Shown: positions 1 to 34,255 of the stretch, piece after piece | How the letters are laid out: each line of letters opens with the position of its first letter | Position numbering within the stretch: position 1 is the first letter of the stretch | Origin: Opitutales bacterium | GTDB lineage: Bacteria > Verrucomicrobiota > Verrucomicrobiia > Opitutales > Coraliomargaritaceae | Assembly: GCA_018607135.1 (NCBI GenBank) | Contig: JABBCA010000075.1 | Span: forward strand, 1 to 34,255 | Direction of reading: 5' to 3' | DNA length: 34,255 nt | Position numbers and translations under genes: made by a program | Notes under the pieces: generated by a model | Database searches by the model: none | What the model was told of the DNA's origin: nothing | Seen by the model: the letters and a program-made list of their open reading frames with translations, nothing else

Positions 1-403
1 GAGGTATGTATTCTTTGAGAATGAATCGTTTCCACTCCAATTGCTTCATAGGACCAAAATTAATTAAATAACCCACTGCTTTCTTGGTGATGTGCATGTA
101 ATTAAGCAACTGCTGCTCATGTTCTGAAGTCAGCTCTTTAACTACTTTTAGTTCAGCGATAAGCTCTCCATAAACATGCAAATCAGGAATGTAGCGCTTG
201 TTCAGTAAATGCCCCTTATAATAGACCTTCAACTCAGTTTTAGTTTGATATGGGATATTGCGCAAACCCAACTCCCATTCGAGGCTTTCCTGATAAATTT
301 CCTCCGAGAGTCCACCATTCAATTCACCGTGCACCTCAAAGGCTGCTCCCATCAAAGCGTAGCCTTCGCCTCCCAAATACTCTTTATTATCTTTCTCCAT
401 CAT
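1..403 (-). CDS. GxxExxY protein, copy 1 (3' end just off the window)
   Basis: This reads as an open frame from ATG at 403 (or the next ATG at 400) to the window edge without a stop. The product starts MEKDNKEYLGGEGYALMGAA and contains the family signature as GLSEEIY, then RYIPDLHVYGELIAELKVVK, whose PD...ExK pattern fits the PD-(D/E)xK-like fold assigned to GxxExxY proteins. About 134 residues are visible. Alignment with the second copy at the right end of the window suggests only about four codons are missing. The molecular function of the family is not established. The start codon touches a 30-bp repeat arm (402-431), so the gene begins at the very edge of that repeat. It lies downstream of the legB-like gene on the same strand, with an 88-bp gap. 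The family call is confident; any enzymatic role is inference. Confidence 0.88.
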   Translation of the reverse strand, partial: MMEKDNKEYLGGEGYALMGAAFEVHGELNGGLSEEIYQESLEWELGLRNIPYQTKTELKVYYKGHLLNKRYIPDLHVYGELIAELKVVKELTSEHEQQLLNYMHITKKAVGYLINFGPMKQLEWKRFILKEYIP

Positions 404-431
404 AAGCGTGTCATTAGCGGTGATAAGCGAT
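402..431. repeat. Right-type arm of GxxExxY unit (CGCTTAT triplet repeat)
   Basis: This 30-bp sequence contains ATAAGCG twice and ATTAGCGGT between them. It is the same arm as 3699-3729 and the inverse of the arms at 3630-3660 and 34007-34037. It abuts the start codon of the GxxExxY gene. Directly outside it is a small perfect hairpin at 434-446 (CCGAC, loop GCA, GTCGG). It may be a terminal inverted repeat, an operator, or both. Confidence 0.75.
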
Positions 432-491
432 CTCCGACGCAGTCGGCCTTTCCAGCTTTGTCAGTAAAGTAAATTGCAACTGCGCAACCAC

Positions 492-1682
492 TCACATCCT
501 CGAATCCAAATACTTGCCCTTTTCCTCGTGGCTCAATTCGGGCAGCACACTCAGATAATGCTCCACGATTTCTGTCTTTTCCCACGGCCCTTTAGATTCA
601 CGAATTTTGGAGATAGCAGCATCAAACTGATCTAAGGTGTCAGAATCAAAATCGGGCTGATTTTTAATCACACCGATTCCATTGAAGGTTTCCATATCGA
701 GTGTTTCATTCCCCATAAAAAACTCTTCGTACGCTTTCTCGCCAGTAGTATCACTACCAAAGAAATACACGGGCCACTTCTTTAGCGAGATCAGTTCAGA
801 TGCCCGATCACGCGCCTCATCTTCAGTCGCACACTGCACAGGCTCATAGCCATGATTCTCTAAAAAACGCACCGCAATATCTGAGAACTTCGTCAGTTCG
901 AGCTCACCATCTTGATGCGGGAAAAAGATATCCAAGTTTTCGCCGAAGATTGCCGACATCATACACAGTTCACCCGACTCTTGCGGAGTCACAAAATAGC
1001 GACGTACGTCATTGGGCGCGGAGAGCGGCTGATGCTTCATCAAGCGCTGCGTAAAGCCATGCAATAAGCTACCGTCACTAAAAGCAACATTTGCAAAACG
1101 TGCCATCGAAACATCGACTGCCGAAGACTCACGATGAAGAAACTTCTCCATGATTCGCTTAGACCCACCCATAAGGTTCACAGGGTTCGCAGCCTTGTCG
1201 GTGGACACTGCAAAATACTTCTTAGCACCTTGAGCCGCAGCAATACGAGCAGTCTTCACTGTATTGAAAACATTCACCTCCAACATCCGCATCAAGGTGT
1301 ATGGATCCTTCTCACTGCGTACATGCTTCAATGCAGATAGATTACAGATATAATCATAAGGCTCTTGAGATTCGATAAAGGCATCAAAGTAACGACTATT
1401 CACATCAACGGGGACGGTCTGAAAATCACCACTCCCGTAACCTAGTGTGCTGCGCACATCGCGCACCAATTCGACCAAGTTATTCTCGCTGATGTCCACA
1501 ACGTGCAAAGCTTGCGGGTCGCGCTTAAACAATTCACGCGTCACTGCCTGGCCAATCGTCCCAGCGCCACCGATGACTAAGATTCTAGAGCCACCAATCA
1601 AGTCCTTCAATTGAGCTTCTCGACTCGCTACATCCTGATCAAACAATGGACGGGTGCGCCCAACTATTTTCATAATATCCAT
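492..1682 (-). CDS. LegB-like UDP-GlcNAc 4,6-dehydratase (soluble SDR)
   Basis: This is a soluble extended SDR of 396 residues that should convert UDP-GlcNAc to a UDP-4-keto-6-deoxy sugar in the cytoplasm. The NAD-binding loop is GGAGTIG at residues 38-44, and the catalytic stretch is STDKAANPVNLMGGSK at 160-175. Methionine replaces the usual catalytic tyrosine before xxxK, as in WbpM-type retaining dehydratases. The roughly 400-residue length without membrane segments fits the LegB group that accompanies LegC aminotransferases, and a LegC-type gene lies two genes upstream. Only 12 bp separate it from the WbpM-like gene upstream, so the two are surely co-transcribed. ATG 1682 is preceded by AGAGAA; ATG 1673 is an alternative. 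It could instead act on another UDP-HexNAc. Confidence 0.8.
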   Translation of the reverse strand: MDIMKIVGRTRPLFDQDVASREAQLKDLIGGSRILVIGGAGTIGQAVTRELFKRDPQALHVVDISENNLVELVRDVRSTLGYGSGDFQTVPVDVNSRYFDAFIESQEPYDYICNLSALKHVRSEKDPYTLMRMLEVNVFNTVKTARIAAAQGAKKYFAVSTDKAANPVNLMGGSKRIMEKFLHRESSAVDVSMARFANVAFSDGSLLHGFTQRLMKHQPLSAPNDVRRYFVTPQESGELCMMSAIFGENLDIFFPHQDGELELTKFSDIAVRFLENHGYEPVQCATEDEARDRASELISLKKWPVYFFGSDTTGEKAYEEFFMGNETLDMETFNGIGVIKNQPDFDSDTLDQFDAAISKIRESKGPWEKTEIVEHYLSVLPELSHEEKGKYLDSRM

Positions 1683-1694
1683 AATAAACGTTCT

Positions 1695-3593
1695 CTAAGT
1701 AATACGACTTTCACTAGCAGAAGAAATCACTTCAGGCTTTAAATCGACCTCTTTTAATAATCCAAAAACTCTCTCTCTCTCTGGCACAAAAAGACCATCC
1801 GAGGTCTCACTACTTAAGAGCTCAAATCGTGACTCCAAAGTCGCTTGAGCCACGACTTTGATCGCATTCGCCGCGAGACGGAGAATCTTAGGATGCGCGG
1901 TCGGAAGCAATGCTTCCTCATTGTATTGCAGCACCTCATCAATCTTCTCGCCTGGTCGAGCCCCGATATATGTCACTTCAATATCCACATCTGGCTCCAA
2001 GCCTTTAAGGCGAATTAAATCACGTGCCACATCATCAATTTTCACAGGGGTGCCCATGTCTAAAACATACAATGCATGCGCTTCTTTAAATGATGAGGCT
2101 AATAAAACCAAGCCCACTGCTTCTGGAATCGTCATGAAATAGCGAGTCATCGCACGATCCGTCACGGTCACTGGCCCTCCACGATCGATCTGCTTCTCAA
2201 AGATTGGTATCACGCTTCCCGAGGAGCCAATCACATTTCCAAAGCGAACCATCGAGAACCGAGTCTTACCAGTATCTCCACTCGAAATCAAAGACTGGAT
2301 AGAGAGTTCCGCCAAGCGCTTCGTCGCACCCATTACGCTGGAAGGATACACTGCTTTATCTGTCGAGATTAGGCAAAAGTGTGCCACACCATGCTTTACT
2401 GCAAGTTGAGCCAACTGATACGTCGCTTTCGAATTATTCAAGAAAGCCTCATGTGGCTGACGCTCCATCATCCCTACATGTTTATGCGCGGCCGCATGAT
2501 AGATGGTATCCGGTGAAAACTCACTAAGCATACGACCAATCGCATCGCGATCCTTCACATCTACCACGCGCGTCACGATCTCGACACCGACACCATTCAA
2601 CTTACTCTCGGTCAAAAATAATGCACTCTCGCAGCGATCGACTATTAATAATTTCGCCGGCCGCATTGAAGCCACCTGTTCTGCGAGTTCTTGCCCAATG
2701 CTTCCTCCTGCACCGGTAACCATTACCTGCTTACCCTTAATAAAGTCACGGATCTCATCCGTATTGATTTCAATTGGTTCACGATAGAGTAAGTCTTCAA
2801 TGTTCACTTCACGAATCTTCGAAACATTAAATTTACCACTAACAATTTCACCAACACTCGGCACGGTTTCCACTGGGATGTTGTGCTTCTTCAACAGCGA
2901 TATAATTTCACGTAATCGCTCAGGTTGTGCACTCGGCATCGCAAGAATAACCTTATCAAGATCGTGGGTGCGAAAATATGAGGGGATCAACTCTGGGCTA
3001 CCCGCAATCGACACCCCATGCAATTGCCGCGAATGCTTCGCCCTACTGTCATCAAAAAAGACGACCACACGCATTCCAAGTTGAGGTTGCGAACTAAGCT
3101 CGGATGCGAGCGCTGAGCCCGCTTGCCCAGCACCGATCACTGCAACGCGCTGTAGCTTCTTCCCTGATTTTAGAAATCCCTTACTTTGTTCATCAAAGAC
3201 GCGAATCGCGACCCGAATGCCAACGATTAAGCTGGTAAAGAGGAAAAAATCGACCAGTAGAACCGACCCAGGCGGAACAAATGCATAAGAGCTCGCGACC
3301 CAAACAATTGAAAAGATCGCAGTCGCAATTGAAGAGCCAATGAATAGTCGTATGGCATCGGGAAGTCGAAAAAATCGAACTAGGCCCGTAAACTGTCCAA
3401 GTAAATAGAGACAGACCAACTTCGTCGGTATCATGTAGAGCGCTTGTAGTACTACTTTGTCACGGAAGCGCTCAGGGATCCCGTCCAGCTCGACGTAGAA
3501 CCCAAATCGCAACTTCCAGGACACCCAATAACTAATCACTGCAGCACCGCCATACAGCAGTAACAGTACTAAAAATCTAATTGAACGAGACAT
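1695..3593 (-). CDS. Membrane-bound nucleotide-sugar 4,6-dehydratase, WbpM/PglF/CapD type
   Basis: At 632 residues this matches the full-length WbpM/PglF class. Four hydrophobic segments lie at roughly 5-24, 47-67, 83-104 and 110-130. A CoA-binding-like Rossmann domain follows (VIGAGQAGS at 152-160), then the catalytic SDR domain with TGAGGSIGQ (293-301) and STDKAVYPSSVMGATK (410-425). The Met-xxx-Lys pair at M421/K425 in place of Tyr-xxx-Lys is characteristic of this class. Known members make UDP-2-acetamido-2,6-dideoxy-xylo-hexos-4-ulose at the cytoplasmic face of the inner membrane, the entry point for bacillosamine, legionaminic acid and QuiNAc/FucNAc. It sits directly upstream of the legB-like gene and downstream of an inverted-repeat element at 3630-3729. 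No Shine-Dalgarno sequence is visible; the leader is A/T rich. Confidence 0.9.
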   Translation of the reverse strand: MSRSIRFLVLLLLYGGAAVISYWVSWKLRFGFYVELDGIPERFRDKVVLQALYMIPTKLVCLYLLGQFTGLVRFFRLPDAIRLFIGSSIATAIFSIVWVASSYAFVPPGSVLLVDFFLFTSLIVGIRVAIRVFDEQSKGFLKSGKKLQRVAVIGAGQAGSALASELSSQPQLGMRVVVFFDDSRAKHSRQLHGVSIAGSPELIPSYFRTHDLDKVILAMPSAQPERLREIISLLKKHNIPVETVPSVGEIVSGKFNVSKIREVNIEDLLYREPIEINTDEIRDFIKGKQVMVTGAGGSIGQELAEQVASMRPAKLLIVDRCESALFLTESKLNGVGVEIVTRVVDVKDRDAIGRMLSEFSPDTIYHAAAHKHVGMMERQPHEAFLNNSKATYQLAQLAVKHGVAHFCLISTDKAVYPSSVMGATKRLAELSIQSLISSGDTGKTRFSMVRFGNVIGSSGSVIPIFEKQIDRGGPVTVTDRAMTRYFMTIPEAVGLVLLASSFKEAHALYVLDMGTPVKIDDVARDLIRLKGLEPDVDIEVTYIGARPGEKIDEVLQYNEEALLPTAHPKILRLAANAIKVVAQATLESRFELLSSETSDGLFVPERERVFGLLKEVDLKPEVISSASESRIT

Positions 3594-3629
3594 TTTTTTA
3601 ATAATGAGACAGTGGCTCTGTATTTTTTG

Positions 3630-3729
3630 ACCGCTTATTACCGCTTATAGAACGCTTATCTTATACTCTGTAATCATATGAAGGATTTTCATTTCTATGA
3701 TAAGCGTGTGATTAGTGGTAATAAGCGGT
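3630..3729. mobile_element. Gene-less inverted-repeat unit (MITE-like) with GxxExxY-type arms
   Basis: The left arm at 3630-3660 (starts ACCGCTTATTACC, ends ACGCTTATC) and the inverted right arm at 3699-3729 match at 26 of 31 positions, counted by hand. They enclose 38 bp with no gene. Each arm holds three CGCTTAT-like units at 10-11 bp spacing. The same arms flank the GxxExxY genes at 402-431 and 34007-34037, so this looks like a deletion derivative of that unit. Seven bases, GGCTCTG, occur on both sides (3614-3620 and 3741-3747) and could be a target duplication. A small hairpin lies just outside at 3732-3742 (CCGC, GTA, GCGG). If transcribed as part of the wbpM-like leader it would fold into a long hairpin, so a regulatory role is also possible. 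Confidence 0.7.
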
Positions 3730-3870
3730 TTCCGCGTAGCGGCTCTGGTTTTCACGAACATTCATGGGCGACAAGTTAAAACGACAAGGTAACGTCAGGA
3801 AACAACTAAGCACCTACAAATTACGTTTATTCATTCGCCATCATTTATCACCCATCCGTGCAAAGCGCGT

Positions 3871-5025
3871 CTACAACCCCGCAGTGCTCGGAATATTTAT
3901 GATTCGTTGCGCCACCTCCTCGGTGGCACTCAAATCCATGCGAGGGCAATCCGCATACATTGGCAATAAATGAAGTGGAGTCCACACGGGCCGGGTCATT
4001 ATGTTCTGACTATTCGTGGCCTCAAGTATCGCATCACGCTGCTCAAGATTCGGTTCATCGAGCACAATTGCATTGAGCCAATAGTTACTTTGACAATTGC
4101 TAGGTTCAGTTAAAAAGCGAAGCCCATCCAGCCCTGCGAACGCTTGTTCATAACGACTAGCCAGTGCACGCTTTTGCTCCAACATTTTGGGTAGCTTTTC
4201 CATTTGCGCACATCCCATCGCTGCATTCAGTGCGGGCATGCGATAATTGTAGCCCATCTCATCATGATAAAATTCCCATTTATGCGGACGCTTCGCCGTG
4301 GTGGATAAATACTTCGCATGATCTGCCAACTGCTCATCATTAAACAGAATAGCTCCACCCCCTCCAGTGGTCATTACCTTGTTGCCATTGAAACTTAAGA
4401 TCCCGCATTCCCCGAAAGTGCCAGTGTGCTTCCCCTCATAAAAAGAACCCAAGGACTCCGCTGCGTCTTCTACCAGTTTCAACGAATACTCATTCACTAC
4501 AGAAGTGAGCTCTTTCAAAAGCACTGGATGCCCAAACGCATGCATGGGGACCACACAACGTATCACGCGCCCCGTCTCACGGTTATAAAGCAGCCCATCG
4601 CGAGACTCGCCGATAGTCTGCAAATGCTCCCGAAGCTTGAGTGGATCCATACCGAAATGATCCCGTTCACAATCGACAAAATGTGGAATTGCACCTGCGT
4701 AACGAACGGCATTTGCAGTCGCAACAAATGACAACGAAGGTATCAGCACTTCATCATTAGATTCTACACCTGCGACCCTCAGTGCCAGATGTAATGCGGA
4801 TGTGCCATTCACACAGAGAACCGCTCTTTTCGCTCCAGTATACTCAGCCAATGCTGTTTCAAAACGATCGCAAAATGCCCCCACCGAGGAGACGAAATTT
4901 GATTCAACGCATTCACTTAGTAATTCAACTTCACGATCATCAAAGATAGGAATATGAAGCGGAGTGAATTGGTCGCATGAACCTATCACTGATTTAATCC
5001 GGTCAATAATTAGTATGTTATCCAT
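3871..5025 (-). CDS. LegC-family PLP aminotransferase (DegT/DnrJ/EryC1)
   Basis: This 384-residue fold-type-I sugar aminotransferase has the PLP-binding aspartate in KLVEDAAESLGS (D187), the Schiff-base lysine in SFNGNKVMTTGGGG (K216) and the phosphate-binding NGTSALHLAL stretch. The extended N-terminus before FTPLHIPIFDDREV and the ending RIINIPSTAGL resemble LegC enzymes. Those transfer an amino group to C4 of the UDP-4-keto-6-deoxy-GlcNAc made by LegB/PglF. With the two dehydratases downstream it should form a UDP-4-amino-4,6-dideoxy sugar, leading to a bacillosamine or legionaminic-type product. The matching N-acetyltransferase is not obvious; the hexapeptide acyltransferase at 13495-14160 is one candidate. 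The gene is first of the leftmost minus-strand group and divergent from the Kelch gene. Substrate is inferred. Confidence 0.88.
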   Translation of the reverse strand: MDNILIIDRIKSVIGSCDQFTPLHIPIFDDREVELLSECVESNFVSSVGAFCDRFETALAEYTGAKRAVLCVNGTSALHLALRVAGVESNDEVLIPSLSFVATANAVRYAGAIPHFVDCERDHFGMDPLKLREHLQTIGESRDGLLYNRETGRVIRCVVPMHAFGHPVLLKELTSVVNEYSLKLVEDAAESLGSFYEGKHTGTFGECGILSFNGNKVMTTGGGGAILFNDEQLADHAKYLSTTAKRPHKWEFYHDEMGYNYRMPALNAAMGCAQMEKLPKMLEQKRALASRYEQAFAGLDGLRFLTEPSNCQSNYWLNAIVLDEPNLEQRDAILEATNSQNIMTRPVWTPLHLLPMYADCPRMDLSATEEVAQRIINIPSTAGL

Positions 5026-5189
5026 AAATAATATGCTATAATCTTTATCTGTACTTTGATTTGCAAATACTAAGCAGAAGATATATATGCAAACTACTTA
5101 GTAATTTCACTGCCACTTCGTAAGCGTAAGCGCACCTCTCATTGAAGTGCACCCCGCGTTTAATATTTCCATAAGCCGATTTACACATT
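5026..5189. promoter_or_regulatory. Divergent intergenic promoter region
   Basis: This 164-bp A/T-rich region separates the minus-strand legC-like gene from the plus-strand Kelch gene, so it must hold promoters for both. A self-complementary TTGCAA at 5061-5066 could serve as a -35 box in either direction. On the plus strand TATATG follows after 17 bp (5084-5089). On the minus strand GATTAT follows after 17 bp (5043-5038). These are eye-matched boxes only. Confidence 0.3.
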
Positions 5190-6140
5190 ATGACACTCCA
5201 CACCACTTCTTCGAATGCCGACTGGAAGGAACTCGCGACTTTACCTAGAGCACTTGGAGGCCATACACTCGCCACGCTAAATGAACAAATTTTTGTTTTG
5301 GGAGGCACGTATTTCGATGAATTAGAGAAATCCCTTTCTGATGAAATCTTCGGCTACGATTCTAAAAATGATCGATGGGATAGTGTCTCGAACACAAACG
5401 AGCGCCCTATACCTGCATACTCAATCGCTGCAACGAGCAATAGTGACACCTGCATACTCTTAGGTGGACTCATTAAGAAAGCTGCCACCGAATCAGCGGT
5501 TCACATCAACAAAAGCGGAAGGGTCATGCAGCAATCTTGGGGTCTGCCTGATTCACTCATTTATGCATCTGGATCCAGATTTGGTGATCTCGCCATAGTC
5601 TCAGGAGGATCTAAGAGTGCCGACGATCTTTCTCAAATTACTAACGAAACATTTTCATTAAGCTTGATTGACGGCTCATATCGCCAACTAGCACCGAACC
5701 CTCTAAATGCTAGGTGCTTATGTGCAACAACAGCGAACCAGAAGTCATTGTTTTTATTCGCTGGCGCTGCTTACGAAGCAGATAGCGTGATCAACAAACC
5801 AGAATCAGCTGCATATGATGTTTCGTCTGATACATGGAGAAAACTGACAGACTATCCGATTCCCGTTCGCGGAGCAGCCGCAGTCACTTTGAACGAAAAT
5901 TCACTCTACATTGCCGGTGGCTATGATAGCTCCAAAGGTGACTTTACGAATGAAGCATACGTGTATCATGTGACCGAGAACTCCTATCAAAGAGCTCGGA
6001 ATATCCCATATTCCGCGATGGTCAGCCTCGGAAAGACTGAAGGCTACATTTATTGTGTTGGTGGCGAAGACAAAGCGAAGCACCGAAGTGATGCGACTTT
6101 TAGAATAAATATTGCGAGTATTCTTAGCAGCTTAAGCTAG
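5190..6140 (+). CDS. Six-repeat Kelch protein, NanM-like (possible sialic-acid-type mutarotase)
   Basis: This is the only plus-strand gene of the window. Its 316 residues carry six Kelch-like repeats whose glycine pairs are visible in turn: FVLGGTY, CILLGGL, AIVSGGS, LFLFAGAA, LYIAGGYD and IYCVGGED. Six repeats predict a six-bladed beta-propeller, as in NanM N-acetylneuraminate mutarotase. NanM accelerates alpha/beta interconversion of free sialic acid and is periplasmic in E. coli. Here the protein begins MTLHTTSSNADWKELATL with no signal peptide, and an in-frame stop lies shortly upstream, so it should be cytoplasmic. The setting among nonulosonic acid genes makes a role on a free nonulosonic acid plausible, but Kelch propellers have many functions and none is proven here. 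It converges with the HAD gene downstream. Confidence 0.75.
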   Translation: MTLHTTSSNADWKELATLPRALGGHTLATLNEQIFVLGGTYFDELEKSLSDEIFGYDSKNDRWDSVSNTNERPIPAYSIAATSNSDTCILLGGLIKKAATESAVHINKSGRVMQQSWGLPDSLIYASGSRFGDLAIVSGGSKSADDLSQITNETFSLSLIDGSYRQLAPNPLNARCLCATTANQKSLFLFAGAAYEADSVINKPESAAYDVSSDTWRKLTDYPIPVRGAAAVTLNENSLYIAGGYDSSKGDFTNEAYVYHVTENSYQRARNIPYSAMVSLGKTEGYIYCVGGEDKAKHRSDATFRINIASILSSLS

Positions 6141-6203
6141 TAGCTAAATCCAACATAAGAGGGAAACAGACAGTTTCGGGGCGAAGAATAAACTCCACGC
6201 AGA

Positions 6204-6869
6204 CTACTCCAATGTATAAAAAATTCCCTCTGGATCGATTGATCTTAATTCTGCTGCTTTGCGTTGACTGCTCGAAACCCAATAGCGCTTACAGCATTTC
6301 TGCATCAATGACCAATCAGTGGAACTGTCCCCCCATGATTCTACTACATCAGCCCACGACAAGTTTAACTTGGCTAACCATTTATCCACAAAGACCACTT
6401 TAGCCTCATGAAAACAAGGTTCGCCTATAAGCTCCCCAGTGAATCGATTATTATCCAATTGATATGAGGTGCCAACAATCGTTACCGGATGATCTTGTAA
6501 TGTGTGAGCAATTGCAAATGCTGCCGATGCTGTGACAACAAGAACTCGTTGCCCATCGGAATGCGCCTGTAAAAGTCGCTCAAAGCTTTGCGTCACTTTC
6601 TGATTCAAGACCTTAGCTCGAAATCGATCTAGAGGCTGCTTTAGCGCTTCTAAAGATTTACCTTTAACCAGACTACCAATACACCGACATTTTAATTTCT
6701 GAAGCTGCGCAGGATCCTTTCCGCGAGCGAAATACATACCTACTAAATAACAAAATGCCGCGGGCAACTTCCAAGGATTCCTCCTGACTAGTTCCTTGAT
6801 GAGCCAGAGGGTGCTATCCCTCCGAATCAAGGTGCCATCAAAATCAAAAATCACTACGTTCTGACTCAT
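6204..6869 (-). CDS. HAD-superfamily phosphatase, SerB-like subfamily IB
   Basis: This 221-residue hydrolase has the HAD nucleophile motif FDFDGTLIRRDSTLW near the N-terminus, a serine/threonine motif II (VLVVTASAAFA), and the acidic motif WGDSSTDWSLM near the end. A helical cap between them suits small phosphorylated substrates, as in phosphoserine phosphatase and the HAD-IB family. Its ATG at 6869 overlaps the stop of the ATP-grasp gene in an ATGA, so translation is coupled. It closes a tight trio with the ATP-grasp and nucleotidyltransferase genes and is likely to remove a phosphate from an intermediate made by them. The substrate cannot be read from the sequence. The convergent 63-bp gap to the Kelch gene shows no clear terminator. 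Confidence 0.8.
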   Translation of the reverse strand: MSQNVVIFDFDGTLIRRDSTLWLIKELVRRNPWKLPAAFCYLVGMYFARGKDPAQLQKLKCRCIGSLVKGKSLEALKQPLDRFRAKVLNQKVTQSFERLLQAHSDGQRVLVVTASAAFAIAHTLQDHPVTIVGTSYQLDNNRFTGELIGEPCFHEAKVVFVDKWLAKLNLSWADVVESWGDSSTDWSLMQKCCKRYWVSSSQRKAAELRSIDPEGIFYTLE

Positions 6870-8077
6870 CCAATCATACCTTTCTCTACTGGGTTACTGC
6901 TACGATTGCGAATAAAGGAACTCCCATAAAACGCCAACTCCCCTGCAAAGGCTCCTGGATCTGAACGATTCCAGTCATCAAAACTATCGGCGGGCTGCTT
7001 AAACAATGTCGTCCATGCCTTGCCCACCTGTCCACGAGCCAACTGCCCAATCGCAATAATCAAGTCACCCAGCAACCAACGCGCTCTGTGTCCGATATGC
7101 TTGGTTCGAGAGGTATGATATTGAATCGCAGCCTCCGGTCCTTCGCTCGCACATAACCATGCTAGATAGGGAAACTCAAAACCAGATGCTACCGACAGAT
7201 GTAGCGAACCCCACAGACGCGGATTCACTTCAATAAACCAGATCTGACCCGTTTCTGGGTGCATCTTATATTCAACCATCGCGAAACCATGCCAACCTAT
7301 CTCAGACAGCAACTTGTTTGAATAAGCCACCAGCTCTTCGTTCTCGATTGATTCACGGTAAGTGCTTGTGCCCCCCGTCTGAGTCTTCTCACGCAGTCTG
7401 CGATGACAGAAGGAAGCGATTGGTTGCCCATGCCAATAAAACGATGAGCAACCACACCCGTCGCCATCGACACAGTCTTCGATTTGCGGAAAACGATCCG
7501 CTGACAGTTCAAATTCTTGAATCAAATCGCCCACTAGCGTCTGTGTTTCTGCCGGTGTATCCGCATAAAAGATCCCTTTGGCACTGTTTCCTAAAAGTAA
7601 CTTAACCACGACCCTTGAAGCGCCATGCTGTTGGACTGCCTCGGCGACTTTTGCTGGATCTTGATAGTCAATCCTCTCAGGGACAGGGACTCCATGATCA
7701 CGAGCCAGCTCATACGAACGTGCCTTGTTATTAAAGACCGCGCATTGCTCGACATTCGGCAAAAGCGCACACAATTCTTCAGAAAATTCATCCCGATACT
7801 TCGCGAGAATCTCAGTCTCATTGTGTGACCCTAAGATCAACCCCACTTTTTGCTCCGCACAGATACGCTTAATATCGTCAATAAACTGCCGTTCATCTTC
7901 GTAGTGCGAGGTATAGCGGAAGCACTTGGTCGGATACTTCGACCACTGGCACATACCGACGCGATTCGAATCGGCAACAATCACATCCACGCCGTGTTCG
8001 ACGAGATTGCGAACCGCCACATAACTCGAACGCACCCACCCGTAAGTGACTAAGACTTTATTATGCGAAACAGCCAT
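6866..8077 (-). CDS. ATP-grasp ligase, carbamoyl-phosphate-synthase-like
   Basis: This 403-residue protein has a pre-ATP-grasp domain (about 1-115) followed by an ATP-grasp fold. The nucleotide-binding part includes VVVKLLLGNSAKGIFYAD, and the metal-binding part is IWFIEVNPRLWGSLHLS, with the usual Glu and Asn. ATP-grasp enzymes form an amide or similar bond through an acyl-phosphate, so this gene suggests that an amino acid or carboxylate is joined to something, possibly an amino sugar of the glycan. Its start overlaps the stop of the nucleotidyltransferase gene by one base (TAATG), and its stop overlaps the HAD start (ATGA). The three proteins should be made together. The actual substrates are unknown. 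Confidence 0.82.
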   Translation of the reverse strand: MAVSHNKVLVTYGWVRSSYVAVRNLVEHGVDVIVADSNRVGMCQWSKYPTKCFRYTSHYEDERQFIDDIKRICAEQKVGLILGSHNETEILAKYRDEFSEELCALLPNVEQCAVFNNKARSYELARDHGVPVPERIDYQDPAKVAEAVQQHGASRVVVKLLLGNSAKGIFYADTPAETQTLVGDLIQEFELSADRFPQIEDCVDGDGCGCSSFYWHGQPIASFCHRRLREKTQTGGTSTYRESIENEELVAYSNKLLSEIGWHGFAMVEYKMHPETGQIWFIEVNPRLWGSLHLSVASGFEFPYLAWLCASEGPEAAIQYHTSRTKHIGHRARWLLGDLIIAIGQLARGQVGKAWTTLFKQPADSFDDWNRSDPGAFAGELAFYGSSFIRNRSSNPVEKGMIG

Positions 8078-9261
8078 TAGGTTTTTGCACGCTTGAATAG
8101 CAATTCAACAATGCGCACACCATACCAGAACGGCAGTGTCCAACGCTGCTTCAAGTTATAGTGATCCACCATCCAATCTCCATCGGGAAAAATTCCACGT
8201 AAAATACCTCCGAGGTTATCATACAGCATCAAATTAAAACAAATATACCCGAGCTTACTCCATTTGGAATCATCTGGCCCAAACAAACCCACTTTTCGAA
8301 TCCAACGCAGAAGCAAACGATTCTTGATCGGAGAAACGTTTAAACGAGTCAACACTGCTTCGGGAATTGGAGTGTTAAACAAGGAGTGCGGTATGTTCAG
8401 CGACAAGTAAACTGCAGTCTTCACTTTAATTTTCTCTACATGTGCGCAAAACACATCCCAATCAATCGAGCAACCTCGAACGATACGATCCACATCTGTA
8501 TGCAGTCGAAACCCTGGAGCCCGCACATAACTGTGCTTCGCGGTGTGAAGACTGACTTGTAACAAATTATCCTCCGGCGAAAGCAAGCGCGCAGAGGAAC
8601 CTTCAATCGGAACCGATCGAGCCATCAATTCATCCGCCGGTGGCTCTTGATCCGGCTGAATCCAGCGCCCCGCAACCGGGCGCCACTGCAATTCAAACCA
8701 AAGAATGCTGCCGTCGGACAGCTCGTAAGTGTATTCAGAGCCGCCGTGCTGCTCGGCCTCGTCAATATCTTCCACTTGAAACGGGCTGCGATCGTCCATC
8801 TCATAACCAAGCTCAAGCATGGTCTCATGCGCCAGGCGAAAATCACTGGGACGAACCAACACATCTACATCACCCATCGGGCAAGCGGCGAGATCGCGAT
8901 AGATGCCGCGAGCGATGCCCGAGTTCTTTAAAGCCACTAAAGGAATTTCCTTTTTTGCAAGGGCTCCTGCAACACGGTCTAATTGCTCTAGATACAATAT
9001 AAGTTTCTTCTCAATGCGACTCGCCGACTCTAACCAACGATCCGCTAAGCCATCAGAACCATACACCCTTTTGAGAGTAGAAGCGACAATGCATGAGGAA
9101 CCTTCATTCTCTGAAAAGTCCCAAAGCTGATCTTCGCCGACTTGCGCATAATTGCGTAAAAAAGTCTCTCTCTGCGCCTCATGATCTCCCGACAATGCAG
9201 CAGAGAATAGATTCTCCACGGGGCTGAGAATCTTAGTGTTTATATATTTCTGATGCGACAT
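8077..9261 (-). CDS. Nucleotidyltransferase family protein (NTP_transf_5 type)
   Basis: This 394-residue protein matches the uncharacterised nucleotidyltransferases often found in exopolysaccharide clusters. The hallmark stretch is LVALKNSGIARGIYRDLAACPMGDVDVLV split around residues 109-136, with the metal-binding pair D131/D133. A long C-terminal helical region of mixed hydrophobicity follows. Such proteins belong to the DNA-polymerase-beta-like fold and would transfer a nucleotidyl group, but no substrate is known for the family. It begins a three-gene unit continuing into the ATP-grasp and HAD genes through a one-base overlap. A 36-bp gap separates it from the GT4 gene upstream. Confidence 0.75.
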   Translation of the reverse strand: MSHQKYINTKILSPVENLFSAALSGDHEAQRETFLRNYAQVGEDQLWDFSENEGSSCIVASTLKRVYGSDGLADRWLESASRIEKKLILYLEQLDRVAGALAKKEIPLVALKNSGIARGIYRDLAACPMGDVDVLVRPSDFRLAHETMLELGYEMDDRSPFQVEDIDEAEQHGGSEYTYELSDGSILWFELQWRPVAGRWIQPDQEPPADELMARSVPIEGSSARLLSPEDNLLQVSLHTAKHSYVRAPGFRLHTDVDRIVRGCSIDWDVFCAHVEKIKVKTAVYLSLNIPHSLFNTPIPEAVLTRLNVSPIKNRLLLRWIRKVGLFGPDDSKWSKLGYICFNLMLYDNLGGILRGIFPDGDWMVDHYNLKQRWTLPFWYGVRIVELLFKRAKT

Positions 9262-9297
9262 ACGCTTTTTTTATTTCACTAATAGCAGAAGGAAAAC

Positions 9298-10452
9298 CTA
9301 TCTTTTCTGCAACGTTTCATCCGCAAGCGCTTGCAATCTCTCCTTAAATTTGGCCACGCTTAATTCTTCTTCGCTAAATTTTCTAGCACGCTCACCCATC
9401 GCACCCAGCTCGTCAAAAGATGTCGACGCAAACGCTTCAATTGCTCGAACCGCAGTTTTCATATGATCGTCTTCTAAGAAGAACCCACATGCCGAAGGTA
9501 TCAAATCTTGAGCAAGATCATTTCCAGGTGAAAGTATTACTGGTGTCGATGCAGACAATGCCTCAGCGCCAGTATGCCCGAAATTTTCTCGCTGCGAAAG
9601 CGATATAAACGCATCAGCGGCTAACAAGTAGGCATCCTTGTCATCTCCGTAGACAGGTCCAGTCACATGAACACGGTCTTCAACCCCTAATTTTCGAGCA
9701 AGTTCACGGCATGACTCAGCAGACTCATCATGATCGGGGCCAACCATTGCGAGATGGACATTTGGTGCATCGCCCGCCGCGAGTGCCTCAATTGTTTTCC
9801 GGGGATTCTTCATAGAATGCAAACGCCCCAAATAGATGAGCAAGCGATCTTCGGGGTTTAGCCCAAGCTTAGAGCGAATATGTTCTCGCGCAGTCTGCTT
9901 CTTAGAAACATCGATCAATTCAACAGGCCAATGAATCACACGCGTGTTCTCGCCTTTGTAAAACCAAGCCGCCTTTTGCCTTTCACGCTCTGTTGCGAAA
10001 ATAACACATGCTGCATCTTTTAAAATCTTACGTCCAAAAACCTTCAACCACAGCTTCTTAATGATCGCTCGTGTCGTATACACATACGGATCCAATTGGC
10101 CATGCGTGACGAACCAATATGGACGTTCGTTTCGACGTGCAAATTTACGCAACCAGCAAGCGTGATGACGTAACATTATATTACAGCATAAAATGTCTGC
10201 CTCACTTGCTACCTTCTCAGCCTCTATTCTAGCCTTTGAATTTGCGTATCCATACCATTCAAGAAGCTTATTCTGTGACAGGGGAAAGTGCTGAATCGGC
10301 TTATGCCGAGTAGCGTCTGCCGGAATCTCTTTTCGCTGAGTAAAAGAAATAACAGGGCTCTCTCCGAATGCTTCCGAAAATTGAAGTGTCGACTTATGGA
10401 TCCCACCATTTGCTGGAATCAGATCGACGCCGACTTGAATTAATTTTTCCAT
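9298..10452 (-). CDS. GT4-family glycosyltransferase
   Basis: This is a GT-B fold retaining glycosyltransferase. The C-terminal donor site contains LLIYLGRLHSMKNP and the E-x7-E-like element RENFGHTGAEAL. The N-terminal acceptor half begins KLIQVGVDLIPANGGIHKST, with the Gly-rich loop near the start. I chose ATG 10452 (384 residues, MEKLIQVG...) over the upstream start at 10467 because homologous GT4 proteins begin close to this strand. It would add one sugar of the repeat unit at the cytoplasmic side of the inner membrane. Donor and acceptor are not predictable. The 24-bp gap to the previous gene indicates co-transcription. Confidence 0.85.
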   Translation of the reverse strand: MEKLIQVGVDLIPANGGIHKSTLQFSEAFGESPVISFTQRKEIPADATRHKPIQHFPLSQNKLLEWYGYANSKARIEAEKVASEADILCCNIMLRHHACWLRKFARRNERPYWFVTHGQLDPYVYTTRAIIKKLWLKVFGRKILKDAACVIFATERERQKAAWFYKGENTRVIHWPVELIDVSKKQTAREHIRSKLGLNPEDRLLIYLGRLHSMKNPRKTIEALAAGDAPNVHLAMVGPDHDESAESCRELARKLGVEDRVHVTGPVYGDDKDAYLLAADAFISLSQRENFGHTGAEALSASTPVILSPGNDLAQDLIPSACGFFLEDDHMKTAVRAIEAFASTSFDELGAMGERARKFSEEELSVAKFKERLQALADETLQKR

Positions 10453-10476
10453 AATACAGGTTCTCAATAAAGTTCG

Positions 10477-11664
10477 CTAGCTCGGCTCGGTAGAAATAAC
10501 TTCTTTAAGCACTTTGATATAATGCGCCGTATTGACACGGCTATAATGGGTTTCTGCGAGCTGTCTAGACTTCGATTTATAACTACTCAAACGCACGGGA
10601 TCATCCACCAGCGCAATAATCGCATCCGCAATCTCATCCGAATTATCTGGATCAAGTCGAACACCACAGCCTCCCTCTTCCACCACGTCGGCCACTTCGC
10701 AGCTTGACGGCACCAGTGCCACCAGTGCTGAGCCAGCCGCCATGTAATAAAAGGTTTTACTCGGGATCATGAAACCAGCTATCGCGGCTTCCATCGACAC
10801 AATGGATATATCACCTGCTGGAAGTGTCTGAGGGAGCATGTGCTCTGGCTGGAAGGGTAGTAACTTCACGTTCTCCATCGCCTTCCCATTAACCTCTGCC
10901 TCTAGCTTATCCCAGAGAGCGCCCGAACCAATAATGAGAAAGCCAATATAGCTGCGATCCTTCAATTGTTGGGCGGCTTTCAATAGACCATCGAGATTGT
11001 GAGTATTTCCGAGATTTCCGGAATAGAGCACTATCTTACGCTCCTGCCACCCGAGAGAAATTAAAAACGGATTTTCACGTTGAGGAATGGGTTTAATAAA
11101 ATCCACATCTACCCATATGGGCACCACTTGCACACGGGACGACTCCATTTTCGGCGCTTCTAAACGCATGTTCGCCGCCATGTGCTCGCCAATCGTAAAA
11201 ACAACCTCAGCACGGGACCAAACCAAGCGATTGAACGCACGCCACAGCATCGCCACTGGACCACGCTGAGATATCTTACCCAGTTTAATCAACACCGCAG
11301 GATAGACATCATACACCAACAGACAATAACGCTGGCCACGAAGCACCGACGCCAGCCACCCAACTAAAGGCAAAAATGGAGGGTTCGACACGATAAAGAG
11401 TAATCGATCCGGTGACGATTTAAACGTTTTATGCAAAGCTCCAAAAAAGAAACGGCTCCACGACCACGCACGCGTCAATAGATTACGACGATCATAATCG
11501 GGACCAGGCACAATGTCCAAGGTAGGCGACATCTCTCGCGCAATATCATCCATGTGTCCGGAAAACAATTCGCCTTCGCCAAATGCAATTGAAATATCTT
11601 CCGCCAACTCTCGGAAGAGCGGGCCAGCAACTTGGTTCAAAAACAATATCCGATGATCCTTCAT
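10477..11664 (-). CDS. GT4-family glycosyltransferase, WbuB/WcaI-like
   Basis: This 395-residue GT-B enzyme shows YSGNLGNTHNLDGLLKAA at the start of the nucleotide-sugar domain, LLPFQPEHMLPQ in its middle, and SMEAAIAGFMIPSKTFYYMAAG near the donor site. That last pattern (IPSK followed by an aromatic and MAxG) is typical of WbuB/WcaI glycosyltransferases, several of which use UDP-N-acetyl-L-fucosamine or related amino sugars. A hydrophobic stretch around LLFIVSNPPFLPLVGWLASVL suggests membrane association. The start shares a base with the stop of the APH-like gene (TAATG), so translation is coupled. The sugar specificity is inferred only from family resemblance. Confidence 0.87.
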   Translation of the reverse strand: MKDHRILFLNQVAGPLFRELAEDISIAFGEGELFSGHMDDIAREMSPTLDIVPGPDYDRRNLLTRAWSWSRFFFGALHKTFKSSPDRLLFIVSNPPFLPLVGWLASVLRGQRYCLLVYDVYPAVLIKLGKISQRGPVAMLWRAFNRLVWSRAEVVFTIGEHMAANMRLEAPKMESSRVQVVPIWVDVDFIKPIPQRENPFLISLGWQERKIVLYSGNLGNTHNLDGLLKAAQQLKDRSYIGFLIIGSGALWDKLEAEVNGKAMENVKLLPFQPEHMLPQTLPAGDISIVSMEAAIAGFMIPSKTFYYMAAGSALVALVPSSCEVADVVEEGGCGVRLDPDNSDEIADAIIALVDDPVRLSSYKSKSRQLAETHYSRVNTAHYIKVLKEVISTEPS

Positions 11665-12833
11665 TAGGCTTGTGCGCTCAAAAATTTATGCACGCTCTGC
11701 ACATTCAAGTTTTGTCTATCAACGGCGTCATCCACATTCGCAAACGAAGACACCTCTGCGTCTTCGAGTTGAAAAACCATTTCCTCGATCCACCAGATCA
11801 CAGCTTGCACCAACCGTTCATCACGCCCAGCCGCAGGCACTTCCAATTCCGGAAACGTATTCGACTGCTGCAACCATTGTTCCACTTGAGCGCACCACGC
11901 TTGAACGGATTCAGCCGCTAAGCGAACGCCTGAACTCATCGTTGCCAAGTCATATAACTGAGAACGCTCCGTCGCATTTTCCCAATCAATGATGTGCAGC
12001 ACCTCGCCACTAATCAGAATATTAGCGTCCTGAAAATCTCCGTGCGAGAACACCAATCCCAGTGACGCGTCGCCTGCGTGTTCATTTAACCACTTTGATA
12101 GCGGTAAAATCGTATTAGTGAACTTCTCGGAGAATGCGCCTAAACGTTGAGTTAACTGATCCAAATAATCAGCGACTACAACCGTCCGCAGCGATGGGCG
12201 ATGCACTTCTGAAATCAAACGCGCGATTGCCTCATTACAATAGCACGTCTGCTGCTCGGGAGGAAAACGGTTGGCAGGCGTGCCAATAAAATAGGCTTCA
12301 GAAAAGGACGATCCGCCCGCATCTAAACCAAAGAACTGAGGCGCCACTGCCGCTGCTGGCCCCATGCGAGCAAACACTTCGCGGTCAAAGCCAAGCCGAT
12401 CAAAGCCATGCTTGTGTATCACCATACTCTTGCCCGCCGCCGGATGTATCATCCGCATACGACGATTGCCACCGATCAGCAACTGTTCACGCGCGAGTGG
12501 CACGTCCTCGGACACTGTAAACTCAACCTGTGATAATACATTACGAAACGGCGGACTAACAGCCGCTTGCACATAAGCCGCCTGAATCCAACGCCGTGAG
12601 CGTTTCCGACTATGGCTAAACTCACGCTTGATGATTTCAAAACAAGCAGGGTCCACGCCCTCGACACAGAAGAAATTGAGATAAATATTCCCGCGCCAGA
12701 CCTGACCTGAAATTTCGGACTTCCCCCAATGAATCTTGAGTCGAGAGTCACTCCCCTCGCCCCAATACCCTGTCATCGTTTGCTCCAGAATCTCTCCAAA
12801 AGGCTCACGCTGCAGTAAGAGACTTAATCGCAT
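11664..12833 (-). CDS. APH/choline-kinase-like phosphotransferase
   Basis: The protein kinase-like catalytic core of aminoglycoside and choline kinases is visible: the loop FSHGDFQDANILI (H264, D266, N271) and the metal-binding IIDWENA (D283). The N-terminal 130 residues do not match the kinase core and may be a separate binding domain. I chose ATG 12833 (389 residues) because AGGAG lies ten bases upstream; the frame is open up to 12887 inside the thymidylate-kinase-like gene. Starts and stops overlap on both sides, tying it to that kinase and to a GT4 gene. It probably phosphorylates a sugar, polyol or lipid-linked group of the glycan. An antibiotic-resistance role is not suggested by the setting. 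Confidence 0.8.
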   Translation of the reverse strand: MRLSLLLQREPFGEILEQTMTGYWGEGSDSRLKIHWGKSEISGQVWRGNIYLNFFCVEGVDPACFEIIKREFSHSRKRSRRWIQAAYVQAAVSPPFRNVLSQVEFTVSEDVPLAREQLLIGGNRRMRMIHPAAGKSMVIHKHGFDRLGFDREVFARMGPAAAVAPQFFGLDAGGSSFSEAYFIGTPANRFPPEQQTCYCNEAIARLISEVHRPSLRTVVVADYLDQLTQRLGAFSEKFTNTILPLSKWLNEHAGDASLGLVFSHGDFQDANILISGEVLHIIDWENATERSQLYDLATMSSGVRLAAESVQAWCAQVEQWLQQSNTFPELEVPAAGRDERLVQAVIWWIEEMVFQLEDAEVSSFANVDDAVDRQNLNVQSVHKFLSAQA

Positions 12834-13504
12834 GATTCCATCGCTCCTAAGATTTGCTGGTTCACCGCCTCGATAGAATCCAAGCAATCAATCGAAACCC
12901 ACGGCCCCGTCTTCGCTAATTCCTGATAACGCGCATAGCGCCACTCCAAAGTTTCTGGCGAATCCGGGAACGGCTCATTTTTTAAAATGGAACGACGGGC
13001 GGATTCCTCTGGGGGGACGATCAACAAAAAGCGTAAGCGAGGCCGGGGCGCGAGTGCTTCTAGCAAACGCCAGCTCCACCATAACGCGACATCCTCTTTC
13101 GGAAAATTATGATTAAAGTCCAACAGCGTATCTTCAATATAACGGTCACAGATCACGGTATAGCCAAGCATCTGTTTCAAACGCAACCAGCCTGCATAGC
13201 ACAAAATCAAATCCAATATCGAAATCAACAACCACGTCCTCCGCACACGTGAAGACTTAAACTGTTGGCTGCGGGCCTTAGATGGCCCAGGCTTAGGAAC
13301 TGAACCAGGCCGAACTTTTCTGATCAAAGCCTTAAATAATGAGAAGCCAGGCGTATATCCGCCACGAGCCCAAAACTGGGTGACTTTCACACCTTCAGCC
13401 ACAAGTAAATCATCCAACAATTGAATCTGCGTTGATTTACCGGCGCCATCTGTGCCACTAAAAACAATGATTCTCCTTCTTAATTGTGAAATCACTAAGC
13501 CCAT
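12824..13504 (-). CDS. Thymidylate-kinase-like P-loop kinase
   Basis: This 226-residue protein has a Walker A motif FSGTDGAGKST (residues 15-25) and a DRY motif in VICDRYIEDTLLDF, both features of the thymidylate kinase fold. A basic, proline-rich insert around RKVRPGSVPKPGPSKARS is unlike housekeeping dTMP kinases. The gene sits inside a glycan locus and overlaps both neighbours by about ten bases. It is therefore more likely a specialised kinase, partnered with the APH-like protein next to it, than the cell's essential Tmk. Substrate unknown; a nucleotide or phosphosugar is plausible. Confidence 0.8.
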   Translation of the reverse strand: MGLVISQLRRRIIVFSGTDGAGKSTQIQLLDDLLVAEGVKVTQFWARGGYTPGFSLFKALIRKVRPGSVPKPGPSKARSQQFKSSRVRRTWLLISILDLILCYAGWLRLKQMLGYTVICDRYIEDTLLDFNHNFPKEDVALWWSWRLLEALAPRPRLRFLLIVPPEESARRSILKNEPFPDSPETLEWRYARYQELAKTGPWVSIDCLDSIEAVNQQILGAMESCD

Positions 13505-14160
13505 AAAACGTCTCTTTCTGACCGATGGAAATAGGCTCCATCTCCTGGCATTTTCTTAATAAATGTGGCCGGATTACCACCAACTAAGGAATAGGGTTCA
13601 AGAAAACTTTTTACGACAACACTGCCAGCGCCAATGACGCAGCGATCACCTATTATAGTGCCCCCAATCAATCGCACAGAACTGCAAATTAAACAATAGT
13701 CACCAACGACCAACGGTTTACCAGACTGAACTCCGGTTGCCACATCAATCCCGTGCGTCCAAAACTGACTCGCCTTTCCAGCTATTGTTGTAAACGCGCC
13801 AATTTTAATCGAATCACCCAAGTCGAAATAATGCCCTGAAGTGATGGCTGCACTTCGTCCAAGCTCTAGGAATATTTCTGAATAGTCTGGCAACGTAGAT
13901 GTTCGATGTCGTTCCACAAAAGCGAAGTGATTAAAAGACCCAATACTCGCCTCTGAACAAAGATGTAGCAAAGGAATCTCTTTGACGAAATTAAACTTTC
14001 CAATCCTCGAACCAGACTCCATCCTTAACTTCCTAACGTAGATAAAGCTCAGGCCGATATAGCAACCGTCTCCAATTTCATATCCGAACACACGTATATA
14101 AATTAAGCGCTTAATCCGGAACGGTAGCACCGCGGCAAGGGTTAGTAGTAATTTTCTCAT
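13495..14160 (-). CDS. Left-handed beta-helix (hexapeptide) acyltransferase
   Basis: This 221-residue protein carries hexapeptide repeats, clearest in GDSIKIGAFTTIAG and in VVGDYCLICSSVRLIGGTIIGDRCVIGAGSVVVKS, read in pieces around residues 115-190. The ending SLVGGNPATFIKKMPG is a common close of WcaF/DapH-like O- or N-acetyltransferases. It would acetylate a sugar of the repeat unit or a 4-amino nucleotide sugar, in the cytoplasm. The start overlaps the GT2 stop in ATGA. A role as the missing N-acetyltransferase for the LegC product is possible but unproven. Confidence 0.85.
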   Translation of the reverse strand: MRKLLLTLAAVLPFRIKRLIYIRVFGYEIGDGCYIGLSFIYVRKLRMESGSRIGKFNFVKEIPLLHLCSEASIGSFNHFAFVERHRTSTLPDYSEIFLELGRSAAITSGHYFDLGDSIKIGAFTTIAGKASQFWTHGIDVATGVQSGKPLVVGDYCLICSSVRLIGGTIIGDRCVIGAGSVVVKSFLEPYSLVGGNPATFIKKMPGDGAYFHRSERDVLWA

Positions 14161-14960
14161 TTGTCAGATGGTAGAACCTCAAACCGAGAACTGCGTTTAC
14201 GATATACCATTAGCACCCGGCGGAACCCCTTCGTCAGCACCAGAGCGCGAAGCTGGACTCTTAAATACTTGCGAATCAAATTCAACCGAGAGCTAATCTT
14301 AGAGGCACCATATGATTCCGCAATTTGGCAGGTCTCGCGCATGGTTTTCCCCAGATTATCATATGAAAAACCACCCGGCCGAACCGCCGCCAATGCAACA
14401 GGGAGATATCTAAATGTCCGCTGGTTAGTATAAAAGCGTAAAATCAAGTCGTAATCCATCGCACAGCGCCATTTCGAATCAAATCCTCCAAGGTCTTGAT
14501 ACACTTCTGTTCGAACAAAAACGCTAGCGTGCTTTAACGGCTGACGTTTCCAGATTACCGAGAGATCTGTATCTGGTTTGACTATAAACTTCGTGTCCGT
14601 CCCTTCATCGAAAACTACGTCACCGTAAAGCACGTCCACTTCTCCGTTTTGCTTCCAATCTTCTTCAATTTTATTTATAGCACCTGGCATAAGGTAATCG
14701 TCTGAACTCACGATTCCGACGAGGGAACCAGAGCATTGCGCAATTCCCTTATTGAAGGCTGATGAAATTCCGTCGTCTGGTTCTGAGATCAAATAAGAAA
14801 TTTCATCACGATATTTATCAAGAATCGCCAAGGTCCCGTCAGTAGAACCGCCATCGATCACAATATGCTCGATGTCTCCACTCTGAGTATAGATCGACTT
14901 CAAACATGCTTCCAGATGAGCCTCACTGTTGTAAGTTGCTGTAATGATACTGATCTTCAT
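14157..14960 (-). CDS. GT2-family glycosyltransferase
   Basis: This 267-residue GT-A enzyme opens with MKISIITATYNSEAHLEACL and shows the nucleotide-binding IDGGSTDGT and the metal-binding IVSSDDYLMPG. A C-terminal extension of about 60 basic residues lacks membrane segments. The length and the KHASVFVRTEVYQDLGGF segment match short WcaA/colanic-type glycosyltransferases. It is expected to add one sugar to the lipid-linked repeat unit. Its stop overlaps the acyltransferase start (ATGA). No Shine-Dalgarno sequence is visible before ATG 14960. Confidence 0.9.
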   Translation of the reverse strand: MKISIITATYNSEAHLEACLKSIYTQSGDIEHIVIDGGSTDGTLAILDKYRDEISYLISEPDDGISSAFNKGIAQCSGSLVGIVSSDDYLMPGAINKIEEDWKQNGEVDVLYGDVVFDEGTDTKFIVKPDTDLSVIWKRQPLKHASVFVRTEVYQDLGGFDSKWRCAMDYDLILRFYTNQRTFRYLPVALAAVRPGGFSYDNLGKTMRETCQIAESYGASKISSRLNLIRKYLRVQLRALVLTKGFRRVLMVYRKRSSRFEVLPSDK

Positions 14961-15000
14961 AACTCGTAACTAGATTTGACAGATTACCTACAGATAAACC

Positions 15001-15753
15001 CTAGAATCCAAAATCTCGAAAGACCGCCTTCTCTTCATCACTCAATAATTCAACCCATCCACCTGGAGCACCTTCGCGCTTTGAAAAGTGATCGGGGTGT
15101 ACTTGCGATTCAGGATCAATCATTTTCTTCAAAGCACCACGTGACACTGGACGAATCAATTTCTTCTCTATCCACGTCTTACCGATCGGAACACGTTGCC
15201 TAAGGTGAGCAGCATTATGTATCAATCGAAATGCAATGCGTTTGAGTAAAGAAGGCTTCATACTTTTACCAACTGCATCTGCCATCAGATTTTCATCAAC
15301 CGTTACACCGATAAAATTTGCCACCTCCAAAGCAGCTGTATTTTGATCCGCAAAAGCACACTCATACGCCTGAATCAGAGTGTCGTCTCGATTTTCAAGA
15401 TAGGCCATTGCCTGCCTATAATCCCCGACCATTTCCGAAATCTTGCTTTCGTCATAATTCCATTTTTCTTTCGCTGATAAATAGGCGTCCCGTAGGTCTC
15501 GGTGGATAAATAGAATACGCAGTTCCGCTTCAGCCGGAAGCGCTTCAACAATGCGCACGTCATGTGATTTTAGCACCACGTATGCGTTTCCTTCCGCACG
15601 GACTATATCCCAATCAACGTCACCAATAGTTTCATCAGTAAAAAACTGCAAATTCGTATATTTCACAGACGCCGCATCCAGTGCTTTTCGCACATAGGCA
15701 AACTGCATCGTAGATCCGGACCTCTTGAGCCCTAAGCATGCAATAATCTTCAT
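15001..15753 (-). CDS. Sulfotransferase-domain protein
   Basis: This 250-residue protein has the 5'-phosphosulfate-binding loop as GLKRSGSTMQ (residues 8-17) and the 3'-phosphate-binding stretch ILFIHRDLRDAYLSA (80-94, R85 and S93). A late HPDHFSKREGAPGGWVELLS segment is equivalent to the KxGxxGDWK region of cytosolic sulfotransferases. It should move sulfate from PAPS to a hydroxyl or amino group, most likely on a sugar of this polysaccharide. It lies between the polymerase and GT2 genes with 31-bp and 40-bp gaps. A second, unrelated-looking sulfotransferase is at 31554-32372. PAPS-making genes are not in the window. Confidence 0.82.
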   Translation of the reverse strand: MKIIACLGLKRSGSTMQFAYVRKALDAASVKYTNLQFFTDETIGDVDWDIVRAEGNAYVVLKSHDVRIVEALPAEAELRILFIHRDLRDAYLSAKEKWNYDESKISEMVGDYRQAMAYLENRDDTLIQAYECAFADQNTAALEVANFIGVTVDENLMADAVGKSMKPSLLKRIAFRLIHNAAHLRQRVPIGKTWIEKKLIRPVSRGALKKMIDPESQVHPDHFSKREGAPGGWVELLSDEEKAVFRDFGF

Positions 15754-15784
15754 AGTCGAAACCTTGAAAGGAAAAATATGAGAC

Positions 15785-17089
15785 TTAAAAACGTCTCCGA
15801 TGATGAGGCCCTAGAGCTGGTGGAAGCCCTCCACCTCTCATACCTCTTTGCCCCTGACCGATTGCCGCAAAAATCTCAGGACCGAAAACAGCAAACCCCA
15901 CCCAGAATAGACTGGGCACATATCCCCACAACCCAGCATAACAATACTGAAGGAGCATGTAAGCGGCAAAGAACATCGCGATGTGCCGATTCGGGTGAAC
16001 CCGATTTCGTAACATTGTATAAATATTGAAAAGACCTACAGCAATGTAGAATAGCACTAAAAAAATACCCCCCTTAAACAATAAATTACCATAACCTAAA
16101 TGAAGGTTATAGAAAGCTCGAAAACCGTAATCAAAACTAAGAAAACCATTTCCAATAATCAGCCTTAACGGCGTCATGCTCTCAAGCATATAGGTTACTT
16201 CGCGTATACGGTCCAAATTCTCGACACCCTCGTAACCAATGTCGCTGAATCGACCGATGACTCGCGACAGAAGAAAATTTAGGGCTCCCCCCTTCAAAAT
16301 AATAAAGCCAATCGTCGACGACATTCCAATTCCGAGAGCTGCCAAAGCCCATTGCCGGCCCTTTCCTCCCTTGGTAAAGATAAAGTAATAGAGAATAAAG
16401 GCCGCCAAGAAACCAAACTCTAATAGGCCCTGGCGCTTAGAATAAACCAGCGATGAATAAATCCACAGAAGTAAACCCGATGAAAGGCATACTGTAATCC
16501 ATTTCCTCTTAGAAGTTGCCAACGAGATGAGAGTCATTCCGGCCGAGGCACTACCGATGGCAACAACCAAAGCATACCGTATCCATTGGCCAGTTTGCTC
16601 AAACGCGTCCCCACGGCCATCTACCGCAACAACACCTTTAATATCCACTGTCCTAATCAAGTAGAATCCAAGCAATATTAGCGGAATATACGCCAGAAAG
16701 AAAATATCTCGCTGATTTGGCCGAAAAAAGCAAAAAGCGAGAGCACCCATAATGTAGGGAAAAATCATGGATTCCCGAACAATCGCGCCGATGAATCGAG
16801 TCGGCGCCAATGAAAAGAGCGGTAAACCCACTAGCATCAACAGGGTAAAAAAGAAGATTAGCCCATATATTTTGAATTTCGTCCCAGTTAATATTGGAAC
16901 ACCTTTACCGAGACGGCTCAGCGAGAAGATTGCACAACACGCCATGCATACGTAAGTCCCGAACTGAAAAACATTACGAAACGCATATAGACCTAGTTCA
17001 GCCCGGGCAATGAACGCCATCCATCCTGAATAAAACCCCACAAAATAGAGGATGAACGGCAAGTTTTCTTTACTAAAAATCGATTTCAT
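15785..17089 (-). CDS. Wzy-like polysaccharide polymerase/O-antigen ligase-type membrane protein
   Basis: This 434-residue protein is strongly hydrophobic with about ten to twelve membrane spans. A larger polar loop after the middle contains RFSDIGYEGVENLDRIREV, then IIGNGFLSFDYGFRAFYNLHLGYGNLLFKGGI. This arrangement (arginine-rich loop, glycine, YNxHxxY-like segment) is typical of Wzy polymerases and WaaL-like ligases. With the Wzx-type flippase at 30245-31516 it suggests Wzx/Wzy-dependent assembly in the inner membrane. The last 25 residues are Gly/Arg rich and unusual. Sequence divergence in this family prevents telling polymerase from ligase. Confidence 0.75.
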   Translation of the reverse strand: MKSIFSKENLPFILYFVGFYSGWMAFIARAELGLYAFRNVFQFGTYVCMACCAIFSLSRLGKGVPILTGTKFKIYGLIFFFTLLMLVGLPLFSLAPTRFIGAIVRESMIFPYIMGALAFCFFRPNQRDIFFLAYIPLILLGFYLIRTVDIKGVVAVDGRGDAFEQTGQWIRYALVVAIGSASAGMTLISLATSKRKWITVCLSSGLLLWIYSSLVYSKRQGLLEFGFLAAFILYYFIFTKGGKGRQWALAALGIGMSSTIGFIILKGGALNFLLSRVIGRFSDIGYEGVENLDRIREVTYMLESMTPLRLIIGNGFLSFDYGFRAFYNLHLGYGNLLFKGGIFLVLFYIAVGLFNIYTMLRNRVHPNRHIAMFFAAYMLLQYCYAGLWGYVPSLFWVGFAVFGPEIFAAIGQGQRGMRGGGLPPALGPHHRRRF

Positions 17090-17123
17090 TGCAAGGCATT
17101 ACATTATTACTTTAACATCACTG

Positions 17124-18551
17124 TTACTTCGATGCGCGAAGGGATCCCAAAATAAAATTAGAATGTGCTTCCACATTCCCCGGAGAGTCATCCCACGCCA
17201 TCTGACCGATGTCGTCTTTAAATAGAGACCGCCCCCCCTGCCCATAAAAAGTTCCATGCACCCAGCGCTCCCATCCTGAGTCCTCTGAGGAAACCTCGAG
17301 AGGGGTGCATTGATCTAGACTAGTAAGTTCTTGAAGTGCCACTTCACCACAAGCGGTTGCCATGCGAGAAAAGGGGGGCCTGCCAAAGCAATAGGCCGGC
17401 TTGCCGCGTAATCTCGCTTCGAGCGTAACATTTCCAGCCAAAGAGACCACTGCAACTGATTTATCGATCAAATCTGGTGAAGATACTTTTGTAGAGACCA
17501 ACCGCACGTTCGGGAAACGTTTTATAGCATCGTAATATCCTTTCGCTCGCTTGCCGAGCATTCTAGGATGTTCTTTGACCAGCAGCAGAAAACCAGTAGG
17601 GAGCGCTTCTGCAACTAGACGACAAATCTCAAGTTGGTCACGCCACTTGGGGCTATACATTAAAATAGTCGCCTCAGGTTCCATGTGAAGAGCCAGATAA
17701 ACCGTCGGGGTAGTAATTTTGCCTAACTCATTTGACATATGAATATCCCAAGGGTCTGAAGCTTGTCGACTCAACCATGCATCGAAGCGCCAGTGTAAGG
17801 CATTCCATAACCAGTGCCGTTTACCGTCTACAAAATAGGATCCTGAATCATTATCCATCTTACGAAACGCCGCCAATTTGCGTGCGATCATTACGCGATA
17901 TTTCAAGCCGACCATCTCACCGCGCGTCGGAGCCTTTTTCATATATTCAATACGTTCTTCAGGCGGTAGTTTGACCTCATTTGCCGTCTGAGTTAGCATT
18001 CCAGCAGCATTTTCCGTGGATGCCTGGTTCACCCATGTTTCCCAAGGTGTTCTTAAACCGACCACGCGACCTGCAGGCACCCCACAGCCTACAAAGGCAA
18101 AATGGGCGCCCCCCTTTTCGAAGGCGAGCATTCCAGCGGCCACATAAAAAAAGTGGTCATACATCGATGAAATACTGAGCGTGTTTGCTTCCACCAACTC
18201 ATCCAAGACGGTCAGATGACGAAGCATAAAATCTTGAACGGCTTCACGGCCTGCTGGAAGAAAACGTTCCATCTGAAGCATTCGGTTCAATCCCGTGTAT
18301 TGCTTACGGCAAAAGATATCAATTTCAGCGATACGTTTTTCAGAAATGGGTGAAGCGCCGACTCCTTGCATTGCCTTCGGAAAATGCACCGCCTCAAAGC
18401 CTGCTGCCTGAGCAATCTCTACTGCGTGCGAAAAGAATGACACAAACAGCACCTTCGCGGCAGGAAACTCACCTGAGAGACGCCGAGCGAGTTCAATATG
18501 AAAGTGAACCTGAACCGTACGCGTATAGATAATTATCTTTTGAGGGGTCAT
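17124..18551 (-). CDS. Kps/capsule-synthesis-like protein (possible acidic-sugar transferase)
   Basis: This 475-residue protein shows capsule_synth features: LALHMEPEAT (about 286-295), LLVKEHPRMLG (about 324-334) and VVSLAGNVTLEARLRGKPAYCFG (about 368-390, read in parts). KpsS/KpsC/LipB members of this superfamily transfer Kdo, and related proteins handle other acidic sugars. Its ATG at 18551 overlaps the pseI stop in ATGA, which ties its synthesis to the pseudaminic acid synthase. A role in transferring the nonulosonic acid to the glycan is an attractive inference. I preferred ATG 18551 over 18569 because of this overlap. No membrane spans are seen. Confidence 0.7.
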   Translation of the reverse strand: MTPQKIIIYTRTVQVHFHIELARRLSGEFPAAKVLFVSFFSHAVEIAQAAGFEAVHFPKAMQGVGASPISEKRIAEIDIFCRKQYTGLNRMLQMERFLPAGREAVQDFMLRHLTVLDELVEANTLSISSMYDHFFYVAAGMLAFEKGGAHFAFVGCGVPAGRVVGLRTPWETWVNQASTENAAGMLTQTANEVKLPPEERIEYMKKAPTRGEMVGLKYRVMIARKLAAFRKMDNDSGSYFVDGKRHWLWNALHWRFDAWLSRQASDPWDIHMSNELGKITTPTVYLALHMEPEATILMYSPKWRDQLEICRLVAEALPTGFLLLVKEHPRMLGKRAKGYYDAIKRFPNVRLVSTKVSSPDLIDKSVAVVSLAGNVTLEARLRGKPAYCFGRPPFSRMATACGEVALQELTSLDQCTPLEVSSEDSGWERWVHGTFYGQGGRSLFKDDIGQMAWDDSPGNVEAHSNFILGSLRASK

Positions 18552-19597
18552 TGTAATAAGTCCCAACACATACGCGTGCCTGAGGTAATGTCAGTTGCGA
18601 CTTTCCGTCCAATCAGATCATTCAGATGCTTCGGAGCTAAACCATATCCAGGCCGAATAGAGCGGATACAATCTTCAGAAATGACCGCTCCCGCCTTCAT
18701 ATCCTTTACGATGTAGAGCGATCTCCGAAATTTGACGTTTCCTGACTCGCTGGACTTGCGTCCATAATCGACTCCACCAAGCGCTTCCCAAGCAATTTTT
18801 GAATCGCGGCATAGTGCATGTAACTCCTTTGGCTCTAGAGAAAAACTATCGTCTGGGCCTCCACCAGAGCGATCAAGGGTGAAATGCTTTTCAATAATCG
18901 AAGCACCTAATGCTACGGCGGTTATAGCAGTGGTATTATCTAGAGTATGATCCGACAAACCCGTCACACAGCCAAAACGTGCAGCCATGTCTGGAATAGT
19001 CTGAAGGTTATAATCACTTGATGGCGCAGGATAACCACTGACGCAGTGCAAAATTGCGAGCTCTTTACAGCCACCGTCTCTTGCAGCTTGGATGGCTTCT
19101 TCAATCTCTTCTACGTCCGCCATCCCTGTCGAGATAATGAGTGGTTTACCGGTCGAAGCCGCATAGCGAATGAGCGCATGGTCCACCGCCTCGAAAGAAG
19201 CTATTTTATATGCTGGAGCGTTCAGCTCTTCCAATAAATCGACTGCAGTCGTGTCAAATGGAGAACTGAAGAGTGTTATACCACATTTTCTGGCACGATC
19301 GAACAACTGCTCGTGCCATTCCCATGGCGTGTGCGCTTTTTCATACAATTCATACAATGTTGTCCCAGCCCATAATCCATCACTGATACGAAAATCAGGA
19401 GACTGCGAATTCATGGTTATAGTGTCGGGGCGATAAGTTTGAAGCTTGACGCAATCAGCACCACTTTTTGCAGCACATGCAATTAATTCCATCGCAGTCT
19501 CAATCTTACCGTTATGATTTGCTGACACCTCAGCAATTATATAAGGCTTGGATCCTTCCCCGATCTCTCTGCCATTTATCTTAAATTGCTTACTCAT
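18548..19597 (-). CDS. pseI: Pseudaminic acid synthase PseI
   Basis: This 349-residue NeuB-family synthase condenses phosphoenolpyruvate with 2,4-diacetamido-2,4,6-trideoxy-L-altrose to form pseudaminic acid. The TIM barrel opens with YIIAEVSANHNG and shows VKLQTY, SSPFD, ISTGMA, ILHCVSGYPAP, GLSDHT and IEKHFTLDR. The C-terminal antifreeze-like SAF domain is RRSLYIVKDMKAGAVISEDC onward. The PAPSSDYNLQ stretch and the 349-residue length fit PseI rather than NeuB or LegI. ATG 19597 was chosen; it overlaps the pseGH stop by eight bases and has a purine-rich leader, while the open frame extends 17 codons further upstream. The next gene is coupled by ATGA. Confidence 0.94.
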   Translation of the reverse strand: MSKQFKINGREIGEGSKPYIIAEVSANHNGKIETAMELIACAAKSGADCVKLQTYRPDTITMNSQSPDFRISDGLWAGTTLYELYEKAHTPWEWHEQLFDRARKCGITLFSSPFDTTAVDLLEELNAPAYKIASFEAVDHALIRYAASTGKPLIISTGMADVEEIEEAIQAARDGGCKELAILHCVSGYPAPSSDYNLQTIPDMAARFGCVTGLSDHTLDNTTAITAVALGASIIEKHFTLDRSGGGPDDSFSLEPKELHALCRDSKIAWEALGGVDYGRKSSESGNVKFRRSLYIVKDMKAGAVISEDCIRSIRPGYGLAPKHLNDLIGRKVATDITSGTRMCWDLLQ

Positions 19598-21305
19598 ATC
19601 TCTTCTCTTCGGATGTAACAGGTGTTTGTGGAGTGTCCAGACAATCAAAAATCATACAAATCGCATCCTGACTTTTTATTTGTTCAGTGCCAGCGATATG
19701 GTAACCTGCCTTTTCAAAAGCTTTAAGAGAGGCCAGATTTTTAGGTCGAATGTATGCATGTATCTTCGAAACAGAAGAGCACAAACCATACAGTTTTGTG
19801 CCTTCACTGATAGCACTTAGCCCATAACCCTTACCCCGAGCATTGGGATCTATATTAATAGAGATCACTGCATAACCCTCAGTTTTAAATAATTCGAAGC
19901 GAACTATGCCACACGGCTCAAAGTGATCACCGTCTTCAATGATTCGTATCCATGAGCAACAATTCGCCAATTGCTTTGTCCACCACGTCAGATGTTCCTG
20001 AAACTCTATCTCATTCTGCGTGAAAGACATTTTGCGGGAGAGAGAATCATTTGCCCATTCCCATGTTTTGTTAACATCCGCGATACAAGCTCTACGAAAA
20101 AACAGCCGATCCAGCAATAAACTCGTGATTACTCGGTCGGCACCATTCCCGTCAATCAGAGATTGTGCCTGATCCCGGCAACATACCGAACCAGGATCGT
20201 CCGCCCACGCCGACAATTGTGTGTTTTTATCTTTAAATTCATCACTATTGAACCAGCCAAGTGGCAACGCCGCTTTGCGCTCCTCGGTGAGCGCGTGCAC
20301 AATCGGCAATTGATTGTCTGCGATGGTAACAATAGCACCGGGCAATCCCAAATAGAGCCACTCCCAGCAAGTGCTGCCACCCGCTGAGATAATTCCATCC
20401 GCCCAGGCATACTGCTCGGGCATATTGCGCGCGTTTTGAATCACTTCAATCGAATGCTGACTTGTAAAGGTTCGTAAAGACTCGATGTGCGGGTTATCTG
20501 CACCAGCTAAGACTCGAATCTCGAGGGGACGCTCACATGCTTGGGTTAACAGTCGAAGGGTTGCTTCGGTGGCATTTTCCGGGTCGGAACCGCCAAGGGT
20601 AATTAGCAAGCGATGGATCGCACCCCACTCACTAGAAATTTCTTTTTCCTCTAAAAATTCTTCACGAAAGAGGCAAAAGGACGCACCTAATAGAGCTTGG
20701 GAATCTGCGATTTCATTATCGTAAATGAATGATTTTTCGGCGTCGAGATTCTGGTTTAAAATCGCATCGCAGCACCAGCGCTCCGAATAGCCAAAATCAT
20801 CGGTGCAGAGCAGAGAAAGACCGGATGCTTTAATTGCTTTCTGATAGTCGAAGCCAAAGTGATAGCCGTCAACCACTAGCCAAGTGTTCGGCGTAGTCGA
20901 ATCCTTGTCTAGTGGTAATGGCGAATGGTGGATGGAGGATGGTGGATTCTGTTCTTCGCTACCGACTCCTGCCCCCTGTCCCCTGGGTCTCGTCCCCTCG
21001 CGGAGCGAGGCTGAGCTTGTCGAAGGCTGACTACTGCTCCCTGCCCCCTGAACAACCGCCAACGTCGCCCGTGCATCCTCCTGACTCCCGGATTTGGCTG
21101 CGATACGAATCACCTCACAACCTTCCTGGACCAAGCGCTCTTCCAATGTATCTGGAAGCTGCGCACAAATGAAAGTCACTTTGCCTCCGCGACGCTGATA
21201 CGCTTGCGCTAGCGCAAGCATCCGCATCACATGGCCAGTGCCAGTAAACCCTCCGGCATCGGCTCGGACAAAGAGCGAACAAGCGTTTTTTTTCGAATAT
21301 TTCAC
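19590..21305 (-). CDS. pseG: PseG-PseH fusion: UDP-sugar hydrolase plus N-acetyltransferase
   Basis: The N-terminal half is PseG: RADAGGFTGTGHVMRMLALA holds the catalytic His of the GxGHxxR loop, followed by TLGGSDPENATEATLRLL and ISAGGSTCWEWLYLGLPG. It removes UDP from UDP-2,4-diacetamido-2,4,6-trideoxy-L-altrose. The C-terminal about 160 residues are a GNAT acetyltransferase (PseH) with IDPNARGKGYG and an FEKAGY end; PseH acetylates the 4-amino group made by PseC. A low-complexity insertion of about 54 residues (about 86-139) interrupts PseG just before WLVVDGYHFG and comes from a repeat element (20889-21050). I chose GTG 21305 (571 residues), just past the upstream DUF5615 stop; GTG 21338 is an in-frame alternative. 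Whether PseG stays active is unknown. Confidence 0.9.
   Translation of the reverse strand: MKYSKKNACSLFVRADAGGFTGTGHVMRMLALAQAYQRRGGKVTFICAQLPDTLEERLVQEGCEVIRIAAKSGSQEDARATLAVVQGAGSSSQPSTSSASLREGTRPRGQGAGVGSEEQNPPSSIHHSPLPLDKDSTTPNTWLVVDGYHFGFDYQKAIKASGLSLLCTDDFGYSERWCCDAILNQNLDAEKSFIYDNEIADSQALLGASFCLFREEFLEEKEISSEWGAIHRLLITLGGSDPENATEATLRLLTQACERPLEIRVLAGADNPHIESLRTFTSQHSIEVIQNARNMPEQYAWADGIISAGGSTCWEWLYLGLPGAIVTIADNQLPIVHALTEERKAALPLGWFNSDEFKDKNTQLSAWADDPGSVCCRDQAQSLIDGNGADRVITSLLLDRLFFRRACIADVNKTWEWANDSLSRKMSFTQNEIEFQEHLTWWTKQLANCCSWIRIIEDGDHFEPCGIVRFELFKTEGYAVISINIDPNARGKGYGLSAISEGTKLYGLCSSVSKIHAYIRPKNLASLKAFEKAGYHIAGTEQIKSQDAICMIFDCLDTPQTPVTSEEKRYE
20889..21050. repeat. Heptamer repeat element inserted in frame in pseG
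   Basis: This stretch adds about 54 codons absent from normal PseG. On the plus strand it begins with heptamer units of the GAATGGT/GGATGGA kind (about 20918-20947). It ends with tracts of the opposite sense, CTCCTGCCCCCTGTCCCCTG and TGCTCCCTGCCCCCTG. Between them lies CTGAGCTTGTCGAAGG, a motif I recall as a dispersed repeat in many bacterial genomes. The two heptamer senses face each other, as around the four-helix-bundle gene at 27784-28167. Boundaries are estimated from where the PseG match breaks. Confidence 0.75.
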
Positions 21306-21309
21306 TGAT

Positions 21310-21684
21310 TTAAGCTTCTTCCGAAGGGATATATTCACGAATTTGCGTCGTACTGACTATCCACAATTTTCCTTGCATGTCATCGAGACGAGACAAACCA
21401 CGAACCAATATTTCCAAGCACTCTAACAAATCACTGTAGGTGGGTTCTTTTGCGGGCCTCAAAACAACGATCCCTTCGTATTTCCATGGCGGGTAGTGAA
21501 CTGGATTCGCGAAATCTAGGTCAAGCGTGACAAGCACGCGTTTTTCAATTCGACAGACTTCGATGAGGACATCGTCGATCGCACCCTCCAGCTGTTGAAG
21601 AGTTACCGTAGATACATCGTGACCGCTGTTGGTCAGAACAGACTGACCGCGACCACCAAGATTTTCATCTAGCTTAAACTGCAT
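21310..21684 (-). CDS. DUF5615 PIN-like protein (probable toxin), module 1
   Basis: This 124-residue protein begins MQFKLDENLGGRGQSVL and has VLVTLDLDFANP, giving the DEN and TxDxDF acidic motifs of the DUF5615 PIN-like family. Such proteins are predicted Mg-dependent RNases paired with DUF433 antitoxins. The DUF433 gene lies 13 bp upstream on the same strand. The pair sits between the SDR gene and pseGH, where it interrupts the sugar operon. Its stop lies five bases ahead of the GTG chosen for pseGH. Toxicity is inferred from the family. Confidence 0.82.
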   Translation of the reverse strand: MQFKLDENLGGRGQSVLTNSGHDVSTVTLQQLEGAIDDVLIEVCRIEKRVLVTLDLDFANPVHYPPWKYEGIVVLRPAKEPTYSDLLECLEILVRGLSRLDDMQGKLWIVSTTQIREYIPSEEA

Positions 21685-21697
21685 GGGTTCTCAGATC

Positions 21698-21943
21698 TCA
21701 AGCCGTTTGCTCCAACGGAACCTCTATGTAACGCTCACGCGTCATTTCTGCACCATAAGCAAGACACGCAAGAATGTCCTCTCGAGAGAGTTGCGGATAT
21801 TCCTGAAGAATTTCGCTTTCTGTCATTCCATCCGTTAGCATATCCAAAATCAAAGAGACCCATATCCTGTGCCCCTTTACGCAGGGTTTTCCAAAACAGA
21901 CATCGGGATTGATTGAAATGCGGTTTAGATATTCTGCTCTCAT
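21698..21943 (-). CDS. DUF433 protein (probable antitoxin), module 1
   Basis: This product of 81 residues carries the DUF433 pattern: YLNRISINPDVCFGKPCVKGHRIWVSLIL, then LQEYPQLSREDILACLAYGAEMT, the second part being a helix-turn-helix-like segment. The open frame extends to a GTG at 22015, but ATG 21943 gives the usual DUF433 length and start. It precedes a DUF5615 gene, as is typical for this proposed toxin-antitoxin arrangement. Antitoxins of this kind often repress their own promoter; the 106-bp gap before the SDR gene could hold it. Confidence 0.82.
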   Translation of the reverse strand: MRAEYLNRISINPDVCFGKPCVKGHRIWVSLILDMLTDGMTESEILQEYPQLSREDILACLAYGAEMTRERYIEVPLEQTA

Positions 21944-22121
21944 TACATATATTTTGTTTAAAGGGAAGATACTGTCAACTTGTCCTTTGTAGCCGAGTCT
22001 TACTTTTCGCTTCACTACGAAAAATCCAATTTTTCAGATCCTATATCCATGCCGTGCAGCGGGCGAATATCAAAAAGCAATCCAGCAGGGATAAAGTGCA
22101 AATTAAGCATTTCTACTGTCT

Positions 22122-22925
22122 TTACCATGCAGTCCAACCTCCATCTACGGGTAGTGTGGCTCCTGTGACATAGGATGCGGCATCGCTAGCGAGAAAGACT
22201 GCAGGACCCGCAATCTCACTGGCTACGCCAATTCGGCCCAATGGCACCTTCTGGGCTAATTTATCAACAAATGCGGGATTGTCGCGCTCCACTGCGGGTG
22301 CAGGGAATGGCCCGGGACACAGGGCATTCACCCGAATCTTATCTTTGGCAAGTTCGCAAGCAGTGTAGCGTGTTAATTGCAAGAGTGCCGCCTTTGCAGC
22401 ACCGTAAAAGGGTGGATTCGCAGCTTGCGCTGTCTCGTAAACACTTAGGTCGGGGCTCACGAGCCCATACATCGAGGACACATTAATCACCGATGCTCCC
22501 GCGGTGCTATGATCGACGGATCGCCGTAAGAGGGGTAAGGCGGCACGTATCAGCCCAGCAGCCGCCGTGACTGCGATATGATACGACTGCGTGAAGTCCT
22601 CATTAGTTGACACTTCGAGAGTGCCGCCTTTCCCGTAATAGGCATTATTCACGAGCACATCCAAGCGCCCGTGCTTTTTCTCAATATGCTGCAGGGCCTC
22701 AGACACTGCGACGCTGTCGGTCACATCAAATGAGAGCACCGAGGCTTGACCACCGCTTGCTTCAATTTCATCGCAGAGTTTATGTAAGCTGGATTGGTTG
22801 CGACCGTTTAAATAAACCATGCCACCGGCTTGGGCAAATCCATGTGCCATCGCGGAGCCTAGATAGCCCGCCGCTCCCGTTAATAAAACGACCTTTCCTT
22901 TCAAGTGTATTGATATGGGTGTCAT
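22122..22925 (-). CDS. Short-chain dehydrogenase/reductase
   Basis: This 267-residue classical SDR has the cofactor loop TGAAGYLGSAMA, the NNAYYGKG motif in place of NNAG, the serine strand VINVSSMYG, and the catalytic YGAAKAALLQLTR (Tyr-xxx-Lys). It ends YVTGATLPVDGGWTAW as expected. It starts two bases after the aldo/keto reductase stop, so the NeuB-SpsF fusion, the reductase and this SDR form one translational unit. Their company suggests oxidation, reduction or epimerisation of a nonulosonic acid or of its precursor. C8-epimerising oxidoreductases exist in 8-epilegionaminic acid pathways, but that role here is only a hypothesis. Confidence 0.87.
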   Translation of the reverse strand: MTPISIHLKGKVVLLTGAAGYLGSAMAHGFAQAGGMVYLNGRNQSSLHKLCDEIEASGGQASVLSFDVTDSVAVSEALQHIEKKHGRLDVLVNNAYYGKGGTLEVSTNEDFTQSYHIAVTAAAGLIRAALPLLRRSVDHSTAGASVINVSSMYGLVSPDLSVYETAQAANPPFYGAAKAALLQLTRYTACELAKDKIRVNALCPGPFPAPAVERDNPAFVDKLAQKVPLGRIGVASEIAGPAVFLASDAASYVTGATLPVDGGWTAW

Positions 22926-22927
22926 GA

Positions 22928-23854
22928 CTAGTTTTTACGCCATTGTGACGGATCGAGCAACTCAACCGGTAAATGCGGAATTCGTGCGGCAAGTTGCTGC
23001 TGTTGTTCCAAGGTAAGTGGCTGGTAACGTGCCATCTGAAAATTTTGTTCGAGTTGCTCTTTGGTCTCTACACCCACGACTATTGAATCGATCCAATTCT
23101 GCCCAAGGATGTAAGCCATACATAAGTCGGCACGACTTTCACGTGAAAAATCAGCAACGAGCGTATCCAAAAGCGCACAGATTTCAGCCGAATTCACCCC
23201 ACTAATCTGAGGCCAACAATCGGCGGCATTGACCAAAAGTCCCTGAAGATAAATACTCCGCGCATAGATTGTGCAATCCGTTCTGGAGTTCGCCATTCCT
23301 GGAATATCCAACTCGAACCAACGTTTATCCAATAAATTAACCGGAACCTGCACATGCCGAACGAGCGGCTCGGCGAGTGCGGCAGCGGCTTCTTCAGGCC
23401 GATACACCGAGGCCCCAAGCTCACGTATAACACCCTTTTGCTGAAGCTCCACGAGTCGTTGCCAAATGCGCCCTTGATGGGACTGATAGTGCTGCCATCG
23501 GTGTAACATCAACACAGGTAAAGTGCGCAGGCCTAATTCATAGCAAGAGCGATAAACACTGGCATCTACCGCGTCGATGACCGCCTGGTCACTCGCCTCT
23601 TCCGGCAATGATGCCAATGGCGATAATTTGGTAATCAAGCAAACATCTCCAAGTGATAGTCGCTCTAGATTTCGGCCAACGCGTGCTTCGGCTTCCCCAT
23701 AGGCTCGCGCGCAATCGATCGCTCGAACATCGTTGCGAATTGCGCAGTCTAGCAGTTCAAAAACGGAGTCGTCGTTGAGGTGTCCGACGCGATTGGCAAT
23801 GCCATAGCCGTCAATACCCAACTGGGCGGTCCCAAGCGTGAGAGATCGTGCCAT
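22928..23854 (-). CDS. Aldo/keto reductase family protein
   Basis: This is a 308-residue TIM-barrel reductase. The expected catalytic residues are visible: Asp and Tyr in VRAIDCARAYGEAE, Lys in LITKLSPL and His in LPVLMLHRWQHY. The C-terminal IDSIVVGVETKEQLEQN segment binds NADP in this family. Only three bases separate it from the NeuB-SpsF stop and two from the SDR start. In this position it is more likely a sugar-modifying enzyme than a detoxification enzyme. The substrate cannot be told from sequence. Confidence 0.87.
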   Translation of the reverse strand: MARSLTLGTAQLGIDGYGIANRVGHLNDDSVFELLDCAIRNDVRAIDCARAYGEAEARVGRNLERLSLGDVCLITKLSPLASLPEEASDQAVIDAVDASVYRSCYELGLRTLPVLMLHRWQHYQSHQGRIWQRLVELQQKGVIRELGASVYRPEEAAAALAEPLVRHVQVPVNLLDKRWFELDIPGMANSRTDCTIYARSIYLQGLLVNAADCWPQISGVNSAEICALLDTLVADFSRESRADLCMAYILGQNWIDSIVVGVETKEQLEQNFQMARYQPLTLEQQQQLAARIPHLPVELLDPSQWRKN

Positions 23855-23857
23855 GTT

Positions 23858-25642
23858 TTAATTCGGGATGCGCGTTTCACGATTGAGCATATCAATCAGC
23901 CCTTGATCGGTTTCATACTTGATTACCATCCCATTATTAATCGACGCAATCGCAGGGTTTTGATCCAAAACATCGAAAACGTTTTTCGCGGTTGAGGGCA
24001 GCGACCGCTTATCGAGTTCCGCATACAGACGGTTGAACATTTCCAAGTCTTCCGGGTAGTCCAAGGTCAATCGATAATCGCGAATCAATGACTCGGGGAG
24101 ATGGACCATATTCACTTTAAAGCGATCAGCATTATTGCGCATATAAAAACCCATGTACTCCGAGAATTTCGCCTGACCAAGCAATTCGATGACTCGCCGC
24201 AGAGCGGATACGTTGTAAATTTCCGAGTTCGTGCCCACCGCAAATTTAATCGGTGCGGTAAAATCAGCACCACAGGCAAAATGAGACTCTAGCATGAAGT
24301 GCACAATCTCCGGTGATACGACCGGGCAATCGCCTGTAACCCGAATGACGACATCGATACCGTGCTGATCACACGCGTTTAAGTAACGAAGGATCACATC
24401 GTCGGGATCTCCTTTCACAAATTTCACCCCGGCAGCTTGTGCATTCACATCAAGAACCGCGTCTTCCTCCACGGTCGAAGTCGCTAAGACCACGACGCTT
24501 AAGCCATTAATCATCTGAACATTTTGCAAGCAGCGCTCTACGGAAGGCACCCCATGGATGGGCAACTTTGCCTTCTGCTTCAGACGCGAGGATTTCATGC
24601 GACAAGCGACAATACACCCGATAGACGCATCCTTAAAATCACCCGCTTGCAGCACTTTGTTTTCTTCGATATCATGACGTAGCACTTTGCCGGTTTCTTG
24701 CAGTGCCTTCAGTTGATGCCAAGTGAGCCCTTTTTCATCCGAGCGTCTGAAAATCAAGTCCTTCTTAGCGATTAGCTCTCCAGCACGCATTGCCCGTTTC
24801 ACAATCGGGAACTGATAACTCTTCTCTAAATATTCCGCTTCCTTCGGTAGAATAAACTCCCCCTCAAAGGCTGTGGCGAGGCTTGAGATGTTTGCGAGCA
24901 ATTGAATAAATTGCTCCGGCTCCAAAGCTGAAAATTTATCATAAGCCGCTTTTTCTCGGCTCAAGCACACATGCTTTTCAATATATTCGCAGCCTAAACC
25001 AGCGCCAAGTAAAGGGATATGAAGCGCAAAGGGGTCTTCGGCGTCCACATGATCGGCGAGGCAAAGCGCACGACCAGGGAAGGCCTGCTTTAACACTTCG
25101 ATTTTTCCGAGACCGGTGTCACGAATTGCGGTCGGATAACTTTGATAGCCAAGCTGTAAAATTAGCTGTTTCGGCTTTAATAATAAATACTGTGCGACCA
25201 TCTGTTCGATCTCCGTCAACGGATACCCGGAAATATTTACGATGAGTTCCAGCCCTTCCATCACGCCGCCGAAAAGTCCCTCATAAATTTCAGTGTTATC
25301 CAAAACCGATGCCTGAAGTTTCACGCCTCGAATATTGCCTTTGTTTTGTTTGACGACATCCACCCCAAATGAGTCGAAGATATCAATCCAGACAGGCCCA
25401 ATTTTTGCAGTCGCATGATCGATGCACGCCGCCCAGTCCTTCGCTGAAATTTGGAGTTTTTGATACACTTCAAAATACTCAAATGTGGGCAAGGCTAAGG
25501 TCTCCGGGCTAAAAGGCTGAAACTTAACTGCCTTACCCGCATATTCAAAAGTCGCCACTTGATCGATCAACGCGTTGATCTGTGAAACATCGCCACCATG
25601 AAAGTTGGCGAATTCTGCAATAATGTGAGGTAGGCTTTTCAT
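23858..25642 (-). CDS. NeuB-like synthase fused to SpsF-like cytidylyltransferase
   Basis: This 594-residue fusion joins two steps of nonulosonic acid synthesis. Residues 1-270 form a NeuB-type barrel with IIAEFANFHGGDV, KFQPFSPETLALP, LQLGYQSYPT, LADHVD and YIEKHVCLSRE; several standard motifs are altered (NFHGG instead of NHNG). A SAF domain follows at about 275-340. From about 345 an SpsF/COG1861-type cytidylyltransferase begins: IGCIVACRMKSSRLKQK, VVLATSTVEEDAVL, then VIRVTGDCPVV. It could synthesise a nonulosonic acid and activate it with CTP. It is distinct from PseI and sits in a tight pseC-fusion-AKR-SDR cassette. Its SpsF domain is the only CMP-sugar synthetase candidate in the window. 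Exact product unknown. Confidence 0.88.
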   Translation of the reverse strand: MKSLPHIIAEFANFHGGDVSQINALIDQVATFEYAGKAVKFQPFSPETLALPTFEYFEVYQKLQISAKDWAACIDHATAKIGPVWIDIFDSFGVDVVKQNKGNIRGVKLQASVLDNTEIYEGLFGGVMEGLELIVNISGYPLTEIEQMVAQYLLLKPKQLILQLGYQSYPTAIRDTGLGKIEVLKQAFPGRALCLADHVDAEDPFALHIPLLGAGLGCEYIEKHVCLSREKAAYDKFSALEPEQFIQLLANISSLATAFEGEFILPKEAEYLEKSYQFPIVKRAMRAGELIAKKDLIFRRSDEKGLTWHQLKALQETGKVLRHDIEENKVLQAGDFKDASIGCIVACRMKSSRLKQKAKLPIHGVPSVERCLQNVQMINGLSVVVLATSTVEEDAVLDVNAQAAGVKFVKGDPDDVILRYLNACDQHGIDVVIRVTGDCPVVSPEIVHFMLESHFACGADFTAPIKFAVGTNSEIYNVSALRRVIELLGQAKFSEYMGFYMRNNADRFKVNMVHLPESLIRDYRLTLDYPEDLEMFNRLYAELDKRSLPSTAKNVFDVLDQNPAIASINNGMVIKYETDQGLIDMLNRETRIPN

Positions 25643-25656
25643 AATCTATAACTTGC

Positions 25657-26991
25657 TTAGAACAATTGCTTTACTGCTTTTACCACAGATTCAACATCCT
25701 CATCGGACATCGTGGGATAGAGGGGCAAACTGAGCGCTTTGGCGTAATACGCTTCTGCATTTGGACATTTCCCCACAGTGTAACCATAGGTTTCCCGATA
25801 CCACGGCTGTAGATACACGGGGATATAGAGGACTTGGGTGCCGACTCCCTGGGCGCGAAGTGCGGTCATCACTTCGGTTCGGGTTTTACCTAATGCCTCA
25901 AAATCGATTTGAACGGTATAGAGATGCCACGAAACGCCTTGCGTTTCGGATGGCGGATTGTGGATAGCGGATGGGGAACAGATTTCAGGGGACGGGGTGC
26001 TGGAATCAGGGGGCAAAGAATCCTGTTGACCGACTCCTGACGCCCGACGCTTGTCCACTGGTGTCTGCAACCAAGATAACTCTTCGAAAGCTTCATTATA
26101 TCGGGCAACAATCTCTTGACGGCGCTGAATAAAACCTGGCAGCTTCTTTAGCTGGCTGCGACCAAGGGCACATTGGAAATCGGTAATTCGAAAATTATAG
26201 CCGAGGTCCTGCATTTCATAGGTCCAGGGACCCACTTCAGCAGTCAGGGGGCAGGGATCGGGAGGCAGGTTACTGTCACCTGTTTCCTGTTTCCTGTTTC
26301 CTGTTCCCTCTCTTCCAAAAACGCGAAATGCTTCTGGATCACGAACCATTCCATGCATGCGCAAAAGTCGGGCTTTCTCAGCATACTCAGGATTATCTGT
26401 TACCAGCACCCCCCCCTCACCCGTCGTCATGGTTTTGACTGGATGAAACGAAAACGTCGTCATGTCGGCCCAAGGATGCCCCCCGAGTTTGTAGGCTTTT
26501 CCCTCGTACTCAAAACCACCTCCGGTTCCGTGGCATGCGTCTTCAATAACCACAGCACCCCGTTCACGAGCAACCCGTGCAATCTCCGGCATATCTGCGG
26601 CCTGCCCACCGAAAGCGACTGCAACGACTGCTTTTGTATCGTCGCGCCAATTTGCTTCGAGTGCGCGAGGGCACAAATTATACGTGAGCGGATCAATATC
26701 TGCGAAGTCTGGCGTCGCTCCAACGTAAGCCGCGCAATTTGCTGATGCTAGAAAGGTATTTGGAGTCGTCACGACTCTGTCACCAGATTTAACACCAGCA
26801 ACGATCATCGCGATATGAAGTGCTGCGGTGGCATTGCACATGGCAACCGCATACTTCGCACCAACCATCTCGGCAAACTCGGCTTCAAAGGCATCGACTT
26901 CGGGGCCACAGGTAAGGAAGTCTGATTTGAGAGCAGCGACTACGGCTGCGATATCGTCGTCGTCGATTGATTGTTTACCGTATGGGATCAT
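25657..26991 (-). CDS. pseC: PseC: UDP-4-keto-6-deoxy-L-AltNAc C4 aminotransferase with two repeat insertions
   Basis: This PLP aminotransferase (444 residues, against about 380 usual) converts the PseB product to UDP-4-amino-4,6-dideoxy-L-AltNAc. It opens IPYGKQSIDDDDIAAVV and shows VVIEDACHGTGG (D151), TTFSFHPVKTMTTGEGG (K186), then GPWTYEMQDLGYNFRITDFQ and GTQVLYIPVYLQPWYRE, all classic for PseC. Two low-complexity inserts, about residues 225-253 (TGNRKQETGDSNLPPDPC) and 315-351 (QQDSLPPDSSTPSPEI...), derive from heptamer repeats and keep the frame open. Both lie in regions likely to be surface loops. No Shine-Dalgarno sequence is visible; a heptamer tract lies just upstream of the start. 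The downstream fusion gene starts 14 bp away. Confidence 0.92.
   Translation of the reverse strand: MIPYGKQSIDDDDIAAVVAALKSDFLTCGPEVDAFEAEFAEMVGAKYAVAMCNATAALHIAMIVAGVKSGDRVVTTPNTFLASANCAAYVGATPDFADIDPLTYNLCPRALEANWRDDTKAVVAVAFGGQAADMPEIARVARERGAVVIEDACHGTGGGFEYEGKAYKLGGHPWADMTTFSFHPVKTMTTGEGGVLVTDNPEYAEKARLLRMHGMVRDPEAFRVFGREGTGNRKQETGDSNLPPDPCPLTAEVGPWTYEMQDLGYNFRITDFQCALGRSQLKKLPGFIQRRQEIVARYNEAFEELSWLQTPVDKRRASGVGQQDSLPPDSSTPSPEICSPSAIHNPPSETQGVSWHLYTVQIDFEALGKTRTEVMTALRAQGVGTQVLYIPVYLQPWYRETYGYTVGKCPNAEAYYAKALSLPLYPTMSDEDVESVVKAVKQLF
25939..26049. repeat. Heptamer repeat element in pseC, insertion 2
   Basis: About 37 extra codons relative to normal PseC. On the plus strand the stretch runs through GGATTGTGGATAGCGGATGG (about 25952-25971), then AGGGGACGGGG and CAGGGGGCAAAG, and turns to the opposite sense at CCTGTTGACCGACTCCTGAC (about 26022-26041). 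It shows heptamer periodicity and a facing arrangement. The length keeps the reading frame and contains no stop on the coding strand. Limits are estimated. Confidence 0.75.
26233..26319. repeat. Heptamer repeat element in pseC, insertion 1
   Basis: About 29 extra codons. The plus strand has GGGGGCAGGGATCGGGAGGC (about 26247-26266) followed at once by CACCTGTTTCCTGTTTCCTG and further TTTCCTG heptamers to about 26310. The two senses face each other with almost no loop, so the RNA could form an imperfect hairpin inside the pseC message. The reading frame is intact. Limits are estimated from the PseC match. Confidence 0.78.
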
Positions 26992-26997
26992 AAAGTC

Positions 26998-27061
26998 AGG
27001 TGGCAGGTTTAAGGAGGCAGGGGACAGGAAGCAGGCGACGGGAACAGGGGACGGGGTTTAA
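26998..27061. repeat. Heptamer repeat tract upstream of pseC
   Basis: Plus-strand units include GGCAGGT, GGCAGGG, GACAGGA, AGCAGGC and GACGGGA in register, ending ACGGGGTTTA. All are in the same sense as the tract at 27712-27795. It occupies the gap between the DUF5615 stop and the pseC start, where a ribosome-binding site for pseC would be expected; none is visible. Confidence 0.75.
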
Positions 27062-27081
27062 TGTTACTGGTGGATGTGAAA

Positions 27082-27432
27082 TTACTGTGGAAATGTCAGC
27101 GCTTCAAGGTGATCCGCATATATTTCAACTAAATCGTGTGAGCGGATTTGCTGCTCGATGGCAGGCCAACGCGCTTCCATTACCCTCAGTAAATCGTTTT
27201 TACGTATATTTCCAAGGCGTATCCAAATCACTTTAGGCGGAGGCCCATGCCTGAGCAGGCGATCAAAAAAATCAGTGTCCCGCGTCAATACGACATAATC
27301 ATTTTCTCGTGCCCATTGCCAGAGCAAGGAATCGGAAGCCTGCTCTGCGATTTGTGAAGCGTGAATATAACCTAGGCCAAGCCTAACACCGAGGGAGAAC
27401 GGAAGATTCTCATCAATCAGCAGACGCTTCAC
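27082..27432 (-). CDS. DUF5615 PIN-like protein (probable toxin), module 2
   Basis: This product of 116 residues begins at GTG 27432 (MKRLLIDENLPFSLGVRLGL) and contains YVVLTRDTDFFDRLL, giving the DENL and TRDxDF motifs of DUF5615. GTG overlaps the stop of the DUF433 gene by four bases (GTGA), so the pair is translationally coupled. It is clearly different in sequence from the first module at 21310-21684, so the two arrived separately rather than by recent duplication. RNase toxin activity is predicted from the family only. Confidence 0.87.
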   Translation of the reverse strand: MKRLLIDENLPFSLGVRLGLGYIHASQIAEQASDSLLWQWARENDYVVLTRDTDFFDRLLRHGPPPKVIWIRLGNIRKNDLLRVMEARWPAIEQQIRSHDLVEIYADHLEALTFPQ

Positions 27433-27650
27433 GAAACGAGTTCTATGCTAGAGTGGATTTCGCCGACCCTGGCGGCATAAGCCAAAGAGGCCAAGATATC
27501 CTCACGGGACAAATTGGGAAATGCTTCCAAAAGATCTTCCGTGGAATCGCCGGCACTTAGGTGGGACAGCACCGTCTGGACAGTGATTCGGGTGCCCTTG
27601 ATGACAGGCTTACCATTACAAATATCAGGGGACCATTCGATTCTATCCAT
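27429..27650 (-). CDS. DUF433 protein (probable antitoxin), module 2
   Basis: This 73-residue protein is almost entirely the DUF433 domain: MDRIEWSPDICNGKPVIKG, TRITVQTVLSHL, and the segment DLLEAFPNLSREDILASLAYAA. It overlaps the DUF5615 gene by four bases. The module lies between pseC and the four-helix-bundle gene and, with it, breaks the otherwise tight pseB-pseC order. Its upstream gap (27651-27783) is mostly heptamer repeat. Confidence 0.88.
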   Translation of the reverse strand: MDRIEWSPDICNGKPVIKGTRITVQTVLSHLSAGDSTEDLLEAFPNLSREDILASLAYAARVGEIHSSIELVS

Positions 27651-27711
27651 AGTTCACAGATACTCTGAGTGTTAAATTTTGCAAGCGGAATGAATGTAGC
27701 AAACGCTACGA

Positions 27712-27795
27712 GATCGGGAGGCAGGTTGCAGGGAACAGGAGGCAGGTTGCAGGGAACAGGAGGCAGGTGACAGGTTTCGGGGATCAGGAGGCTGG
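27712..27795. repeat. Heptamer repeat tract, left side of four-helix-bundle gene
   Basis: The plus strand repeats GGCAGGT, TGCAGGG and AACAGGA in order. This 21-bp triplet occurs twice exactly (27720-27740 and 27741-27761), then GGCAGGTGACAGGTTTCGG and a decayed end. The tract runs into the last codons of the four-helix-bundle gene, which encode LTPAS. Its sense is opposite to the tract on the other side of that gene. Confidence 0.88.
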
Positions 27796-28167
27796 AGTTA
27801 GGAGCCATTGTTTTGGATTATTCAGCATTGCTCCAAGTAAACGGCCGACTTGCTGATTCGTTGTGACTAAAGCTTCGTGTTGTGCATCAGTGATGTAACC
27901 ACAGTCACGAGCAAAATCAAGAGAGGTCTCGGTTTCATTGCATTCGCCGTCGCAGTCAGTAAGTTTACTTATAAAATGAGCTTCGTAACGACGTTTTGCC
28001 CAAGCTTCACGTAGGTTCATCGGCACAGAGCGAGACGAGCGGCGGATCTGTGAAATTAGAGCAAATTTCTCCTCCGAAGGAAAAGCCTTCGAAAGCTCAA
28101 ATATATCCATAGCAAGCTGGTAAGACAATTGATACGCTTTGAGTTCTTTCGCATTCTGCACGCTCAT
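27784..28167 (-). CDS. Four-helix-bundle protein (23S rRNA intervening-sequence/S23 family)
   Basis: This 127-residue protein fits the S23/IVP family first found in intervening sequences of 23S rRNA genes and related to the Avd accessory protein of diversity-generating retroelements. Family features are AYQLSYQLAMDIFELSKAFPSEEKFALISQIRRSSRSVPMNLREAW, read in pieces, and ETETSLDFARDCGYI. The family has no known enzymatic activity; a nucleic-acid-binding bundle is the usual model. Here it lies between pseB and a DUF433/DUF5615 pair and not in rRNA. Heptamer repeats touch both ends: the 3' end reads into one tract, and another stops ten bases before the start codon. This suggests gene and repeats travel as one unit. 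Confidence 0.88.
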   Translation of the reverse strand: MSVQNAKELKAYQLSYQLAMDIFELSKAFPSEEKFALISQIRRSSRSVPMNLREAWAKRRYEAHFISKLTDCDGECNETETSLDFARDCGYITDAQHEALVTTNQQVGRLLGAMLNNPKQWLLTPAS

Positions 28168-28176
28168 AATTTTTAT

Positions 28177-28231
28177 CCAGGGGCAGGTTTCCTGCTTCCC
28201 GTCACCTGTTCCCCGTCTGCTGCCGCCTGCT
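28177..28231. repeat. Heptamer repeat tract, right side of four-helix-bundle gene
   Basis: After CAGGGGCAGGT the plus strand turns to the opposite sense with TTCCTGC, TTCCCGT, CACCTGT and TCCCCGT in register, then CTGCTGCCGCCTGCT. It abuts the pseB stop at 28232. With the tract at 27712-27795 it forms an inverted pair around the four-helix-bundle gene. Confidence 0.82.
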
Positions 28232-29248
28232 TCACACGGTGAAGCCTAGATCTACGTGCGCTTTAATCAGCTTTCGCAGATTGTCCACGGTCTCGAAATC
28301 TTCGTTGTCGCCTGAGGTATAGCAAAAACCACGGGGAACGGGCTTCGCGTTGAATTGCTTAATATAATCTGCGAGTTTCCATCGCGTTACCTGTGGTAAA
28401 ATGACATAATACTCGCCCAGATCATACGTCGTAAAGGAGTCGGAACTGGTGATCATTTCCTCGTGGATTTTCTCACCTGGGCGAATACCAATCACAGGGT
28501 GTTCACACTCTGGACCAATTGCTTCAGCAACATCAGTAATTCGGTAAGACGGAATTTTGGGAACATACAATTCTCCACCCCAAGCGTGCTCCATCGCATG
28601 CAGCACCATGGCAACACCATCTTCCAAGGATATATTAAAACGTGTCATAGTCGCGTCTGTGATCGGTAGCACCCCAGTGCTTTTGCGATTTAAGAAGAAT
28701 GGAATCACCGAACCATTCGAACCCATGACATTACCGTAGCGAACGACAGAGAACTTTACGTCTTGTTGTCCCACGATATTATTGGCCGCAATGAAAAGCT
28801 TATCTGAGGCCAGCTTGGTCGCACCATACAGATTGATAGGCGCACAGGCCTTGTCAGTGGACAGCGCAACGACATCCGTCACCGTGCTGCCTGGCGTCAA
28901 GGCGGCTTTAATGACATTCTCCGCGCCACCGATGTTTGTCTTTACACATTCATCCGGATTATATTCAGCAATATGAACATGCTTCATCGCAGCTGCGTGT
29001 ATCACACAATCGACACCGGTAAAGGCGCGTTTCAAGCGTTCCAAATCGCGAACATCTCCAATAAAAAAACGAATCATCGGATATTGATCCGCTGGGTACT
29101 CTTGGGCCATGACGAACTGCTTCTGCTCATCTCGCGAATAAATAATCAAGCGTTTTACATCCGGCCACTTCTGCAAGATAGTCTTCGTGAGTTCTTTGCC
29201 TAACGAGCCTGTGCCGCCAGTAATGAGGATGCTTTTTCCGTTTAACAT
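28232..29248 (-). CDS. pseB: PseB: UDP-GlcNAc 4,6-dehydratase (inverting)
   Basis: This is the first enzyme of pseudaminic acid synthesis. It converts UDP-GlcNAc to UDP-2-acetamido-2,6-dideoxy-L-arabino-hexos-4-ulose by dehydration and C5 epimerisation. At 338 residues it has the NAD loop ITGGTGSLGKE and the catalytic STDKACAPINLYGATK with D132, K133, Y141 and K145, in agreement with FlaA1/PseB numbering. It also has AAAMKHVHIAEYNP and the late IRPGEKIHEEMI. Tyrosine is kept here, unlike in the two other dehydratases of the window. It has an A/T-rich leader with no Shine-Dalgarno sequence. It is separated from pseC by about 1.2 kb of four-helix-bundle and DUF433/DUF5615 genes. Confidence 0.95.
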   Translation of the reverse strand: MLNGKSILITGGTGSLGKELTKTILQKWPDVKRLIIYSRDEQKQFVMAQEYPADQYPMIRFFIGDVRDLERLKRAFTGVDCVIHAAAMKHVHIAEYNPDECVKTNIGGAENVIKAALTPGSTVTDVVALSTDKACAPINLYGATKLASDKLFIAANNIVGQQDVKFSVVRYGNVMGSNGSVIPFFLNRKSTGVLPITDATMTRFNISLEDGVAMVLHAMEHAWGGELYVPKIPSYRITDVAEAIGPECEHPVIGIRPGEKIHEEMITSSDSFTTYDLGEYYVILPQVTRWKLADYIKQFNAKPVPRGFCYTSGDNEDFETVDNLRKLIKAHVDLGFTV

Positions 29249-29308
29249 AATGGATTTTTTATAAGAATATTTGGATTTAATTGAGGCTGAATCTTAAAAG
29301 AACTAGTA

Positions 29309-30223
29309 TTATTTTGACAAAGCGCCGTAGAGATTATCAGGAAACGTCCATACTCGTTTTCCACGTAAGCTTTGGTTTGCGAACATATCGAGAATGAAAC
29401 CTGCGTCTATGCAGACAGTTTTTTGATTTTTAAACTGATCGATTAGTGGTGCTGATCCAAGTCCACAACCGAAAAGTGCGATATCTGGAGCATGGGGCAA
29501 CTGCGAAGGGTCTATCGTTTCCAAAACTGCAGTGTGCGGGCTTACCTCAATGAAATCAACATTAGCAGCTCCCATTGATCGAAAAGCTTTCTCTAGACCT
29601 GATCGCCTCATCTCATCAAGCCATGTCACGGCAACGATATTTCGTCCCTTCACGGCTTTTTCAAAATCGGGGCCGGCTAAAAATGCATATACCCCAAAAA
29701 AGGTGAAATAGTTTTCAGCATTGAATGTAATTTTGTTTTCACGAAAAAACTTCATCATCTTGTCGGTGTACTCAAGGTATGTATGTCGATCATTGAATGC
29801 TGGAGCAATCAACCCCTTTTTAGAAATTGACTGCGCGGCGGAGGTCCAAATACGACGGATCTTCTTAAAATCCTTTCCTTCGAGTTTTTCCCTTGAGAAG
29901 CCATCGTTTTTTTTGCCGTTATAACTGATTTTCGCCATCAATCCTGTATTTCGAAGGATCGTTTTAATGAAAAAGTTAATCTTTCGCCGAAGCCCTTTCG
30001 GCACCGCACGTCCAACACATAGAGTAAATTCTCCATGACAGACCCGTAGTATCGGGAAATATTTTTTTTGATCCAGAGCTTCAAAAATAATCGCCACCAT
30101 TCTCTCATAATGCGTCTCACTTAGCTCGTCGCTAAAATTATAGAAATGCCGCACTTGGGTGTCTTTCTCTTGTTTTGTGTAATGTGGGAACCGCTCACGG
30201 ATCAGATGGAGATTTTCTTTCAT
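29309..30223 (-). CDS. Putative GT-D-type glycosyltransferase (uncertain)
   Basis: I do not firmly recognise this 304-residue soluble protein. Two regions recall the GT-D/DUF1792 glycosyltransferase fold: FPILRVCHGEFTLCVG near residue 55, comparable to the RxGDGE start, and DIALFGCGLGSAPLIDQF followed by VCIDAGFILDMFANQS near the end, comparable to the closing GxGxGS and D-hG parts. The basic middle (YNGKKNDGFSREKLEGKDFKK) is lysine rich. Base composition looks lower in GC than in neighbours such as the APH-like gene, which may point to separate transfer. It lies between the flippase and pseB genes with short gaps, so it is likely part of the operon. Confidence 0.45.
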   Translation of the reverse strand: MKENLHLIRERFPHYTKQEKDTQVRHFYNFSDELSETHYERMVAIIFEALDQKKYFPILRVCHGEFTLCVGRAVPKGLRRKINFFIKTILRNTGLMAKISYNGKKNDGFSREKLEGKDFKKIRRIWTSAAQSISKKGLIAPAFNDRHTYLEYTDKMMKFFRENKITFNAENYFTFFGVYAFLAGPDFEKAVKGRNIVAVTWLDEMRRSGLEKAFRSMGAANVDFIEVSPHTAVLETIDPSQLPHAPDIALFGCGLGSAPLIDQFKNQKTVCIDAGFILDMFANQSLRGKRVWTFPDNLYGALSK

Positions 30224-30244
30224 AGTATTAAAAATTAAGAAGCA

Positions 30245-31516
30245 TTAGTCTTCGCATTGGATATCCCTACGCGTAACGAAAAAAACAAAGCCGAGGAGTA
30301 CCGCAGAATAAAGTGCAGTCACTCCAACCCGAGCCACTGCTACACCAACGATTCCATAATCCAATTGGATCGCAAGAATACCAGCAACCCAAATCAGGCC
30401 GACCGATACAACACCGACTACAGTCGGCACCCAATTTTTGCGCAATGCAGGGATAATTGCACTACTACCCGAATGAAATTGAAAAACTGCTCCCAATGCA
30501 ACGACTTGCGCAGCAGGTATTCCAGCTGTATAGGCAGGTAATAAAGCTTTTACGGCAATTGGGATCAGATACCATGCCAACAGGGCGAAAGGTAGCATCA
30601 CAGCCATATTGAGCCCTAACCCGATCCAAACGAAACGGCGTAAACTACGACTCGAACCACTCGCCCCAAACGCTCCTGCAATTCGTGGGTACAATAGCAT
30701 GTTAATTGACATTGGAAACACATTTACCGCGCTTGCAACGATTCCAGCCAAAGCAAAATACCCCAAATCTTCAGCAGTCAAAAACGAAGCAATTATCGTT
30801 CGATCTGCTACCGACATCCATCCAAATACAACTCCTGAGATCATCACAGGTAGACCGATTTTTGAAAGCACACGGACATCACTCCAATTCGCACTAGCGT
30901 TCGCCTCTAACGGGACGCTACGACGCAAGCCAAGCCAAACCACAAAATTGCTTCCTGCCATTTTCAAAACCATACCCCAAACTCCCCAAAAGGCGGTAGA
31001 CAATGAGCTTACTAGATTCCAAATATTTTGAGCGTGAAGTGATTTCCCGACTGATTCGAAGCTCAACATTCCTCGATGCACCGCACTCAAATGCAGTTGA
31101 AGCGGATTGAACAAAAGCAAAGGGATCAGAGCAATTGACACTAGTGGAAAAAGTGAATTATCCGCACGAAAGAAAAATACAATCACCGAAAGAACTCCCA
31201 AAAACGCGCCAATACCCCCAATCCATCTCGCGGCCATTCCAGAAGCATCCACAAGACGCTGTGCTTGCTCTGGGTCTCCTTTAGCCCGAAAAAGGGGCAA
31301 ATTTCGACTCAAGCCGCTAAAAACACCCAACTGTAGAATGCCAAGATAAGTTGGTATCAGCATAATCGCTTGAGTAACGCCAAGTTCCTCTGGAGCTAAA
31401 AATCGAGCAGCAACAAGTCCTCCAATCAAACCCAGAAGTGGCGTCGATAATTTCGCTGACAACAACAGGAGGTCACCTCTTTGAGATTTAATTTTTTTGA
31501 GGAAGAACGAAAGCAT
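30245..31516 (-). CDS. Wzx-type polysaccharide flippase (MOP superfamily)
   Basis: The 423 residues are mostly membrane spans, about eleven or twelve. The start KIKSQRGDLLLLSAKLSTPLLGLIGGLVAARFLAPEELG (read in parts) is typical of polysaccharide transport proteins, whose first helix pair ends in a LxPxxxG motif. The middle LPVMISGVVFGWMSVADRTIIASFL matches the seventh-helix region with its conserved D-R-hydrophobic run. It would move the lipid-linked repeat unit to the periplasmic face of the inner membrane. It pairs functionally with the Wzy-like protein at 15785-17089. A neighbouring gap of 21 bp indicates co-transcription with the downstream gene. Confidence 0.87.
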   Translation of the reverse strand: MLSFFLKKIKSQRGDLLLLSAKLSTPLLGLIGGLVAARFLAPEELGVTQAIMLIPTYLGILQLGVFSGLSRNLPLFRAKGDPEQAQRLVDASGMAARWIGGIGAFLGVLSVIVFFFRADNSLFPLVSIALIPLLLFNPLQLHLSAVHRGMLSFESVGKSLHAQNIWNLVSSLSTAFWGVWGMVLKMAGSNFVVWLGLRRSVPLEANASANWSDVRVLSKIGLPVMISGVVFGWMSVADRTIIASFLTAEDLGYFALAGIVASAVNVFPMSINMLLYPRIAGAFGASGSSRSLRRFVWIGLGLNMAVMLPFALLAWYLIPIAVKALLPAYTAGIPAAQVVALGAVFQFHSGSSAIIPALRKNWVPTVVGVVSVGLIWVAGILAIQLDYGIVGVAVARVGVTALYSAVLLGFVFFVTRRDIQCED

Positions 31517-31553
31517 TTGCGAATAAAGACTATCTAAATACCTAGGATATTAA

Positions 31554-32372
31554 TTAGCACCAGTTTGCAGAAAATCCGAGCTTACGAAGTCGCTGGTTTT
31601 GAGAAGAAAAAGCCGCTTTCATCGAACCAAATGCGATCGGCTTCTCCTTATGGCTTCCAGCATTGAAAGCCTTTTCAGTTAAAAGACCGCACTTTTGTAT
31701 TTCTAGAAAATCACAAACGCTTTCAAAGTTCTTTTCAGAATTCTTAAAAAAATCAGCCGAATCAATCAGCAGCAACTGATCTCGAGAGAAAACGGAAAGC
31801 CATTGCTCCAGCGCACTGGCATAGTCTCCCCACTTAAAATAAAATTTAGCAGGTAGGTCAGGGCAATCGCCATTACGCCAACGCTCAATCTCACTTTCGG
31901 AGAAGACTTCATTAATCGGACGTTTTTCTAATCCACAACGCTTCTCATGATAATAATGCGATACCGCACGTGCAGCAGGCTCACGCATGACAATAATTAA
32001 TTTCGCCGCTGGAGTAATTGAAGCAACATGCTCTGGAGCCTGTAACGAATACAAATAGGTCGGCGTTGCTTCCCCACAAAGCGCTTTATTCCGTGCCAAT
32101 GTTGAGCGTAAAGGAAAATGCCTCTGATACCAATCAACACCTCGACTAAACTGTGCCGTAAAGAACATCACCTCTTTTGGCATCGAACCCGTAATTTGTG
32201 GGTGTAAACATAAATAGTTAAATAATGAAGTCGTCCCCGCCTTTTGAGCTCCGATTATTAGGAAATCTGGAAGAGCCCGGGAACTAGCATTGAACTCACG
32301 ACATTTCAAATACCCTTCTTTCGCCCACGGGGGAATCTTACCATTGATGGCTAATCTAAGTTTATGTAGCAT
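31554..32372 (-). CDS. Sulfotransferase (heparan-sulfotransferase-like)
   Basis: This protein of 272 residues carries FLIIGAQKAGTTSLFNYL (5'-phosphosulfate loop, residues 38-54) and KLIIVMREPAARAVSHYYH (3'-phosphate site, R130 and S138), the classic pair of Sulfotransfer_1 proteins. It should use PAPS to sulfate a sugar. The open frame continues upstream to 32510, but that part only translates a heptamer repeat (SHPPFAIRYSLFAL), so I chose ATG 32372, where the family's usual start MLHKLRLAINGKIPPW begins. No Shine-Dalgarno sequence precedes it; the repeat may have replaced the original leader. Confidence 0.87.
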   Translation of the reverse strand: MLHKLRLAINGKIPPWAKEGYLKCREFNASSRALPDFLIIGAQKAGTTSLFNYLCLHPQITGSMPKEVMFFTAQFSRGVDWYQRHFPLRSTLARNKALCGEATPTYLYSLQAPEHVASITPAAKLIIVMREPAARAVSHYYHEKRCGLEKRPINEVFSESEIERWRNGDCPDLPAKFYFKWGDYASALEQWLSVFSRDQLLLIDSADFFKNSEKNFESVCDFLEIQKCGLLTEKAFNAGSHKEKPIAFGSMKAAFSSQNQRLRKLGFSANWC

Positions 32373-32382
32373 GTGCAAGGCG

Positions 32383-32440
32383 AATAGCGAATAGCGGATG
32401 GCGAATGGTGGATGACTAGTAGAGAAGGCGGATGGATGAC
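32383..32440. repeat. Heptamer repeat tract (GCGAATA/GCGGATG type)
   Basis: On the plus strand GCGAATA, GCGAATA, GCGGATG, GCGAATG and GTGGATG follow each other in perfect 7-bp register, then GCGGATGGATGAC after a short break. It fills the gap between the GT4 stop (32443) and the sulfotransferase start. It is the same heptamer type as seen inside pseG (20918-20947) and pseC (25952-25971). Confidence 0.88.
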
Positions 32441-32442
32441 TG

Positions 32443-33462
32443 CTACGCGATATCCCGATAAACCGTCGCATAGGCTTGTGCGGTCGCATCGGCTGAATAG
32501 CGCTTCGCATTCTCTAGTCCAAGATCGATAAGCTCAGTTCGATAATCTTGATTCTTTAAAAGGCGTCGAAAGCCTTCACGGATAGAATCGACCTCGAGTG
32601 GATCCACAAAACAAGCACCTTCTCCGGCAATTTCTCTCAATGTCGAAGTATGACTCGTTAAAACAGGACGTCCTGTCACCTGCGCTTCAAGGACTGGCAA
32701 GCCAAAACCTTCGTAGGTGGAGGCAAAGGCGACCAAGTCAGACTCACGGTAAGCTTGCAGTACTTCTGCATCCGAAAGTCGCCCGAGCTCGTTAAATGAG
32801 AGTTCTTGTTGCTCGAACCGCTCTCGTTGCCCCTCAGACAATTGGCCAATGATTTGAACATCCACTGAAAAGCCTACCAAGGCAGCACACATTCGTTCGA
32901 TATTCTTCTGTGGTTGTGTGCCGATCATTAACACAGAAGGCCGCTCAGGCCATTCTTTAGGCGTAAAGCTAAAGTCATTTGAAATACAATTGGGAACCGT
33001 GATCACTTTGTCAGCTAAGTTGCCCAACTCTTCCTGCAACTCACTTTGAATGGATTTTGAAATGGTGGTGACTGCAGTTGCAAGCCGCACTGGCAATACA
33101 TACCATAATGCTCTAAAGACTTTACGAGCCAACCCGGTCTTCGGTCGGAGTGGTGCTAAATCATGAATCGTCAGAACACTTCGTCGTCCAAGCAACGCGG
33201 GGACAAGATAATGAATATCTCCAGTAATATGAATCACGTCGGCTCGTAGAAATAATGCCTGGAGGCAATTTAACAAACGTGGAATGAGTCCTCGGCTGTG
33301 AAACCATGAATGTACCACACGGACTTCAATATCAGCAGGAAGTGCTGCTCGAATGTCGTGAAAGAGGCGCTCAAAGCTGTGAAAGCCTTCTTGAGGTTTT
33401 CGGGTTAGGTGAATGACGCGGAGACGAGCAGAGCTCGTCGTGGGAAGGTGTGAAAGTTGCAA
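32443..33462 (-). CDS. GT4-family glycosyltransferase with non-ATG start
   Basis: This GT-B enzyme has VITVPNCISNDF, VLMIGTQPQKNIERM and the donor-site ASTYEGFGLPVLEAQVTGRPVL (E-x7-E). The N-terminal LTRKPQEGFHSFERLFHDIR and HITGDIHYLVPALLGRRSVLTIHDL resemble a GT4 group found in other polysaccharide loci. No ATG exists in the first part of the frame. TTG 33462 (339 residues) is the first usable start, 13 codons before the strand where homologues usually begin. A heptamer tract lies 40 bp upstream, so the native 5' end may have been altered. This is the first gene of the long minus-strand series. Confidence 0.82.
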   Translation of the reverse strand: MQLSHLPTTSSARLRVIHLTRKPQEGFHSFERLFHDIRAALPADIEVRVVHSWFHSRGLIPRLLNCLQALFLRADVIHITGDIHYLVPALLGRRSVLTIHDLAPLRPKTGLARKVFRALWYVLPVRLATAVTTISKSIQSELQEELGNLADKVITVPNCISNDFSFTPKEWPERPSVLMIGTQPQKNIERMCAALVGFSVDVQIIGQLSEGQRERFEQQELSFNELGRLSDAEVLQAYRESDLVAFASTYEGFGLPVLEAQVTGRPVLTSHTSTLREIAGEGACFVDPLEVDSIREGFRRLLKNQDYRTELIDLGLENAKRYSADATAQAYATVYRDIA

Positions 33463-33500
33463 AGTGGGAAAAGTGGAAATGGACCTAAGAAAAGCTACCA

Positions 33501-33576
33501 GAGGTCGGGCGACAGGGAGCAGGGGAAACCTAGATACAGGAGTCAGAATTCAGAAGACAGGAGTCAGTCCCTGACC
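33501..33576. repeat. Heptamer repeat tract upstream of the operon's first gene
   Basis: Units such as GACAGGG, GTCAGAA, TTCAGAA, GACAGGA and GTCAGTC are in 7-bp register on the plus strand, ending CCCTGACC. An opposite-sense partner, TTCTGAATACTGAA, lies at about 33643-33656, so the structure again has facing halves, here around a roughly 65-bp spacer. Confidence 0.7.
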
Positions 33577-33669
33577 ATGAAGTATTTATGGAATCGCAGT
33601 ACCTCGCTATTTGGCAGCGCCTTAAGTTTCGTAAATCGTTCGCATTCAATTCTGAATACTGAATCCTTT

Positions 33670-33942
33670 GGTTCTTCGCTATTTTTAGTGGATCAATTAA
33701 AAACTAAAATGGCAATGACTGCAGAGATGAGCCATTACAGATTAAATTTCACAACCACCCGCTACGCGGGTTAGAGGAGGGAGGCGAAGGGAGTGAGGGG
33801 TGTCAGCATGGGGATTTCATCGCAATCATTACCTCCCCATACTCGCCGGGAGGGCAACTCTAGCGCTAGCGATTGTGAAAAATCATCAGTGCTAAACTCA
33901 AAGGATTGCGAACTCGCTATCCACTAAAAATAGCGAAGAACC
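33670..33942. mobile_element. 273-bp MITE with 24-bp perfect inverted ends and 8-bp target duplication (ISL3-like)
   Basis: The left end at 33670-33693 begins GGTTCTTCGCTATTTTTAGT. The right end at 33919-33942 is its exact inverted complement over all 24 bases. Identical 8-bp sequences AATCCTTT lie immediately outside, at 33662-33669 and 33943-33950, which is a textbook target duplication. An end beginning GG-TCTTC and an 8-bp duplication fit the ISL3 family. No transposase is encoded; the interior contains small hairpins (for example CCCGC, TAC, GCGGG at 33758-33770). It must have been mobilised by a transposase elsewhere. Recent insertion is suggested by the perfect ends. Confidence 0.9.
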
Positions 33943-34006
33943 AATCCTTTCTTCTGACTACTCTTTTAAGGGTATACTAGCACTAATGTTTTCAGCGGAG
34001 CTGGGA

Positions 34007-34037
34007 ACCGCTTATCACCGCTTATGGAACGCTTATC
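34007..34037. repeat. Left-type arm of GxxExxY unit 2
   Basis: A 31-bp arm starting ACCGCTTATCACCGCTTATG and ending ACGCTTATC, with three CGCTTAT units. It is nearly identical to the arm at 3630-3660 and inverse to those at 402-431 and 3699-3729. It lies 43 bp beyond the stop of the second GxxExxY gene. A hairpin (CAGC, GGA, GCTG) occurs at 33993-34003 just outside. Confidence 0.78.
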
Positions 34038-34080
34038 TGGCAACGACGTAACGGATCTGGCATGACTCTTAGATGAGGCT

Positions 34081-34255
34081 TCACAACGAGCTTGGAATAT
34101 ATTCTTTAAGAATAAAGCGTTTCCATTCCAATTGTTTCATTGGACCAAAATTGATGAGATACCCGACTGCTTTCTTAGTGATGTGCATGTAGTTCAGTAA
34201 TTGCTGCTCGTGCTCTGAAGTTAGCTCCTTAACTGCTTTGAGTTCGACCATGATC
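34081..34255 (-). CDS. GxxExxY protein, copy 2 (5' part off the window)
   Basis: The last 57 codons and TGA stop of a second GxxExxY gene. The visible product includes VELKAVKELTSEHEQQLLNY and ends RFILKEYIPSSL. It differs from copy 1 at only a few residues over the shared stretch, but the DNA differs at many third codon positions, so the copies are old paralogues or arrived separately. It has the same orientation as copy 1, placing direct repeats at both ends of the window. Its active-site ELK is present. The N-terminal GxxExxY motif is outside the window. Confidence 0.88.
   Translation of the reverse strand, partial: IMVELKAVKELTSEHEQQLLNYMHITKKAVGYLINFGPMKQLEWKRFILKEYIPSSL

Follow-up and report, generated by a model that had tools for sequence, protein, structure and literature searches.

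S23-family genes framed by facing short-tandem arrays in an Opitutales genome and other bacteria: a candidate selfish element

The S23 gene and the arrays of the window

The window considered here, the whole 34,255-nucleotide stretch of contig JABBCA010000075.1 that was analysed, carries near its 28-kb mark a gene of the S23/IVP (four helix bundle) family enclosed by two arrays of the heptamer CAGGNNN, and further arrays of this and other units occur elsewhere in it. The features are as follows.

27784..28167, minus strand: S23/IVP gene (four helix bundle, PF05635), 127 aa; Pfam E 6e-30, TIGR02436 E 3.5e-28
27710..27807, plus strand: CAGGNNN heptamer array, the 3' arm in the sense of the gene; profile score 90.4, also called by a tandem repeat finder
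28187..28233, minus strand: facing CAGGNNN array (CCTG on the plus strand), the 5' arm in the sense of the gene; profile score 38.1
26995..27060, plus strand: further CAGGNNN array, past a DUF5615 gene; profile score 54.4
26238..26315: gene-less facing pair in the DegT/PseC-like gene, CAGG rightward at 26238-26275 and CCTG leftward at 26273-26315; profile scan, in-frame extra residues
25974..26072: second gene-less facing pair in the DegT/PseC-like gene, CAGG rightward at 25974-26015 and CCTG leftward at 26018-26072; profile scan, extra residues
20943-20998 and 21027-21090, minus strand: two CAGG-class tracts of the same sense in the PseG-like gene (19590-21338); profile scan
20917..20961, plus strand: GATGGTG/GCGAATG-type array adjoining the PseG tracts; tandem repeat finder and array reading
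32379..32421, plus strand: GCGAATR array, another unit, carried by none of the genome's 7 S23 matches
33499..33567, plus strand: CAGGNNN-class tract of CAGGAGTCAGAATTCAGAAG type; profile score 46.7

The 127-aa open reading frame scores 104 bits against a cut-off of 33.8 for PF05635 and 98 against 24 for TIGR02436, which places it within the S23/IVP family, and the tract scores come from a period-7 profile scan whose null, six 34-kb order-2 Markov windows, reached a maximum of 20.4. The original prediction had the gene directly bounded by heptamer tracts of opposite sense with one of them entering its last codons, and this is what is found: the arrays at 27710-27807 and 28187-28233 face each other, and the 3' arm overlaps the final 24 nt of the reading frame. 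The arms form an inverted pair that is 71% complementary over 41 nt, and the flanks of the gene pair with an SW score of 34 (z 4.2), the runner-up among the 29 window reading frames scored reaching 22. The arms also pair in the predicted RNA fold of the element, which is weakly better than that of shuffled sequences (z -1.54; 5 of 100 shuffles as good). On one side the gene has a DegT/PseC-like aminotransferase gene (25657-26991) and a DUF5615 gene for neighbours, and on the other a PseB-like gene (28232-29248). Between the arms there is no transposase gene, the S23 gene being the sole reading frame of at least 80 aa that spans the stretch, and no transposase, recombinase or reverse transcriptase is encoded by the element among reading frames of at least 80 aa compared with Pfam at E 0.001. 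At this E value the S23 gene matches PF05635 and PF22296 only, with no Y1 HUH transposase as in REP/RAYT.

Both facing pairs of the DegT/PseC-like gene coincide with residues that are missing from solved homologues, and the PseG-like protein has extra residues relative to solved homologues at its own array tracts, where a run of the GATGGTG-type unit stands ahead of the CAGG-class tracts. The suggestion that the inserts in pseC and pseG are the same facing tracts without a gene is borne out for pseC, with its two facing pairs, and only partly for pseG, whose tracts run in the same sense. The CAGG class is local, because 26 of its 35 hits in the genome (up to 2 mismatches; 5 with the reversed control) lie within the window contig, from 20961 to 33561; either it multiplied in the vicinity of its S23 gene, or the cluster as a whole was acquired from a donor in which the class is abundant.

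Two DUF5615 genes (21310-22015 and 27082-27650) adjoin array-bearing spots of the pseudaminic acid cluster, and the first of them, with a DUF433 partner, has the look of a toxin-antitoxin pair. Neither the GATGGTG array at 20917-20961 nor the GCGAATR array at 32379-32421 has an S23 gene with such a unit among the seven of the genome. The GCGAATR class is present in 7 of 38 genomes (own included), every one of which has an S23 match, one of these below the cut-off.

The genome as a whole (3.53 Mb, 106 contigs) has seven PF05635 matches, and by eye all seven S23 genes found are directly framed by facing short-tandem arrays with units of 6-8 nt.

L001: gltB-S23-gltD, unit AGAAGTT
L002: the window S23 gene, unit CAGGNNN
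L003: S23 gene at a contig end, unit GATRCGG
L004: S23 gene, 6-mer unit of GATTAA type
L005: S23 gene, unit TTCGAAG/TTGGACG
L006 and L007: two related S23 genes, CTGAAACG 8-mers

When the 5' flank is compared with the reverse complement of the 3' flank, six of these genes give z values of 4.2 to 12.5, and L003, truncated by the contig end, gives a pairing score of 78 over its remaining 70 nt. It had been reasoned that S23 genes of the same genome without flanking heptamers would speak against such an element; all seven have facing arrays, of 6-, 7- or 8-nt units. A single heptamer family for the whole genome is ruled out by the diversity of units among the seven S23 genes, which include 6-mers and 8-mers. 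The idea of one mobile family with gene-bearing and empty forms is accordingly kept in its outline (the facing unit, the gene-less facing pairs, and a site that is filled or empty, described below) and given up as to a single family, because S23 lineages have units of their own of 6, 7 or 8 nt.

Facing arrays at S23 genes of other genomes

The 130-nt flanks of S23 genes were compared in inverted (facing) and in direct orientation, with a threshold of z at least 4. PF05635 was found in 18 of 38 genomes (own included), in 17 of them over the cut-off, and in this set of own and related genomes 53 of 73 usable S23 genes (orthologues included) have inverted flanks and 7 have direct ones. The 73 genes are what remains of 89 listed PF05635 matches after 12, mostly fragments or below the cut-off, were omitted and 4 of the 77 used were dropped for short flanks; L036 and L037, discussed below, are both counted. 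Among the best 80 of 569 confirmed matches from named genomes, which come from Verrucomicrobiia, Chlorobiota, Omnitrophota, Clostridia, Synergistaceae, flavobacteria, Acidobacteria, Alphaproteobacteria, Patescibacteria, a Methanophagales archaeon and others, 37 of 77 usable genes are inverted and 6 direct, three having been dropped. Inverted flanks were found at all 40 S23 genes fetched from Mesorhizobium, with no direct case, and at 13 of 20 from five named genomes, again with none direct (20 of the 25 S23 matches had loci). These sets are not to be summed, because a few loci occur in two of them.

By the same measure other reading frames reach z at least 4 in 0 of 18, 4 of 113 and 3 of 241 cases, and four of the five top scores among the 113 belong, by eye from sequence, to further S23 genes. 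Short of the threshold are 20 of the 73 own and related S23 genes and 40 of the 77 usable among the best 80 of 569, some of them from short arrays. An earlier version of the test, with cross-pairs as its null, placed 26 of 77 genes above the 99% line; as some cross-pairs have a unit in common, this version is conservative. The association of S23 genes with facing arrays is firm.

In nine of the 27 plasmid records with S23 matches, five flank scores are 54-68, at loci with the units GGGAGTA, CAGGTGA, GGGAACA and, twice, TAGGGTG, and four are 14-28, one of these low-scoring loci having direct arrays. By eye, L170, L103 and L140 are minority elements in which both arrays run in the same direction. 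On two plasmids, pANA02 of Anabaena sp. 90 (L168) and pPg_01 of Pseudanabaena galeata (L170), S23 lies within a cas operon, between cas6 and cas4 and in the sense of these genes, with facing arrays in L168 and direct ones in L170. L067 (G036:C18:352119-355752) has two S23 genes with different units between what appear by eye to be ATP synthase subunit genes, and at G019:C12:137824-138441 a 309-aa frame holds two consecutive S23 matches.

Unit and protein are co-inherited. In different-site pairs of the 90 genes with z at least 4 (3931 pairs), array similarity rises with protein identity (Spearman 0.125, with none of 500 permutations as high). An array similarity of at least 40 is seen in six of the seven such pairs above 70% protein identity, three of the seven being the G031 copies described below, and in at most 1% of pairs under 30%, while array similarity on the wrong strand is near background. 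At Mesorhizobium sites that recur across genomes each site has, by eye, its own unit (TAGGCAG, TAGGGGAG/TAGGGCAG, TAGTGAG, GCGAATA and GAAYTGAA). One Mesorhizobium site (L281-L310) has by eye either a 7-mer (TAGGCAG) or an 8-mer (TAGGGCAG); most genomes use a single kind there, which looks like homogenisation of the units.

It might be supposed that short-tandem arrays are a by-product of slippage that gathers in tolerant intergenic spots, that S23 genes land in the same spots, and that the protein recognises no unit. Arrays do grow and shrink between orthologues, and they also occur in genomes that lack S23. However, the background is low, with 2 arrays in ~172 kb sampled from S23-bearing genomes and 0 in ~159 kb from S23-less ones (20 stretches, too small a sample to compare the two kinds of genome), and yet arrays stand on both sides of S23 genes. 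It weighs heavily that slippage gives no facing orientation, such as the 53 against 7 and 40 against 0 reported above, and it does not explain why, at different sites, the unit follows the protein. This explanation is considered very improbable.

Many of the units share a form. In gene sense, YAG occurs in the cycle of 31 of 50 distinct 7-mer consensus units, where shuffled letters give 14.3 +- 3.2 with a maximum of 24 in 300, and its complement CTR occurs in only 7 of the 50. Exceptions to this polarity are the TAATCC and TCTTAC classes (L004, L053-L055, L061), with a C-rich 5' side. A purine-rich 5' arm could be favoured as a ribosome-binding sequence.

Copies, filled and empty sites, and gene-less arrays

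Genome G031 has three loci (L009, L025 and L060) that match one another at 91-93% identity along 219-453 bp and have unrelated surroundings; their homology begins and stops inside AAAGGCAC arrays, and L060 is without part of S23. Two more near-identical S23 genes of this genome (L038, L039) lie at contig ends. L036 and L037 were ruled out as recent copies, since both represent one 6309-bp sequence present on two contigs and give no evidence of movement. Empty target sites had also been proposed as something to look for, and the gltB-gltD junction supplies them: of the 24 junctions read among the 30 found, four (G000, G001, G002 and G021) have the element (431-451 nt), 15 have only a short spacer (18-52 nt), and five have a gene-less spacer of 68-167 nt. 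By eye, the gene-less junctions of G014 (L204) and G024 (L202) have facing heptamer-like runs of another unit, and in those of G015, G022 and G019 the runs are less clear or one-sided. The gene pglX is split by the element in L008 and L077, at profile positions 269|277 and 971|973. One S23 lineage lies inside or at the start of pglX (the BREX methylase) in several phyla and at recurring positions (L008, L076, L077, L079, L082, L083, L094), a placement checked on both sides for L008 and L077 and on one side for the other five. We infer from sequence comparison that the element moves.

Where the two neighbours are co-oriented, S23 lies in their sense in 46 of 48 cases in own and related genomes (orthologues included) and in 54 of 55 in the named set (best 80 of 569). 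Of single neighbours in these two sets, 118 of 133 and 125 of 136 run in the S23 direction, and other neighbouring reading frames of the same loci agree in 73 of 91 and 192 of 231 cases.

This strong sense bias might be expected of a retro-element in which S23, as a homologue of the DGR protein Avd, supplies a cellular reverse transcriptase with its own hairpin RNA, whose cDNA then enters transcribed regions in the sense strand. The window S23 protein is indeed homologous to bAvd (PF22296, E 2.3e-10), it matches the Avd profile NF033474 at E 9.2e-7 (29.1 bits, below the cut-off of 80), and PF05635 is common in DGR cassettes (PMC10053308, in part). However, in the 38 genomes searched, where presence of a reverse transcriptase means a PF00078 match, only 10 of the 18 genomes with S23 have one (as do 2 of the 20 others), and there is no PF00078 match in G031, which has the clearest recent copies, in G002 (9 S23 matches) or in G021 (8 S23 matches), all at a completeness of 94-99%. 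The sole PF00078 match of the own genome is on another contig (C62) and not beside the window S23 gene. A reverse transcriptase of the PF00078 kind is ruled out as a necessary partner in general by G031, G002 and G021, and dependence on one is an improbable reading of the element. The earlier idea of an RNA-level route of insertion fares unevenly: it is hinted at by the sense-strand bias, and a reverse transcriptase acting in trans is not needed in several genomes.

Gene-less arrays are best described in Mesorhizobium, where a facing pair with arms 3-254 nt apart is present in 18 of 20 array loci (one such locus, L271, has an extra tract that forms a divergent neighbour) and a stretch of ~90 bp with both arms is repeated at many other places. 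They can be old and static, because at one gene-less site the pair, as judged by eye, is kept in 29 of 30 genomes (reference included), with varying unit number. TAGGCAG arrays are present in 68 of 99 Mesorhizobium genomes with S23 and in 11 of 20 without an S23 match (p 0.30, not significant), with mean copy numbers of 12.6 and 4.65 (one-sided p 0.042). A rule of no arrays without S23 is ruled out by these 11 genomes. Two unit classes searched in the 38 genomes occur in 11 of 18 S23-bearing and 0 of 20 S23-less genomes, a difference confounded with genome size.

An effect of S23 in trans was sought in 29 of 119 Mesorhizobium genomes, those with S23 types read or without S23, where the cognate S23 is that of site A as typed by eye and its own locus is excluded from the array counts. 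Genomes with the cognate S23 have a median of 15 arrays elsewhere (13 genomes) against 4 in those without it (16 genomes; one-sided p 0.0085), and in independent contrasts computed on the tree of a single locus (n 27) the correlation r is 0.51 (one-sided p 0.0033). Three genomes are at odds with this: G073 and G053 lack the cognate S23 and have 33 and 30 hits, and G039 has it and shows none elsewhere. The proposed check of whether heptamer number rises with S23 thus shows higher copy numbers (12.6 against 4.65) and higher cognate medians (15 against 4), with no significant difference in the mere presence of arrays; abundant heptamers in S23-less genomes, which were to count against the idea, were encountered in part, in those 11 of 20 Mesorhizobium genomes.

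The S23 protein is under purifying selection: dN/dS, computable in 17 of 21 S23 pairs, is 0.04-0.14 in 16 (five pairs with dS over 1), and 0.23 in the recent copies L009/L025. Many S23 genes keep the same site throughout a genus and are strongly constrained by purifying selection, a pattern as compatible with a host function as with selfishness. The main rival to a selfish element is a host-serving RNA module, in which S23 and the hairpin arms would regulate or process the mRNA of their own operon (by autoregulation or by RNase III cleavage between adjacent genes), the arrays would be kept by selection, and gene-less pairs would be ordinary hairpins or terminators. Besides the genus-wide fixed sites and low dN/dS, it draws on the nearly constant co-direction of S23 with both neighbours, on the intergenic Mesorhizobium site where 29 of 30 genomes retain a gene-less pair, and on the cutting of 23S rRNA intervening sequences by RNase III (PMC4990558, in part). 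Such a module would not, however, be expected to place copies of the same element in unrelated surroundings within G031, one of them carrying an S23 deletion, nor to be wanting at gltB-gltD in most of the relatives read, nor to insert within pglX coding regions, and local regulation has no need of lineage-specific units and dispersed gene-less copies. On balance it appears rather unlikely.

Proposed account and comparison with known systems

The likeliest account, which we hold to be probable though by no means secure, is a selfish element related to the intervening sequences of 23S rRNA whose S23 protein recognises its own arrays. The element would consist of a 5' short-tandem array, the gene of the S23/IVP four-helix bundle, and a mirror-image array. 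Its arms would base-pair into a hairpin once transcribed (or when the DNA is single-stranded), and the S23 protein, a pentameric ring in the solved member, would bind the repeated unit, often YAGNNNN in gene sense. Binding may then promote the copying or insertion of its own element with the help of host enzymes, and S23 may act in trans on gene-less arrays that share its unit. The CAGG tracts of the window would be local gene-less derivatives of the element at 27.7-28.2 kb.

A broader proposal is put forward tentatively, as a possibility only: that S23 is the trans-acting factor of bacteria-wide selfish elements without transposase or reverse transcriptase, its ring reading a YAG-type triplet every 7 (or 6, 8) nt on its own hairpin RNA with a spelling specific to the lineage, and that the heptamers of cyanobacteria, xanthomonads, rhizobia and others are gene-less progeny. 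A ring that reads repeated triplets would be somewhat like TRAP, which reads GAG/UAG repeats.

Were S23 genes and heptamers tied in this way they would have a common explanation, in which each S23 gene predicts a binding unit and each unit class a cognate S23. S23 genes with facing arrays point to an unrecognised kind of mobile element and to a source of the short repeats scattered through bacteria. If the element moves without transposase or reverse transcriptase, some new mechanism that copies DNA or RNA into chromosomes must exist; if it does not move, there is an overlooked conserved RNA module in many operons, cas and BREX genes included.

Several known systems share part of this arrangement. 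Rickettsia palindromic elements are gene-less palindromic inserts in frame within coding genes, and in this they resemble the in-frame gene-less inserts of the PseC-like gene of the window; they differ from these inserts in sequence, size and tandem structure, and we know of no link between them and S23. In REP/RAYT inverted copies of a repeat flank a single gene, further copies of the repeat occur dispersed and apart from the gene, and the RAYT is a Y1 tyrosine transposase. The elements here are unlike REP/RAYT in that S23 is a four-helix bundle, for which no catalytic activity is known to us, and in that their ends are tandem arrays. Structures of S23 proteins have been solved and, to our knowledge, no function is known. 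With the DGR protein Avd the window S23 protein shares a fold family and related sequence; unlike a DGR, it falls below the Avd cut-off, and the only PF00078 match of its genome is on another contig rather than adjacent.

Dispersed heptamers have themselves been reported as unexplained intergenic sequence (PMC4692102 and PMC4679880, in part). GGGAATC in Xanthomonas and GGGGATT in Nostoc are mostly intergenic, with 70 and 75 convergent heptamer pairs in two Xanthomonas genomes, and the authors generally saw no link to mobile elements (PMC4692102, in part). By term search of the portions available, the term S23 is absent from that paper and from the one on TAACTGA in Beggiatoaceae (PMC4679880). 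The S23 proteins with a solved structure include XCC0516 of X. campestris (2gsc), and the Xanthomonas S23p of known structure forms a toroidal homopentamer (PMC4990558, in part). In the literature searched, judged mainly by titles and abstracts, S23 genes are not joined to heptamer arrays beyond the Coxiella IVS.

The closest likeness is to the intervening sequences of 23S rRNA in Leptospira and Coxiella, which have an S23-family open reading frame within inverted repeats. The Coxiella IVS has been called a selfish element, with an S23p reading frame, inverted repeats and excision by RNase III; in C. burnetii a variable number of tandem GACAGAT heptamers stands just ahead of the reading frame, and a role in mobility for the IVS reading frame is an older idea in print (PMC4990558, in part). 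Unlike these, the elements described here lie between or inside protein genes (the window element, judged by its DegT/PseC-like and PseB-like neighbours, is not in a 23S rRNA gene), both of their arms are short-tandem arrays, and their S23 lineages have units of their own and gene-less forms that are dispersed.
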